Below, one piece after another: positions 1 through 36,677 of a stretch of 36,677 bases of DNA. Under the pieces are notes generated by a model, which was not told the origin of the DNA, did no database searches, and saw only the letters and a program-made list of their open reading frames with translations. This DNA comes from a virus. Where the stretch lies: IMG/VR virus record IMGVR_UViG_3300025030_000279, positions 1 through 36,677 of that record; one strand, written 5' to 3'. The translations under genes were made by a program, and so were the position numbers. Within the stretch, counting starts at the first letter, position 1; each line of letters begins with the position of its first letter.

Positions 1-127
1 ACGCTTCTTCTTCAATTGTTTCGTACTACACAATTGACGACCGAACGGGAACTCCGGCCGCATCGGATAATCTACTTATTGTGAGTGACCCGAGTAATCC
101 TGTCGTCGTCACGCTAGACGGCGACGC
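1..127. repeat. Left copy of exact 127-bp terminal direct repeat
   Basis: The first 127 bases are identical to the last 127 (36551-36677). The open reading frame of the tail-fibre gene continues without interruption across the joined copies. The repeat is therefore best read as the overlap of a circular or circularly permuted genome of 36,550 bp, not as a biological terminal repeat. A length of 127 equals a k-mer size commonly used by assemblers, which supports an assembly origin. Confidence 0.95.
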
Positions 128-2063
128 GACGATTGGTGATGCCTCGATGCCGTTGGGAACCTCTTTCGTATCAACCAATCTGTCGAACCCGTTGACTATC
201 GGGCACAGTGGAACGCTCACATGGGATACGACGCAAAGCTCGACGCTCACATGCAATGGTTGCATCAACGTTCGCATCGGTGGCGGAATACACATGGGCA
301 CGATCGCGAACCCGTTCCCTGCGGCGTACAACGCGAAGATCATCTTTGTCGGTACCGCGATTGCGACGAATGCTGGACTGTACATATTGACGTATGGTTG
401 GCATTCTTCGTTCGCCAACGGAGCATGTTCTTTCGTTGGTGCTCCGAAAGTTAACCGCGGATGGTATGCATCCGGCGTCGGTACTGCGGCCTCTCCACTA
501 GTGACGACCACGGCGACGGATTGGAGTGTTGGCGACCAGATCTGTATCTCTGGTGCTGTGTATAATCAGTATGAGATTCGCTACATCATCACAAAGAATT
601 CCACATCTTCTTACGTTGTCTCGACGAGTGTAGGAGGTGCGGAAGCGGCGTTCACGAACGCACACTCGACGACCGACCTTATCCTCAACGGCACGCAGAA
701 CGTCTCACTTGAATCGAACGCCATCGGCGTACCATTCTGGGGCAACATCAATCAGTACATCCCATCTTCTGTCGTATTCAAGAATGTCTCGCTCAAATAC
801 CCTGGCGGCAGTGGCTCGTCGAGGAACGGATGGTACAACGGAACGTCAGCGTCGTATGGTTGCAACTATGATACTATTTCCATCATAGACGGTGGCTTCG
901 GGCTGTATCCGTTTTATTCGTACTACACGACAAGACCAACATCGAAGTGTGTCAACGCCGCCATCTATCGTATCCCTGCGGCGCTTGGTGGAAGCACGAG
1001 CACGGGAGCGATGCTGACGCTCTCGCAGTACGCCGGAACGTATAGTGATATCTATTGCATTGGCGGGAATTATAACTCATTAGCGATATCGGCATATAGT
1101 TTCACCGTCAGCAATGTGTATGTATACAACGCTGTACAAAACTATTCGAGTGGGTATCAAGGGGCCGGATTGACTATTGCTGGAGCATATGGTACGTTCT
1201 ATAATTTCAACGCTCAAGGATGTCGCACGAATGGAATCGCCATCGGCGGCACAGGCATGATAGTAAAGAATTCCCACTTCGGCGATTTAGTCACGAACAA
1301 TTATGATATTAACCCGTTGTATGTTGGTGGATTCGCACAGACATTATTCGATACGTGCACGTTTGGTAGTGCAAACTTGTTCTCGTCGCCGCTCACGTCT
1401 ATCACTTCGTCACCGTACAGGCTCACAGTTGGTTCATACATATCGTTCGACAACTGCAATAGCGGCAATGAGAAGTTAACGTATTACACTAAGGGCCTTA
1501 TTCAGAAAACGGGCACGGGACTTACTGACACGACGCTTTCCCCTCTCGGACAGAACTGCGCCCTCATCGCGCCGGTGAACGTTGACGCGGGGCAGTCGTT
1601 TGAGTTTAAGCTCCTCGCTGTCCCGAATCAGTCGGTCTCGGTGTTCGGCAAGCTAAAGAAGAACGCGGTATCGACCGCAGACCTCGCTACCGTCGAGCTG
1701 TGGTTACCGGGTAGCACTGTTGCCGATGTGACGTACACGATGCCGAACGGCACTGATTGGAACACGTTCGCGCTTGCCGCGAACTACACAGGCACAGAGT
1801 ACTCGTGGGCGACGGTGAAAGTCACCTGCTACAGCGCGACGACGGGTGCGGGATTCTATGTCGGCGATATCTTCAACGGTACGAACAACATCACGAACCT
1901 GAACTTGTGGTACCAGGCGAAGCAGTCTGACATCATGTTCGAACAGCTTGGTGACGCGAACGCAGTGTGGTCCGTCTTGACAAGTACACAGACGACGAGC
2001 GGAACGATGGGGAAAAAACTCAAAGACGGTTTGACGACGAACCTATTCCTGGGGCTGAAATGA
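3..2063 (+). CDS. Tail fibre/spike protein, C-terminal 686 residues (gene continues from 36115)
   Basis: This is the downstream part of a gene that starts at ATG 36115 and crosses the artificial window ends; joined, it encodes about 832 residues. The sequence is rich in Ser, Thr, Gly, Asn and Tyr and very poor in charged residues. Its middle has repeated short strand-turn patterns (for example GLTIAGAYGTFYNFNAQGC and GIAIGGTGMIVKNSHFGDL) like a right-handed beta-helix of viral spikes and polysaccharide-binding fibres. The C-terminal 150 residues look like a separate beta-sandwich. It probably forms a trimeric receptor-binding fibre. It lies oddly between the portal and capsid protease genes instead of after the tail genes. 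No catalytic residues were recognised, and the assignment rests on composition and pattern rather than a clear family match. The stop overlaps the next start as ATGA. Confidence 0.65.
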   Translation, partial: ASSSIVSYYTIDDRTGTPAASDNLLIVSDPSNPVVVTLDGDATIGDASMPLGTSFVSTNLSNPLTIGHSGTLTWDTTQSSTLTCNGCINVRIGGGIHMGTIANPFPAAYNAKIIFVGTAIATNAGLYILTYGWHSSFANGACSFVGAPKVNRGWYASGVGTAASPLVTTTATDWSVGDQICISGAVYNQYEIRYIITKNSTSSYVVSTSVGGAEAAFTNAHSTTDLILNGTQNVSLESNAIGVPFWGNINQYIPSSVVFKNVSLKYPGGSGSSRNGWYNGTSASYGCNYDTISIIDGGFGLYPFYSYYTTRPTSKCVNAAIYRIPAALGGSTSTGAMLTLSQYAGTYSDIYCIGGNYNSLAISAYSFTVSNVYVYNAVQNYSSGYQGAGLTIAGAYGTFYNFNAQGCRTNGIAIGGTGMIVKNSHFGDLVTNNYDINPLYVGGFAQTLFDTCTFGSANLFSSPLTSITSSPYRLTVGSYISFDNCNSGNEKLTYYTKGLIQKTGTGLTDTTLSPLGQNCALIAPVNVDAGQSFEFKLLAVPNQSVSVFGKLKKNAVSTADLATVELWLPGSTVADVTYTMPNGTDWNTFALAANYTGTEYSWATVKVTCYSATTGAGFYVGDIFNGTNNITNLNLWYQAKQSDIMFEQLGDANAVWSVLTSTQTTSGTMGKKLKDGLTTNLFLGLK

Positions 2064-2305
2064 CAATCGATGACGATTTATCGATGATAAAATCTGTCCG
2101 GAAATTACTATGCTCGAAATCACTGGCTCCCGAAAAACGCGATACACTCGAACAAGTGTTCGTGAATCTCAACGACAAAATCATGAACATCCCGGCAGGA
2201 GAACAGTTCAGGCAATGGTACGATGGATACGTACTCTACAGAATAGGAATACAGGGTGATTACAATGGGAAAACTCGAGCGCTACCTCCAGCAACAAAAG
2301 ATTAG
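2060..2305 (+). CDS. Small hypothetical protein, 81 aa
   Basis: The start ATG overlaps the fibre stop codon (ATGA), a typical translational coupling, and the reading frame runs to TAG 2303-2305. The protein is mostly helical and charged (KSLAPEKRDTLEQVFVNLND) with no cysteines or membrane segment. I do not recognise a family. It could be a small assembly or chaperone protein for the preceding fibre, since fibre chaperones often sit directly downstream, but that is only positional inference. Its 3' end overlaps the start of the phosphoesterase gene by 41 bases. Confidence 0.6.
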   Translation: MTIDDDLSMIKSVRKLLCSKSLAPEKRDTLEQVFVNLNDKIMNIPAGEQFRQWYDGYVLYRIGIQGDYNGKTRALPPATKD

Positions 2306-3086
2306 TGAAGAAGAGGCAATCATCGCGCTCAATTCGCGTGGTGCAAAGCCGAAAGACCCCGTGGTTTTGGGGCTCAGTAACACTCATATAAAGTTCGGCG
2401 TCATCAGTGATACTCACATAGGTCACAAATGTTTTGTCGATGCCCTTTTCGAGAAGGCCGCAAAGCATTTCAAAAAGGAGGGTGTTGAATTTGTCGCACA
2501 CCCGGGCGATCATCTAGAAGGCATGAGCGGTCGGCCGGGCCATGTCTATGAGCTCAACCTTATCGGCTTTGCACAGCAAGTCGATCGTGCGGTGGAACTC
2601 TACAGCTCGATAGGCAAGCCTATCTACGGTATAGATGGGAATCATGATGGGTGGTACTACAAAAAGAACGATAATGGCACCGTCGTTGGTGAGGTGCTTG
2701 AGCAGCGCGTCAAAGGGTACAAACACCTTGGACAGATGGAGGGCGTTATCCAACTAGGACAAAACGCAAAGATGCTTCTCTATCATGGTGGAGATGGCAG
2801 CGCCTACGCCACAAGCTACAAACTCCAAAAACTCGTGGAAAGCTTCGATGGTGGTGATAAGCCGAATATCGTCTTGAGCGGTCACTATCACAAATCGATG
2901 TATGCGTTCATACGAAACGTGCACGCATTTGAGGCTGGCACGCTCTGTTCGCAGACCGAGTGGATGCGTGGAAAGAAGCTTCAGGCGCACATGGGATATT
3001 GGATCATCGACGCGTTTCTCGATAAACGGGGTATCAATCGCATAAAGACAGAGTTCGTGCCGCATTACGCGGGAGGTTCGGTATGA
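2265..3086 (+). CDS. Calcineurin-like metallophosphoesterase
   Basis: A 273-residue protein carries the complete two-metal phosphoesterase motif series: D49-x-H51 (ISDTHIG), G81-D82 (HPGDH), G125-N-H-D128, H174 and G206-H-x-H209. Such enzymes hydrolyse phosphodiesters or phosphomonoesters; the Mre11 nucleases belong to the same superfamily. The first 45 residues form a charged helical extension ahead of the catalytic domain. I chose ATG 2265 because GGTGAT (2255-2260) is a good ribosome-binding site; the upstream in-frame GTG 2256 lies inside that site. It sits among virion genes rather than replication genes, so it may act in packaging, injection or host RNA/DNA degradation. The substrate cannot be told from sequence. 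Confidence 0.9.
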   Translation: MGKLERYLQQQKISEEEAIIALNSRGAKPKDPVVLGLSNTHIKFGVISDTHIGHKCFVDALFEKAAKHFKKEGVEFVAHPGDHLEGMSGRPGHVYELNLIGFAQQVDRAVELYSSIGKPIYGIDGNHDGWYYKKNDNGTVVGEVLEQRVKGYKHLGQMEGVIQLGQNAKMLLYHGGDGSAYATSYKLQKLVESFDGGDKPNIVLSGHYHKSMYAFIRNVHAFEAGTLCSQTEWMRGKKLQAHMGYWIIDAFLDKRGINRIKTEFVPHYAGGSV

Positions 3087-3409
3087 TGCAGGTGTTCAAC
3101 ACAGGAGTATTGACAGAGAACGGATTACGACAGATTCGTGAGCTCAATGGGCGTATAGAGAAGGTTGTCGTGTTTTGCGGCGCGCCACGACAGAACACGA
3201 AGATAGTTCTGACGTCGTATGACGGCGAGGTACTCTGTGACGGATACCTCGGAGAGCCAGTATCGCGGTTTTATCCACGCAATGTCATCCCAGTAAGTCA
3301 AGAGACGCCTATCGTCGAGACGTACGCCATCAATGGCCCACTATCGCTCGAGATTATCGGGCTCGGCGATGGCGAAGGTATCGATAATATTCGCATTTAC
3401 TATGAATAG
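3083..3409 (+). CDS. Hypothetical beta-rich protein, 108 aa
   Basis: The ATG at 3083 overlaps the phosphoesterase stop (ATGA) and is preceded by GGGAGG (3071-3076). The protein alternates short hydrophobic strands and turns (KIVLTSYDGEVLCDGYLGE; LSLEIIGLGDGEGIDNIRI) with two isolated cysteines and no membrane segment. I recognise no family. Its location directly before the head-assembly genes suggests a small virion or connector protein. It is the last gene before a promoter, so it probably ends one transcription unit. Confidence 0.65.
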   Translation: MMQVFNTGVLTENGLRQIRELNGRIEKVVVFCGAPRQNTKIVLTSYDGEVLCDGYLGEPVSRFYPRNVIPVSQETPIVETYAINGPLSLEIIGLGDGEGIDNIRIYYE

Positions 3410-3410
3410 G

Positions 3411-3423
3411 TTATATTTATAAA
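3411..3423 (+). promoter_or_regulatory. Archaeal-type promoter for the head-assembly operon
   Basis: TTTATAAA at 3416-3423 is preceded by GTTAT and followed by an A-rich stretch, resembling the GTTACATTTATAAAA element found at four other module starts in this window. The first T lies 34 nt before ATG 3450, so the predicted transcript would have a very short leader. No Shine-Dalgarno sequence precedes that ATG. Confidence 0.65.
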
Positions 3424-3449
3424 ACTAAAAAATCAGTAGAACGACGACT

Positions 3450-3869
3450 ATGACACAGATAATCATCAAGCTGGATGAGAAAGCCCTCCTCGTTGCGATA
3501 GATGAAAAACTCGACGCGATTGCGAGTAATATCTTCGCCAATTCACAGCAGTTGATCGTCGAAAGGGGAATCATCGACGAAGGGACGTTGCTTAAAAGCG
3601 GCAACTTAAACCGCGAATACCTCCAGAAGACGATCATCTACTCCGCCCCGTACTCTGACGCGATAGAATTCGGACGGCTTCCGGGCAGTATGCCCCCCGT
3701 AGACGCTTTGAAAGCGTGGGTCAAGCGCAAAGGAATAGCGTCTGATGAGGCGGAAGTATCGCGCATTGCGTGGGCAATCGCGCAAGATATCAAGACATCT
3801 GGGATAGACCCGCGACCGTTCCTTAGTCCTGCTGTGGAAATGGAACTTGTCAAGATACAATCGAGGTAA
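3450..3869 (+). CDS. HK97 gp10-like head-tail joining/tail completion protein
   Basis: A 139-residue protein has the pattern of the HK97 gp10 family: an N-terminal helix, a GTLLKSG segment (cf. DTGxLRxS), YSAPYSDAIEFG (cf. YAxYVExGT) and a C-terminal RPFLSPA followed by a helix. In known siphoviruses this protein forms part of the neck or tail terminator. Unusually it precedes the protease and capsid genes instead of following them. It is the first gene behind a TATA-box promoter and has no ribosome-binding site. Confidence 0.75.
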   Translation: MTQIIIKLDEKALLVAIDEKLDAIASNIFANSQQLIVERGIIDEGTLLKSGNLNREYLQKTIIYSAPYSDAIEFGRLPGSMPPVDALKAWVKRKGIASDEAEVSRIAWAIAQDIKTSGIDPRPFLSPAVEMELVKIQSR

Positions 3870-3873
3870 CGCT

Positions 3874-4800
3874 ATGGAAGAGTTCAGCAAGGCATTCGCA
3901 TTTGACGGCATCAATGACGACGAGATGAGAAAATTCTCCTGCTGGGGGAGCGTCGAAGTCGTCGATCGACAGCGAGAAATCATCCCAATCGACGAGGTCT
4001 ATAAGATAATGGATATCTGGATGGACCGCGGCGCTCCAATCATGTTTCGGCACTCTAACAGGCAAGTCGGCAAAGGAGTAAACTGGCGTCCTGCAGAGAA
4101 GGATGGAAATAAAGGTGTCCTGATTACCGGGGTCATCTTTAAGCACTACAAGGAAGACGACGAAGTCTGGGATGGTATCAAAAAGGGAGAGTTCGAAGGC
4201 CTATCTATCGGTGGCAAGAGCTACTTGAAGGAGAAGGACGAGAACGGCAATACCTTCCTACGAAACCTCATAGGCTACGAGTTTTCTGTTGTGGAGAGAA
4301 CCGGTAATCAAGAAGCAACATTCACCGAGGTAAACGCAATGGCGAAATCTGACACTGTAGTAAAAGCAGATGAGCCGGTGATGGACAAAACTCCGGAAGC
4401 GCCGCCCGCAGAAGCGCCGCCTGCCGCAGAGCAACCTCCCGCACCGGAAACATCAGACGAGATTTCCCAATTGAAGAGCGTCATCGCATCTTTGATTGAG
4501 AAAATCGCAATGATAGAGCAGAAACTCTCCGGAGCCCCCGAGGCCGAAACGCCTATCGAGGAGTCTGCGGAAGAGAAGCCTGCTGAAGCTGAACCCGAAC
4601 CGGTCGATTCGGAAGTCGACGCGCTCAAGAAGGAGTTGTCCGACTTGAAGAAGTCAATCGTCGTCAAAACGATCGAGACTGCGCGCCCCGCAGAGGTTCA
4701 GAAGAAGGATAAGCACACCGAAGCCCGTGAGACGCTCAAAGAGATGTCGAAGAACGGAAACATCGACTTTACTCAGCTCGGAAAGAAGCTGAGACAATAG
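3874..4800 (+). CDS. Prohead protease with C-terminal scaffold domain
   Basis: A 308-residue protein. Residues 1 to about 150 resemble XkdF/HK97-type prohead serine proteases: a beta-rich core, a conserved His in MFRHSN, and GEFEGLSIGGKS before a C-terminal strand pair (IGYEFSVVERTGN). Residues 155-308 are a Pro/Ala/Glu-rich linker followed by coiled-coil helices (ISQLKSVIASLIEKIAMIEQ; VDALKKELSDLKKSI), as expected for a scaffold. The start ATG 3874 follows GAGGT with 6-nt spacing. The major capsid gene follows 10 nt later. The protease should clear the scaffold from the procapsid. I can see the conserved His and the SIGG segment but have not mapped every catalytic residue with certainty. Confidence 0.82.
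   Translation: MEEFSKAFAFDGINDDEMRKFSCWGSVEVVDRQREIIPIDEVYKIMDIWMDRGAPIMFRHSNRQVGKGVNWRPAEKDGNKGVLITGVIFKHYKEDDEVWDGIKKGEFEGLSIGGKSYLKEKDENGNTFLRNLIGYEFSVVERTGNQEATFTEVNAMAKSDTVVKADEPVMDKTPEAPPAEAPPAAEQPPAPETSDEISQLKSVIASLIEKIAMIEQKLSGAPEAETPIEESAEEKPAEAEPEPVDSEVDALKKELSDLKKSIVVKTIETARPAEVQKKDKHTEARETLKEMSKNGNIDFTQLGKKLRQ
4339..4800 (+). CDS. Putative internally initiated scaffold protein (in frame within protease gene)
   Basis: ATG 4339 lies in the same frame as the protease gene and is preceded by GAGG (4327-4330) with 8-nt spacing. It falls exactly where the protease domain ends and the Pro/Ala/Glu-rich coiled-coil part begins. Initiation here would yield a 153-residue free scaffold sharing the protease C-terminus, as with lambda C/Nu3. 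This is inferred from the site's position and ribosome-binding sequence; expression is not shown. Confidence 0.5.
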   Translation: MAKSDTVVKADEPVMDKTPEAPPAEAPPAAEQPPAPETSDEISQLKSVIASLIEKIAMIEQKLSGAPEAETPIEESAEEKPAEAEPEPVDSEVDALKKELSDLKKSIVVKTIETARPAEVQKKDKHTEARETLKEMSKNGNIDFTQLGKKLRQ

Positions 4801-4810
4801 AGAGGTCCCC

Positions 4811-5899
4811 ATGAAATTTGAAAGCATACAGCAAATGAGAGAAGCATACTACGGCCCCGCCGACAGCGAGATTGCAATGGCGGTCCAGAAGGCTGACGCG
4901 CCGGTACTGAGCACCACAACGGGTGTCTACAACCGCGTGTACGGCGAGGCAGTCTGGGAGCTGTTGAACAACGAAGCCCGCTCATGGGGTGTACTTCCTA
5001 AGAAGCCGCTGCAGAACACCGGCTTCCGCGTGATTACTGCACGCTCGAGCACGCTCGGAACTGGTGGCGTCTCTGAAAACGCAGCCATCCCTGACACTGT
5101 CAAGCCGACGTGGGCTCTTGCGTCTATCAGCCTCAAAGAGGTTGTGAAGACGTTCGACATGTCGAACAGGCAGCAACTTCTCAACGACGGAAGCGATGAC
5201 ACCATCGGCTTCGAGGAGATCAAGCAGTACATGGCGAAGGAGTTCACAAACCACGTGAACAAGATGCTCCACGGCGACGCTGACACGCTTGCCGGGTCGA
5301 ACATCGAGTCCCTTGACCGTGTCTGCTCGAGCCAGTCTGAGGAAGCAGCACTGCTTACCGCGGGCGACGCCGACATCTACGGCTTCGACAGAAGCGCAAG
5401 CACTGCCTACGACGCATATGTGAACCACAACAGCGGAACCGACCGTGCGCTTTCGGAGTCTATGCTCCGCACTGGAATCGATTCGATCGAGGAGGCATCA
5501 GGTGCACGCCCGAACGTTATCATCACGGGCTTTGACACCGCGCGCGACATCGATGCGCTTGTCAACACACAGACGCGATACGTCACTGAGCGTGTCTCCA
5601 TCAACGTCGGCGATGCGGGTATCAAGACCGCCGCGGGCAACGATGCCGGTCTCCGTGTTGCAGCGTTCGACAGTATCCCCATCATCCGCGATAAGGATGT
5701 CACGAAGGATACAAAGAGCCGTGTGTACCTCCTCAACACCGAGTACCTCTACGTCGGAGTCAAGCAGCCCGTACAATACTACGAGACGCAGGACTTCTTC
5801 GTTGCTGGAACCCTCGGTAAGAAGGGCATGTACTACATGGCCGCCGAGCTTGTCTGCACCCGCTTCAACGCGCAGGGTAAGATAAGAGACCTCTTGTAG
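4811..5899 (+). CDS. Major capsid protein, HK97 fold
   Basis: A 362-residue protein sits directly after the protease-scaffold, the standard position for the major capsid protein. Its helical N-terminus (MKFESIQQMREAYYG) and central and C-terminal pattern match HK97-fold capsid proteins: a spine-helix region rich in charged residues (IKQYMAKEFTNHVNKMLHG), the segment PNVIITGFDTARDI, and a C-terminal LLNTEYLYVGVKQPVQYYE strand. AGAGGT lies just before ATG 4811. Codon use is strongly biased towards C-ending codons (ATC, GAC, AAC, TTC), fitting high expression. A T-rich terminator follows. Length is typical for the family (about 280-400 residues). Confidence 0.85.
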   Translation: MKFESIQQMREAYYGPADSEIAMAVQKADAPVLSTTTGVYNRVYGEAVWELLNNEARSWGVLPKKPLQNTGFRVITARSSTLGTGGVSENAAIPDTVKPTWALASISLKEVVKTFDMSNRQQLLNDGSDDTIGFEEIKQYMAKEFTNHVNKMLHGDADTLAGSNIESLDRVCSSQSEEAALLTAGDADIYGFDRSASTAYDAYVNHNSGTDRALSESMLRTGIDSIEEASGARPNVIITGFDTARDIDALVNTQTRYVTERVSINVGDAGIKTAAGNDAGLRVAAFDSIPIIRDKDVTKDTKSRVYLLNTEYLYVGVKQPVQYYETQDFFVAGTLGKKGMYYMAAELVCTRFNAQGKIRDLL

Positions 5900-5907
5900 G
5901 TCGACAG

Positions 5908-5928
5908 TTTTTCCTTTTTTTATTTTTC
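5908..5928 (+). terminator. T-rich archaeal-type terminator after the capsid gene
   Basis: Immediately after the capsid stop are runs of T5, T7 and T5 separated by one or two bases. Archaeal RNA polymerase terminates at such U-rich tracts without a hairpin. A TATA-like box (TTTATAAA, 5932-5939) follows at once, so termination and re-initiation may be juxtaposed here. Confidence 0.6.
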
Positions 5929-5958
5929 AATTTTATAAAAATCCTCCGGAGGGATACC

Positions 5959-6177
5959 ATCGCAAAAGACCTAAACGAAACTAAGGAGGAGAAACCGAAG
6001 AAAAGCTTCCGTCTCCTCAAGAACCCTGGGCAGAATTCTGCAGATCAGATATACTACACTCAGGACAACACAGCTATTGTCGTACCGAAAGGCGGTTACC
6101 ACTTTAGCCTTGACAAAGAAATGGATGCCACTATCGAGCATCTGAAGAAAACCTACGGGTTTGTAGAGGTCAAATAG
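5959..6177 (+). CDS. Small head-associated protein, 72 aa, with apparent ATC start
   Basis: The frame ending at TAG 6175-6177 encodes a plausible basic/acidic protein: a charged N-terminus (AKDLNETKEEKPKKSFRLLK), then a beta-like segment ending in YGFVEVK. It has no ATG, GTG or TTG between the upstream TAA (5878-5880) and ATG 6121, which would leave only 18 residues. A strong GGAGGG (5948-5953) lies 5 nt before ATC 5959. That context, GGAGGGATACC plus ATC, parallels the GAGGGATACAC plus ATG before the gene at 9222. I therefore propose either a rare ATC start or a G-to-C error or mutation of an ATG. Function is unknown; its place between capsid and connector genes suggests a head accessory protein. 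Confidence 0.5.
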   Translation: MAKDLNETKEEKPKKSFRLLKNPGQNSADQIYYTQDNTAIVVPKGGYHFSLDKEMDATIEHLKKTYGFVEVK

Positions 6178-6186
6178 GTGAACTGA

Positions 6187-6453
6187 ATGGCATTCACAAG
6201 CGCAATCACAGCACAGACGTATTTCGGCAACAAGAAGGTTGTCTTCGGAACGTTCGCAAGTTCTGCGGGCGGCACTGGCGGCGACATCGCGACGGGGCTC
6301 ACGAATTGTGACCACATCGAACTGACGCACACCGGGGCAGCCGTTGTTGCATCGGCGCCGGTAGCGAACGAAACCTTCCCGGTAGCGGGCGGAGTGATTA
6401 CCATCGTCACAGTCGCGGATACCGTCGGAACATTCGTCGCGTATGGATACTGA
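6187..6453 (+). CDS. Small virion-associated protein, 88 aa
   Basis: The protein starts MAFTSAITAQTYFGNKKVVF and is built of alternating Gly/Ala/Thr-rich strands, ending in VGTFVAYGY. Short proteins of this type commonly follow the major capsid gene in siphoviruses; I remember similar N-termini from phage proteins of unknown role. A decoration or head-surface role is possible. GGTGA precedes ATG 6187 by a few bases. It forms one cluster with its neighbours at 5959 and 6463. Confidence 0.7.
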   Translation: MAFTSAITAQTYFGNKKVVFGTFASSAGGTGGDIATGLTNCDHIELTHTGAAVVASAPVANETFPVAGGVITIVTVADTVGTFVAYGY

Positions 6454-6462
6454 GAGGACATT

Positions 6463-7053
6463 ATGACAACGTACAATAAAGTATTTCCTAAGATGGAATA
6501 CGTAGGGTACACGTCAGCGTTTCCTATCGGTGATGCGAACGACCACACTTTCGTGGCAGTCGTCGCGAATAAGAAGACAAGTGTTGACTACAATTTCCAG
6601 ATAACCCTCGATGGTACAAATTGGGCCGATCTCGGTTCTGATATTCAGAAGACCGCGAACGGAGTGTATATCACGAGGTTCGAGGGCTATCATGGAATGG
6701 CAGTGCGCGGCGCGTATAAAGCAGAAGTTGGTGGTACAAAGGCCACTGCGACTGTTGGAACCGTCGTGATACTCGCGGTCAATAAGGGTGCGACGATGAA
6801 TGGTTACACCGTTGAAACTGCGACGGGTGTGGCTCAAGGTGCTGAGACAGCAGAGATTTCTGGTACTGCGATTCTCATCACCGGTCACGTCGATTCTACG
6901 CTTGGCCAAGTGCAGGCGGCGATCGCGGCCAATGCAGAAGTTGCGGCGCTAATCACGGCAACGGGGATCACCACGTTTGCAGCAGATGGTCCGACTGCGC
7001 TGGCGACCGGTGACGGCGCAGAAGTCACCATCACGTATAAGGGCGGCGAGTAA
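6463..7053 (+). CDS. Hypothetical virion protein, 196 aa
   Basis: GAGAGGA lies just before ATG 6463. The first 110 residues form beta strands (TFVAVVANKKTSVDYNFQ, TLDGTNWADLGSDI), reminiscent of small sandwich domains on capsid or tail surfaces. Residues 115-196 are strikingly Ala/Thr/Gly-rich and helical (AQAAIAANAEVAALI-like). There are no cysteines and no membrane segment. I recognise no family. It is the last gene before a T-rich stretch and promoter, so it closes the capsid operon. Confidence 0.68.
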   Translation: MTTYNKVFPKMEYVGYTSAFPIGDANDHTFVAVVANKKTSVDYNFQITLDGTNWADLGSDIQKTANGVYITRFEGYHGMAVRGAYKAEVGGTKATATVGTVVILAVNKGATMNGYTVETATGVAQGAETAEISGTAILITGHVDSTLGQVQAAIAANAEVAALITATGITTFAADGPTALATGDGAEVTITYKGGE

Positions 7054-7061
7054 AATCCTCT

Positions 7062-7101
7062 TTTTCTTTCTTTAGTTACATTTATAAAAATAAAAACTAA
7101 T
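7062..7101 (+). promoter_or_regulatory. 40-bp terminator-promoter module, copy 1
   Basis: This 40-bp stretch is identical to 33321-33360. It combines a T-rich tract (ends the upstream unit) with the element GTTACATTTATAAAA; TTTATAAA lies at 7081-7088, 29 nt before ATG 7110. The spacing predicts transcription starting at or next to the start codon, giving a leaderless mRNA. No ribosome-binding site precedes ATG 7110, which fits. Confidence 0.8.
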
Positions 7102-7109
7102 CGATATGT

Positions 7110-7724
7110 ATGGTAGTTACATACACAACGGCGAATGATGTCGGGAATAAATTGGGATTCCCCGCGTCGTATTTCACGACAATAAGCACGCCGACGCTTG
7201 CGCAAGTTGAGACGTTCATCAATCGCGCCGAGGATACGATCGATATCACTACCGGTCACGCTTGGCGGTCTGTGACTGTCGCCAATGAGTACGTGCGACC
7301 GAGTTCTATTTATCGCATGGGTACTGGCATACGCTTGAAACTACAGCATCGGTCAGTGTCAGCGATTACAAAGCTCGAGATATGGGACGGTTCGAATTGG
7401 ATCGATTACGTCACCACGAAGACCGAGGGTCGGAATGACGACTATTGGTATGATGCAAGTAACGGCCTTGTCTTTCTCGTCTCCACGATGCGCATCTATC
7501 CTCACGGCGTGCGCGTATCGTACACATACGGCGAGTCTGCTGTTCCAGGAGACATCAACGACTGCGCCGCCATGATGGTTGCACTCTCCATTCTCAACGC
7601 GCCTGAGTTTAACGCCGTCCTCTTTACGCAAGCCGGAGAGACTACTCCGATGCGCGACGGCAACAAGAAAATATGGCGTGATATGATAGATACGACGCTC
7701 TACAATCGCGCCGAGTTCCAGTAA
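7110..7724 (+). CDS. Head-tail connector/adaptor protein (gp6/gp15-like)
   Basis: A 204-residue protein. The N-terminal helical part (TANDVGNKLGF; LAQVETFINRAEDTIDITTG) matches the helical bundle of phage head-completion adaptors such as HK97 gp6 and SPP1 gp15. The middle is beta-rich (LEIWDGSNW..Y), and the C-terminus is helical (INDCAAMMVALSIL). In known viruses such proteins bind beneath the portal. It is first in its operon, read from a probable leaderless transcript. Of two ATGs (7106, 7110), only 7110 opens the long frame. Confidence 0.7.
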   Translation: MVVTYTTANDVGNKLGFPASYFTTISTPTLAQVETFINRAEDTIDITTGHAWRSVTVANEYVRPSSIYRMGTGIRLKLQHRSVSAITKLEIWDGSNWIDYVTTKTEGRNDDYWYDASNGLVFLVSTMRIYPHGVRVSYTYGESAVPGDINDCAAMMVALSILNAPEFNAVLFTQAGETTPMRDGNKKIWRDMIDTTLYNRAEFQ

Positions 7725-7737
7725 TTACATTTATAAA
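7725..7737 (+). promoter_or_regulatory. Promoter upstream of tail-completion gene
   Basis: TTACATTTATAAAA follows the connector stop codon almost directly; TTTATAAA is 7730-7737. It would start RNA near 7760, giving a leader of about 60 nt before ATG 7819. This is the only member of the motif set with a long leader. The leader contains AGGAGAG at 7793-7799, too far from ATG 7819 to be a standard ribosome-binding site. Confidence 0.6.
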
Positions 7738-7818
7738 ACAAAAAGATTAGTAGAGACCAACAGAACGGCCCACTCCCTGTATGTATGTCACAAAGGAGAG
7801 AACGCCTAGTGAACCGTT

Positions 7819-8289
7819 ATGGCAGACGTCAACCCATTAAGCACTATTGTCAGTCTCCTCACCACGAATTACCTCGTGGCGAACACGGATTCTATCACCC
7901 CCACAATCGCTATCATCTATGAAAAGCCGACGGATAAAGACCCTCGACCGAATGAGGATCTGATATTCGTCTATTCTGATATCACGAATCGAAAGCCTGT
8001 CGGGATAGGAACTCCGGCAATTGCCGAGGTCACCGAGTCGGTAAAAATCGATATTCGCAGTAGGCCATCGAATGCCGTACAGACGAGCAAAATCGACGAC
8101 GATCATGCCCGTAAGGTGCTCACAGAGGTTAACCGAATCCTCTACACAAACATTCTCGCTCCTGGGTCAGACTTCGATGTCATCGACCCGAACATGGAAC
8201 TAACAGATTTATCGAATGGAATGCGCGGCGTGTTCCGTTATGTCATCAAGATACGATTAGTTGATTTTTGCCGAGATATGACCACATAA
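7819..8289 (+). CDS. Putative tail completion/terminator protein
   Basis: A 156-residue protein between the connector and the tail tube gene, the usual place of the tail-terminator or minor tail protein. It begins with a helix (NPLSTIVSLLTTNYL) followed by mixed beta strands (DLIFVYSDITNRKP; VKIDIRSRPS) and ends in strands around YVIKIRLVDFC, a layout typical of gpU/gp17-like tail terminators. The assignment is mainly positional. ATG 7819 has no good ribosome-binding site; an out-of-frame ATG at 7785 gives only 45 codons. Confidence 0.62.
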   Translation: MADVNPLSTIVSLLTTNYLVANTDSITPTIAIIYEKPTDKDPRPNEDLIFVYSDITNRKPVGIGTPAIAEVTESVKIDIRSRPSNAVQTSKIDDDHARKVLTEVNRILYTNILAPGSDFDVIDPNMELTDLSNGMRGVFRYVIKIRLVDFCRDMTT

Positions 8290-8301
8290 AGAGGTACACC
8301 C

Positions 8302-9207
8302 ATGGTATGCATAAGCAATGTTGGCAACAAATACATCGCGGCCTACGAGACTGTGTATGGTACAAGTCCGAGCCCGTTCACTTCCGTTGACTTAGGACAC
8401 ATTCAGAAGGTCAGCATCAGTGAGGAAGATAACGTCGATAAGGGCTCGAGCCTGAATTCTGGTCACCTCGCGGCAACGTTTGAAGATGGCCTCTACTGGT
8501 GCAATGTGACCATTGAAACACAGGTGAGCAAAGCATCACTTCCAAATCTTCTGAAAGCGTCCCTCGGGGCGCGCGTTGATGCGACAGATTACACCATCAC
8601 CAGTGACCCCGCGCTCGTATCGATGAGCATGAAATTCTTCTATCAGGGCACGAAAATAGGACTCCTCAATGGCCTGGTCGTTAAGGATTTCGAGCTCAGT
8701 GTCGCGAAGGGCGAGATGGTAAGCATGACGCTTAACTGTGTTGCTAAGAAGCTCAGCAAGGCGACAGAGACGATTGCACCCTCGACAAACACCGATACGA
8801 AATTCAGTTTCATGGACGTTTCGGCGACCATTGGTGGTGTCGTTACGGTCCTTAACACCATCTCCATTAACGGAAATTGGAACGTCATAGACGACGAGGG
8901 ACGCGGCATCGAGGCCGTAAGCGCCGGTGATAGGCGGCTCTTACAGACAGTCTTGCGCCACCGCCTTGATGTGAGCGGATCGTACGAGGCTGAGGTCAAT
9001 GATACGCAGGAATTCGGATACACCGAGGAGCGCACGAACGCCGCCCTTGTCGTGACCATCTCGCGTAGTACAGATAACGCCCACGTCTTCACTATGACGA
9101 ATACCCGAAGCAACAAGCGGGGCATCGACATGAGCACAGACAATACGAAGAAGATGATCACCTATGACTACGAGGCGTTGGACCTCGGGGTCACAGGAGA
9201 CTTGTAG
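8302..9207 (+). CDS. Major tail tube protein
   Basis: A 301-residue protein with the tail-tube pattern: YIAAYETVYGTSPSPFTSVD and LGHIQKVSISEEDN at the N-terminus, an immunoglobulin-like beta sandwich in the middle (DFELSVAKGEMVSMTLNCVA), and a C-terminal strand series. Position after tail completion and before the tail chaperones is exactly as expected. AGAGGT precedes ATG 8302. Multiple copies should form the tube that conducts DNA. The length is within the range seen for archaeal and bacterial siphovirus tube proteins that carry an extra domain. Confidence 0.78.
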   Translation: MVCISNVGNKYIAAYETVYGTSPSPFTSVDLGHIQKVSISEEDNVDKGSSLNSGHLAATFEDGLYWCNVTIETQVSKASLPNLLKASLGARVDATDYTITSDPALVSMSMKFFYQGTKIGLLNGLVVKDFELSVAKGEMVSMTLNCVAKKLSKATETIAPSTNTDTKFSFMDVSATIGGVVTVLNTISINGNWNVIDDEGRGIEAVSAGDRRLLQTVLRHRLDVSGSYEAEVNDTQEFGYTEERTNAALVVTISRSTDNAHVFTMTNTRSNKRGIDMSTDNTKKMITYDYEALDLGVTGDL

Positions 9208-9221
9208 AGTGAGGGATACAC

Positions 9222-9533
9222 ATGACGGCGGAAACAGTACAATACATCGATGGGACAACGGTAACGGTGGAGGTCAACAGACTCGGCTTTCGACGGTCAA
9301 CACAGATTGCGCGAAAACACATTCCGATTAACAGCCTGACGGTATCGAAGGCTGACAATAGCATGACCATCACCGGGAATATAGACCTCGCCGGAATCTC
9401 AGAGAGTTGCCTCGCAACAATTCCTGGGCTCGATCTGGATAAGCTCGATGGGAAAGATGCGGCGAGACTGTACAAGACATATTTCGAGGCTGACGTTATG
9501 GGAAGCCTCGGGCAATCAGCAAACCCAAACTAG
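9222..9533 (+). CDS. Tail assembly chaperone, G-type
   Basis: A 103-residue protein between tail tube and tape measure, the position of lambda gpG homologues. It has a beta-rich N-terminus (TVTVEVNRLGFRRS) and a helical C-terminal part with SLGQSANPN before the stop TAG 9531-9533. GAGGGATACAC precedes ATG 9222. Just before the stop is the slippery heptamer A AAC CCA (9521-9527). A fraction of ribosomes is expected to shift to the -1 frame and continue into the T-type part. The chaperone would coat the tape measure during tail assembly and is normally absent from virions. Confidence 0.75.
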   Translation: MTAETVQYIDGTTVTVEVNRLGFRRSTQIARKHIPINSLTVSKADNSMTITGNIDLAGISESCLATIPGLDLDKLDGKDAARLYKTYFEADVMGSLGQSANPN

Positions 9534-9564
9534 AAGCGGAGCTCCGGCGCGTGCTGGATGCTCC
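9521..9564 (+). promoter_or_regulatory. Programmed -1 ribosomal frameshift signal
   Basis: The heptamer A-AAC-CCA at 9521-9527 fits X-XXY-YYZ exactly in the zero frame; both codons can re-pair as AAA CCC in -1. Starting 11 nt after it, 9538-9564 can fold into an 11-bp stem: GGAGC pairs with GCTCC, one bulged T, then TCCGGC pairs with GCTGGA (one G-U) around the tetraloop GCGT. Slippery site, spacer and stem-loop together are the classic signal for G-GT tail chaperones. Confidence 0.72.
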
Positions 9565-9763
9565 TAAAGCAATAGAACATGTAAGTCCATTGGCATCGGA
9601 AGTGATAAAATATTCGAACCTCCTCCTCATCGGGTTTAAAGTCGACCTAGACGACTTGCCCGTGAATGTGGTGCACGGAATCGAGTATTTCAGCATGCGA
9701 CGTAGAGCAAAGGAAGAAGAAGAGCGTTTCAAAGCGCTTGCAAGGATGCTAGGAGCAAAGTGA
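9527..9763 (+). CDS. Tail assembly chaperone, T-type extension in -1 frame
   Basis: The -1 frame is open from 9494 and, after slippage at 9521-9527, reads KLEAELRRVLDAPKAIEHV onward to TGA 9761-9763. The result is a GT fusion of about 180 residues. The 78-residue extension is helical and ends in a charged segment (RRRAKEEEERFKALARML). A separate start at GTG 9551 is possible, but it sits within the predicted stem-loop, and only GGAG at 9538-9541, itself in the stem, could serve it. In lambda the T domain recruits tail tube subunits to the tape measure-chaperone complex. Confidence 0.68.
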   Translation, partial: KLEAELRRVLDAPKAIEHVSPLASEVIKYSNLLLIGFKVDLDDLPVNVVHGIEYFSMRRRAKEEEERFKALARMLGAK

Positions 9764-10917
9764 AGGTGATTAAAATCGCAGAGATGATTTGGAGAATAGG
9801 ATTTGATGCCAATGAGGCGAAGCGTGCAGGGAAAGAATTCAAATCGAGCGCTGGCGGAACAACGGGTGGCGGTAAGAAATCCGGCAGTGGTGCATTCGCC
9901 GGTGGCCTTATCGGTGGCCTCCTGGGCGGAATCCTTTCAAGCGTTCGACAACTTGTCGAGCCCATTCAGGCGATGTCCACTCTGCTCGTCGCCGCGCTCT
10001 TCCCGATCTTCAAACCCTTCCTCATTCTCTTCTTGAAAGTTGGTTTGATGCTGTTTAAATTTTTCAGTACGATTGCCAACGGATACGAGAAATTGGCTGG
10101 CGATGATAGTTCCACAGCCAAAGATATTACAACGGGAGCGGGTGCAGTAACTGGTGGTGTGATAGGTGCAGCCCTTGGTGGCCCATGGGGTGCGGGAATC
10201 GGTGCCGCTATCGGTGCCGCCATTGGTGGAATAATTCCCAGTGCTTTCAAAGGCATAGGGAATATTCTGACGATTGCTGCAGCATGGCTCGATGAGCTCT
10301 TGGGCGTGTTTGGAATCGACATGGACGCGGTACGCAGGGCTGTTGTCACTTTCATCTATGAGACCATTCCGGAACTATGGGACAAAGCCGTTGAGGCGAT
10401 GAGTGGGGTCTGGGAATATTTGGCGGGTCTCGGCCAGTGGATGTGGGATAAAGCCGTCGCAGTTCTTACAGTAGTCTGGGAATATTTGGCGGGTCTCGGC
10501 CAGTGGATGTGGGACGGACTTGTCGCCATGTTCACACTCGCGTGGGAAGCGGTGAGTGGTATCGGTCAATGGATATTTGATACACTCTCGTCTATTATGA
10601 AATCAGGATTTAGCGTGCTTAGCGGTATAGGGAATCTTGTATGGAAGTATGTCAAATCCTTATTAAAAATAGGAAAGGATGATAAGAAGAGCGGATCGGA
10701 TTCATCAATCAACGACGCCATCATCACGCCGAACGGTGACATTATCCGTACAAGCCCGTCAGATTACCTTATAGCGACGAAGAATCCACAGTCGCTCGGT
10801 GGACAGTCGAGGGCGTCATCCATCAATGTGAGCATCAATGGTGGTCTCATTACCGAAGATGTTGCGCGGAAGATAGGGCAAATCATCCTGAAAGAAGTAA
10901 AGCGGAGTGGTGCATAA
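9760..10917 (+). CDS. Tail tape measure protein
   Basis: A 385-residue protein starting at GTG 9760, overlapping the previous stop, with AGGAG 5 bases upstream. It has the tape-measure traits: glycine-rich hydrophobic stretches (GGLIGGLLGGIL; a hydrophobic block LLVAALFPIFKPFLILFL; AALGGPWGAGIGAAIGAAIG) and long helices. Residues 217-304 hold four 22-residue repeats with Trp and Gly at fixed places (VWEYLAGLGQWMWD). If the usual relation of about 1.5 angstrom per residue holds, the tail would be short, roughly 55-60 nm. It is followed, in overlap, by tail tip genes. ATG 9784 is a possible alternative start. Confidence 0.82.
   Translation: MKVIKIAEMIWRIGFDANEAKRAGKEFKSSAGGTTGGGKKSGSGAFAGGLIGGLLGGILSSVRQLVEPIQAMSTLLVAALFPIFKPFLILFLKVGLMLFKFFSTIANGYEKLAGDDSSTAKDITTGAGAVTGGVIGAALGGPWGAGIGAAIGAAIGGIIPSAFKGIGNILTIAAAWLDELLGVFGIDMDAVRRAVVTFIYETIPELWDKAVEAMSGVWEYLAGLGQWMWDKAVAVLTVVWEYLAGLGQWMWDGLVAMFTLAWEAVSGIGQWIFDTLSSIMKSGFSVLSGIGNLVWKYVKSLLKIGKDDKKSGSDSSINDAIITPNGDIIRTSPSDYLIATKNPQSLGGQSRASSINVSINGGLITEDVARKIGQIILKEVKRSGA
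10408..10514 (+). repeat. Tandem 66-bp repeat inside tape measure gene
   Basis: A 41-bp block (10408-10448) recurs exactly at 10474-10514, a period of 66 bp or 22 codons. Two further diverged copies follow in the protein (residues 261-282 and 283-304). The nearly perfect nucleotide identity of the first two copies suggests a recent duplication that lengthened the tape measure by one unit. Confidence 0.85.
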
Positions 10918-11363
10918 TGGTCTTTAGCGTCGAACTCATAAACAAAAATGGTAAGAAGTTTATCATGCAGGAAGCGGAATGCAAGAATGCCGACTACGTG
11001 ATGACCTCGAAGCTTTTCAAACAATCACTTCCTGACGGCACCGCAGAAGACGCTATCGTCATTAATCTTGGGCAGGAGAAGTCATGGACGTTCCCGATGC
11101 AACTACGCGCTACAACGGTGGATGCGGCAGAATCTACTCACTCATCATCTGTGCTCACGATACAACAGAAGGTTGACTACCTCGAGGGTACTTTCTTCAC
11201 AACCGGCCTTGAGGACTTGTACACGATAAACGTCTACACGTCATGCGCCAATATTCTTGGAAAGAAGGGGATACTCGATGGGTTCTCATTCAATCCCACA
11301 TCAGAAAAACCGAATGTCTTACCCGGCCAAATAACTATGAGTATCGGCGGTGGAAAGCAATGA
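10917..11363 (+). CDS. Putative distal tail protein
   Basis: A 148-residue beta-rich protein directly after the tape measure, the usual place of the distal tail (Dit) or tail-tip protein. It begins MVFSVELINKNGKKFIMQEA and ends with FSFNPTSEKPNVLPGQITMS, a strand-rich end. The start overlaps the tape measure stop (TAATG), and its own stop overlaps the next start (ATGA), showing tight translational coupling. It probably forms a ring joining tube and hub. The call is mostly positional. Confidence 0.62.
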   Translation: MVFSVELINKNGKKFIMQEAECKNADYVMTSKLFKQSLPDGTAEDAIVINLGQEKSWTFPMQLRATTVDAAESTHSSSVLTIQQKVDYLEGTFFTTGLEDLYTINVYTSCANILGKKGILDGFSFNPTSEKPNVLPGQITMSIGGGKQ

Positions 11364-12757
11364 CAGCACTACAGTATCGTCTTGGTGGAACTCAGGCAGT
11401 TGGGCAGACGTTAAGCTTTTCCGCGAAGATAACGAAGAAAGATGTCAGAAAGCCGAGCATCTTATCATTCGGCATACGTCAATCTACTACGCCACAACTT
11501 AACGACGAGGTGCACTACTACGACCTTGATAACACACAGGTGTTCGGTGGATATATTCAAAAAGTCGTCGATAGCAACGGCATCCAGGCGATTGAAGTCG
11601 GAGATTACAGTATCAAACTAGGACAGACAAAATTCAGCGTGATATACACGAACATGAGCCCCGAGGCAATCATAGAAGATATCATCACAAACTACACCGA
11701 ACTCACATATGTGAGTACGGTAAGTACTGGCATAACGATAGAGAAAATAGTGTTTAAGGACGAATGGATACTCGACGCCCTTGTCAAACTACTTGAGATT
11801 TTTAGTGGTGCATACTCCGTGGACCTATCGAAGAATTTCAACATGTGGTTGGAATTCGCGAACACCTGCACGAAGAGCCTTAATTATGGCTTCGACATGC
11901 TGTCAGAGGAAGGATGGACGCGAGATATCTCAGTCAAGGCTGAGAAGGTTATCGTGCTCGGGGCGATTGTAGATCAACGCACTACTGAAACATTGGCTGG
12001 AACAAACACTGTTTTCTACACGTCGTATAAGCCCGAGAACATTCAAATAACAGGACTACAGCGAACAACTCCGGACATCGCGGGCGATTATGCCGTCGAA
12101 GAAGAAAATAAAAAAATCACATTCGTCTCATCGAAGACCGACCCGGTCGTAAGCTATACGTACAAATCACAGGTGCGTGTTGAGGTTGGAACGGGTAAGA
12201 CGGTTCTTCTCGAAAAGAAATACATTGAGAGTAAGGCACAGGCGCGACAACTTGCGCAGCGATATAGGGACCGTTTCTTCGACGGCGCGCAAAACTCGCA
12301 ATGGAAAAAGGTTGATTCTAACATATCACTCTACAACGTCGGCGACAGCATCTATGTCGAGGATGCGCAAAACGGTGCAACGGGATACTACGTCATAAAA
12401 CAGGTGACACTCGAATTGCCGAATCGATTAACACTCGATGTCGGAGAAACCGAAGAGGACCTCTATGATTGGCAGAAGGAGACCATTGAACGCCTTAAAC
12501 AACTCGAGAAAAAGAGCACTGATGGCGATTATGTCACGAGTTATGATTACCTCCGAACAGACATCAACGTCGACGTGAAAATAGAATTCACCAAGTTGCT
12601 CGAAGTCTACGATACCGGCAAGGTTCTTTTTGCCAGTGATACGACACTTGCAAGCGATGGTGATCTACTTTCAGACACCGGCATCGATGACGATTATGCG
12701 CTTGCATACGACGATGCTGGTCTGCCATCCACTGAATACTTCGATTACTTAGCATGA
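11360..12757 (+). CDS. Tail hub/baseplate protein (gp27/gpD-like)
   Basis: A 465-residue protein with features of tail hub proteins: an N-terminal beta-barrel (LSFSAKITKKDVRKPSILSF), a segment EVHYYDLDNTQVFGGYIQKV, a domain with NMSPEAIIEDIITNYTEL followed by WILDALVKLLEIFSGAYSVD, and a C-terminal part with YKSQVRVEV and AQARQLAQRYRDRF. This order matches the gpD/gp44-type hub of siphoviruses and myoviruses. I took ATG 11360, which overlaps the previous stop; an upstream extension to 11243 would overlap the preceding gene. It should cap the tail and hold the fibres. Confidence 0.75.
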   Translation: MTALQYRLGGTQAVGQTLSFSAKITKKDVRKPSILSFGIRQSTTPQLNDEVHYYDLDNTQVFGGYIQKVVDSNGIQAIEVGDYSIKLGQTKFSVIYTNMSPEAIIEDIITNYTELTYVSTVSTGITIEKIVFKDEWILDALVKLLEIFSGAYSVDLSKNFNMWLEFANTCTKSLNYGFDMLSEEGWTRDISVKAEKVIVLGAIVDQRTTETLAGTNTVFYTSYKPENIQITGLQRTTPDIAGDYAVEEENKKITFVSSKTDPVVSYTYKSQVRVEVGTGKTVLLEKKYIESKAQARQLAQRYRDRFFDGAQNSQWKKVDSNISLYNVGDSIYVEDAQNGATGYYVIKQVTLELPNRLTLDVGETEEDLYDWQKETIERLKQLEKKSTDGDYVTSYDYLRTDINVDVKIEFTKLLEVYDTGKVLFASDTTLASDGDLLSDTGIDDDYALAYDDAGLPSTEYFDYLA

Positions 12758-12764
12758 GGTACAC

Positions 12765-13139
12765 ATGGGAGTCACACAAACAATCATTGACGCGATAAAG
12801 GTGGCATCACTCGCAGAGTTCGATACAGCGACACATATCGGCATAGGCGATGATGCCACAGCCGAAAATCCGGCACACACAGATTTGCTCGGTCCTATCT
12901 TACGTAATGCGTTCGATGAGGCTGCGGTCAAAGTAGAAGCTCTCGGAACATATGATTTTTCAGTGGCCGTGGGGCTCACAGAGGGTAATGGAAACACCAT
13001 CGAGGAATGTGGTTTATTCAGCGCATCGAGTGGTGGTACAATGTTTTTGCGGAAGCTTTTGACGACGCCAATCCCTAAGACAGCGACGAAAGAAGTGTCG
13101 ATAGGCATAAAGGTCACAACCACGGTTACAAATTCATAG
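12765..13139 (+). CDS. Small tail-tip/fibre-associated protein, 124 aa
   Basis: GAGGT lies shortly before ATG 12765. The N-terminus is helical (TQTIIDAIKVASLAEFDTA), followed by beta-rich sequence with IGIGDDATAENPAHTDLLG and IEECGLFSASSGGTMFLRKL. The latter resembles the collar or connector domain that precedes tail fibres in many phages, from memory. It lies between the hub and the glycine-rich fibre, so it may attach that fibre. No catalytic motif is seen. Confidence 0.6.
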   Translation: MGVTQTIIDAIKVASLAEFDTATHIGIGDDATAENPAHTDLLGPILRNAFDEAAVKVEALGTYDFSVAVGLTEGNGNTIEECGLFSASSGGTMFLRKLLTTPIPKTATKEVSIGIKVTTTVTNS

Positions 13140-13149
13140 AGGTACTACG

Positions 13150-14295
13150 ATGGCAATAAAGAACACACTACTAGGCGGCACCGACTGGTCAACACCCACA
13201 GCGCGCATTAAACCGACAGACCTCAATGATACGTTCGACGCTATCACAAATAAATTTATTCTTGGAAATGATATTCTCCTATGTGGAAGCGGTAAATCTG
13301 GGAGTCTCACAATCAGTGGAGACACTACACTCACAACTCCTGGAGAATATGATGATATAACAATTGAGCCGACGTACACATTAACGGTTGGAACATGGGC
13401 GCTCAAAGTCCATGGAACATTGAACGTTCTCGGAGAACTTAGTGCCCCAAACATTACTGGTGGGGCCGCTGGGGCCGGTGCCGGATTAGGAGGTGCTGGT
13501 GGAACAAACGGTGGCTTTCTCGTCGTCTTTGCAAATACAATTACGGGGGATGGCATTATAATTTCTAATGGCGGCACGGGCGCCACAGCACCAAACCCGG
13601 TAAATTCAAATACAGCTGGGGGTGCAGGCGGCAATGGTGTTGCTGGAACAATTATCAGCATCACCGCAAATACCGCATCAACTGGCGGCGGTGGTGGAAC
13701 TTCTTCTGTCTCGCCAAATGCTGGTGCTGGTGGAAACGGTTCGTCGGCATTTAATACACATTTGACAACCCTCGTGTATAGCCAATTACAACAGAGTCTC
13801 TTTACAAAATGTGATACAAAACCCGGAACATCGGGCGGCGGCGGTGGCGGCACGGGCCGTGGCAGTACTACTGACGAAACTGGTGGCGGTGGCGGTGGCG
13901 GTGGCGGCGGTTGTGGTGGTGCGGGTGGTAACGGCGGTAGAGGAGGCGACGATCTTGCACAAACTATTAACTCTGCAGGCGGTGGCGGTGGCGGTGGTGG
14001 TGGCGCTGGTGGCGTTGTTATCGTTTTATGTTTCACCGATACTAGCACAATTACATTGCAGGCAACGGGTGGAAATGGAGGAGACGGTGCGTCTCAATTA
14101 GGGTCTGCGGGTGTTGGCGGCGGTGGCGGCGGTGGCGGTGGCGGCATCATATATCTTGTCAGTCCTACTTCGCACACCCTTACAGTAACGGGCGGATCAG
14201 CGGGTGTTATGGGTACAACAGGAAGTCAGTCTGGAGCAACCGCTGCAACGGCAGGAGGATCTGGTTTGACATACTACATCGATACGGAGGCATAA
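13150..14295 (+). CDS. Glycine-rich tail fibre/adhesin
   Basis: A 381-residue protein. The first 85 residues form an attachment region (LLGGTDWSTPTARIKPTDLN; beta strands ending LKVHGTLNVLGELSAPNITG). The remainder is dominated by about ten glycine runs, several of 6-11 Gly, separated by short variable loops. This alternation resembles the polyglycine-II sandwich of T2/S16-type gp38 adhesins, where loops at the tip determine receptor specificity. The Gly codons are GGC/GGT tandem repeats, prone to length change. AGAGGT precedes ATG 13150. The fibre probably binds the host surface. Confidence 0.72.
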   Translation: MAIKNTLLGGTDWSTPTARIKPTDLNDTFDAITNKFILGNDILLCGSGKSGSLTISGDTTLTTPGEYDDITIEPTYTLTVGTWALKVHGTLNVLGELSAPNITGGAAGAGAGLGGAGGTNGGFLVVFANTITGDGIIISNGGTGATAPNPVNSNTAGGAGGNGVAGTIISITANTASTGGGGGTSSVSPNAGAGGNGSSAFNTHLTTLVYSQLQQSLFTKCDTKPGTSGGGGGGTGRGSTTDETGGGGGGGGGGCGGAGGNGGRGGDDLAQTINSAGGGGGGGGGAGGVVIVLCFTDTSTITLQATGGNGGDGASQLGSAGVGGGGGGGGGGIIYLVSPTSHTLTVTGGSAGVMGTTGSQSGATAATAGGSGLTYYIDTEA

Positions 14296-14296
14296 A

Positions 14297-14530
14297 ATGA
14301 CGAAACACGATATCGTCTGCGACAACTGTGGAAAGCTTCTCGGTGAAGTCGACATATCTGAAGGCAGCCCTCTTCCAAAGGGTTTTCTCTGTGGTAAAAC
14401 CGATCAGGTGGGAACGTGTGCATATACGTGGAATCAACGCAAAGATGTACAAGACAAGTACGTCACTGATATCGAACAACTCAAAGATATTATCCGAGAA
14501 GAAATTCTTAAATCGCAGAAAGAGGTATAA
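14297..14530 (+). CDS. Zinc-ribbon protein, 77 aa
   Basis: GGAGG (14286-14290) precedes ATG 14297. Four cysteines (C8-x2-C11 and C32-x8-C41) form a probable zinc ribbon, followed by a charged C-terminal helix (VTDIEQLKDIIREEILK). It sits between the fibre and the transglutaminase-like gene, three bases upstream of the latter's start. Possible roles are nucleic-acid binding or a structural part; neither can be told from sequence. Confidence 0.68.
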   Translation: MTKHDIVCDNCGKLLGEVDISEGSPLPKGFLCGKTDQVGTCAYTWNQRKDVQDKYVTDIEQLKDIIREEILKSQKEV

Positions 14531-14532
14531 TA

Positions 14533-15246
14533 ATGCTCGGCATCGAACGGATATTCAGCAAGAACATGTGGCGAACATTTGGGTATCGTCTGATTGAGAC
14601 GGTGTTCCGGAAGGATTCATTTTTTCACGATTTTGGATTCGGATACCGAGATGTCAAAGACATAGCGAAGTACTACAAGGAGAAGAACACCCGTGAAGTC
14701 TTGCAGAAACTCATCGATGATAACAAACTCGTCGGAAAGACTGAGAAAGAAACCGTCTTTAAGTGCATGAAATGGCTTAATGACACGTACCCGTCAAACC
14801 ATTATTACATGAAAGACCACGGCGATCGATGGAACACCCCCCTCGAGACGTTGCAGAGCTGGCAGAATCGCAGTGCGATGAACTCCTTTGTGCCGTGGTA
14901 CTCAGAGCACGACAGGGAATGGTACAACGAAATGCCGACCGATTGTGACGATTATGCGGTGTTCTTGTATAACCTCATGCGCGTCGCGGGTGTCGCGAAA
15001 GAGAACTTACGGCTCTGCTTCATGAAGACCGAGACGGAATGGCACATGAACGCCATGTATCTCGATACTGGTTCGATTCCCTACGCCATAGAGGGGACAT
15101 ATCATCCTGAGGTAGCCATACGGAATTTCGGGAATATCACGTACTACGAAAATCGGACGTTTGATGGCACGACATGGGTGAATTATTACGCGGGCATACG
15201 ATGGGTATTCAACGAGGATGAGGTCAGACGAAGCGTCTATGAATAA
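14533..15246 (+). CDS. Transglutaminase-like cysteine protein, possible endolysin or virion peptidase
   Basis: A 237-residue protein with the transglutaminase/cysteine-peptidase triad pattern: C138 in PTDCDDYAVFLYNLMRVAG, H171 in TEWHMNAMYL and an acidic residue at E187 in PYAIEGTYHP (Asp is more usual). The DCDDYA block with a following helix is typical of the family. The N-terminal 130 residues are helical with no signal peptide. Genes for an XhlA-like protein and a holin-like protein follow, which suggests a lysis role. Archaeal virus pseudomurein endopeptidases (PeiW/PeiP) also use a transglutaminase-type triad, but I see no pseudomurein-binding repeats. A virion-processing role remains possible. 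Confidence 0.7.
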   Translation: MLGIERIFSKNMWRTFGYRLIETVFRKDSFFHDFGFGYRDVKDIAKYYKEKNTREVLQKLIDDNKLVGKTEKETVFKCMKWLNDTYPSNHYYMKDHGDRWNTPLETLQSWQNRSAMNSFVPWYSEHDREWYNEMPTDCDDYAVFLYNLMRVAGVAKENLRLCFMKTETEWHMNAMYLDTGSIPYAIEGTYHPEVAIRNFGNITYYENRTFDGTTWVNYYAGIRWVFNEDEVRRSVYE

Positions 15247-15250
15247 AAAA

Positions 15251-15264
15251 TTACATTTATAAAA
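15251..15264 (+). promoter_or_regulatory. Promoter for the XhlA-like/holin-like pair
   Basis: TTACATTTATAAAA follows the transglutaminase-like stop by a few bases. TTTATAAA at 15257-15264 is 29 nt before ATG 15286, the same spacing as at 7110, predicting a leaderless transcript. No ribosome-binding site precedes that ATG. Confidence 0.75.
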
Positions 15265-15285
15265 CCCTGAATTGAGTGTGATAGT

Positions 15286-15567
15286 ATGCCAAAAGGCTCG
15301 ACGAACTATGGTGAACGCATGGCCCGCATAGAAACTACACTCGACTTCATGAAAACAGAGATTGGCAGCATCAACTCGAAACTCGACGCGTTTATAGCCG
15401 CACACGATACAAAGAACGATGAACAGAAGAAAGAGTTCGATGCGCGCTATGCAAGCAAGCGGATCGAGACAGCGTTCTGGGGCATAGCGTCTTTCTTAGG
15501 ATTGACATTTTTATCAGCGTTGGTGTACGTCATTGCCGTGTATCCACAGGCATTGAAAGGAGGATGA
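15286..15567 (+). CDS. XhlA-like coiled-coil membrane protein (lysis-associated)
   Basis: A 93-residue protein with an N-terminal amphipathic coiled coil (MARIETTLDFMKTEIGSINS and on) and one C-terminal membrane segment (ASFLGLTFLSALVYVIAVYP). This is the layout of XhlA/holin-type accessory proteins in Gram-positive phages, which act with a holin in cell lysis. It is the first gene of a two-gene unit behind a TATA box and is followed 4 nt later by another membrane protein. Confidence 0.68.
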   Translation: MPKGSTNYGERMARIETTLDFMKTEIGSINSKLDAFIAAHDTKNDEQKKEFDARYASKRIETAFWGIASFLGLTFLSALVYVIAVYPQALKGG

Positions 15568-15571
15568 TTCT

Positions 15572-15814
15572 ATGGTACAGAACATAAGCAAAAAAGGAAG
15601 CTGGGACGGCTACGATATCATGACCGCACTGGTACGCAATAAGGACAGTCTCAAGGTCATTCTTTCGGTACTATCAACGTATAGCGCGTATGCAACCGTC
15701 ACAGGGGTTGACTGGCGCGAGTTCCTCATAGTGTTCGGATTCGCTGTCGGAACGCTGGCGTTTAAGCTACTTCTGGACGCCATCGAGTTCCGACAAACGA
15801 ATGTCAAGCTCTAA
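15572..15814 (+). CDS. Holin-like membrane protein, 80 aa
   Basis: GGAGGATGAT precedes ATG 15572. The protein has two probable membrane segments (SLKVILSVLSTYSAYATVTG, weak, and FLIVFGFAVGTLAFKLLLDA, strong) with charged ends, the size and layout of small holins. Together with the two preceding genes it would make a lysis cassette. It is the last plus-strand gene; its stop TAA 15812-15814 overlaps the stop of the convergent minus-strand RHH gene. Confidence 0.6.
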   Translation: MVQNISKKGSWDGYDIMTALVRNKDSLKVILSVLSTYSAYATVTGVDWREFLIVFGFAVGTLAFKLLLDAIEFRQTNVKL

Positions 15815-15984
15815 TCGGCTTGCGCCTCTTTGCGGGCATTCTCTTCTTCTATTCGCATTTCTTTATCTATGGCCATGCGAACAAATTTACTGAAGTTGAA
15901 TCCGCGGCCTTTGTGCTTGATCCACGCGATATGCTCAAGGGTCAATGCGACGCCGAGCACTTTACTATTGGTCACTATGTTCAT
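15811..15984 (-). CDS. Ribbon-helix-helix regulator, 57 aa
   Basis: The minus-strand ATG at 15984 is preceded by GGAGG. The 57-residue product has a strand (KVLGVALTLEHIAWI) followed by two helices (NFSKFVRMAIDKEMRIEEEN), the MetJ/Arc ribbon-helix-helix layout. It ends with a charged tail. Such dimers bind palindromic DNA. It is the last gene of the minus-strand operon whose promoter carries a 10-bp inverted repeat (16944-16973), so autoregulation is a fair guess. Its stop meets the plus-strand holin-like gene. Confidence 0.7.
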   Translation of the reverse strand: MNIVTNSKVLGVALTLEHIAWIKHKGRGFNFSKFVRMAIDKEMRIEEENARKEAQAD

Positions 15985-16168
15985 GGGTTCCTCCGTTTAG
16001 GCGTGTACAATGTGCCACTAGTTTATCAGTGAGTTCTGTCATCTTTGTGTCGAATTCCTCGAGAGTCTTCGCGTTGATCTGCGCCTTGTCAACGTACCAG
16101 ATGCCTTTCGCTGTCTGTGTTAGTCTTCCACTGATAGGGTCTATTTGTTGCTCATTTGTTGGTTCCAT
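15965..16168 (-). CDS. Small hypothetical protein, 67 aa
   Basis: ATG 16168 follows GGAGGGAGGA. The protein is hydrophilic, with a central helix (NAKTLEEFDTKMTELTDKLV) and His-rich end (THEHSDQ). Its 3' end overlaps the RHH gene start by 20 bases and its start overlaps the upstream gene end, so it belongs to the same tightly packed operon. No family recognised. Confidence 0.58.
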   Translation of the reverse strand: MEPTNEQQIDPISGRLTQTAKGIWYVDKAQINAKTLEEFDTKMTELTDKLVAHCTRLNGGTHEHSDQ

Positions 16169-16295
16169 GTGTCCTCCCTCCGCTCATATCACATAGGAAT
16201 GCATATGCACATGCTCGTGCATTAAGTCCTTCTTTTGCATATCCTTTGTTCACGAGCCATTTATGGTACTCGGTTAGTAGTTCGAGTTCGTCCAT
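16152..16295 (-). CDS. Small hypothetical protein, 47 aa
   Basis: ATG 16295 is preceded by GGTGATACT, a match to the anti-Shine-Dalgarno complement. The product is a short mostly helical protein (ELELLTEYHKWLVNKGYAKE; NARACAYAFLCD) ending THGTNK. It overlaps its downstream neighbour by 17 bases. No family recognised. The frame, ribosome-binding site and packing support it being translated. Confidence 0.5.
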   Translation of the reverse strand: MDELELLTEYHKWLVNKGYAKEGLNARACAYAFLCDMSGGRTHGTNK

Positions 16296-16299
16296 AGTA

Positions 16300-16458
16300 T
16301 CACCGCGTCGGTCGCTGTGACATCTTTGCCATCACTTGCAGACATGTCATGCAAGTCACCCCCTTCTTGTAGGTCGTGTACTTGTAGATGTTGGTACTTC
16401 CGCATAAAACATTCTCTTCCATCGTTGACATCATGTGGACTTTATCTGCGTCAGTCAT
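16300..16458 (-). CDS. Small Cys-containing protein, 52 aa
   Basis: ATG 16458 lies just inside the end of the upstream gene (ATGA overlap with stop at 16455). The product has three cysteines (C19, and C36-x2-C39 in GVTCMTCLQVM) in a basic, Met-rich sequence, suggesting a small metal-binding fold, possibly incomplete. It is followed 4 nt later by the 47-residue gene. Unknown function. Confidence 0.5.
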   Translation of the reverse strand: MTDADKVHMMSTMEENVLCGSTNIYKYTTYKKGVTCMTCLQVMAKMSQRPTR

Positions 16459-16769
16459 TGCGTCACTTCCCTTGGAGCGTTTTTAACATCGGTGATTAGA
16501 TCCGCCACGCGGTCTGGCGTTACGTATCCCACTACGGTATCGTCCCCATCACAGTCCGGAAAGAACTGTCTGGTTATCCATCTGCCCTTCTCGTTCCAAA
16601 CCGCAACCTCGGCCGTGTACGCTTCAGGAACTTTCTGATCGTCACCATCGAACATCATGTCATAATTACTGCCATAGTTACCTGGTCCGAATTGCACGCT
16701 TACCGTGAGGCCGTTACTGAATGTCAGATGAAATCCTGAACTCCTGATGATTCTGAATGCTGCCGCCAT
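16455..16769 (-). CDS. Phage-type conserved hypothetical protein, 104 aa
   Basis: A 104-residue protein with the segment GFHLTFSNGLTVSVQFGPGN, then AEVAVWNEKGRWITRQF and VVGYVTPDRVADLI. I recall this combination (strand with NGxTVSVQxGPGNY, then an aspartate-rich turn and a C-terminal helix) in many tailed phages as a protein of unknown function. GAGGATGATC precedes ATG 16769. It lies in the operon of small early-type genes, so a host-takeover role is plausible but unproven. Confidence 0.65.
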   Translation of the reverse strand: MAAAFRIIRSSGFHLTFSNGLTVSVQFGPGNYGSNYDMMFDGDDQKVPEAYTAEVAVWNEKGRWITRQFFPDCDGDDTVVGYVTPDRVADLITDVKNAPREVTQ

Positions 16770-16773
16770 ACGA

Positions 16774-16932
16774 TCATCCTCGTGTGTTCATGAGCTCGTT
16801 GAAACGCCGCTCGGTCGCGTCAGTGCTATCCCACTCAACGACCAAGCCCATCTTGCGATAATGCTGCTTGGCCAAGAAGAGAGCCGTCTTAATGTTCTGG
16901 ATGTCCCCTACGGTTAATTGCACTTGTTTCAT
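16774..16932 (-). CDS. Small hypothetical protein, 52 aa
   Basis: First gene after the promoter/inverted-repeat region on the minus strand. ATG 16932 is preceded by AGAGGCG. The product begins MKQVQLTVGDIQNIKTALFL and continues with a helical, basic middle (AKQHYRKMGLVVEW) and ends DATERRFNELMNTRG. It resembles a small helix-rich regulatory or inhibitor protein, but no family is recognised. It opens the six-gene operon ending in the RHH gene. Confidence 0.55.
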   Translation of the reverse strand: MKQVQLTVGDIQNIKTALFLAKQHYRKMGLVVEWDSTDATERRFNELMNTRG

Positions 16933-16943
16933 GGTGTTCGCCT

Positions 16944-16989
16944 CTTATCAATTATTATTTAACAATTGATAAGCTTACAAGTATATAAA
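16944..16989 (-). promoter_or_regulatory. Promoter with 10-bp inverted-repeat operator
   Basis: On the minus strand a TATA box TTTATATA (16989-16982) precedes a perfect inverted repeat, CTTATCAATT (16944-16953) and AATTGATAAG (16964-16973), separated by 10 bp. The predicted transcription start, about 26 nt downstream of the TATA centre near 16959, falls within the repeat. A dimeric repressor bound here would block initiation. The RHH protein of the same operon is the obvious candidate, by inference. Confidence 0.62.
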
Positions 16990-16994
16990 CCTTT

Positions 16995-17375
16995 CTATTT
17001 CTCGAGGGCACACATATCCTTGAAGAGGATCGTAGAAAGGCCATTCTGACGCAAATGGAGCATCACAGAGAAGCGTTCTATATAGGCCTCGTAATCAGCG
17101 TTGTAGACTACAATGATGACGTCATAGCCCGCCTGTAGCATCTTGTGGCATATAATCCACTGGTGGGCGTTCAGACCGTTCAGATTAAACGAACGGAGCG
17201 AGGGTGTGTACTTAACCTCGTACCAGAATGTGGCCCCCTTGTCGATCACCATGAAGTCCGGAAGTCCTCGTAAGGCGGCGCTGCCCGTCTGTTTGTAATC
17301 CGGAACCTTGAGTACGAATCCGTGAGGGTATGCCTTATCCAAAAAACGACGGAAGAGTAGCTCCGCTTTGCTCAT
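16995..17375 (-). CDS. PD-(D/E)XK nuclease (resolvase/VRR-NUC-like)
   Basis: A 126-residue protein containing RGLPDFMVIDKG and FWYEVKYTPS, the D...E-x-K core of PD-(D/E)XK nucleases, with an N-terminal helix (KAELLFRRFLDKAYPHG) carrying the conserved acidic residue typical of Holliday-junction resolvase-like or VRR-NUC enzymes. The size is typical. I chose ATG 17375 because GAGGTGG lies 7 nt upstream; TTG 17381 is too close to that site. It overlaps the helicase gene by 41 bases, which suggests joint action on branched or recombining DNA before packaging. Confidence 0.75.
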   Translation of the reverse strand: MSKAELLFRRFLDKAYPHGFVLKVPDYKQTGSAALRGLPDFMVIDKGATFWYEVKYTPSLRSFNLNGLNAHQWIICHKMLQAGYDVIIVVYNADYEAYIERFSVMLHLRQNGLSTILFKDMCALEK

Positions 17376-18651
17376 GTTCAACCACCTCGAAATCCTGTGA
17401 TAGTAACTCTCTGCGTCGTTTGTAGTGCTTGGAAAGATGCTTCGGTCCCAAATCCACGAAATCGATAATTATCGCGGCGTGCCGAGACGCCTTCAACCGT
17501 AAGACGCGCCCCACGCGCTGCGTAAGCTGGATACTCGACTTCCCGCCAGCCGCGAGAATAACCACGTCGAGCTCGGGGAGATCGATCCCCTCATTGAAAA
17601 TGTTGCTTGCCACGATGCAGTTATACTCTGAAAGGTTCTTATAGCGATCGAGGCTTTGACCGTGGCAGAAAATCTTCTTCTCTATGCCAGACGCATCGTA
17701 GAGATACTGGCCGTGCTCAATTTGCGTGACGAGCACAAGGACCTTCCTCCCTTTGGCAACATACTGAGCCATTGCGTCGAGGATCATCTTATTGCGTGAG
17801 AAATTCTTAACGATATGCTTATCGTAGAGCTCAACGTAATTGTAGACGAAATCGCCCTGTGTATCAAACAGCGGCTTGTAGTAATGCACAACGGCATCCG
17901 AAAGATACCACTGCTCGATAAGGTCGCGGCGGCTAATCTGATACACAATAGGTCCGAGAGCGCCGAACATTCGCATGTCTTCGCCGTCTTCTCTTACAGG
18001 GCTAGCACTTAGGCCCACGATGATGCTGTCGGTCTTCGCGAACATCGAAAGATTATAGAGGCTTTTGGCGGCCACATGATGGCATTCGTCGAAGATGATA
18101 ATATCTGACGTTGCTACAAAGGTCGCGGCACGGGGATTTTGATAATTGATGATTCTGACATCGTCGTTCTCCCCGAGTTTTGATTCCCACATTTTCTTAA
18201 TGTCGAGCGTTGGAACAACGACAGTTGCTGTTCGATTGAGAATCTTGATATACCGCAATGCTGTGATGGTCTTGCCAGACCCGGTAGGCATACAAAGAAT
18301 TCCTCCTCTATGTTCAATGAGGGCGTCAATAGCGTCATTTTGATATTGTCGCAACTTCGGCGTATGCCAATGTTCGACAGAAGGTATTGTATATTCCCAT
18401 ATGTATTTATCATCCGGCGAGTATTCGCCCCACTGGCGCATAACATCATCGACAACATTCGCGAAGCCCCATGGGAACACACCCTTCTTAACCGAATAAA
18501 GCTTCACGACAGCCCATTCGGGGTGAGGCATATATTCGGCTCCTTTGCGAGTATAGGACATCTTCTGCAGAAGCATCCCAGCAAGCTTACCACCCGGGAT
18601 AGGGCCGATAACACCGTAATTTCCACGCTTTGTAATTTTATAAATAGTCAT
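17335..18651 (-). CDS. SF2 DNA helicase, XPB/UvsW-like
   Basis: A 438-residue helicase. After an N-terminal domain of about 90 residues come the Q-like LRQYQNDAI, motif I MPTGSGKT, motif II DECHH, motif III SASP, motif IV region VLVLVTQIEHGQYL, motif V region SNIFNEGIDLPELDVVI, and motif VI QRVGRVLR. This is the DExH set of XPB/RecG/UvsW-like double-strand translocases. Such viral enzymes act in recombination-dependent replication and fork remodelling. ATG 18651 is taken because GGTGGT lies just upstream; ATG 18663 is possible. A palindromic TATA box (18681-18688) inside the polB 3' end could give it a private promoter. Confidence 0.88.
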   Translation of the reverse strand: MTIYKITKRGNYGVIGPIPGGKLAGMLLQKMSYTRKGAEYMPHPEWAVVKLYSVKKGVFPWGFANVVDDVMRQWGEYSPDDKYIWEYTIPSVEHWHTPKLRQYQNDAIDALIEHRGGILCMPTGSGKTITALRYIKILNRTATVVVPTLDIKKMWESKLGENDDVRIINYQNPRAATFVATSDIIIFDECHHVAAKSLYNLSMFAKTDSIIVGLSASPVREDGEDMRMFGALGPIVYQISRRDLIEQWYLSDAVVHYYKPLFDTQGDFVYNYVELYDKHIVKNFSRNKMILDAMAQYVAKGRKVLVLVTQIEHGQYLYDASGIEKKIFCHGQSLDRYKNLSEYNCIVASNIFNEGIDLPELDVVILAAGGKSSIQLTQRVGRVLRLKASRHAAIIIDFVDLGPKHLSKHYKRRRELLSQDFEVVEHEQSGATLPSFFG

Positions 18652-20458
18652 TGAGACCACCATTTTTCGGAGTATTCGACTTTATAAATGGTTCTAATTC
18701 GTGCCACACTTTCGTCAGATCTAAATCGTCAACGCGCAGTTGAGCAGCGGCCTCTTCGACCGGGCAATACTTCCACGCCGTTCCTATCTTCCCGAGACGT
18801 TTATTCTTCACCAGTGCTATGACGCCGCTCTTCTTATCGAGATACGCCTCACTGATTTGCTTCTGGATACAATTCGCTCCGGCTTTATACATCTCGTAAC
18901 GGTTCACCTTGTAGTTCTGCGCAACGAGCGCGACATCGTTTTGTAACTCGTCGCGAATCCATCGGTCAACATCTTTCTTCTCGAACTTGCCAGAAAGATT
19001 CTCGACGATAAAAGCCTTCATGTACTTCTCAAAAATGAGAGGACCGAGTTTCGACGCGTTGCTCTTGATAAGCGGTAAGCCCATGACTGTGACTTCGCCA
19101 TTCGCCACGTAAACGTAATTCTTCTTGAGCGTTTTCTCGTCGTCATCCTTCTTTACGAACATGATGTAATCCAGATAATTTTCGATGTTGATGGTGAATG
19201 TCTCCTGTGGGAATGGGACGTACGCATTGATGATACCGACAACCTCCTCAAGGTCGTTAAGAACATCCTCACGCGTCTTAGGTATCAACGCCTTTGCAAA
19301 ATTAGAATCTGTGTCTCCTGCAATGATGCTATACCCACGCTTTGTGAGCTCTCGCTCCATAAGTTCATTAATCTGTTGCCCAAGATAGCAGCAGTCGGAA
19401 CCACAATTCTCTGTGTGCAGGCTTGCGAAGACGTCGCTATAACTAGCACCGAAGATACTATTCAAGAGGATTTTGTAGGCGTGCACAAGCGGGTTGTGTT
19501 TATCGATCTTCTTGAGTCGCATACGTTCTTTAAACTTCTCCATCATGTCCACCCCTAACGGGTTTGCGACAAGCGTGTCGTACCATCCAGCGACTTTGAA
19601 AACTTCATTACCGTGCCAGGCCCCGGGAGTGTTTGGAGGCACTTCACTGAATAAGTTGAATGATGCGAAGATATGCGGATAAAGACTTCCCACGTCGAGA
19701 TACCATACGCCCCACTCTTCGGAAACTCGTGGTTCGATAACACGTCCGCCCTTATCGCGCTTTCCAGAGTAGGCGGCGGCATAGATTTCTTCGCGATGAA
19801 GAATCTCGCACGCGTACATATACCCGATGCTTGCGATACTCGACGTGAGCCATCGCCACTTCTTCGCGTTCTTCTCGCCGACGAATTTGGAGAAGGGCAA
19901 CCAGAAGTTATAGATTTTATCAAACAATAATTTCGTAACCTTAATATCTCCGAGGAGGTATTTTTTAATGTCTTCGGTCTCCTCGGGTGTCCACGCATCC
20001 TTCTTGAAGAGCGTATAATCGATGTCGCCTTTGAGCGTTTCAAACTTTAGTATCTCTGCAATAGCGCGCAATGATTTTGATGGGAAATCAAGATTCATCA
20101 GGTTTGCTTTCCCTATCTTTTTGAAACCGTTCGCACCGTCATTCCCGAACAGAAACACGTAGGTGTCGATAGATTTTATCCAGCGGTCATAGACGATTTT
20201 ATTCTTCACATTCTTCAATATCGGAAGATCGAAATCGTCACCGTTGAACGTCACAATGACTTTGTGCTGTCCGATATACTTCTTTATCTTCTCTTCATTT
20301 CCTCTGAATTCAACGGCGTCGTAGCGGTCGTAAGCATAGGAATAGAACCCAATCCACTTGATCCTGGCGTCGTTGCGGTACTGTATCGACTCCTTGTCGA
20401 TATCATAGTCGCTCCAGCATTCGATATCGAGGATGAGCACCTCTTTAAGATTGGTCAT
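18638..20458 (-). CDS. polB: Family B DNA polymerase
   Basis: A compact 606-residue polymerase. Exonuclease motifs: Exo I D11-I-E13, Exo II N72-G-D-D-F-D77, Exo III Y167...D171. Polymerase motifs: A, D255-VGSLYP; B, K329-x3-N333-SIFG; C, G381-D-T-D-S with D382 and D384; and KKNYVY near residue 440. All catalytic acids are present, so both proofreading and synthesis should work. It is shorter than cellular archaeal PolB (about 780 residues), lacking much of the N-terminal domain. AAGGAGGAC precedes ATG 20458. It should work with the virus-coded clamp and clamp loader. Its start overlaps the split methyltransferase C-part. Confidence 0.95.
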   Translation of the reverse strand: MTNLKEVLILDIECWSDYDIDKESIQYRNDARIKWIGFYSYAYDRYDAVEFRGNEEKIKKYIGQHKVIVTFNGDDFDLPILKNVKNKIVYDRWIKSIDTYVFLFGNDGANGFKKIGKANLMNLDFPSKSLRAIAEILKFETLKGDIDYTLFKKDAWTPEETEDIKKYLLGDIKVTKLLFDKIYNFWLPFSKFVGEKNAKKWRWLTSSIASIGYMYACEILHREEIYAAAYSGKRDKGGRVIEPRVSEEWGVWYLDVGSLYPHIFASFNLFSEVPPNTPGAWHGNEVFKVAGWYDTLVANPLGVDMMEKFKERMRLKKIDKHNPLVHAYKILLNSIFGASYSDVFASLHTENCGSDCCYLGQQINELMERELTKRGYSIIAGDTDSNFAKALIPKTREDVLNDLEEVVGIINAYVPFPQETFTINIENYLDYIMFVKKDDDEKTLKKNYVYVANGEVTVMGLPLIKSNASKLGPLIFEKYMKAFIVENLSGKFEKKDVDRWIRDELQNDVALVAQNYKVNRYEMYKAGANCIQKQISEAYLDKKSGVIALVKNKRLGKIGTAWKYCPVEEAAAQLRVDDLDLTKVWHELEPFIKSNTPKNGGLNDYL

Positions 20459-20915
20459 TTAGTCCTCCTTCCGCTTCTTTAATTGCTTCGCCGATTGCTT
20501 GCGCCCATTGCGGTACAACTGCGTTTCCGAGTCGCTTAATTCGGTCCACCCGATGGGAAACCCCATCAGCCACTCCACAAATGCCGGATTGAGTCGTGAT
20601 GACGCCAGTGGCGTCTCTTTGTAGTGCCGGACGTTGCCACAGCCCTTCTGCGTGGGTGTCGGCATTATCGCTAACCCCAGATGGGTTCCTCCCTGCGCGT
20701 ACTTGCTCCGCCCCTTGAAATCCCTCACCACCGGTGTCGGAACCATCAGGACCGCCCGAGAGAGAGAGTGCTTGCTCTCCCCTACTTGCTGACTGCTCGC
20801 CAGGTTGTCCGTAAAGCAATCCGCTACCGTTGGGGTAGGCAATGATTGCGATTCGGTCTCGCCGGTGATACGCACCAACGGCGGTAACTTGTAGATTATC
20901 GTTTCTATTTGCCAT
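20445..20915 (-). CDS. Cytosine-C5 DNA methyltransferase, C-terminal part (split gene)
   Basis: A 156-residue product holds the C-terminal motifs of a C5-methyltransferase. It begins with a complete motif VIII (VGAYHRRDRIAIIAYPNGSG), continues through a variable segment without a clear target-recognition fold, and ends with VADGVSHRVDRIKRLGNAVV and PQWAQAIGEAI (motif X, GNAVVP). It has its own ATG 20915, overlapping the HNH stop, and is in the same frame as the N-part. With the N-part it supplies all essential motifs, so a two-subunit enzyme like M.AquI is plausible. Its stop lies 14 bases inside polB. Confidence 0.8.
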   Translation of the reverse strand: MANRNDNLQVTAVGAYHRRDRIAIIAYPNGSGLLYGQPGEQSASRGEQALSLSGGPDGSDTGGEGFQGAEQVRAGRNPSGVSDNADTHAEGLWQRPALQRDATGVITTQSGICGVADGVSHRVDRIKRLGNAVVPQWAQAIGEAIKEAEGGLNDQS

Positions 20916-21868
20916 CCAAATCCTTCTCCATCTGTTGAGAGATAATATACCCATCGTCCTCTTTGAACGTCAGAAGTCCTTTTCTGTAGAGGTTGAGCGC
21001 TATCTGTTCGAGTTGCTTGTGTATCTGATTGTGCTTTCTCCTTGAAAGAACACACAAGTTCTTTGCGTGGTTGTTCTGTCTGTTCCCGTCGATATGATGT
21101 ACCACTTCTCCCTTCTGAAGTGTTCGACCATACTTCTGCTCTGCTATCAGTGTGTGCCTCGACACTCGTTTCCCTTTGGAGTTGAAGCAACTCTCGTAAG
21201 TCGACTTCTGTCTGAACCTTGAAGAAGTGTCTATGTGCAATTCCTTCATTCGCGCGTGCAATCTTCTCCACCCTACTCCTAAAGTCTTCGCGGCTTTCCT
21301 GAGAGATTTCTGTTCTCTCCAAGTTGTCAATAGCAATTCTTTTGAAAGTGTCTCTATCGATATAATTTTTCTCAAAGTTCACACCTCGTTCCGATAATAA
21401 CAATTCTATCTCTTCGATGGGGGGCACCGACAGCACTTGCAGGGAAACAATGATACTCTGCATCATACCCGATCGCGGCAAGGTCGATGAGTACGGTATC
21501 GAGTCCCCGTTGAGTGAGCGCTGCCACGTTTTCAGCGAAGACGATGCGGGGTCGTAGAACGCTAATCGCTCTGAGGTAATGCTTCCAGAGGCCAGAACGA
21601 CTCCCCGATATGCCAACTCTCTTTCCAGCATTGCTGATGTCTTGGCAGGGGAATCCTCCGGTGAGCACGTCGATTCTCGGTACACTCGCAAAATCGATCT
21701 CCGTAATGTCGCCATATATCGTGGCGTCGGGCCAGTACTTCCGAAGGAAGGCTTGCGCGTGTGGGTCGCACTCGACGAACCAGACTGTCTCGAATCCTCC
21801 GGCTCTTTCGAGGCCGAGTTCGATGCCGCCAGTGCCGCTGAATAAGCTTCCGACTCTAAGTGTTCCAT
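20459..21868 (-). CDS. 469-codon alternate frame overlapping the split methyltransferase (uncertain coding)
   Basis: A frame open for 469 codons starts 4 nt after the methyltransferase N-part start and ends 1 nt before polB, overlapping the N-part, the HNH gene and the C-part in a different frame. Its ends carry sequences I recall from phage proteins of unknown function: LAFYDPASSSLKTWQRSLNG and TLPRSGMMQ near the start, and PTPVVRDFKG, then LNPAFVEWLMGFPIGWTEL at the end. The last string is the direct out-of-frame reading of the methyltransferase VADGV...RVDRIK motif. It may therefore be an overprinted gene or a constraint-driven shadow. The methyltransferase and HNH frames have clear catalytic motifs and are preferred. 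Confidence 0.3.
   Translation of the reverse strand: MEHLESEAYSAALAASNSASKEPEDSRQSGSSSATHTRKPSFGSTGPTPRYMATLRRSILRVYRESTCSPEDSPAKTSAMLERELAYRGVVLASGSITSERLAFYDPASSSLKTWQRSLNGDSIPYSSTLPRSGMMQSIIVSLQVLSVPPIEEIELLLSERGVNFEKNYIDRDTFKRIAIDNLERTEISQESREDFRSRVEKIARANEGIAHRHFFKVQTEVDLRELLQLQRETSVEAHTDSRAEVWSNTSEGRSGTSYRREQTEQPRKELVCSFKEKAQSDTQATRTDSAQPLQKRTSDVQRGRWVYYLSTDGEGFGWQIETIIYKLPPLVRITGETESQSLPTPTVADCFTDNLASSQQVGESKHSLSRAVLMVPTPVVRDFKGRSKYAQGGTHLGLAIMPTPTQKGCGNVRHYKETPLASSRLNPAFVEWLMGFPIGWTELSDSETQLYRNGRKQSAKQLKKRKED
20905..21375 (-). CDS. HNH homing endonuclease inserted in methyltransferase gene
   Basis: A 156-residue free-standing HNH endonuclease. An N-terminal helix-turn-helix-like segment (SLRKAAKTLGVGWRRLHARM) precedes a domain with KYGRTLQKGEVVHHIDGNRQ, then NNHAKNLCVLSRRKHNQIH, the H-N-H motif of phage endonucleases. 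The start is TTG 21375, with a well placed GAGGTG upstream; the preceding methyltransferase stop overlaps it (TTGA). The gene sits exactly between the two methyltransferase parts and uses a third reading frame. It is probably a selfish element that cuts uninterrupted copies of the methyltransferase gene. Confidence 0.85.
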   Translation of the reverse strand: MRKIISIETLSKELLLTTWREQKSLRKAAKTLGVGWRRLHARMKELHIDTSSRFRQKSTYESCFNSKGKRVSRHTLIAEQKYGRTLQKGEVVHHIDGNRQNNHAKNLCVLSRRKHNQIHKQLEQIALNLYRKGLLTFKEDDGYIISQQMEKDLDGK

Positions 21869-21872
21869 TCAT
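21372..21872 (-). CDS. Cytosine-C5 DNA methyltransferase, N-terminal part (split gene)
   Basis: A 166-residue product with motif I (VGSLFSGTGGIELGL), the acidic motif II/III region (ECDPHAQAFL...GDITEID), motif IV GGFPCQDIS with the catalytic Cys76, motif VI AENV (residues 113-116) and motif VIII VGAPHRRDRI. It stops six residues after motif VIII (GTRCEL). ATG 21872 follows GGTGAGG; ATG 21884 overlapping the upstream stop is an alternative. It lacks motifs IX and X, which the gene at 20445-20915 supplies. The enzyme would protect viral DNA from host restriction. Confidence 0.85.
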   Translation of the reverse strand: MNGTLRVGSLFSGTGGIELGLERAGGFETVWFVECDPHAQAFLRKYWPDATIYGDITEIDFASVPRIDVLTGGFPCQDISNAGKRVGISGSRSGLWKHYLRAISVLRPRIVFAENVAALTQRGLDTVLIDLAAIGYDAEYHCFPASAVGAPHRRDRIVIIGTRCEL

Positions 21873-21883
21873 ATCCCTCACCA

Positions 21884-22594
21884 TCAGATGAATTTACTCA
21901 TATTGTTTTGGTTCTTTTGTGTTGCTGTCCTCGTGTTCGACATCTCGACAAATTTCGGATTTATCTCACATCCAATAAATTTTCTACCGGTTTGTACCGC
22001 AGCCACGCCAGTAGTTCCCGAACCCATGAAGGGGTCGAAAACAACACCACCAATCGGGCATGAATTCTCAATAAACCGTCTGATAAGTTCGACAGGTTTC
22101 TGATTCGGATGAATGTTTTCTTCACCGCCAATATTCACATCAAACACCTTTTTATAATTTTGCAATTTTCGTGAGCCATCGAAATACACCCCTGGACTAC
22201 GAAGGAAAATAATATATTCCAACTCTGGACAGTACGAACTGTTCTTTGCAGGAATAGGATTCGTTTTTCTAATACAGAGAATGTCAAAGTGTAGCCCCCC
22301 CCTAACAGCCTCCGTAAGATACTTTGGAACCAATGTCTTATTACAGAAGAAATATGCGTTGACCTTGTCGCCCATCATACTAAGCATCGGCGGGATATAT
22401 TTATCAAAATCGAAGTGGTTCGTTTCAATGTCGATGATGTTTTGATATTTAACTTCACCGCGCCCAATACGATGGATTCCCCCACCCATCGCCTGAAATT
22501 CATATGGTGGATCACTAACTATTAAATCTACTTTTCCGTCGAACGATTTGATAAATTCGAGAGCGTCAACGTGGTGTGTTTTATTCGTCTCCAT
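21884..22594 (-). CDS. DNA adenine-N6/cytosine-N4 methyltransferase
   Basis: A 236-residue methyltransferase with the catalytic motif IV D28-PPY near the N-terminus, a central recognition region, HPNQKPVEL, and the AdoMet-binding motif I DPFMGSGTTGVAA near the C-terminus. That order (IV before I) marks the beta class. DPPY favours adenine-N6 modification, though N4-cytosine cannot be excluded. ATG 22594 follows GGTGA; GTG 22603 is less likely. No nuclease partner is next to it, so it is an orphan enzyme, probably for protection against host restriction. Its stop overlaps the next possible start. Confidence 0.9.
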   Translation of the reverse strand: METNKTHHVDALEFIKSFDGKVDLIVSDPPYEFQAMGGGIHRIGRGEVKYQNIIDIETNHFDFDKYIPPMLSMMGDKVNAYFFCNKTLVPKYLTEAVRGGLHFDILCIRKTNPIPAKNSSYCPELEYIIFLRSPGVYFDGSRKLQNYKKVFDVNIGGEENIHPNQKPVELIRRFIENSCPIGGVVFDPFMGSGTTGVAAVQTGRKFIGCEINPKFVEMSNTRTATQKNQNNMSKFI

Positions 22595-22599
22595 CTCAC

Positions 22600-22893
22600 T
22601 CACCGCATTGCTCCTATCTGTCGAAAGAAGCTCGTCTGCCCGTGTAGAATAGCGTCGATATCTCGCATAGGTAGCTTTGTCGTGTCGCGCAGATATGCCT
22701 TCATCACGTCACTATTGTAGCCGACAGCTTTGAGCGTCTTGAGAGCATTGGCTACCCGCTCGAGCTTCTGCTCCAGTTCTATCGCCGGATCGCTTTTTTC
22801 AAGAATCTTGATATCACCGCGCTCTGCCGATCTACGCAATGTGTTACTCCAACTCTGTGCCTCGTCTCCTTGTGTTTCTATAACGTATCTCAT
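22600..22893 (-). CDS. Hypothetical helical protein, 97 aa
   Basis: GGAGGAG precedes ATG 22893, which overlaps the stop of the upstream zinc-finger gene (ATGA). The protein is largely helical: a coiled coil (AIELEQKLERVANALKTLKA) followed by VMKAYLRDTTKLPMRDIDAI. No cysteines and no membrane segment. It lies between clamp-loader genes and methyltransferases, so a replication or DNA-binding accessory role is possible. No family recognised. Confidence 0.6.
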   Translation of the reverse strand: MRYVIETQGDEAQSWSNTLRRSAERGDIKILEKSDPAIELEQKLERVANALKTLKAVGYNSDVMKAYLRDTTKLPMRDIDAILHGQTSFFRQIGAMR

Positions 22894-23063
22894 AAGTACT
22901 CCTCCAGTGTTGTTGTCGGTTCAGTGTGTTCAATCTCTCGAATAGCGCGCCGCACATCTTTCAGTGTGATAACGTTATTCCTCTTTGCACAGTTCATACC
23001 GCATCCGCGCTGAACGGATTCAGCGGCACGAAGCGCCCGATTGCAGTACTTACATGAAGCCAT
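22890..23063 (-). CDS. Small zinc-finger protein, DUF6011-like, 57 aa
   Basis: ATG 23063 has GAGGG upstream. The product begins MASCKYCNRALRAAESVQRG and continues with CGMNCAKR, giving C4-x2-C7 and two further cysteines around a GxG turn. This is the pattern I associate with DUF6011-type zinc fingers in phage genes. The C-terminus is a charged helix (LKDVRRAIREIEHTE). It overlaps genes on both sides. Probably a small DNA- or protein-binding adaptor. Confidence 0.68.
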   Translation of the reverse strand: MASCKYCNRALRAAESVQRGCGMNCAKRNNVITLKDVRRAIREIEHTEPTTTLEEYL

Positions 23064-23511
23064 CGAGCCCTCGCGGTTTGGGTTTGTCTGCAATGAATTT
23101 GTACTTCGTTGCCTTGTCATATGCCACCCCGAGGGTCTTGCATTCCTTGTCGCTGAATCCTATCTTACGGTTCACCTCTTGGATATCAATGAGGTGTGTG
23201 ACCGTCTTGTTCTTCTCGTACTCCGCGCTCGACCATCGATAGTACTGCATGGCCTTCTCCTTGAAAAGGTCGTCATACGCGCTCGATTCGGCCTTTGTCC
23301 TCTTCGGATACTTGAAAAAGCCACCCTTACAGTTTACGGCAAGGAGGCTTATTACAATCTCCGGGCTTACTTTGAAAAATAAAAAATCAATATTCGAGCA
23401 CGCCTGTAGGTTTGACTCCTTCCCACTCATCCACCGAAGGAGTGGATAGGCAAACTTAGGGTCGACCTCTGTGAGTCTACCTGCGCAGAGCGATTTCCAA
23501 CTGTTGAACAT
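23050..23511 (-). CDS. Putative clamp-loader small partner (T4 gp62-like)
   Basis: A 153-residue protein directly downstream of the clamp-loader ATPase, in the order clamp, ATPase, this gene, as T4 genes 45-44-62. Segments LLRWMSGKESNLQACSNID, VSPEIVISLLAVNC, KGGFFKYPKRTKAES and EKAMQYYRWSSAEYEKN fit my recollection of the gp62 layout (start helix with NRxxS, LL pair, KRxxKW-like turn, YYxxS helix). T4 gp62 itself is diverged, so the call depends on synteny plus weak pattern. ATG 23511 has GGAGG only 3 nt upstream; TTG 23529 is an alternative. It overlaps the next gene by 14 bases. Confidence 0.5.
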   Translation of the reverse strand: MFNSWKSLCAGRLTEVDPKFAYPLLRWMSGKESNLQACSNIDFLFFKVSPEIVISLLAVNCKGGFFKYPKRTKAESSAYDDLFKEKAMQYYRWSSAEYEKNKTVTHLIDIQEVNRKIGFSDKECKTLGVAYDKATKYKFIADKPKPRGLDGFM

Positions 23512-23587
23512 GCGCCTCCAAGTCTTCAATCCGTTCGAGCAGATGCTTTTCGATGTGGTTGATCATATCTGTTTGTGTCAGTTTCAT
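23477..23587 (-). CDS. Tiny coiled-coil protein, 36 aa
   Basis: ATG 23587 overlaps the clamp-loader stop (ATGA). The 36-codon frame gives a heptad-patterned peptide ([20 protein letters not shown]). It overlaps the start of the gp62-like gene. Coupled starts at both ends make translation believable, but its short length leaves doubt. It may help pair subunits of the clamp loader or serve only to couple translation. Confidence 0.4.
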
Positions 23588-24483
23588 TTCAACACCGCCA
23601 TAGTCTTGAGAAGGAAGTTCTCCACGATGATTTCCTTGCTGATGACGAAGTTAACCTTACTCACTGCGTCGGCCAGATTGTTCACGATCTGTGTGAATAC
23701 TGGGCCGGGCATCTGCTTCTTCACGATACAGAGGTCGACGATGTACGCGTGATACTCGTCGAGGAATACGTCGTATTCAACGTTCCCGTCAAGTAAAACT
23801 TGGCGGGCATCGATGAAGTTTTGTGCCTTTAGGAGACCATGGATAGTCTCTGGAAGCATCGATTCCTTATTCAAGTCCGACGGCTCTATCTGACGTCCGA
23901 GCTCATGAAGACGTTGTAATTGATTGATAGCCTTACGAACATCGCCATTACAACGCTTCGCTATCTCACAGAGTTCTACCGGCCCAATACGTACGCCTTC
24001 AGCGGCCACGATACGGTCAAGATACTTCGCTATGCTCTCACTGTCTGTCTCGAACTTGAAGACGGTAAATCGACTCTTGAGCGGCTCGATGATTTTGTTC
24101 TCATAGTTCGCCGTGGCGATAAACCGGCAGTTACTATGGTACGTCTCCATCATGTTCCTAAGACTCGTCTGCGCGTCCACAGTCAGTGCATCACACTCGT
24201 CGAGAAAGACGATTTTGACACCACCATTATGGCTCTTGGTCATTGCGAAGTTTTTGACCTTATCGCGGATCGTCTGAATTCCCCGCTCATCGGAAGCGTT
24301 CAATGTCAGTGTCTCTGCACCAGTCTTCGCAATGATTATCTTCGCCGTTGTCGTCTTCCCCGTTCCTGGTTTGCCAATAAAGAGAAAATGAGGAAGGTTG
24401 TCGAGGGAATTCTTAATCCCATCGGCAAGTCCCATAACATCTGCGAACTCCTTCGGTCGATACTTTTCGTTCCAGATAGCCAT
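23584..24483 (-). CDS. Clamp-loader ATPase, RFC small subunit (T4 gp44-like)
   Basis: A 299-residue AAA+ protein beginning [17 protein letters not shown], the RFC signature. Walker A is G37-KPGTGKT44, Walker B FLDECD (D95-E96), sensor 1 in ATANYENK, and the arginine finger lies in KSRF (residues 136-139; the cellular form is SRC). The C-terminal helical domain follows. It opens the sliding clamp in an ATP-dependent way together with a partner, probably the gene just downstream. GAGGTG precedes ATG 24483. The clamp gene is 9 bases upstream. Confidence 0.93.
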
Positions 24484-24491
24484 GACGCACC

Positions 24492-25181
24492 TCAGTCATC
24501 GCTCACTTGGAGCGGAGCGGCAACGTATTGCACGCTATATTCTGGCGTTACCATCTTGAACATGACCGGATAATCGGTCTTCATACCGAATTCCACGGTG
24601 TTCTCAAGACATGAAAGTACATCGTTGACAGCATCGCCAAGGTGTACGACAGCGTTCGGTAGTGTCGTCGCGATCGTATCTGTTACGGTATCGAACGATT
24701 TACCACCCGTTGTGATATAGAGCTTCCCCTCCTCGACACGGAACTGTGTTTTCGTAGAGTCAACGATTTTTTTATTCTTCACGATGCTACGAAAGACGTC
24801 TGACGGCATGGTGACCGTGGCCTCCCATGTTCCCTTCGTCGTGGTCGTAAGCGCGTTATCTACGAAATCGGCGTCAGATAAGACATAATCAACCTGCTTC
24901 GTCGCATTGAAAATACTCAGCTTGTTCTTGTTGATCTGTATCTCAACGACCCCGGTGAAGAGGTTCAAGAGCTGTGAGAACATCCGCATATCCTTGATAT
25001 ACCATGATTGGTTCTCGCCGTCAACCGCGTTGAGAGTCGCGTACGCCGCCACGGTATTATCGATGCTACGATTGTACGCCCACATGCGGCCGTTCTCGAT
25101 GTGCACCGCAGCCGTTACTATGGCGTTGTTAAGCGTGGCTTTCGCCAAAAAAGGGGAGAGTCTTGATATGTCGATTTTCAT
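24492..25181 (-). CDS. Sliding clamp (PCNA/gp45-like)
   Basis: A 229-residue protein, close in size to T4 gp45 (228) and shorter than cellular archaeal PCNA. Two-domain clamp pattern: an N-terminal repeat with [20 protein letters not shown] and [19 protein letters not shown], and a C-terminal [20 protein letters not shown], the closing strands typical of PCNA-fold clamps. The neighbouring RFC-like ATPase confirms the role. It should give the viral PolB processivity. GGATGGTGA precedes ATG 25181. Confidence 0.82.
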
Positions 25182-25195
25182 TGTTCACCATCCGT

Positions 25196-25708
25196 TTATA
25201 CGAGTTTGACGTCGTAGAGGCGCTGTTCCTTCTTCGCGAGTTTTACATCCTCTTGGTATTTCACAGCGTCCTCCTGGTTGACGAAGTCCATCAGTTTCAT
25301 GAGGTTCGGGATTCTTTCGGTTGCATGGCCGCCATTCATGTTCCTCTTGATACTGACCTTCGCGCCCGTGAAGGTTCTATTATGCTCCTTTGCATACTTC
25401 ACAAGCACTCCGTCCTTACCGAAGAGCTTAAAGTAGAGCTCCCAGTTCGATACTGTGAAGATGCCGTTCACGCAGTGGATGTCGTAGCGTTTGACTTGGC
25501 CGTCCTTCTGCTTGACACCGATGTCGAACTCTTGGCCTTCGGTCGTCTTCCCGCGCGTCTTGTCGTTGCGGGCTATCTTTATGACCTCGAGGATCACCGT
25601 CTCGCCGACCTCTGGGTTCTTGATGTACGATTCGCCTGAGAAATCATCAAGACTCAAACCCGCGTCGATGTCCTGGGCGTTGTCAAAGTTTATTTGTTCG
25701 TCTGCCAT
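25196..25708 (-). CDS. Putative single-stranded DNA-binding protein
   Basis: A 170-residue protein at the head of the clamp operon. An acidic N-terminus precedes a beta-rich core (VGETVILEVIKIARNDKTRG; QKDGQVKRYDIHCVNGIFTV) that reads like an OB fold, then helical sequence with LKLMDFVNQEDAVKYQEDV. Position next to clamp genes and OB-like strands suggest an SSB, but no diagnostic motif is visible. GAGGAGG precedes ATG 25708, and a TATA box lies at 25784-25777. Confidence 0.5.
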   Translation of the reverse strand: MADEQINFDNAQDIDAGLSLDDFSGESYIKNPEVGETVILEVIKIARNDKTRGKTTEGQEFDIGVKQKDGQVKRYDIHCVNGIFTVSNWELYFKLFGKDGVLVKYAKEHNRTFTGAKVSIKRNMNGGHATERIPNLMKLMDFVNQEDAVKYQEDVKLAKKEQRLYDVKLV

Positions 25709-25753
25709 ATGGTTACCTCCTCAATATCCACCATCTGTGGGTGTGTGTTGAGT

Positions 25754-25784
25754 GTACTTTTTCTTTAGCATACTAATATATAAA
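25754..25784 (-). promoter_or_regulatory. Promoter of the clamp/clamp-loader operon
   Basis: Minus-strand ACATTTATATATT contains TTTATATA at 25784-25777. RNA would start near 25754, giving a leader of about 45 nt with GAGGAGGTAACC before ATG 25708. The box overlaps the 3' end of the preceding tiny Cys-rich gene, so this marks the start of a new transcription unit. Confidence 0.65.
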
Positions 25785-25786
25785 TG

Positions 25787-25897
25787 TTATCTTTTTATAA
25801 TTTTATAATTCTTCCACCAGTGCTGAACGCAGAGCCCCCCAAGGGCCGCATCAAGCCTACACGGTTCGCCGCACTTAGTGGTCGCGGAGCATTTCAT
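25787..25897 (-). CDS. Tiny zinc-finger protein, 36 aa (DUF5763-like)
   Basis: AAGGAG precedes ATG 25897, which overlaps the upstream stop (ATGA). The peptide begins MKCSATTKCGEPCRLDAALG and continues GLCVQHWW, so it has four cysteines and a His. C-x-A/S-x-T-x-x-G-x-P-C...C-x-x-H is the pattern of small zinc fingers found in many phage and archaeal proteins. A basic tail (YKIIKR) follows. It ends at the promoter of the clamp operon. Confidence 0.62.
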   Translation of the reverse strand: MKCSATTKCGEPCRLDAALGGLCVQHWWKNYKIIKR

Positions 25898-26190
25898 AGA
25901 TTCAACTCCTTCAAGATGCCATCGCGGTACTTTCTAATGCGTTCGTCTTTCTTACAAATATGGTTGTCCAGATATGCAGTCACCACTTCCTTCACTCGCT
26001 GCTTATCGCGACAGTGCTCTTGTACATCGTCAATGCTTATACATGGACCGAACGCGCCACAATTACTGCATCCCGCATCAACTTTGTGTTTCAGACTCGG
26101 ATATTGTTCTTCGAATGGTGTTGGTATATACGACGCTCCAGTTGGAACTCCTTCTTCGGTGCTGTCAAGTTGTTCGTCAAACGATGTCAT
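25894..26190 (-). CDS. Hypothetical protein with Cys cluster, 98 aa
   Basis: AGGAG precedes ATG 26190, which overlaps the stop of the upstream gene (ATGA). The product has an acidic N-terminus (TSFDEQLDSTEEGVPTG), then cysteines in GCSNCGAFGPCISIDDVQEH followed by another Cys, perhaps a metal site, and a charged helical end (KDERIRKYRDGILKELNL). It ends with the same ELNL peptide as its neighbour because both share a repeated ribosome-binding segment. Confidence 0.58.
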   Translation of the reverse strand: MTSFDEQLDSTEEGVPTGASYIPTPFEEQYPSLKHKVDAGCSNCGAFGPCISIDDVQEHCRDKQRVKEVVTAYLDNHICKKDERIRKYRDGILKELNL

Positions 26191-26435
26191 AGGTTCAACT
26201 CCTTCATTTTTCGGCAAGCAGGACATAACGGCGGGCGTTCGTTATCATATGTTGGAATTTCACACGTGCATAACTCCCGCATTGCCTTTCTCACGCGCGA
26301 TAATTCGTGCCTACGAATCTCATTCAACAACACCATAGCATCCTCTTTTGTTGTCGCGGTCTGTAGTGCCAGGACTATTTGCAAGTTCACTTCTTCGTTG
26401 CTCATCTTTAACTCGTAATCAGTTAGATACGCCAT
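26187..26435 (-). CDS. Small zinc-binding protein, 82 aa
   Basis: GGGAGGT precedes ATG 26435. A helical N-terminus (NEEVNLQIVLALQTATTKED) is followed by a Cys cluster, LCTCEIP and LCPACRK, giving C-x-C and C-x2-C as a probable zinc ribbon. The end reads KMKELNL; the 20 bp around this stop recur, with one mismatch, at the end of the next gene. Part of the chain of small coupled genes. Confidence 0.6.
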   Translation of the reverse strand: MAYLTDYELKMSNEEVNLQIVLALQTATTKEDAMVLLNEIRRHELSRVRKAMRELCTCEIPTYDNERPPLCPACRKMKELNL

Positions 26436-26447
26436 AACATACCTCCC

Positions 26448-26651
26448 TTATTTAGCACAGTTCCGAAAATGTTTTTTATGCACCGGAAGCATTTTACCAA
26501 GGAATATTTCTTTATGATTACTATTTCCCATCGGTTCGCGACACATATGACAGATAACTCTATAGACGAACGGCTTCCTGTTTAGTTTCCACGCTGCGAA
26601 CTCTAGTGAATGTTTCTCCTCGACAAACTGTTTATAGAGATTAGTTGTCAT
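26448..26651 (-). CDS. Small zinc-binding protein, 67 aa
   Basis: ATG 26651 follows GGTGG with 5-nt spacing and overlaps the stop of the 38-residue gene upstream. The product has a helical start (NLYKQFVEEKHSLEFAAWKL) and the cluster VICHMCREPMGNSNHKE plus HKKHFRNC, a C-x2-C ... H ... H-x3-C arrangement like a treble-clef or C2H2-type finger. A longer frame to 26798 would overlap two upstream genes and is not preferred. Confidence 0.6.
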   Translation of the reverse strand: MTTNLYKQFVEEKHSLEFAAWKLNRKPFVYRVICHMCREPMGNSNHKEIFLGKMLPVHKKHFRNCAK

Positions 26652-26764
26652 CCGTCCCACCGTTTGTTCTTCGGGTTGTAATGCGCGCGATACGTCCATT
26701 CTGCGTTGAGAGCTCTCGTAAGCTCGTAGAGTTCCACTGTTGTCATAGTTTCGATAGACTTCAT
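26648..26764 (-). CDS. Tiny hypothetical protein, 38 aa
   Basis: GGAGGTG precedes ATG 26764, which overlaps the primase-helicase stop (ATGA). The peptide begins MKSIETMTTVELYELTRALN and ends YNPKNKRWDG. Its stop overlaps the next start. No family recognised; the good ribosome-binding site and coupled overlaps on both sides support translation. Confidence 0.5.
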   Translation of the reverse strand: MKSIETMTTVELYELTRALNAEWTYRAHYNPKNKRWDG

Positions 26765-28950
26765 GTCGACACCTCCGTTTCAAAACTAATAATGTCACTT
26801 GGCTTTGACTGCCGAGGGATTCTGAATTTGACTTTCTTCAGCACATATGTCGGATTCCCAAGTATCGCTATCCGCTTATAGATGCAGTTACTATTTGTGA
26901 ATCTGTAGATGGTCTTATTGTCCTCCTTCTCTAATCCTTTGCTCGAACAGTACTCGTCGTACGCGTCGATAACTTCATCACGCGTGAGCGTGTCCTGAGT
27001 GTCATCAGTCGTGACTATCTCATCGTACCAGAACCGCGCGTATGTATTGCTCTCGCTTTCCCATTTACGTTTGATCGTGTTTGTGTTCTGGTGTATTGTG
27101 AATCGTCGATTCTTCAAAAGCCGTTTCAAGCCTTCGAGAGACCAGTTCAAAAGCCCGCTCATCTCTTTATCCGTCGTTATCTTGGTGAATATATCCGTGT
27201 CTATTATTTTGTGGTGCGGTTCCGTTTTCTCTTCCGGCAAGACGAATTTATATGGAAAGTTGATCATGATCCACCGATCCCAGAATCCGTCGGTATTGTC
27301 ATGACTTGCTGGTAAGTCGTTACTCGCGAACACCATCTTGGCGTACGGCTTGAATGATATCTTGCTCTTGAACTTCCTGTCCGCGGTCATCTGGTCGCGG
27401 CCAACAATGCTTTTGAAATTCCCGGTGAACTCAAGCGCCTGCTTACTGATGTCCGGACTAAAATTTGCGTATTTGTTATGAAGCTCTATGAGGTTGAATC
27501 CGCCGTCCTCTATCGCTATGAGGCTGAGATTTGTGACGTTCTTCTCTCCGAGCATCTTTCCTAGTGTTGCAATAAGCTTCCCCTTGCCATTCCTTCCGCC
27601 ACCTAAGAACATAACGGCCTTCTCCATGAGCGCATCACGATAGAGAAGATACCCAGCGATTTCTTGTATCGTATCGACTTCCGATTGCGTCTCTACGATG
27701 TCGTGGATAAACGACAATATTTTTTCTGGGCGTGCCTGTGGATCGTAGAACACGGGGAGCTTCGTGAAGAAGCGGTAATCGCTATCGAAATTCATGAGTT
27801 CGAGCGTGTCGATGTTTAAGATGCCGTTTTGCACCGGTAGGAGGTGTACATCCTCATCGATGAAGAAGCGTTCTTTTTCTACATAGCTATCGACTGTTAT
27901 CTTATCGATGACCTTCTTCGCGAAATTGATATCGTAAAGCGGTCCTAAGATGCCGCGGATGTACTCGAGGACATATGTTTTTCCTTCTGGGATATAGATG
28001 CCTTCCTTGTAGATGTATATCTCGGTCTCTTTATCGTCGCGTATTGTTCTTACGTGGTACATCTTTATGAACTCTTCGGCGAGTATCTCTGCTGCGCGGT
28101 ACCGTTTTTTCTTGTCCGCGAAATTGATAAGGATGCTAGTGCGGGTATCGTTACTCATCCCCGCCATCTCTGCAAGCCGTTGTTTCGCATCGATGAATTC
28201 TATACCGTGAATCCATTGCATGAGGTGGAAAATGTTACCGGCTTTATAGCAGTGGAAACAATACCAGACGTTTTTCGTGAAGCTAAAGCACTTACCACCT
28301 TGCGATGTATGACCTAAAGGACACATACACGTGCTTCCTTCTACGGCGTTAATGCCGCTTTGCACGAGAATGTCACGGATGGTGATTTTGCTTTTTATCT
28401 GTACGCAGATGTCGTCGAAGTCGAATACTGCGGGTTTGATATCGGTTTTGTCCTCTTTCTCGTAGACGAGGAGATTATCATCGATGTTAAGGAGGATGGA
28501 TTTGAGGTAAGCATAGGGGAATGTTGCTATCTCCATGTCGTTGACAACGTCATAGGTCGATTGTGTGCTAAGAACGGAGTTTGGACCAACGACCATCTTT
28601 CCGGTTGCCTGGATGTCGGCGGCGCGTTCTCCGGCTTTAGTGCTCAGCGAAAAGCTTTTTGGAGCGTCGACGTCTACGTAGAAGTAGAAATGGTTGAGTT
28701 TCTTACCCGCTGTCCTGACCGTAAAGGTGTTCCGAAACTGTTCTATCTCGAGAAGTCGATCCTGGATGTGTTTCATGTCACAATCGACGACGACCAAACG
28801 GTTGAACCCTGTTGCTACTCCATAGGTGTTATCTCGTATTTCTTCCTGGTAGGGATAATTATGGGTGCTTGTCCAGGCCGATTCTATGGGAAATTTCCCA
28901 TTCGTCTTTATAAATCGGCAAGCACTAAGTTGCTTCGGAATTTGTACCAT
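26761..28950 (-). CDS. Primase-polymerase/SF3 helicase fusion (replication initiator)
   Basis: A 729-residue multidomain protein. Residues 1-160: archaeo-eukaryotic primase-polymerase domain with D56-x-D58 in VVVDCD and HFYFYVDVD. Residues 200-250: a zinc finger, C208-x-C210-x3-H214 and C231-x2-C234, followed by AGNIFHLMQWI, as in CHC2-type primase fingers. Residues 330-570: SF3/D5 helicase with Walker A GGGRNGKGK (450-458), motif C FASNDLP and the arginine in FWDRW (559). The C-terminus has a winged-helix-like segment. It would make primers and unwind DNA at the origin. ATG 28950 follows GGGTGG. It overlaps the RHH gene by 26 bases. Confidence 0.92.
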   Translation of the reverse strand: MVQIPKQLSACRFIKTNGKFPIESAWTSTHNYPYQEEIRDNTYGVATGFNRLVVVDCDMKHIQDRLLEIEQFRNTFTVRTAGKKLNHFYFYVDVDAPKSFSLSTKAGERAADIQATGKMVVGPNSVLSTQSTYDVVNDMEIATFPYAYLKSILLNIDDNLLVYEKEDKTDIKPAVFDFDDICVQIKSKITIRDILVQSGINAVEGSTCMCPLGHTSQGGKCFSFTKNVWYCFHCYKAGNIFHLMQWIHGIEFIDAKQRLAEMAGMSNDTRTSILINFADKKKRYRAAEILAEEFIKMYHVRTIRDDKETEIYIYKEGIYIPEGKTYVLEYIRGILGPLYDINFAKKVIDKITVDSYVEKERFFIDEDVHLLPVQNGILNIDTLELMNFDSDYRFFTKLPVFYDPQARPEKILSFIHDIVETQSEVDTIQEIAGYLLYRDALMEKAVMFLGGGRNGKGKLIATLGKMLGEKNVTNLSLIAIEDGGFNLIELHNKYANFSPDISKQALEFTGNFKSIVGRDQMTADRKFKSKISFKPYAKMVFASNDLPASHDNTDGFWDRWIMINFPYKFVLPEEKTEPHHKIIDTDIFTKITTDKEMSGLLNWSLEGLKRLLKNRRFTIHQNTNTIKRKWESESNTYARFWYDEIVTTDDTQDTLTRDEVIDAYDEYCSSKGLEKEDNKTIYRFTNSNCIYKRIAILGNPTYVLKKVKFRIPRQSKPSDIISFETEVST

Positions 28951-29107
28951 CGGAGCCACCCATTGCGCGCTGCACTTGCTTCACTTTGTCCCGGATCGAT
29001 TTGTTCACAAAATTCGACATTGATGGGTACTCTAACGGGTCGCCCGCTATGATTTGCTTCATTTGCTCCCAAAGATTTGGGTCGATGTCAATGCTTGTTA
29101 CTGGCAT
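28925..29107 (-). CDS. Ribbon-helix-helix regulator, 60 aa
   Basis: First gene of the minus-strand replication module. AGAGGT precedes ATG 29107. A strand (VTSIDIDPNLWEQMKQII) is followed by YPSMSNFVNKSIRDKVKQVQ, the ribbon-helix-helix layout with a Ser/Asn turn between helices. It faces another RHH gene (29383) across the intergenic region, suggesting a pair of repressors acting on the divergent promoters. Confidence 0.8.
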   Translation of the reverse strand: MPVTSIDIDPNLWEQMKQIIAGDPLEYPSMSNFVNKSIRDKVKQVQRAMGGSDGTNSEAT

Positions 29108-29151
29108 GGAATTACCTCTTGTTTATTTTTGGTGATTCTTTAATAAGAAAC

Positions 29152-29159
29152 TATATAAA
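29152..29159 (-). promoter_or_regulatory. Leftward TATA box for the replication module
   Basis: The minus strand reads TTTATATA at 29159-29152. Transcription should start near 29129, leaving a 22-nt leader that includes AGAGGT before ATG 29107. It drives the RHH and primase-helicase genes. Confidence 0.68.
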
Positions 29160-29352
29160 CTTTTTCATTTTTGAGCCCAAGACTACAAGCAAAACACGCA
29201 AAACGACCAGTTCTATACCCCGCGTAAGAACATAAAAATAATTATATAGGATATAGAAACTGCCTGTTTTGCGTGTTTTGCCTGTATTGGGGTGTTTTAG
29301 TTACTTTAGGGTGACAATTACTGTTTTCAATTGGGTGTCAATTTTCGATAGA

Positions 29353-29360
29353 TTTATATA
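29353..29360 (+). promoter_or_regulatory. Rightward TATA box for the packaging module
   Basis: TTTATATA at 29353-29360 lies 30 nt before GTG 29383, matching the spacing at other module-first genes, so RNA should start at the GTG (leaderless). No ribosome-binding site is present. Confidence 0.68.
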
Positions 29361-29382
29361 GTCGAAATTACAGAAAAACAGC

Positions 29383-29514
29383 GTGAAGACGGTTCCGATA
29401 AGCGAAGAAGTCCACGCGCTGATGAAGCAACACCTAGCGAAGCTCACAACGCGTCATAAAACGATCCAGGCATTCGTTGATGCCGCGGTGCGTAGAGCGC
29501 TTACAAAGCGCTAG
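29383..29514 (+). CDS. Ribbon-helix-helix-like regulator, 43 aa
   Basis: GTG 29383 opens a 43-codon frame to TAG 29512-29514. The product (KTVPISEEVHALMKQHLAKL, then KTIQAFVDAAVRRAL) is a minimal RHH: one strand and two helices. The start is supported by a TATA box 30 nt upstream and by the neighbour at 29524, whose ribosome-binding site begins at this stop. First gene of the packaging module and probably a regulator of the divergent promoters. Confidence 0.68.
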   Translation: MKTVPISEEVHALMKQHLAKLTTRHKTIQAFVDAAVRRALTKR

Positions 29515-29523
29515 GAGGGCACG

Positions 29524-29736
29524 GTGGAGCGGAATTATCAGAAAGCCGCCGAAGACATCCGGTATTGCCAGAAATGCGGCCGTTCCGAGTTCTCATGCGT
29601 TTGTGGCTTCTCAGAGCACACCGAGAAGGTCAATAGGACGCAAACGTGTGACCTCTGTCATCGCCAAGTTAACAGGGTGACCATGACTAGCCGCTTATGC
29701 CGCCGTTGCGACCTGGGAGGCTCTAGTGGTCTCTAA
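29524..29736 (+). CDS. Double zinc-ribbon protein, 70 aa
   Basis: GTG 29524 is preceded by AGGAGGG. The product has two cysteine sets: YCQKCGRSEFSCVCG and TCDLCHRQV...LCRRCDLG, forming two CxxC-type knuckles (C-x2-C...C-x-C and C-x2-C...C-x2-C). Its end overlaps the TerS start by 11 bases. It lies just ahead of the terminase genes, so it may bind DNA at the packaging site or control late expression. Confidence 0.68.
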   Translation: MERNYQKAAEDIRYCQKCGRSEFSCVCGFSEHTEKVNRTQTCDLCHRQVNRVTMTSRLCRRCDLGGSSGL

Positions 29737-30220
29737 GAACGCCATAACGATGACAAAGGAGCAGCACACCGCATTCCGTGAAGAATTGAGGCGGCTGATA
29801 GAATCCGGCGAGATATTACGGTATTCGCGCGAACAGCTCTATAAGCAAGTCACAGAGAATTACGGCGTCGCCTCGAGCAGACGCATCGTAGATACGGGGA
29901 TCGCAGAGATTTATAAATCGATTGACATCGACGAAATCGACGTCACGAAGAAACGACTGTACGTCCTCTTCGAGACGCTCTTCCGGGACACCACAAACCT
30001 CCTTGAGAACGCCAAGGACGATTACGAAAAGCGCAAAGCGATAGAGCTCACACTCACCCTTGTCGAAAAGTTCACAGACTTCCTGGAAGCCTTCGGGCTC
30101 AAAGAACGCATAGCGACGACGATCAACATTGGCCTCGAAAAACAGCTCGTCATCATTAAAGAAGCCGAGAAGGTGGTGGACGCCATACCCATCGAGGAGA
30201 AGATTGATGGAGCAACATAA
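29726..30220 (+). CDS. terS: Terminase small subunit
   Basis: A 164-residue, largely helical protein directly upstream of, and overlapping, TerL. An N-terminal helix-turn-helix-like region (TKEQHTAFREELRRLIESGE; YSREQLYKQVTENYGVASSR) precedes a long coiled coil (TNLLENAKDDYEKRKAIELT), the usual TerS layout. It should recognise viral DNA and start packaging. GTG 29726 is taken because GGGAGG lies 5 nt upstream. The identification rests on position and helical layout. Confidence 0.72.
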   Translation: MVSKNAITMTKEQHTAFREELRRLIESGEILRYSREQLYKQVTENYGVASSRRIVDTGIAEIYKSIDIDEIDVTKKRLYVLFETLFRDTTNLLENAKDDYEKRKAIELTLTLVEKFTDFLEAFGLKERIATTINIGLEKQLVIIKEAEKVVDAIPIEEKIDGAT

Positions 30221-32585
30221 AGTCGTCTTGAGCGCGAAACAGCGCGAAGCGTGGAACGCCCTCGTCGACGGAGAATCTAACGAAATCCTCTATGGTGGCG
30301 GAGCCGGTGGTGGGAAAGGGCAACCACTCGACGCGCTCGTCAATACCCCCTTTGGGTATCGACGAATGGGAGACCTGAGAATTGGTAGTAAGGTGTCGAA
30401 CCCCACTGGCGAAGTTTCCGAAGTGATAGCGATACACCCGCTCGGGAACCGGCAACTATTCGAAGTGGCCTTTCTCGACAAAACGTCGACCGAGGTGACG
30501 GGAGATCATTTGTGGCTGGTTTGGGAATCTCATAACGGGCGCAAAGTTAAAGGGAAGGAGATGGGCGGTAGAGAATCGGCGAGAATACGCACAACAGAAG
30601 AACTCTTGCGACTGCAACCGAGGAGATTTAGAATACCGATCAGCGCGGCAATTCCGTATAACGATGTTGCGAGATACTCGCGCAGGCCAATACCGCCCTA
30701 CCTGCTTGGAGTGGTCCTCGGTGACGGGTGGTTGACGGAAAATGTTATCGGGTTCTGCTCGGCGGATAAGGAGATCGTGGAGAAAACGCGGCAACTTGCC
30801 GAATTCAACCCGCCAAGTCGGCAGGGCAATGTCACCATCAACAATTTAAAAGGCGGGCGTTCGAGCAAACTCTACGGGCATTTTGAAAAGTTCGGGCTCA
30901 TCGGAAAAAAATCACACGAGAAATTCATTCCGAAACCCTATCTGCTCGGCACAATTGAGGAGCGCTGGGAATTGCTGCGCGGCCTTATGGATACCGATGG
31001 ATGGGCCGACATCGATGGAGACACACATTTCTGCACAACAAGCCCGCTTCTGCGCGACGATGTTGCGGAACTTGCGCGCTCACTCGGAGCATATGTGACG
31101 CAACACTCGAAGTTTCCAAAGTTCATGCATGATGGTCGAGTGAAGTGCGGAAAAGACGCCTGGGTGCTGAGAATAAAATTCAGGAACTCGTCACTCGCTT
31201 TCTCCTTGAAGAGGAAGATGGAACGCTGCAAGCTAATCGAACCACAAAGCATGGGGAAAGAGATCGCATCCATACGGCCCACAAGAATGGTCGAAGCACA
31301 ATGCATCACGGTGTCGCATCCAAACGGGCTTTATCTCACGAACGATGTCATCGTGACTCACAACAGTTTCATAGGCTGCCTATGGCTTATCGTGATGTGC
31401 CAGCAATACCCGAAGACGCGCTGGCTTATGGGGCGTGCGGTCTTGAAGGCTCTCAAAGAGTCAACGCTCAAAACGTTCATCGACCTCATCGCGGCTCTCG
31501 GATGGGGCGACATCGTGAACATCAATCAGGTCGATGGTAACATCCGATGGGACAACGGTTCTGAGATAATCTTGAAAGACCTCTTCGCGTATCCGAGCGA
31601 TCCAAACTTTGACAGCTTGGGTTCGACGGAATACACGGGCGCGTTTATCGACGAGGCGTCGCAGATATCGTTGAAAGCGAAGAACATCATCATGTCGAGG
31701 ATTCGTTACCGGCTCGATGAGTACGGCCTTATACCGAAGCTTCTCATCTGTAGCAACCCGGCGAAGAACTGGATGTACTCGGATTTCTACAAGCCCGCTG
31801 TTGAGCGAAGGCTTCCGAAGGATAAGAAATTCATCCAGAGTCTCGTCGGCGATAACCCATACATCAGCCCGCATTATATCGAATCGCTCAAGAAGCTTGA
31901 TAAGCTCACGAAGGAACGTCTGCTCTTTGGTAATTGGGAATACGATGATGACCTCGGAAAGCTTTTCAAGTACGAGAGCATCATGAACATTTTTACGAAT
32001 TCCTTCGTGCGACCAGGCGAGAAGTATATTACATGTGACGCCGCGCGCTTGGGGTCAGATATCTGCACCATCTATCTCTGGGACGGTCTGCGAGTTACTG
32101 AAGTACACACATACAAACTGAGTCTCGGCTCAACAATTCGTCGAACAATCACAGAACTCGCAGAGAAGGGCAACGTTCCACGAAGCCATATCTGTATCGA
32201 CGAGGATGGTGTGGGCGGTTTTCTCGTCGATGAATTCCCAGGCTGTCGCGGGTTCGTGAACAACTCCTCACCACTTGGTAAAGAGAACTATGCGAACCTA
32301 AAATCGCAGTGCTATTTCAAACTCGCCGAGTACGTTGAGAAGAACATGATATACTTCGCCGTCGATGACATCGATGTCACGACGAAGCTTATCGAGGACC
32401 TTGAGCAGATAACACAGAAGAACCTCGACAAGGATGAGAAACTAGCGATTGTGAGCAAGGACGTCATCAAGGCGCGTACAGGAAGATCGACGGATTATTC
32501 CGACGCCTTGATGATGCGGATGATTTTCGAGGTCGGGGTGCAGGAATCGTATTCGACGGCAAAGCCTTTGACAACCCGATTTTAA
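30207..32585 (+). CDS. terL: Terminase large subunit, interrupted by in-frame intein
   Basis: A 792-residue precursor; removal of the 349-residue intein gives a 443-residue TerL. Walker A is GGGAGGGK|S with the intein between Lys37 and Ser387. Walker B is GAFIDEASQIS. The C-terminal nuclease has acidic residues in ITCDAARLGSDICTIYLWDG, ICIDEDGVGG and DYSDALMMRM. These are the ATPase motor and headful or site-specific nuclease of tailed viruses. ATG 30207 follows GAGGAG and overlaps terS by 14 bases. TerL can work only after splicing, since the intein splits the ATP-binding loop. Confidence 0.95.
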   Translation: MEQHKVVLSAKQREAWNALVDGESNEILYGGGAGGGKGQPLDALVNTPFGYRRMGDLRIGSKVSNPTGEVSEVIAIHPLGNRQLFEVAFLDKTSTEVTGDHLWLVWESHNGRKVKGKEMGGRESARIRTTEELLRLQPRRFRIPISAAIPYNDVARYSRRPIPPYLLGVVLGDGWLTENVIGFCSADKEIVEKTRQLAEFNPPSRQGNVTINNLKGGRSSKLYGHFEKFGLIGKKSHEKFIPKPYLLGTIEERWELLRGLMDTDGWADIDGDTHFCTTSPLLRDDVAELARSLGAYVTQHSKFPKFMHDGRVKCGKDAWVLRIKFRNSSLAFSLKRKMERCKLIEPQSMGKEIASIRPTRMVEAQCITVSHPNGLYLTNDVIVTHNSFIGCLWLIVMCQQYPKTRWLMGRAVLKALKESTLKTFIDLIAALGWGDIVNINQVDGNIRWDNGSEIILKDLFAYPSDPNFDSLGSTEYTGAFIDEASQISLKAKNIIMSRIRYRLDEYGLIPKLLICSNPAKNWMYSDFYKPAVERRLPKDKKFIQSLVGDNPYISPHYIESLKKLDKLTKERLLFGNWEYDDDLGKLFKYESIMNIFTNSFVRPGEKYITCDAARLGSDICTIYLWDGLRVTEVHTYKLSLGSTIRRTITELAEKGNVPRSHICIDEDGVGGFLVDEFPGCRGFVNNSSPLGKENYANLKSQCYFKLAEYVEKNMIYFAVDDIDVTTKLIEDLEQITQKNLDKDEKLAIVSKDVIKARTGRSTDYSDALMMRMIFEVGVQESYSTAKPLTTRF
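30318..31364 (+). mobile_element. Class 3-like intein with LAGLIDADG homing endonuclease
   Basis: The insertion covers precursor residues 38-386. It begins GQPLDALVNTPFGYRRMGDL, so the first residue is Gly, not Cys or Ser. Block B has T98-x2-H101 followed by W103. Block F has C366 (AQCITV). Block G reads VT384-H385-N386, then Ser387 of the extein. Trp, Cys and Thr at these places are the WCT signature of class 3 inteins. The endonuclease motifs are LLGVVLGDG (acidic D173) and LLRGLMDTDG (D264), both intact, so it may be active and mobile. Confidence 0.85.
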
Positions 32586-32595
32586 AAAGGATAGA

Positions 32596-32632
32596 TATAT
32601 AAAACCCAAATTGCAGAAAATAGTTTTATAAA
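32596..32632 (+). promoter_or_regulatory. Two TATA-like boxes downstream of TerL
   Basis: TATATAAAA (32596-32604) and TTTATAAA (32625-32632) lie between terL and the next gene at 32646. The first would start RNA near 32625, leaving a short leader; the second is too close to the ATG for a transcript that includes it. The second box may not be functional. Confidence 0.4.
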
Positions 32633-32645
32633 CCTAACGGTGTCT

Positions 32646-32879
32646 ATGTTCCGAGTAACCGGGCAAATACTGCGAAGGAATGGCACTGTCCTCTGTGAGA
32701 ATAAACGATACAAACTCATCGAATGGAACGAAACATCATCGCGGGGTCGAACATTCACGTACCTCGTCGTCATGCAAGGATTGAAATATACGCGGCCGGT
32801 GCGACTGGAGCAGTATGAAGTCGCGTACTGGCGCTTACAGATTCAACAGGAGAATAGCGTGGAGGTACAAGTATGGTAG
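32646..32879 (+). CDS. Small beta-rich protein, 77 aa
   Basis: GGTG lies a few bases before ATG 32646; GTG 32640 would add two residues. The product is basic and strand-rich (FRVTGQILRRNGTVLCENKR; RGRTFTYLVVMQGLKY) and ends EVQVW overlapping the next start. It resembles a small SH3- or OB-like barrel. No family recognised. Position between terL and portal suggests a packaging or head accessory protein. Confidence 0.55.
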   Translation: MFRVTGQILRRNGTVLCENKRYKLIEWNETSSRGRTFTYLVVMQGLKYTRPVRLEQYEVAYWRLQIQQENSVEVQVW

Positions 32880-33319
32880 ACATCACAACCGAAAGAACAC
32901 ATCGAATCGATGGCACTGATTATATCGCCATCAAGCGCAGCACGTGGGTGAACGGGGTGGGAAAGCGGGTCACGCAGATAGTCGAAGAGCACGACTTGAC
33001 ACGTGATGAGATCGAAAACGTCATCAACGTTGAGGCCGACGCCGAACTCAAAAACGTCAACGCCGAGATAGAGAAGCTCACCCAAGAGATAGCCGAGGTG
33101 CGCGCAGAGCATCAGGAAGTGTTCGATAGCGAAGAATATCAGAAATTCAAAGAGATGCTCAAAGAAGAGAAGTATCGGAAGTTTTTCCAGCATCTTAACA
33201 CGGAGCGCGAAGTCGTCGGCTTCGAAGGAAGGCTGAAAGAGATGCAGAAAACCGTGCAGGATATCGAAAACTGGCGCGCCCAGATGATAGCACTGCACGA
33301 AGAACTCGACGATTCCTGA
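32873..33319 (+). CDS. Coiled-coil protein, 148 aa
   Basis: GGAGG precedes ATG 32873, which overlaps the upstream stop. A short strand region (YIAIKRSTWVNGVGKRVTQI) leads into a long coiled coil from about residue 45 to the end (LKNVNAEIEKLTQEIAEVRA and on). No cysteines or membrane segment. No family recognised. Next to the portal, it could be an internal scaffold or ejection-related protein, by position only. A T-rich tract follows its stop. Confidence 0.6.
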   Translation: MVDITTERTHRIDGTDYIAIKRSTWVNGVGKRVTQIVEEHDLTRDEIENVINVEADAELKNVNAEIEKLTQEIAEVRAEHQEVFDSEEYQKFKEMLKEEKYRKFFQHLNTEREVVGFEGRLKEMQKTVQDIENWRAQMIALHEELDDS

Positions 33320-33320
33320 G

Positions 33321-33360
33321 TTTTCTTTCTTTAGTTACATTTATAAAAATAAAAACTAAT
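33321..33360 (+). promoter_or_regulatory. 40-bp terminator-promoter module, copy 2
   Basis: Identical over 40 bp to 7062-7101. It holds a T-rich tract and GTTACATTTATAAAA; TTTATAAA is 33340-33347, 30 nt before ATG 33370. A leaderless transcript for the portal operon is predicted. Confidence 0.8.
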
Positions 33361-33369
33361 TCGTGACAC

Positions 33370-35586
33370 ATGGCGCGTGGTAGTCTTTTTAAAAAGTTCT
33401 TTGCTGATAAACCAGACCCGGTACAGAAAGAGTCAGAACTCTCAACCGTGAAGAATCTCATGCGCCCGACAGATAACGATTACCTCTTCGCACTCAATCG
33501 TTCGCAAGTCTGGGGGTTCAATGACACCGTTATCGGCATGAATGAGCTTTATCAGATGCGCGTCTATTCCGACGTTCTCCAGAATATCCTCAATACGCTC
33601 CGTAACGAAATCTTCCGGCGCGGTATCGGATATCGGAATATTACAACATACGATAATGTTTTCCAAGAGGAGAAGATCAAGCGGTTCTTGCGCGCGGCGA
33701 ACCTGAATAAGCAGACGCTCAAAGAGGTATTCCAAGAGCTCGAGGACGATATGAACATCGTCGATGACATGTATATCATGGCGCGAAAGAATTATCTGGT
33801 CAATGGCAATAACGAAATCATCGGCGGTGAGGTCATAGAGTTCTTACGCATTCATCCGGCATCCGTTGAAATGCTCTTCGATGATACGAGTCGATTAGGG
33901 CATGATAAGGATGGAAAGCCGATCTACTTCGATGTCGAGGATAGGACGCAAACCACGAATAGGCTGGTGAATAAGAACGGCCTCAAGAATCTCCGCGCGT
34001 GCTACAAGGTGAAGAGCGCGAAAGATGGTTCGTACCAATACTACGACACGAGTGAGATTCTCCACGTTTCGAAGTACCACCCATCGAAGACATACGGATT
34101 CTCGGTTCTCTACTCATTGAACAACAAGGTCATGACCCTGATGAATATGGATTATTACATCCGGCAGTACTACTCAGGGAACAAAGTCCCGAAAGGCATA
34201 CTCACCGTGAACACAACGAACGCCACAGGGTTCCGCGCGTTCTGGGACGAGTTCATGGAAAAAGTGCGTCTCAACCCTCACAGCGTCAACCCGCTTATCC
34301 ATCAGAGCAGTGATGGGAAGGACCCGATAAAATGGATCGACTTCATGCGGAATTTGCAGGAGATGCAATACACTGAGGTCCGTAATGAGATGGTCACGAA
34401 GATCGGCGCGGTGTTCAACGTCTCCCCGATATTCCAGAACGACACATCAACCGGTGGCGGTCTGAATAACGAAGGATTGCAAATCACCGTGACCGATCGC
34501 GGCGTGGAGGTCGGCCAGGCCATCTACAATGAAAAAGTCCTCCCGTGGATACAGGAACAGCTTGGCATCACCGACTTCGAACTCTTCCTCGAGCCGAGCA
34601 AAGAGATAGACGAGGTCTATGAAAAAGAACTGCGTCTCAAAGAGATAGCAATCGCTCGAGCGACCGCAGAATTAGGCATTACAGTATCGATGAACGAGAC
34701 CGGAGAGTTCTCGTATAAACCCGGTCGAGTCACCATTCAGAGTTCCCAGCCTTCTATATACCCCCCCGCTGTCATGGAAACCGACACCTCACCTCTATCA
34801 CAAAAGGCTGGGAACACTTCTTTTGTTAAAAAAAAAAATAATTTTCAAGAAGTCCTTGACCCAAAGCAAGAAAAAGAGATAGAGAGTGCGCTTCTTAACG
34901 AACTCAAGAAGCTTCTGAAGCAGTTTGAGACGAAGACACGCCCGACGAAAGAGGAACTCGACCGCAAAATAGCGGAGACTGTCAAGAACTTCGATAGTGT
35001 CGTGAAGACGAAGAGCAGCGCGAAACTCAAAGCGATTTACATAAAGGCCGCGCAGGATTTGGGCCGTGAGATAGGCCAGAAGTTCACACTCGCCGAGCAG
35101 GATAAGAACATCATCGAAGCGTTGAAACGCGAACCGGTGTACCAGGAGGCGTTCAGGAATATCAGCGTCTCACTAAGCGATAAGCTCAAACAGGCAGTTG
35201 TCGACGCATACAGCACGCCTGAAGGTTTCAAGATCGACACTATCGTCGCGAACATGAAGGAGAATACCGACGCGATAGAAAGCGATTTGCGACGCATTGC
35301 GCGCACTGAGACGACGAAGATCAGCACCGCCGCGCGAAAAGTGCAATATGATAAGACCGGGAAGGCGTACAAGTACTATCACATCGGCCCCGACGATAAC
35401 CGCACCACTTTAGCCTCTAAGGAGGTTAAAACGCTCACGAAGAACGGCGTCTCATGGGATGAATACGTCGATATCATTCAGAAAGTCGCGGGGAAGTACA
35501 ACCCTAAATGGATCGTGAATCGCGCCGCGCCAATCACACACCCGAATACTCGCCATGTCTTCATAGCACGCCTGGCGGAGGCATAA
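33370..35586 (+). CDS. Portal-MuF fusion protein
   Basis: A 738-residue protein. Residues 1 to about 450 match phage portal proteins: VYSDVLQNILNTLRNEIFRR, a long wing and stem region with FLRIHPASVEMLF, DTSEILHVSKYHPSKTYGFS, and the helical stem after MDYYIRQYYSGNKVPKGIL. Residues about 500-738 are a MuF (SPP1 gp7-like) domain: long helices, then RRIARTETTKISTAARKVQY and a C-terminal PITHPNTRHVF. The two parts are joined by a low-complexity linker containing an A11 tract (34828-34838) and a 12-bp inverted repeat. In many phages portal and MuF are separate genes. Twelve portal subunits form the DNA entry ring; MuF is injected or packaged in small numbers. Confidence 0.85.
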   Translation: MARGSLFKKFFADKPDPVQKESELSTVKNLMRPTDNDYLFALNRSQVWGFNDTVIGMNELYQMRVYSDVLQNILNTLRNEIFRRGIGYRNITTYDNVFQEEKIKRFLRAANLNKQTLKEVFQELEDDMNIVDDMYIMARKNYLVNGNNEIIGGEVIEFLRIHPASVEMLFDDTSRLGHDKDGKPIYFDVEDRTQTTNRLVNKNGLKNLRACYKVKSAKDGSYQYYDTSEILHVSKYHPSKTYGFSVLYSLNNKVMTLMNMDYYIRQYYSGNKVPKGILTVNTTNATGFRAFWDEFMEKVRLNPHSVNPLIHQSSDGKDPIKWIDFMRNLQEMQYTEVRNEMVTKIGAVFNVSPIFQNDTSTGGGLNNEGLQITVTDRGVEVGQAIYNEKVLPWIQEQLGITDFELFLEPSKEIDEVYEKELRLKEIAIARATAELGITVSMNETGEFSYKPGRVTIQSSQPSIYPPAVMETDTSPLSQKAGNTSFVKKKNNFQEVLDPKQEKEIESALLNELKKLLKQFETKTRPTKEELDRKIAETVKNFDSVVKTKSSAKLKAIYIKAAQDLGREIGQKFTLAEQDKNIIEALKREPVYQEAFRNISVSLSDKLKQAVVDAYSTPEGFKIDTIVANMKENTDAIESDLRRIARTETTKISTAARKVQYDKTGKAYKYYHIGPDDNRTTLASKEVKTLTKNGVSWDEYVDIIQKVAGKYNPKWIVNRAAPITHPNTRHVFIARLAEA
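34742..34841 (+). promoter_or_regulatory. Candidate slippage signal at the portal/MuF boundary
   Basis: An exact 12-bp inverted repeat (34742-34753 and 34804-34815) precedes A11 at 34828-34838. Reading one base back on this tract, or adding one A, brings TAA (34839-34841) into frame, ending the product just after portal residue 490. So the tract could produce both portal alone and the portal-MuF fusion. A C7 run (34761-34767) lies in the loop. This is inferred from sequence only. Confidence 0.42.
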
Positions 35587-35587
35587 T

Positions 35588-35866
35588 GTGACTGTCGTGC
35601 CGAAGAACGACCAGGACCAACAGAGTTGGGATATCGCGAGTTCCGCTCGTCGTGTAATTCTTGTTGACACTTCTGGCTATGACACTCTAATCGATGAGGG
35701 AGCGACGTACACATACATCGGTAAGGCGCTGCCAGGGACATTGAGCAGCGCCGCAACGTGGCGAGTATTTCGCATAACGAACGCTACTGGGGTCTTACGA
35801 CACGCTGATGGTGTTTCTTCATTTACGAAGGTCTTCGATGACCGGACGGGGTACACGTATGGTTAA
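35588..35866 (+). CDS. Small phage protein, 92 aa
   Basis: GTG 35588 has GGAGG 6-7 nt upstream. The product begins TVVPKNDQDQQSWDIASSAR and contains YTYIGKALPGTLSSAATWRV followed by FRITNATGV and FDDRTGYTYG. I recall proteins with YIGxAxPGxxxSxAxWxI(K/R)xI in many siphoviruses; they are of unknown function and often near the tail-fibre gene. It may be a small fibre or adhesion part. Confidence 0.65.
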   Translation: MTVVPKNDQDQQSWDIASSARRVILVDTSGYDTLIDEGATYTYIGKALPGTLSSAATWRVFRITNATGVLRHADGVSSFTKVFDDRTGYTYG

Positions 35867-36125
35867 CTACGTACAAATTGATAATGACACGTGGGTGCGG
35901 TATGACCCGGTAACCGCGTCTAGCACGGTATTGAAGAAATCACTCCTTCTCGAGATGAAGGCGCGCCACGAAGAGACCTTGGCGGGTGAATCACTATCAG
36001 ACGTTGCACTCCTCGTATGGGCGAAGATGAACTATCCGACTCCAGAGATTGCTCGTGAGATACAAGGCGCGAAGATGAGCATCGCTCAAATCGACGCCGA
36101 TTTGGAGGGTATGAATGGCAGTTAG
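35859..36125 (+). CDS. Small hypothetical protein, 88 aa
   Basis: ATG 35859 overlaps the previous stop. The product reads VQIDNDTWVRYDPVTASSTV and then a helical part (LLLEMKARHEETLAGESLSD; MNYPTPEIAREIQGAKMSIA). Its stop overlaps the fibre start at 36115 by 11 bases. No family recognised; it is part of the fibre gene cluster. Confidence 0.6.
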   Translation: MVNYVQIDNDTWVRYDPVTASSTVLKKSLLLEMKARHEETLAGESLSDVALLVWAKMNYPTPEIAREIQGAKMSIAQIDADLEGMNGS

Positions 36126-36677
36126 AGTTGCTACCCTTGGTGGGAATTTCAGCGCAGCGACGACCTGGCAAACCGTGAGTGCTGCTTCTCCGTGGGGAAC
36201 TTCAACTGTGTCGCTCACTACGACGCGATTGACAAGCGCTGTATTCACCGCCCCGAATACGACGAGTAATTGCCTCGGTGCTGTGACGTGGTGTGCAGGG
36301 ATGACGCAGTATAGAACTTCGACATACTTTGCCACACTGCAAGAGTACAACGGCTCCGCGTGGGTTGATGTTGCCACCGCATCGGTTCCTGAATCGACGA
36401 TGGATTATACGACGGAAGGCGTTGGCATGTCGACGTTTTTGTACTTTCAGCTTCCGACGCCGTACACATATACGACGACGACTGCCGGTTATTACCGTTG
36501 GCAGTTTTATCGTGATGCGACCGCGGGAGGAAACCCGACGTTCCGACGCGACGCTTCTTCTTCAATTGTTTCGTACTACACAATTGACGACCGAACGGGA
36601 ACTCCGGCCGCATCGGATAATCTACTTATTGTGAGTGACCCGAGTAATCCTGTCGTCGTCACGCTAGACGGCGACGC
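36115..36677 (+). CDS. Tail fibre/spike protein, N-terminal part (continues at position 3)
   Basis: ATG 36115 follows GGAGGG with 6-nt spacing. The frame is open to the window end and continues at position 3 on the circular molecule, giving 832 residues in total. The N-terminal part is beta-rich and Thr/Ser/Tyr-rich (AVRVATLGGNFSAATTWQTV), as expected of a virion-attachment domain. See 3-2063 for the remainder. Confidence 0.65.
   Translation, partial: MAVRVATLGGNFSAATTWQTVSAASPWGTSTVSLTTTRLTSAVFTAPNTTSNCLGAVTWCAGMTQYRTSTYFATLQEYNGSAWVDVATASVPESTMDYTTEGVGMSTFLYFQLPTPYTYTTTTAGYYRWQFYRDATAGGNPTFRRDASSSIVSYYTIDDRTGTPAASDNLLIVSDPSNPVVVTLDGD
36551..36677. repeat. Right copy of exact 127-bp terminal direct repeat
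   Basis: Identical to bases 1-127. Removing one copy gives a 36,550-bp circle with no broken gene at the junction. Confidence 0.95.

Follow-up and report, generated by a model that had tools for sequence, protein, structure and literature searches.

The genes G and T of the virus record analysed here, a stretch of 36,677 bases referred to as the window, are very probably connected by a -1 ribosomal frameshift. The slip most probably takes place at C CCA AAC, immediately before the stop codon of G, and the complete explanation, in which a minority of ribosomes would shift by -1 at this heptamer, stimulated by an RNA hairpin, to give a GT chaperone fusion, is also quite probable. There are two frames, a slip site that is conserved and bracketed, and homologues of T in the same phase. 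The features of the locus, all on the plus strand, are the following.

8302-9207, plus strand: gene for the tail tube protein, preceding G (Pfam Phage_tube_2, 5.8e-13; phrog_290, 2.3e-16)
9222-9533, plus strand: gene G, 0 frame, 103 aa; putative gpG-like tail assembly chaperone, from its open reading frame and homologues
9521-9527, plus strand: heptamer A AAC CCA, found, not conserved, rejected as slip site
9524-9530, plus strand: most probable slippery heptamer, C CCA AAC, directly 5' of the G stop; the window and its four close relatives all have CCCAAA[C/T] and then a stop
9530-9763, plus strand: T region, to be read in the -1 frame once the ribosome has shifted, 77 aa and stop TGA, with same-phase homologues
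9531-9533, plus strand: stop codon TAG of G, adjoining the heptamer
9538-9564, plus strand: probable stimulatory hairpin of 11 bp with one bulge and a GCGT loop, 7 nt 3' of C CCA AAC
9760-10917, plus strand: gene for the tape measure protein, following T (matches to several tape-measure PHROGs, 6.5e-8 for the best with a name); its GTG start overlaps the T stop

In agreement with the earlier note, the open -1 frame spans 9494-9763, and as read from the sequence it encodes the peptide KPKLEAELRRVLDAP and continues as KLEAELRRVLDAP... A slip at 9524-9530 would most probably produce the junction peptide TYFEADVMGSLGQSANPNLEAELR, and the predicted GT fusion very probably has 180 aa, with the junction ...SANPN-LEAELR... 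The predicted structure of T consists entirely of helices (pLDDT 91.7), the first of them formed by residues 2-11.

Relatives were sought using the capsid, tail tube and T proteins as queries, which gave close ones (L010/L006, L002, L011 and L015/L024) and distant ones (L005, L007 and L028). Searches for close relatives in viral contigs with the G and T proteins taken one at a time produced no match, those with G and T alignments added L015 only, and a DNA-level search of phages with the window also gave no match. The G homologues are 63% (L010), 62% (L002), 52% (L015) and 36% (L011) identical to the window protein, and the T homologues of the same four viruses 50-67%. The earlier note had asked whether relatives carry the two frames fused or widely separated; T followed G in the -1 phase in every close virus, five of five with the window included. 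Amino-acid conservation of the T frame starts at the first codon after the slip site, and third-position changes are in excess along this frame in the relatives. The T frame has no ATG, GTG or TTG before codon 48 in L002, 39 in L011 and 34 in L015, in such a way that the full T could not be made by separate initiation in these three viruses. At the G-sized gene of vir519 (Methanofastidiosa) no such G/T pair was found.

The shift had previously been placed at AAACCCA, in the phase A AAC CCA, and this heptamer is indeed present at 9521-9527, before the TAG of G. As the slip site it turned out to be one codon off, the conserved heptamer being C CCA AAC, which lies three bases downstream, is also in phase, shares four bases with the former and had been missed. 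When the conservation of AAACCCA was checked, it was kept in only one of the four close relatives (L002), the bases at its position being AGACCCA in L010, TAGCCCA in L011 and TAACCCA in L015. By contrast, CCCAAA[C/T] followed by a stop is invariant, the last codons of G being GCA AAC CCA AAC TAG in the window, GGA AAC CCA AAC TAG in L002, GGA GAC CCA AAC TGA in L010, GGT AGC CCA AAT TAG in L011 and GGT AAC CCA AAT TAG in L015. L011 and L015 have a stop of the -1 frame (TAG or TAA) immediately 5' of CCC, so that only C CCA AAU is usable there: the overlap is reduced to 10 nt, bounded by the site on both sides and containing only C CCA AAT and the stop. Heptamers of the type X XXY YYZ are infrequent in phase, with 22 cases in 8987 codon-pair positions (0.24%) of the other open reading frames of the window. 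In the distant relatives L005 (A AAA AAA before TAA) and L007 (A AAA AAC before TGA) the sequence of the heptamer is changed and its place is kept. In each of the eight viruses of the set (the five close ones, L005, L007 and L028) the stop follows directly on the site, as it also does in HCTV-2.

At 7119-7240, L028 carries a G/T-like pair that lacks an X XXY YYZ heptamer altogether and ends in GAT TTT TAA. A TGA of its -1 frame lies directly 5' of TTT, in such a way that only a one-tRNA (P-site) slip from TTT to TTT is possible, and the pair is a candidate for -1 slippage of a single tRNA at a stop. Four relatives have GGTGG, a Shine-Dalgarno-like motif, on the 5' side of the site; the window does not.

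The stem described earlier at 9538-9564 was recovered as the minimum free energy fold, with a one-base bulge separating 6 bp from 5 bp, the tetraloop GCGT and -19.4 kcal/mol. Its distance of 7 nt from C CCA AAC falls within the roughly 5-9 nt expected of structures that stimulate X_XXY_YYZ frameshifts. Its significance was evaluated against a null model in which the T protein was held fixed and synonymous codons were redrawn; five sequence lengths were used for the null z-scores and three for control positions, the controls being given the same choice of lengths. For the first 34 nt of the downstream sequence a p of about 4e-4 was obtained in the window, with nothing significant at longer lengths, and none of 120 control coding positions matched the z-score of the site. 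Conservation of this stem was found only in part. A hairpin is present at the same place in L002 (7 nt after CCCAAAC, -13.2 kcal/mol, p 4e-4) and L010 (6 nt, -15.0 kcal/mol, p 2e-4), and L011 and L015 are without the short hairpin. Among the window, L002 and L010, four of the 11 consensus pairs are changed on both sides, and in L010 some of the apical pairs are disrupted.

Longer hairpins were detected in L015 (over 90 nt, z -3.7), L005 and L007 (at 90 nt, z -4.2 and -4.0), and one over 60 nt in L028 (z -4.6). Downstream structure was above the synonymous null in seven of the eight viruses, and in seven of eight at most 0.8% of random coding positions (120 per virus) reached the value of the site. 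The exception was L011, where no downstream structure above its null was detected at 34-120 nt and the site was unremarkable compared with control positions. Downstream RNA structure is apparently under selection, with its position conserved, and the type of stimulator appears to have turned over at a fixed place. Hairpins of about 70-90 nt, at 4008-4097 of L015, 4731-4850 of L005 and 18192-18281 of L007, replace the short one and start near the same distance.

We infer the slippage, its tandem nature (in the P and A sites) and its efficiency from these data, and the process would run as follows. Most ribosomes would finish G at the stop at 9531 and release the 103-aa chaperone. In a minority, tRNA-Pro on CCA and tRNA-Asn on AAC (9524-9530) would slip by -1 onto CCC AAA while the hairpin at 9538-9564, 7 nt downstream, holds the ribosome, and the slipped ribosomes would read CTA GAA and onwards to 9763, giving the fusion of 180 aa.

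A shift at the heptamer of the earlier note, A AAC CCA, which the window and L002 have in phase, is very improbable: it is absent in L010, L011 and L015, and in the last two the -1 frame is closed at that point by TAG or TAA. Moreover, its A-site codon, a CCN, does not have at Z the A or U that high-level shifting generally needs (PMC4066793), and the stem would lie 10 nt from it, against 7 nt from C CCA AAC. A more serious alternative, although unlikely, is a one-tRNA slip in which tRNA-Asn would move from AAC to AAA with UAG in the A site awaiting the release factor. The stop adjoining the site in the eight viruses of the set argues for it, as does L028, whose sequence allows a single P-site slip only. 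However, a slip of this kind would leave unexplained that XXX is kept as CCC in five of five close viruses, the wobble C of the preceding codon included, and that L005 and L007 have a full heptamer, as tandem slippage would need, and tandem slippage is therefore favoured.

That T could be a separate gene, initiated independently or through coupled re-initiation, for instance at the GTG at 9551 that does exist in the window, is even less probable than a shift at A AAC CCA. This GTG sits inside the hairpin, conserved residues and most of the predicted helix 2-11 lie before it, and the T frames of L002, L011 and L015 show no ATG, GTG or TTG ahead of codons 48, 39 and 34. An indel introduced by assembly or sequencing, or decay of the gene, has only the metagenomic origin in its favour; such an explanation has a negligible probability and is refuted by the relatives, given that the same phase is found in five separate contigs with the T identity and the third-position excess described above.

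The role of G and T as tail assembly chaperones was inferred from gene position and recoding, the order tail tube, G/GT and tape measure being that of gpG/gpGT-type chaperones. On the model of lambda gpG/gpGT, binding to the tape measure would fall to the G part and recruitment of the tail tube to the T part, at a fixed ratio. Comparison of the window G and T with PHROGs, Pfam and Foldseek gave no significant match, with chaperone-named proteins for G only at ranks 5 and 9 (E 0.2-0.3). Weak matches were found in relatives, to an XkdN-like protein for G of L007 (0.01) and to a tail assembly chaperone for T of L028 (0.011). Foldseek and VIA-align gave no clear fold for G or T, the best for G being 5ir0 with a Z of 5.4, in a range that is common by the scale of the tool.

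The earlier note had considered the virus archaeal. Judging from its capsid and replication genes an archaeal host is likely rather than certain. The nearest annotated capsid proteins belong to haloarchaeal and Methanofastidiosa viruses, the closest being those of HCTV-1 (34%) and HVTV-1 (33%). The replication block at 18638-28959 (minus strand), with an RFC small subunit of archaeal type, a divergent B-family polymerase and a Prim-Pol/D5-type primase-helicase, likewise suggests such a host; the RFC small subunit scored 209 bits to its NCBIfam model, below the cutoff of 303. Searches in phages returned generic bacterial-phage matches only for RFC and primase, and no match for the polymerase. 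Profile searches of genome contigs with the T and capsid alignments detected no provirus. The terminase large subunit frame at 30129-32585 (818 aa) contains a LAGLIDADG endonuclease (Pfam LAGLIDADG_3), within what appears to be an intein interrupting the Walker A motif (GGAGGGK / ...VIVTHN / SFIG), the first residue of which, by eye, would be glycine, which is unusual. A frame of 469 aa at 20459-21868 (minus strand), overlapped by other long frames, gave no Pfam match.

Frameshifts of this kind are already known. HCTV-2 (Saparoviridae, haloarchaeal) shares with the window the order tail tube, G/GT and tape measure, a -1 shift, annotated as a joined chaperone CDS, and a heptamer, A_AAA_AAC, directly against the stop; it differs in the heptamer itself, in a larger G and in giving no signal for structure downstream (z -0.1 to +2.0). 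HCTV-1 and HVTV-1 (Druskaviridae) also have a -1 shift in their tail assembly chaperones with a joined CDS, but at G_GGA_AAC and G_GGA_AAG, 27 nt before the stop, and again no downstream structure signal was detected. Lambda gpG/gpGT resembles the window in its place before the tape measure, in a -1 shift near the end of G and in a minor fusion product, which suffices in the phage, and differs in host domain and heptamer, the stop abutting the latter in the window. The lambda heptamer is GGGAAAG. A tail-gene frameshift is conserved in dsDNA phages, according to Xu et al. 2004, cited in PMC5009743. The view that few archaeal cases are documented is fair with regard to experiments, with one confirmed cellular gene, fucA1, in addition to the halovirus reports (PMC8211752). 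For the use in question, however, PMC8211752 and PMC5009743 already report a -1 frameshift of this gene pair in HVTV-1, HCTV-1, HCTV-2 and HCTV-5, and one is predicted for the halovirus Hardycor1 at G GGA AAT (PMC7911831). Hardycor1, compared with the window by its published description, is alike in its predicted shift and a heptamer ending in AAU, and differs in having G instead of C as X.

In a systematic study (PMC4066793) the best motifs for E. coli were V_VV.A_AA.R, and those for reticulocyte lysate D_DD.A_AA.H; C_CCA_AAY belongs to neither class, although C_CCA_AAG is highly shift-prone in E. coli. What is new here is a C_CCA_AAY site outside the most efficient classes and abutting the stop. 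Its conservation together with the stop could mean, as a tentative and rather doubtful proposal, that archaeal ribosomes combine a bacterial-like tolerance in the P site with a eukaryote-like one in the A site, or that termination at the adjacent stop forms part of the signal. In this group of viruses the site is conserved and tightly bracketed, heptamer and stimulator vary naturally, and a role in setting the ratio of the two products is plausible; such variants would serve as ready reporters for bacterial versus eukaryotic slip rules in archaeal ribosomes.

Follow-up and report, generated by a model that had tools for sequence, protein, structure and literature searches.

Class 3 inteins are defined by their residues at block positions B:12, F:4 and G:5 (PMC5050341; PMC4031507), and this is the residue pattern found in the intein described here, which interrupts the large terminase subunit (TerL) of a virus. 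Among studied class 3 inteins, M. smegmatis DnaBi1 occupies the P-loop of DnaB and uses the P-loop Ser as its +1 nucleophile (PMC6195587). Both DnaBi1 (6bs8) and the M. chimaera DnaB intein (6rix) resemble the TerL intein in the register of the Trp-Cys-Thr (WCT) signature, in having no nucleophile at position 1 and in their Hint fold, and DnaBi1 also has the GK/S insertion site in common with it (a slash marks the insertion site throughout). However, the DnaB inteins are mini-inteins in a cellular helicase, whereas the TerL intein keeps an endonuclease and sits in a viral TerL.

The class 3-type TerL inteins of Thiohalocapsa phage MD04, Aphanizomenon phage CL131, Klebsiella phage N1M2 and the crAss-like phage cr111_1 likewise carry the WCT residues, LAGLIDADG motifs and a THN/S or THN/T junction; the P-loop site is directly visible in MD04 (GGAAGGGK/L) and CL131 (FGGSAGGGK/A). 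They are only about 33-34% identical to the TerL intein, however, and belong to bacterial phages with other TerL families. The TerL of the archaeal virus MetMV (MK170447) also holds a class 3-type intein in its P-loop (RRSGK/A ... THN/T), which is 32-33% identical. In mycobacteriophages, for which inteins of classes 1 and 3 have both been reported, the TerL1-a inteins are inserted after the invariant P-loop Lys of TerL, as here (PMC5050341).

Insertion site and splice junctions

The window, i.e., the whole 36,677-nt record IMGVR_UViG_3300025030_000279, encodes the TerL precursor on the forward strand at 30207-32585 (792 aa, ATG start; Pfam Terminase_3 5.9e-9, Terminase_6N 8.9e-6), and this frame is open across the intein and both junctions without a stop. 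Alignment with uninterrupted TerLs delimits an N-extein at 30207-30317 (+), which ends with the Walker A sequence GGGAGGGK, and a C-extein at 31365-32582 (+), whose Ser+1 (31365-31367) doubles as the Walker A Ser. Between the Walker A Lys and Ser lies the 349-residue intein, Gly1 to Asn349, at 30318-31364 (+), corresponding to TerL residues 38-386.

The TerLs of two relatives without an intein (L005 and L006), 67% identical, read NEILYGGAAGGGKSFLG and place both junctions to the residue. The initial annotation had put the insertion inside the Walker A loop, GGGAGGGK/S at 30318-31364, and had suggested comparison with intein-free relatives as a check; these empty sites agree with its coordinates exactly. 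A third empty allele is present in L119. Scans of genomes and viral contigs with TerL returned about 160 relatives, which read GK/S without an intein wherever the P-loop is readable; the ranking of these scans favors unsplit TerLs, so that the intein-free share is not a frequency. The TerS, TerL and portal genes are intact around the intein, and an assembly chimera was rejected, as the order TerS-TerL-portal is the same in L005/L006 (TerL 67%, portal 46%, major capsid protein (MCP) 74% identical).

Block residues, census and phylogeny assign the intein to class 3

Position 1 of the intein is Gly and thus lacks the Cys or Ser nucleophile required of class 1. Block B reads His64-Leu-Trp66 (B:10 to B:12, 30507-30515 (+)); the two conserved residues are H101 (30507-30509) and W103 (30513-30515) in TerL numbering. 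Cys329 (C366, 31302-31304 (+)) occupies F:4 and is the proposed initiating nucleophile, and Thr347-His348-Asn349 (T384-H385-N386, 31356-31364 (+)) forms block G, with Thr347 at G:5. When aligned by phmmer with 6bs8 (E=5.9e-6) and 6rix, the class 3 DnaB inteins, the TerL intein has H-x-W, the block F Cys and Thr-His-Asn at the matching positions.

To compare these positions across viruses we aligned 94 viral inteins, the TerL intein included, collected with a scan pattern that contained DTDG, so that conservation of this motif is selected and all other residues lie outside the pattern; the set was ranked by similarity to the TerL intein, which favors its own class. The block B His, the block F Cys and the terminal His-Asn are invariant, Trp is present in 91/94 and Thr in 92/94. 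Cys never occurs at position 1, where we counted 59 Ala, 7 Leu, 7 Ser and 3 Gly, one of the latter being the TerL intein. As controls served 21 archaeal class 1 inteins from nanoarchaeal-phylum genomes. All 21 start with Cys1 and carry Leu, Phe or Tyr at B:12 (0/21 Trp); F:4 is Asp in 20 and Asn in one, and G:5 is mostly Val, Ile or Leu, with Thr in 2/21. Against the 93 other viral inteins and the 21 class 1 inteins the block positions hold, and neither C366 nor W103 falls at another one. The class 3 signature had therefore been read correctly to the residue in the initial annotation (Gly1, W103, C366, T384-H385-N386), in agreement with alignment, tree and fold.

When 51 class 3-type inteins and the 21 class 1 controls were placed in a maximum-likelihood tree, the two classes split at 100/100, and the TerL intein groups with 50 WCT-type inteins apart from class 1; the controls in this tree are archaeal class 1 inteins only, and the comparison with characterized class 3 proteins was made through alignment and fold, outside the tree. 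Within class 3 the intein is one of 25 rows in a group (86/98) that it shares with further inteins of TerL-type P-loops, and there it pairs with the CL131 intein (97/86). A class 3 profile also strongly matches the class 1 gp41-1 intein (6qaz); therefore, the class is defined by residues and tree and not by a profile match on its own. A chance match to the WCT signature was rejected on the basis of the census, the contrast to class 1 and the tree.

Fold and homing endonuclease

The first LAGLIDADG motif (YLLGVVLGDGW, 30699-30731 (+)) contains the catalytic Asp136, present in 94/94 of the census inteins, and the second (LLRGLMDTDGW, 30972-31004 (+); Pfam LAGLIDADG_3 6e-7) contains Asp227, also 94/94 with DTDG being part of the scan pattern. 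Both endonuclease Asp residues are thus kept, as first annotated. The AlphaFold2 model of the intein reached a pLDDT of 90.7 and a pTM of 0.90. With this model, Foldseek returned PI-SceI first (E 3.4e-16), followed by I-DmoI and the class 3 DnaB inteins 6bs8, 6rix and 6riy, whose best chains gave TMt values of 0.77-0.85 with most of the target covered. These matches indicate that the intein combines a Hint domain for splicing with a LAGLIDADG endonuclease.

Distribution of related inteins

Searching with the intein by tblastn, we matched 774 phage records, 540 of them over at least 80% of its length and all below 60% identity. The matched inteins sit in TerL, helicases and other ATPases. H-x-W, Cys and THN are found in 13/13 relatives examined residue by residue (11 from the phage collection, 2 from IMG/VR). 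A simple motif test located the GK/S or GK/T position in 86/94 of the census inteins, and CL131, whose start was misread, is an 87th. The rarity implied by the initial annotation does not hold against these numbers, as class 3 inteins at P-loops are abundant in phages.

An intein-led scan recovered eight homologous TerLs with a class 3-type intein at the same position (L181, L183, L184, L187, L231, L233, L240 and L251), their C-exteins matching at E-values of 1e-31 to 1e-97. Such a scattered distribution across homologous TerLs is as expected for a homing element, and together with the integrity of the endonuclease motifs it suggests that the intein is probably still mobile. Among the sequences found, a partial intein with 43% identity comes nearest, and it lies in an unrelated TerL of bacterial type (L002); this relative and the tree placement support horizontal movement. 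GC3 is 0.60 in the intein vs 0.65 in the C-extein, and the codon fit of the intein is slightly poorer; these differences are too small to be used as a sign of recent arrival. L232 and L238 carry class 3-type inteins with Pro1, SHN in place of THN and an insertion site, GPRG/SAKS, that lies earlier in the P-loop than GK/S.

Other disruptions at the P-loop codons of TerL

Several TerL relatives are interrupted at the same codons in other ways. In L163 (1558-1602), the Walker A codons of an intein-free TerL (YGG...AAGGGKS) are interrupted by 42 nt with two stops, a 7-bp hairpin of modest stability compared to shuffles (z -1.9) and matching GGA codons on both flanks. From its sequence, this insertion at the intein site looks like a translational bypass element of the T4 gene 60 type. 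In a second TerL relative, L134 (3946-3988), the P-loop codons are interrupted at this place by a 40-nt insertion that includes a stop, folds as a strong hairpin (-24.7 kcal/mol, z -3.8) and lies between the Ala codons GCT and GCA; the insertion has no match in Rfam and in IMG/VR matches only its own contig. Shorter disruptions at the same place in L090 and L129 could be sequence errors. The TerLs of L008 and L071 show stop codons at P-loop Gly positions under table 11, as expected if UGA encodes Gly (putative code 25).

The virus and its probable host

All named matches of the MCP in the phage collection are archaeal viruses (9/9, Haloarcula tailed viruses and one Methanofastidiosa virus), and those of the portal are all Haloarcula viruses (12/12). 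Of 279 genomes that share their phylum with a Nanoarchaeota bin, one has a syntenic 6.6 kb contig with homologues of TerL, portal, protease and MCP, and the MCP was absent from 287 genomes that share theirs with the Patescibacteria bin. TerL itself has its nearest relatives in Flavobacterium phage 11b (51%) and in Bacteroidota and Patescibacteria bins, one Patescibacteria bin having both TerL and portal homologues. The earlier view of an archaeal-type virus is thus probable from MCP and portal, but TerL lies nearest to Bacteroidota phages. On balance, an archaeal host is likely. The portal scan of IMG/VR returned only the two known contigs as portal relatives, and L119, reached through TerL, has a 57% identical portal. 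No tRNAs that could serve as a host clue were found in the window. The 37-kb record also encodes a clamp loader (23587-24483 (-)), which resembles those of T4-like phages, a putative sliding clamp (24495-25181 (-), weak match) and a short polB-like protein (18641-20458 (-)).

Class 3-type inteins occur in other archaeal settings. The TerL intein of Methanosarcina virus MetMV (8001-9050 of L009) has no annotation apart from that of the terminase and goes unmentioned in the MetMV paper; in our tree it lies outside the group of the TerL intein, elsewhere within class 3. In a nanoarchaeal-phylum genome (L293), TerL contains a class 3-type intein (Leu1, HEW, Cys, THN, GK/S); the same genome also holds another, class 1-type intein with a THN end (L323). 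In the open-licence literature we found no papers describing class 3 inteins in archaeal viruses. One could imagine that class 3 inteins moved repeatedly from bacterial phages into archaeal-virus TerLs (this virus, MetMV and the nanoarchaeal-phylum TerL), with the splicing rate gating packaging in at least one of them, a combined scenario to which we give very little credence.

Proposed splicing pathway and alternative readings

Taken together, we are highly confident that the element is a class 3 intein of full length, that it includes a LAGLIDADG homing endonuclease and that it splits the Walker A loop of TerL between Lys and Ser. By analogy with studied class 3 inteins, the F:4 Cys would attack the Lys-Gly junction and form the block F branched thioester. 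The N-extein would then be transferred to Ser+1, followed by cyclization of Asn349, and an acyl shift would join Lys to Ser and restore the P-loop. As the intein separates the Walker A Lys from Ser, unspliced TerL should be without ATPase function, and the precursor would neither bind ATP nor package DNA before splicing. The proposal that TerL activity depends on splicing is supported by the site insofar as splicing would restore the P-loop. The endonuclease probably cleaves TerL genes that lack the intein, at the conserved stretch that encodes the P-loop, whereby the element would spread among co-infecting viruses.

Could splicing be a regulated switch, with TerL inactive until a cue such as redox state, metal or temperature sets the time of packaging? 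An insertion site that destroys the ATPase would suit such a role, and M. smegmatis DnaBi1, likewise a class 3 P-loop intein, is inhibited by peroxide (PMC6195587). However, Cys48, which belongs to the DnaBi1 redox pair, aligns with a Leu of the TerL intein, and the retention of the splicing Cys, His and Asn in 94/94 inteins would be needed for fast constitutive splicing too. We find no support for the initial suggestion that packaging may be timed by splicing, and regard a switch as very unlikely.

Even less probable is an assignment to class 1 or class 2, with the look-alike residues arisen by chance and splicing started in another way, for class 2 by direct attack of the +1 residue. Gly1 is devoid of a nucleophile like the Ala1 of class 2, and the class-1-like Thr61 of the TxxH motif is kept, as it is in 10/94 of the viral inteins. 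But class 2 is described by Ala1 with Cys+1 and no Cys at F:4, whereas this intein has Gly1, Ser+1 and the F:4 Cys, and the joint presence of this Cys with the B:12 Trp and the G:5 Thr, along with the 100/100 clustering with WCT-type inteins, argues for class 3. Finally, the intein might be a degenerating or dead copy that obstructs TerL, which would fit the identity of only about 30-43% to any relative found; this is scarcely credible, since no catalytic residue of either activity is lost, the reading frame is open throughout, and the genes for TerS, TerL and portal are all intact.

Implications

The intein described here is a well-formed member of class 3, its site is of a familiar kind, and it leaves the understanding of splicing or packaging unchanged. 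Class 3 P-loop inteins are common in phages; the less usual part is a virus with archaeal-looking capsid genes. As a full-length class 3 intein with an endonuclease, the TerL intein is available for biochemical work. The P-loop of viral ATPases emerges as a shared target, at which one intein lineage colonized many unrelated proteins. Class 3 inteins have been described in bacteria and in bacterial phages, and their range is hereby extended to the TerL of probable archaeal viruses.
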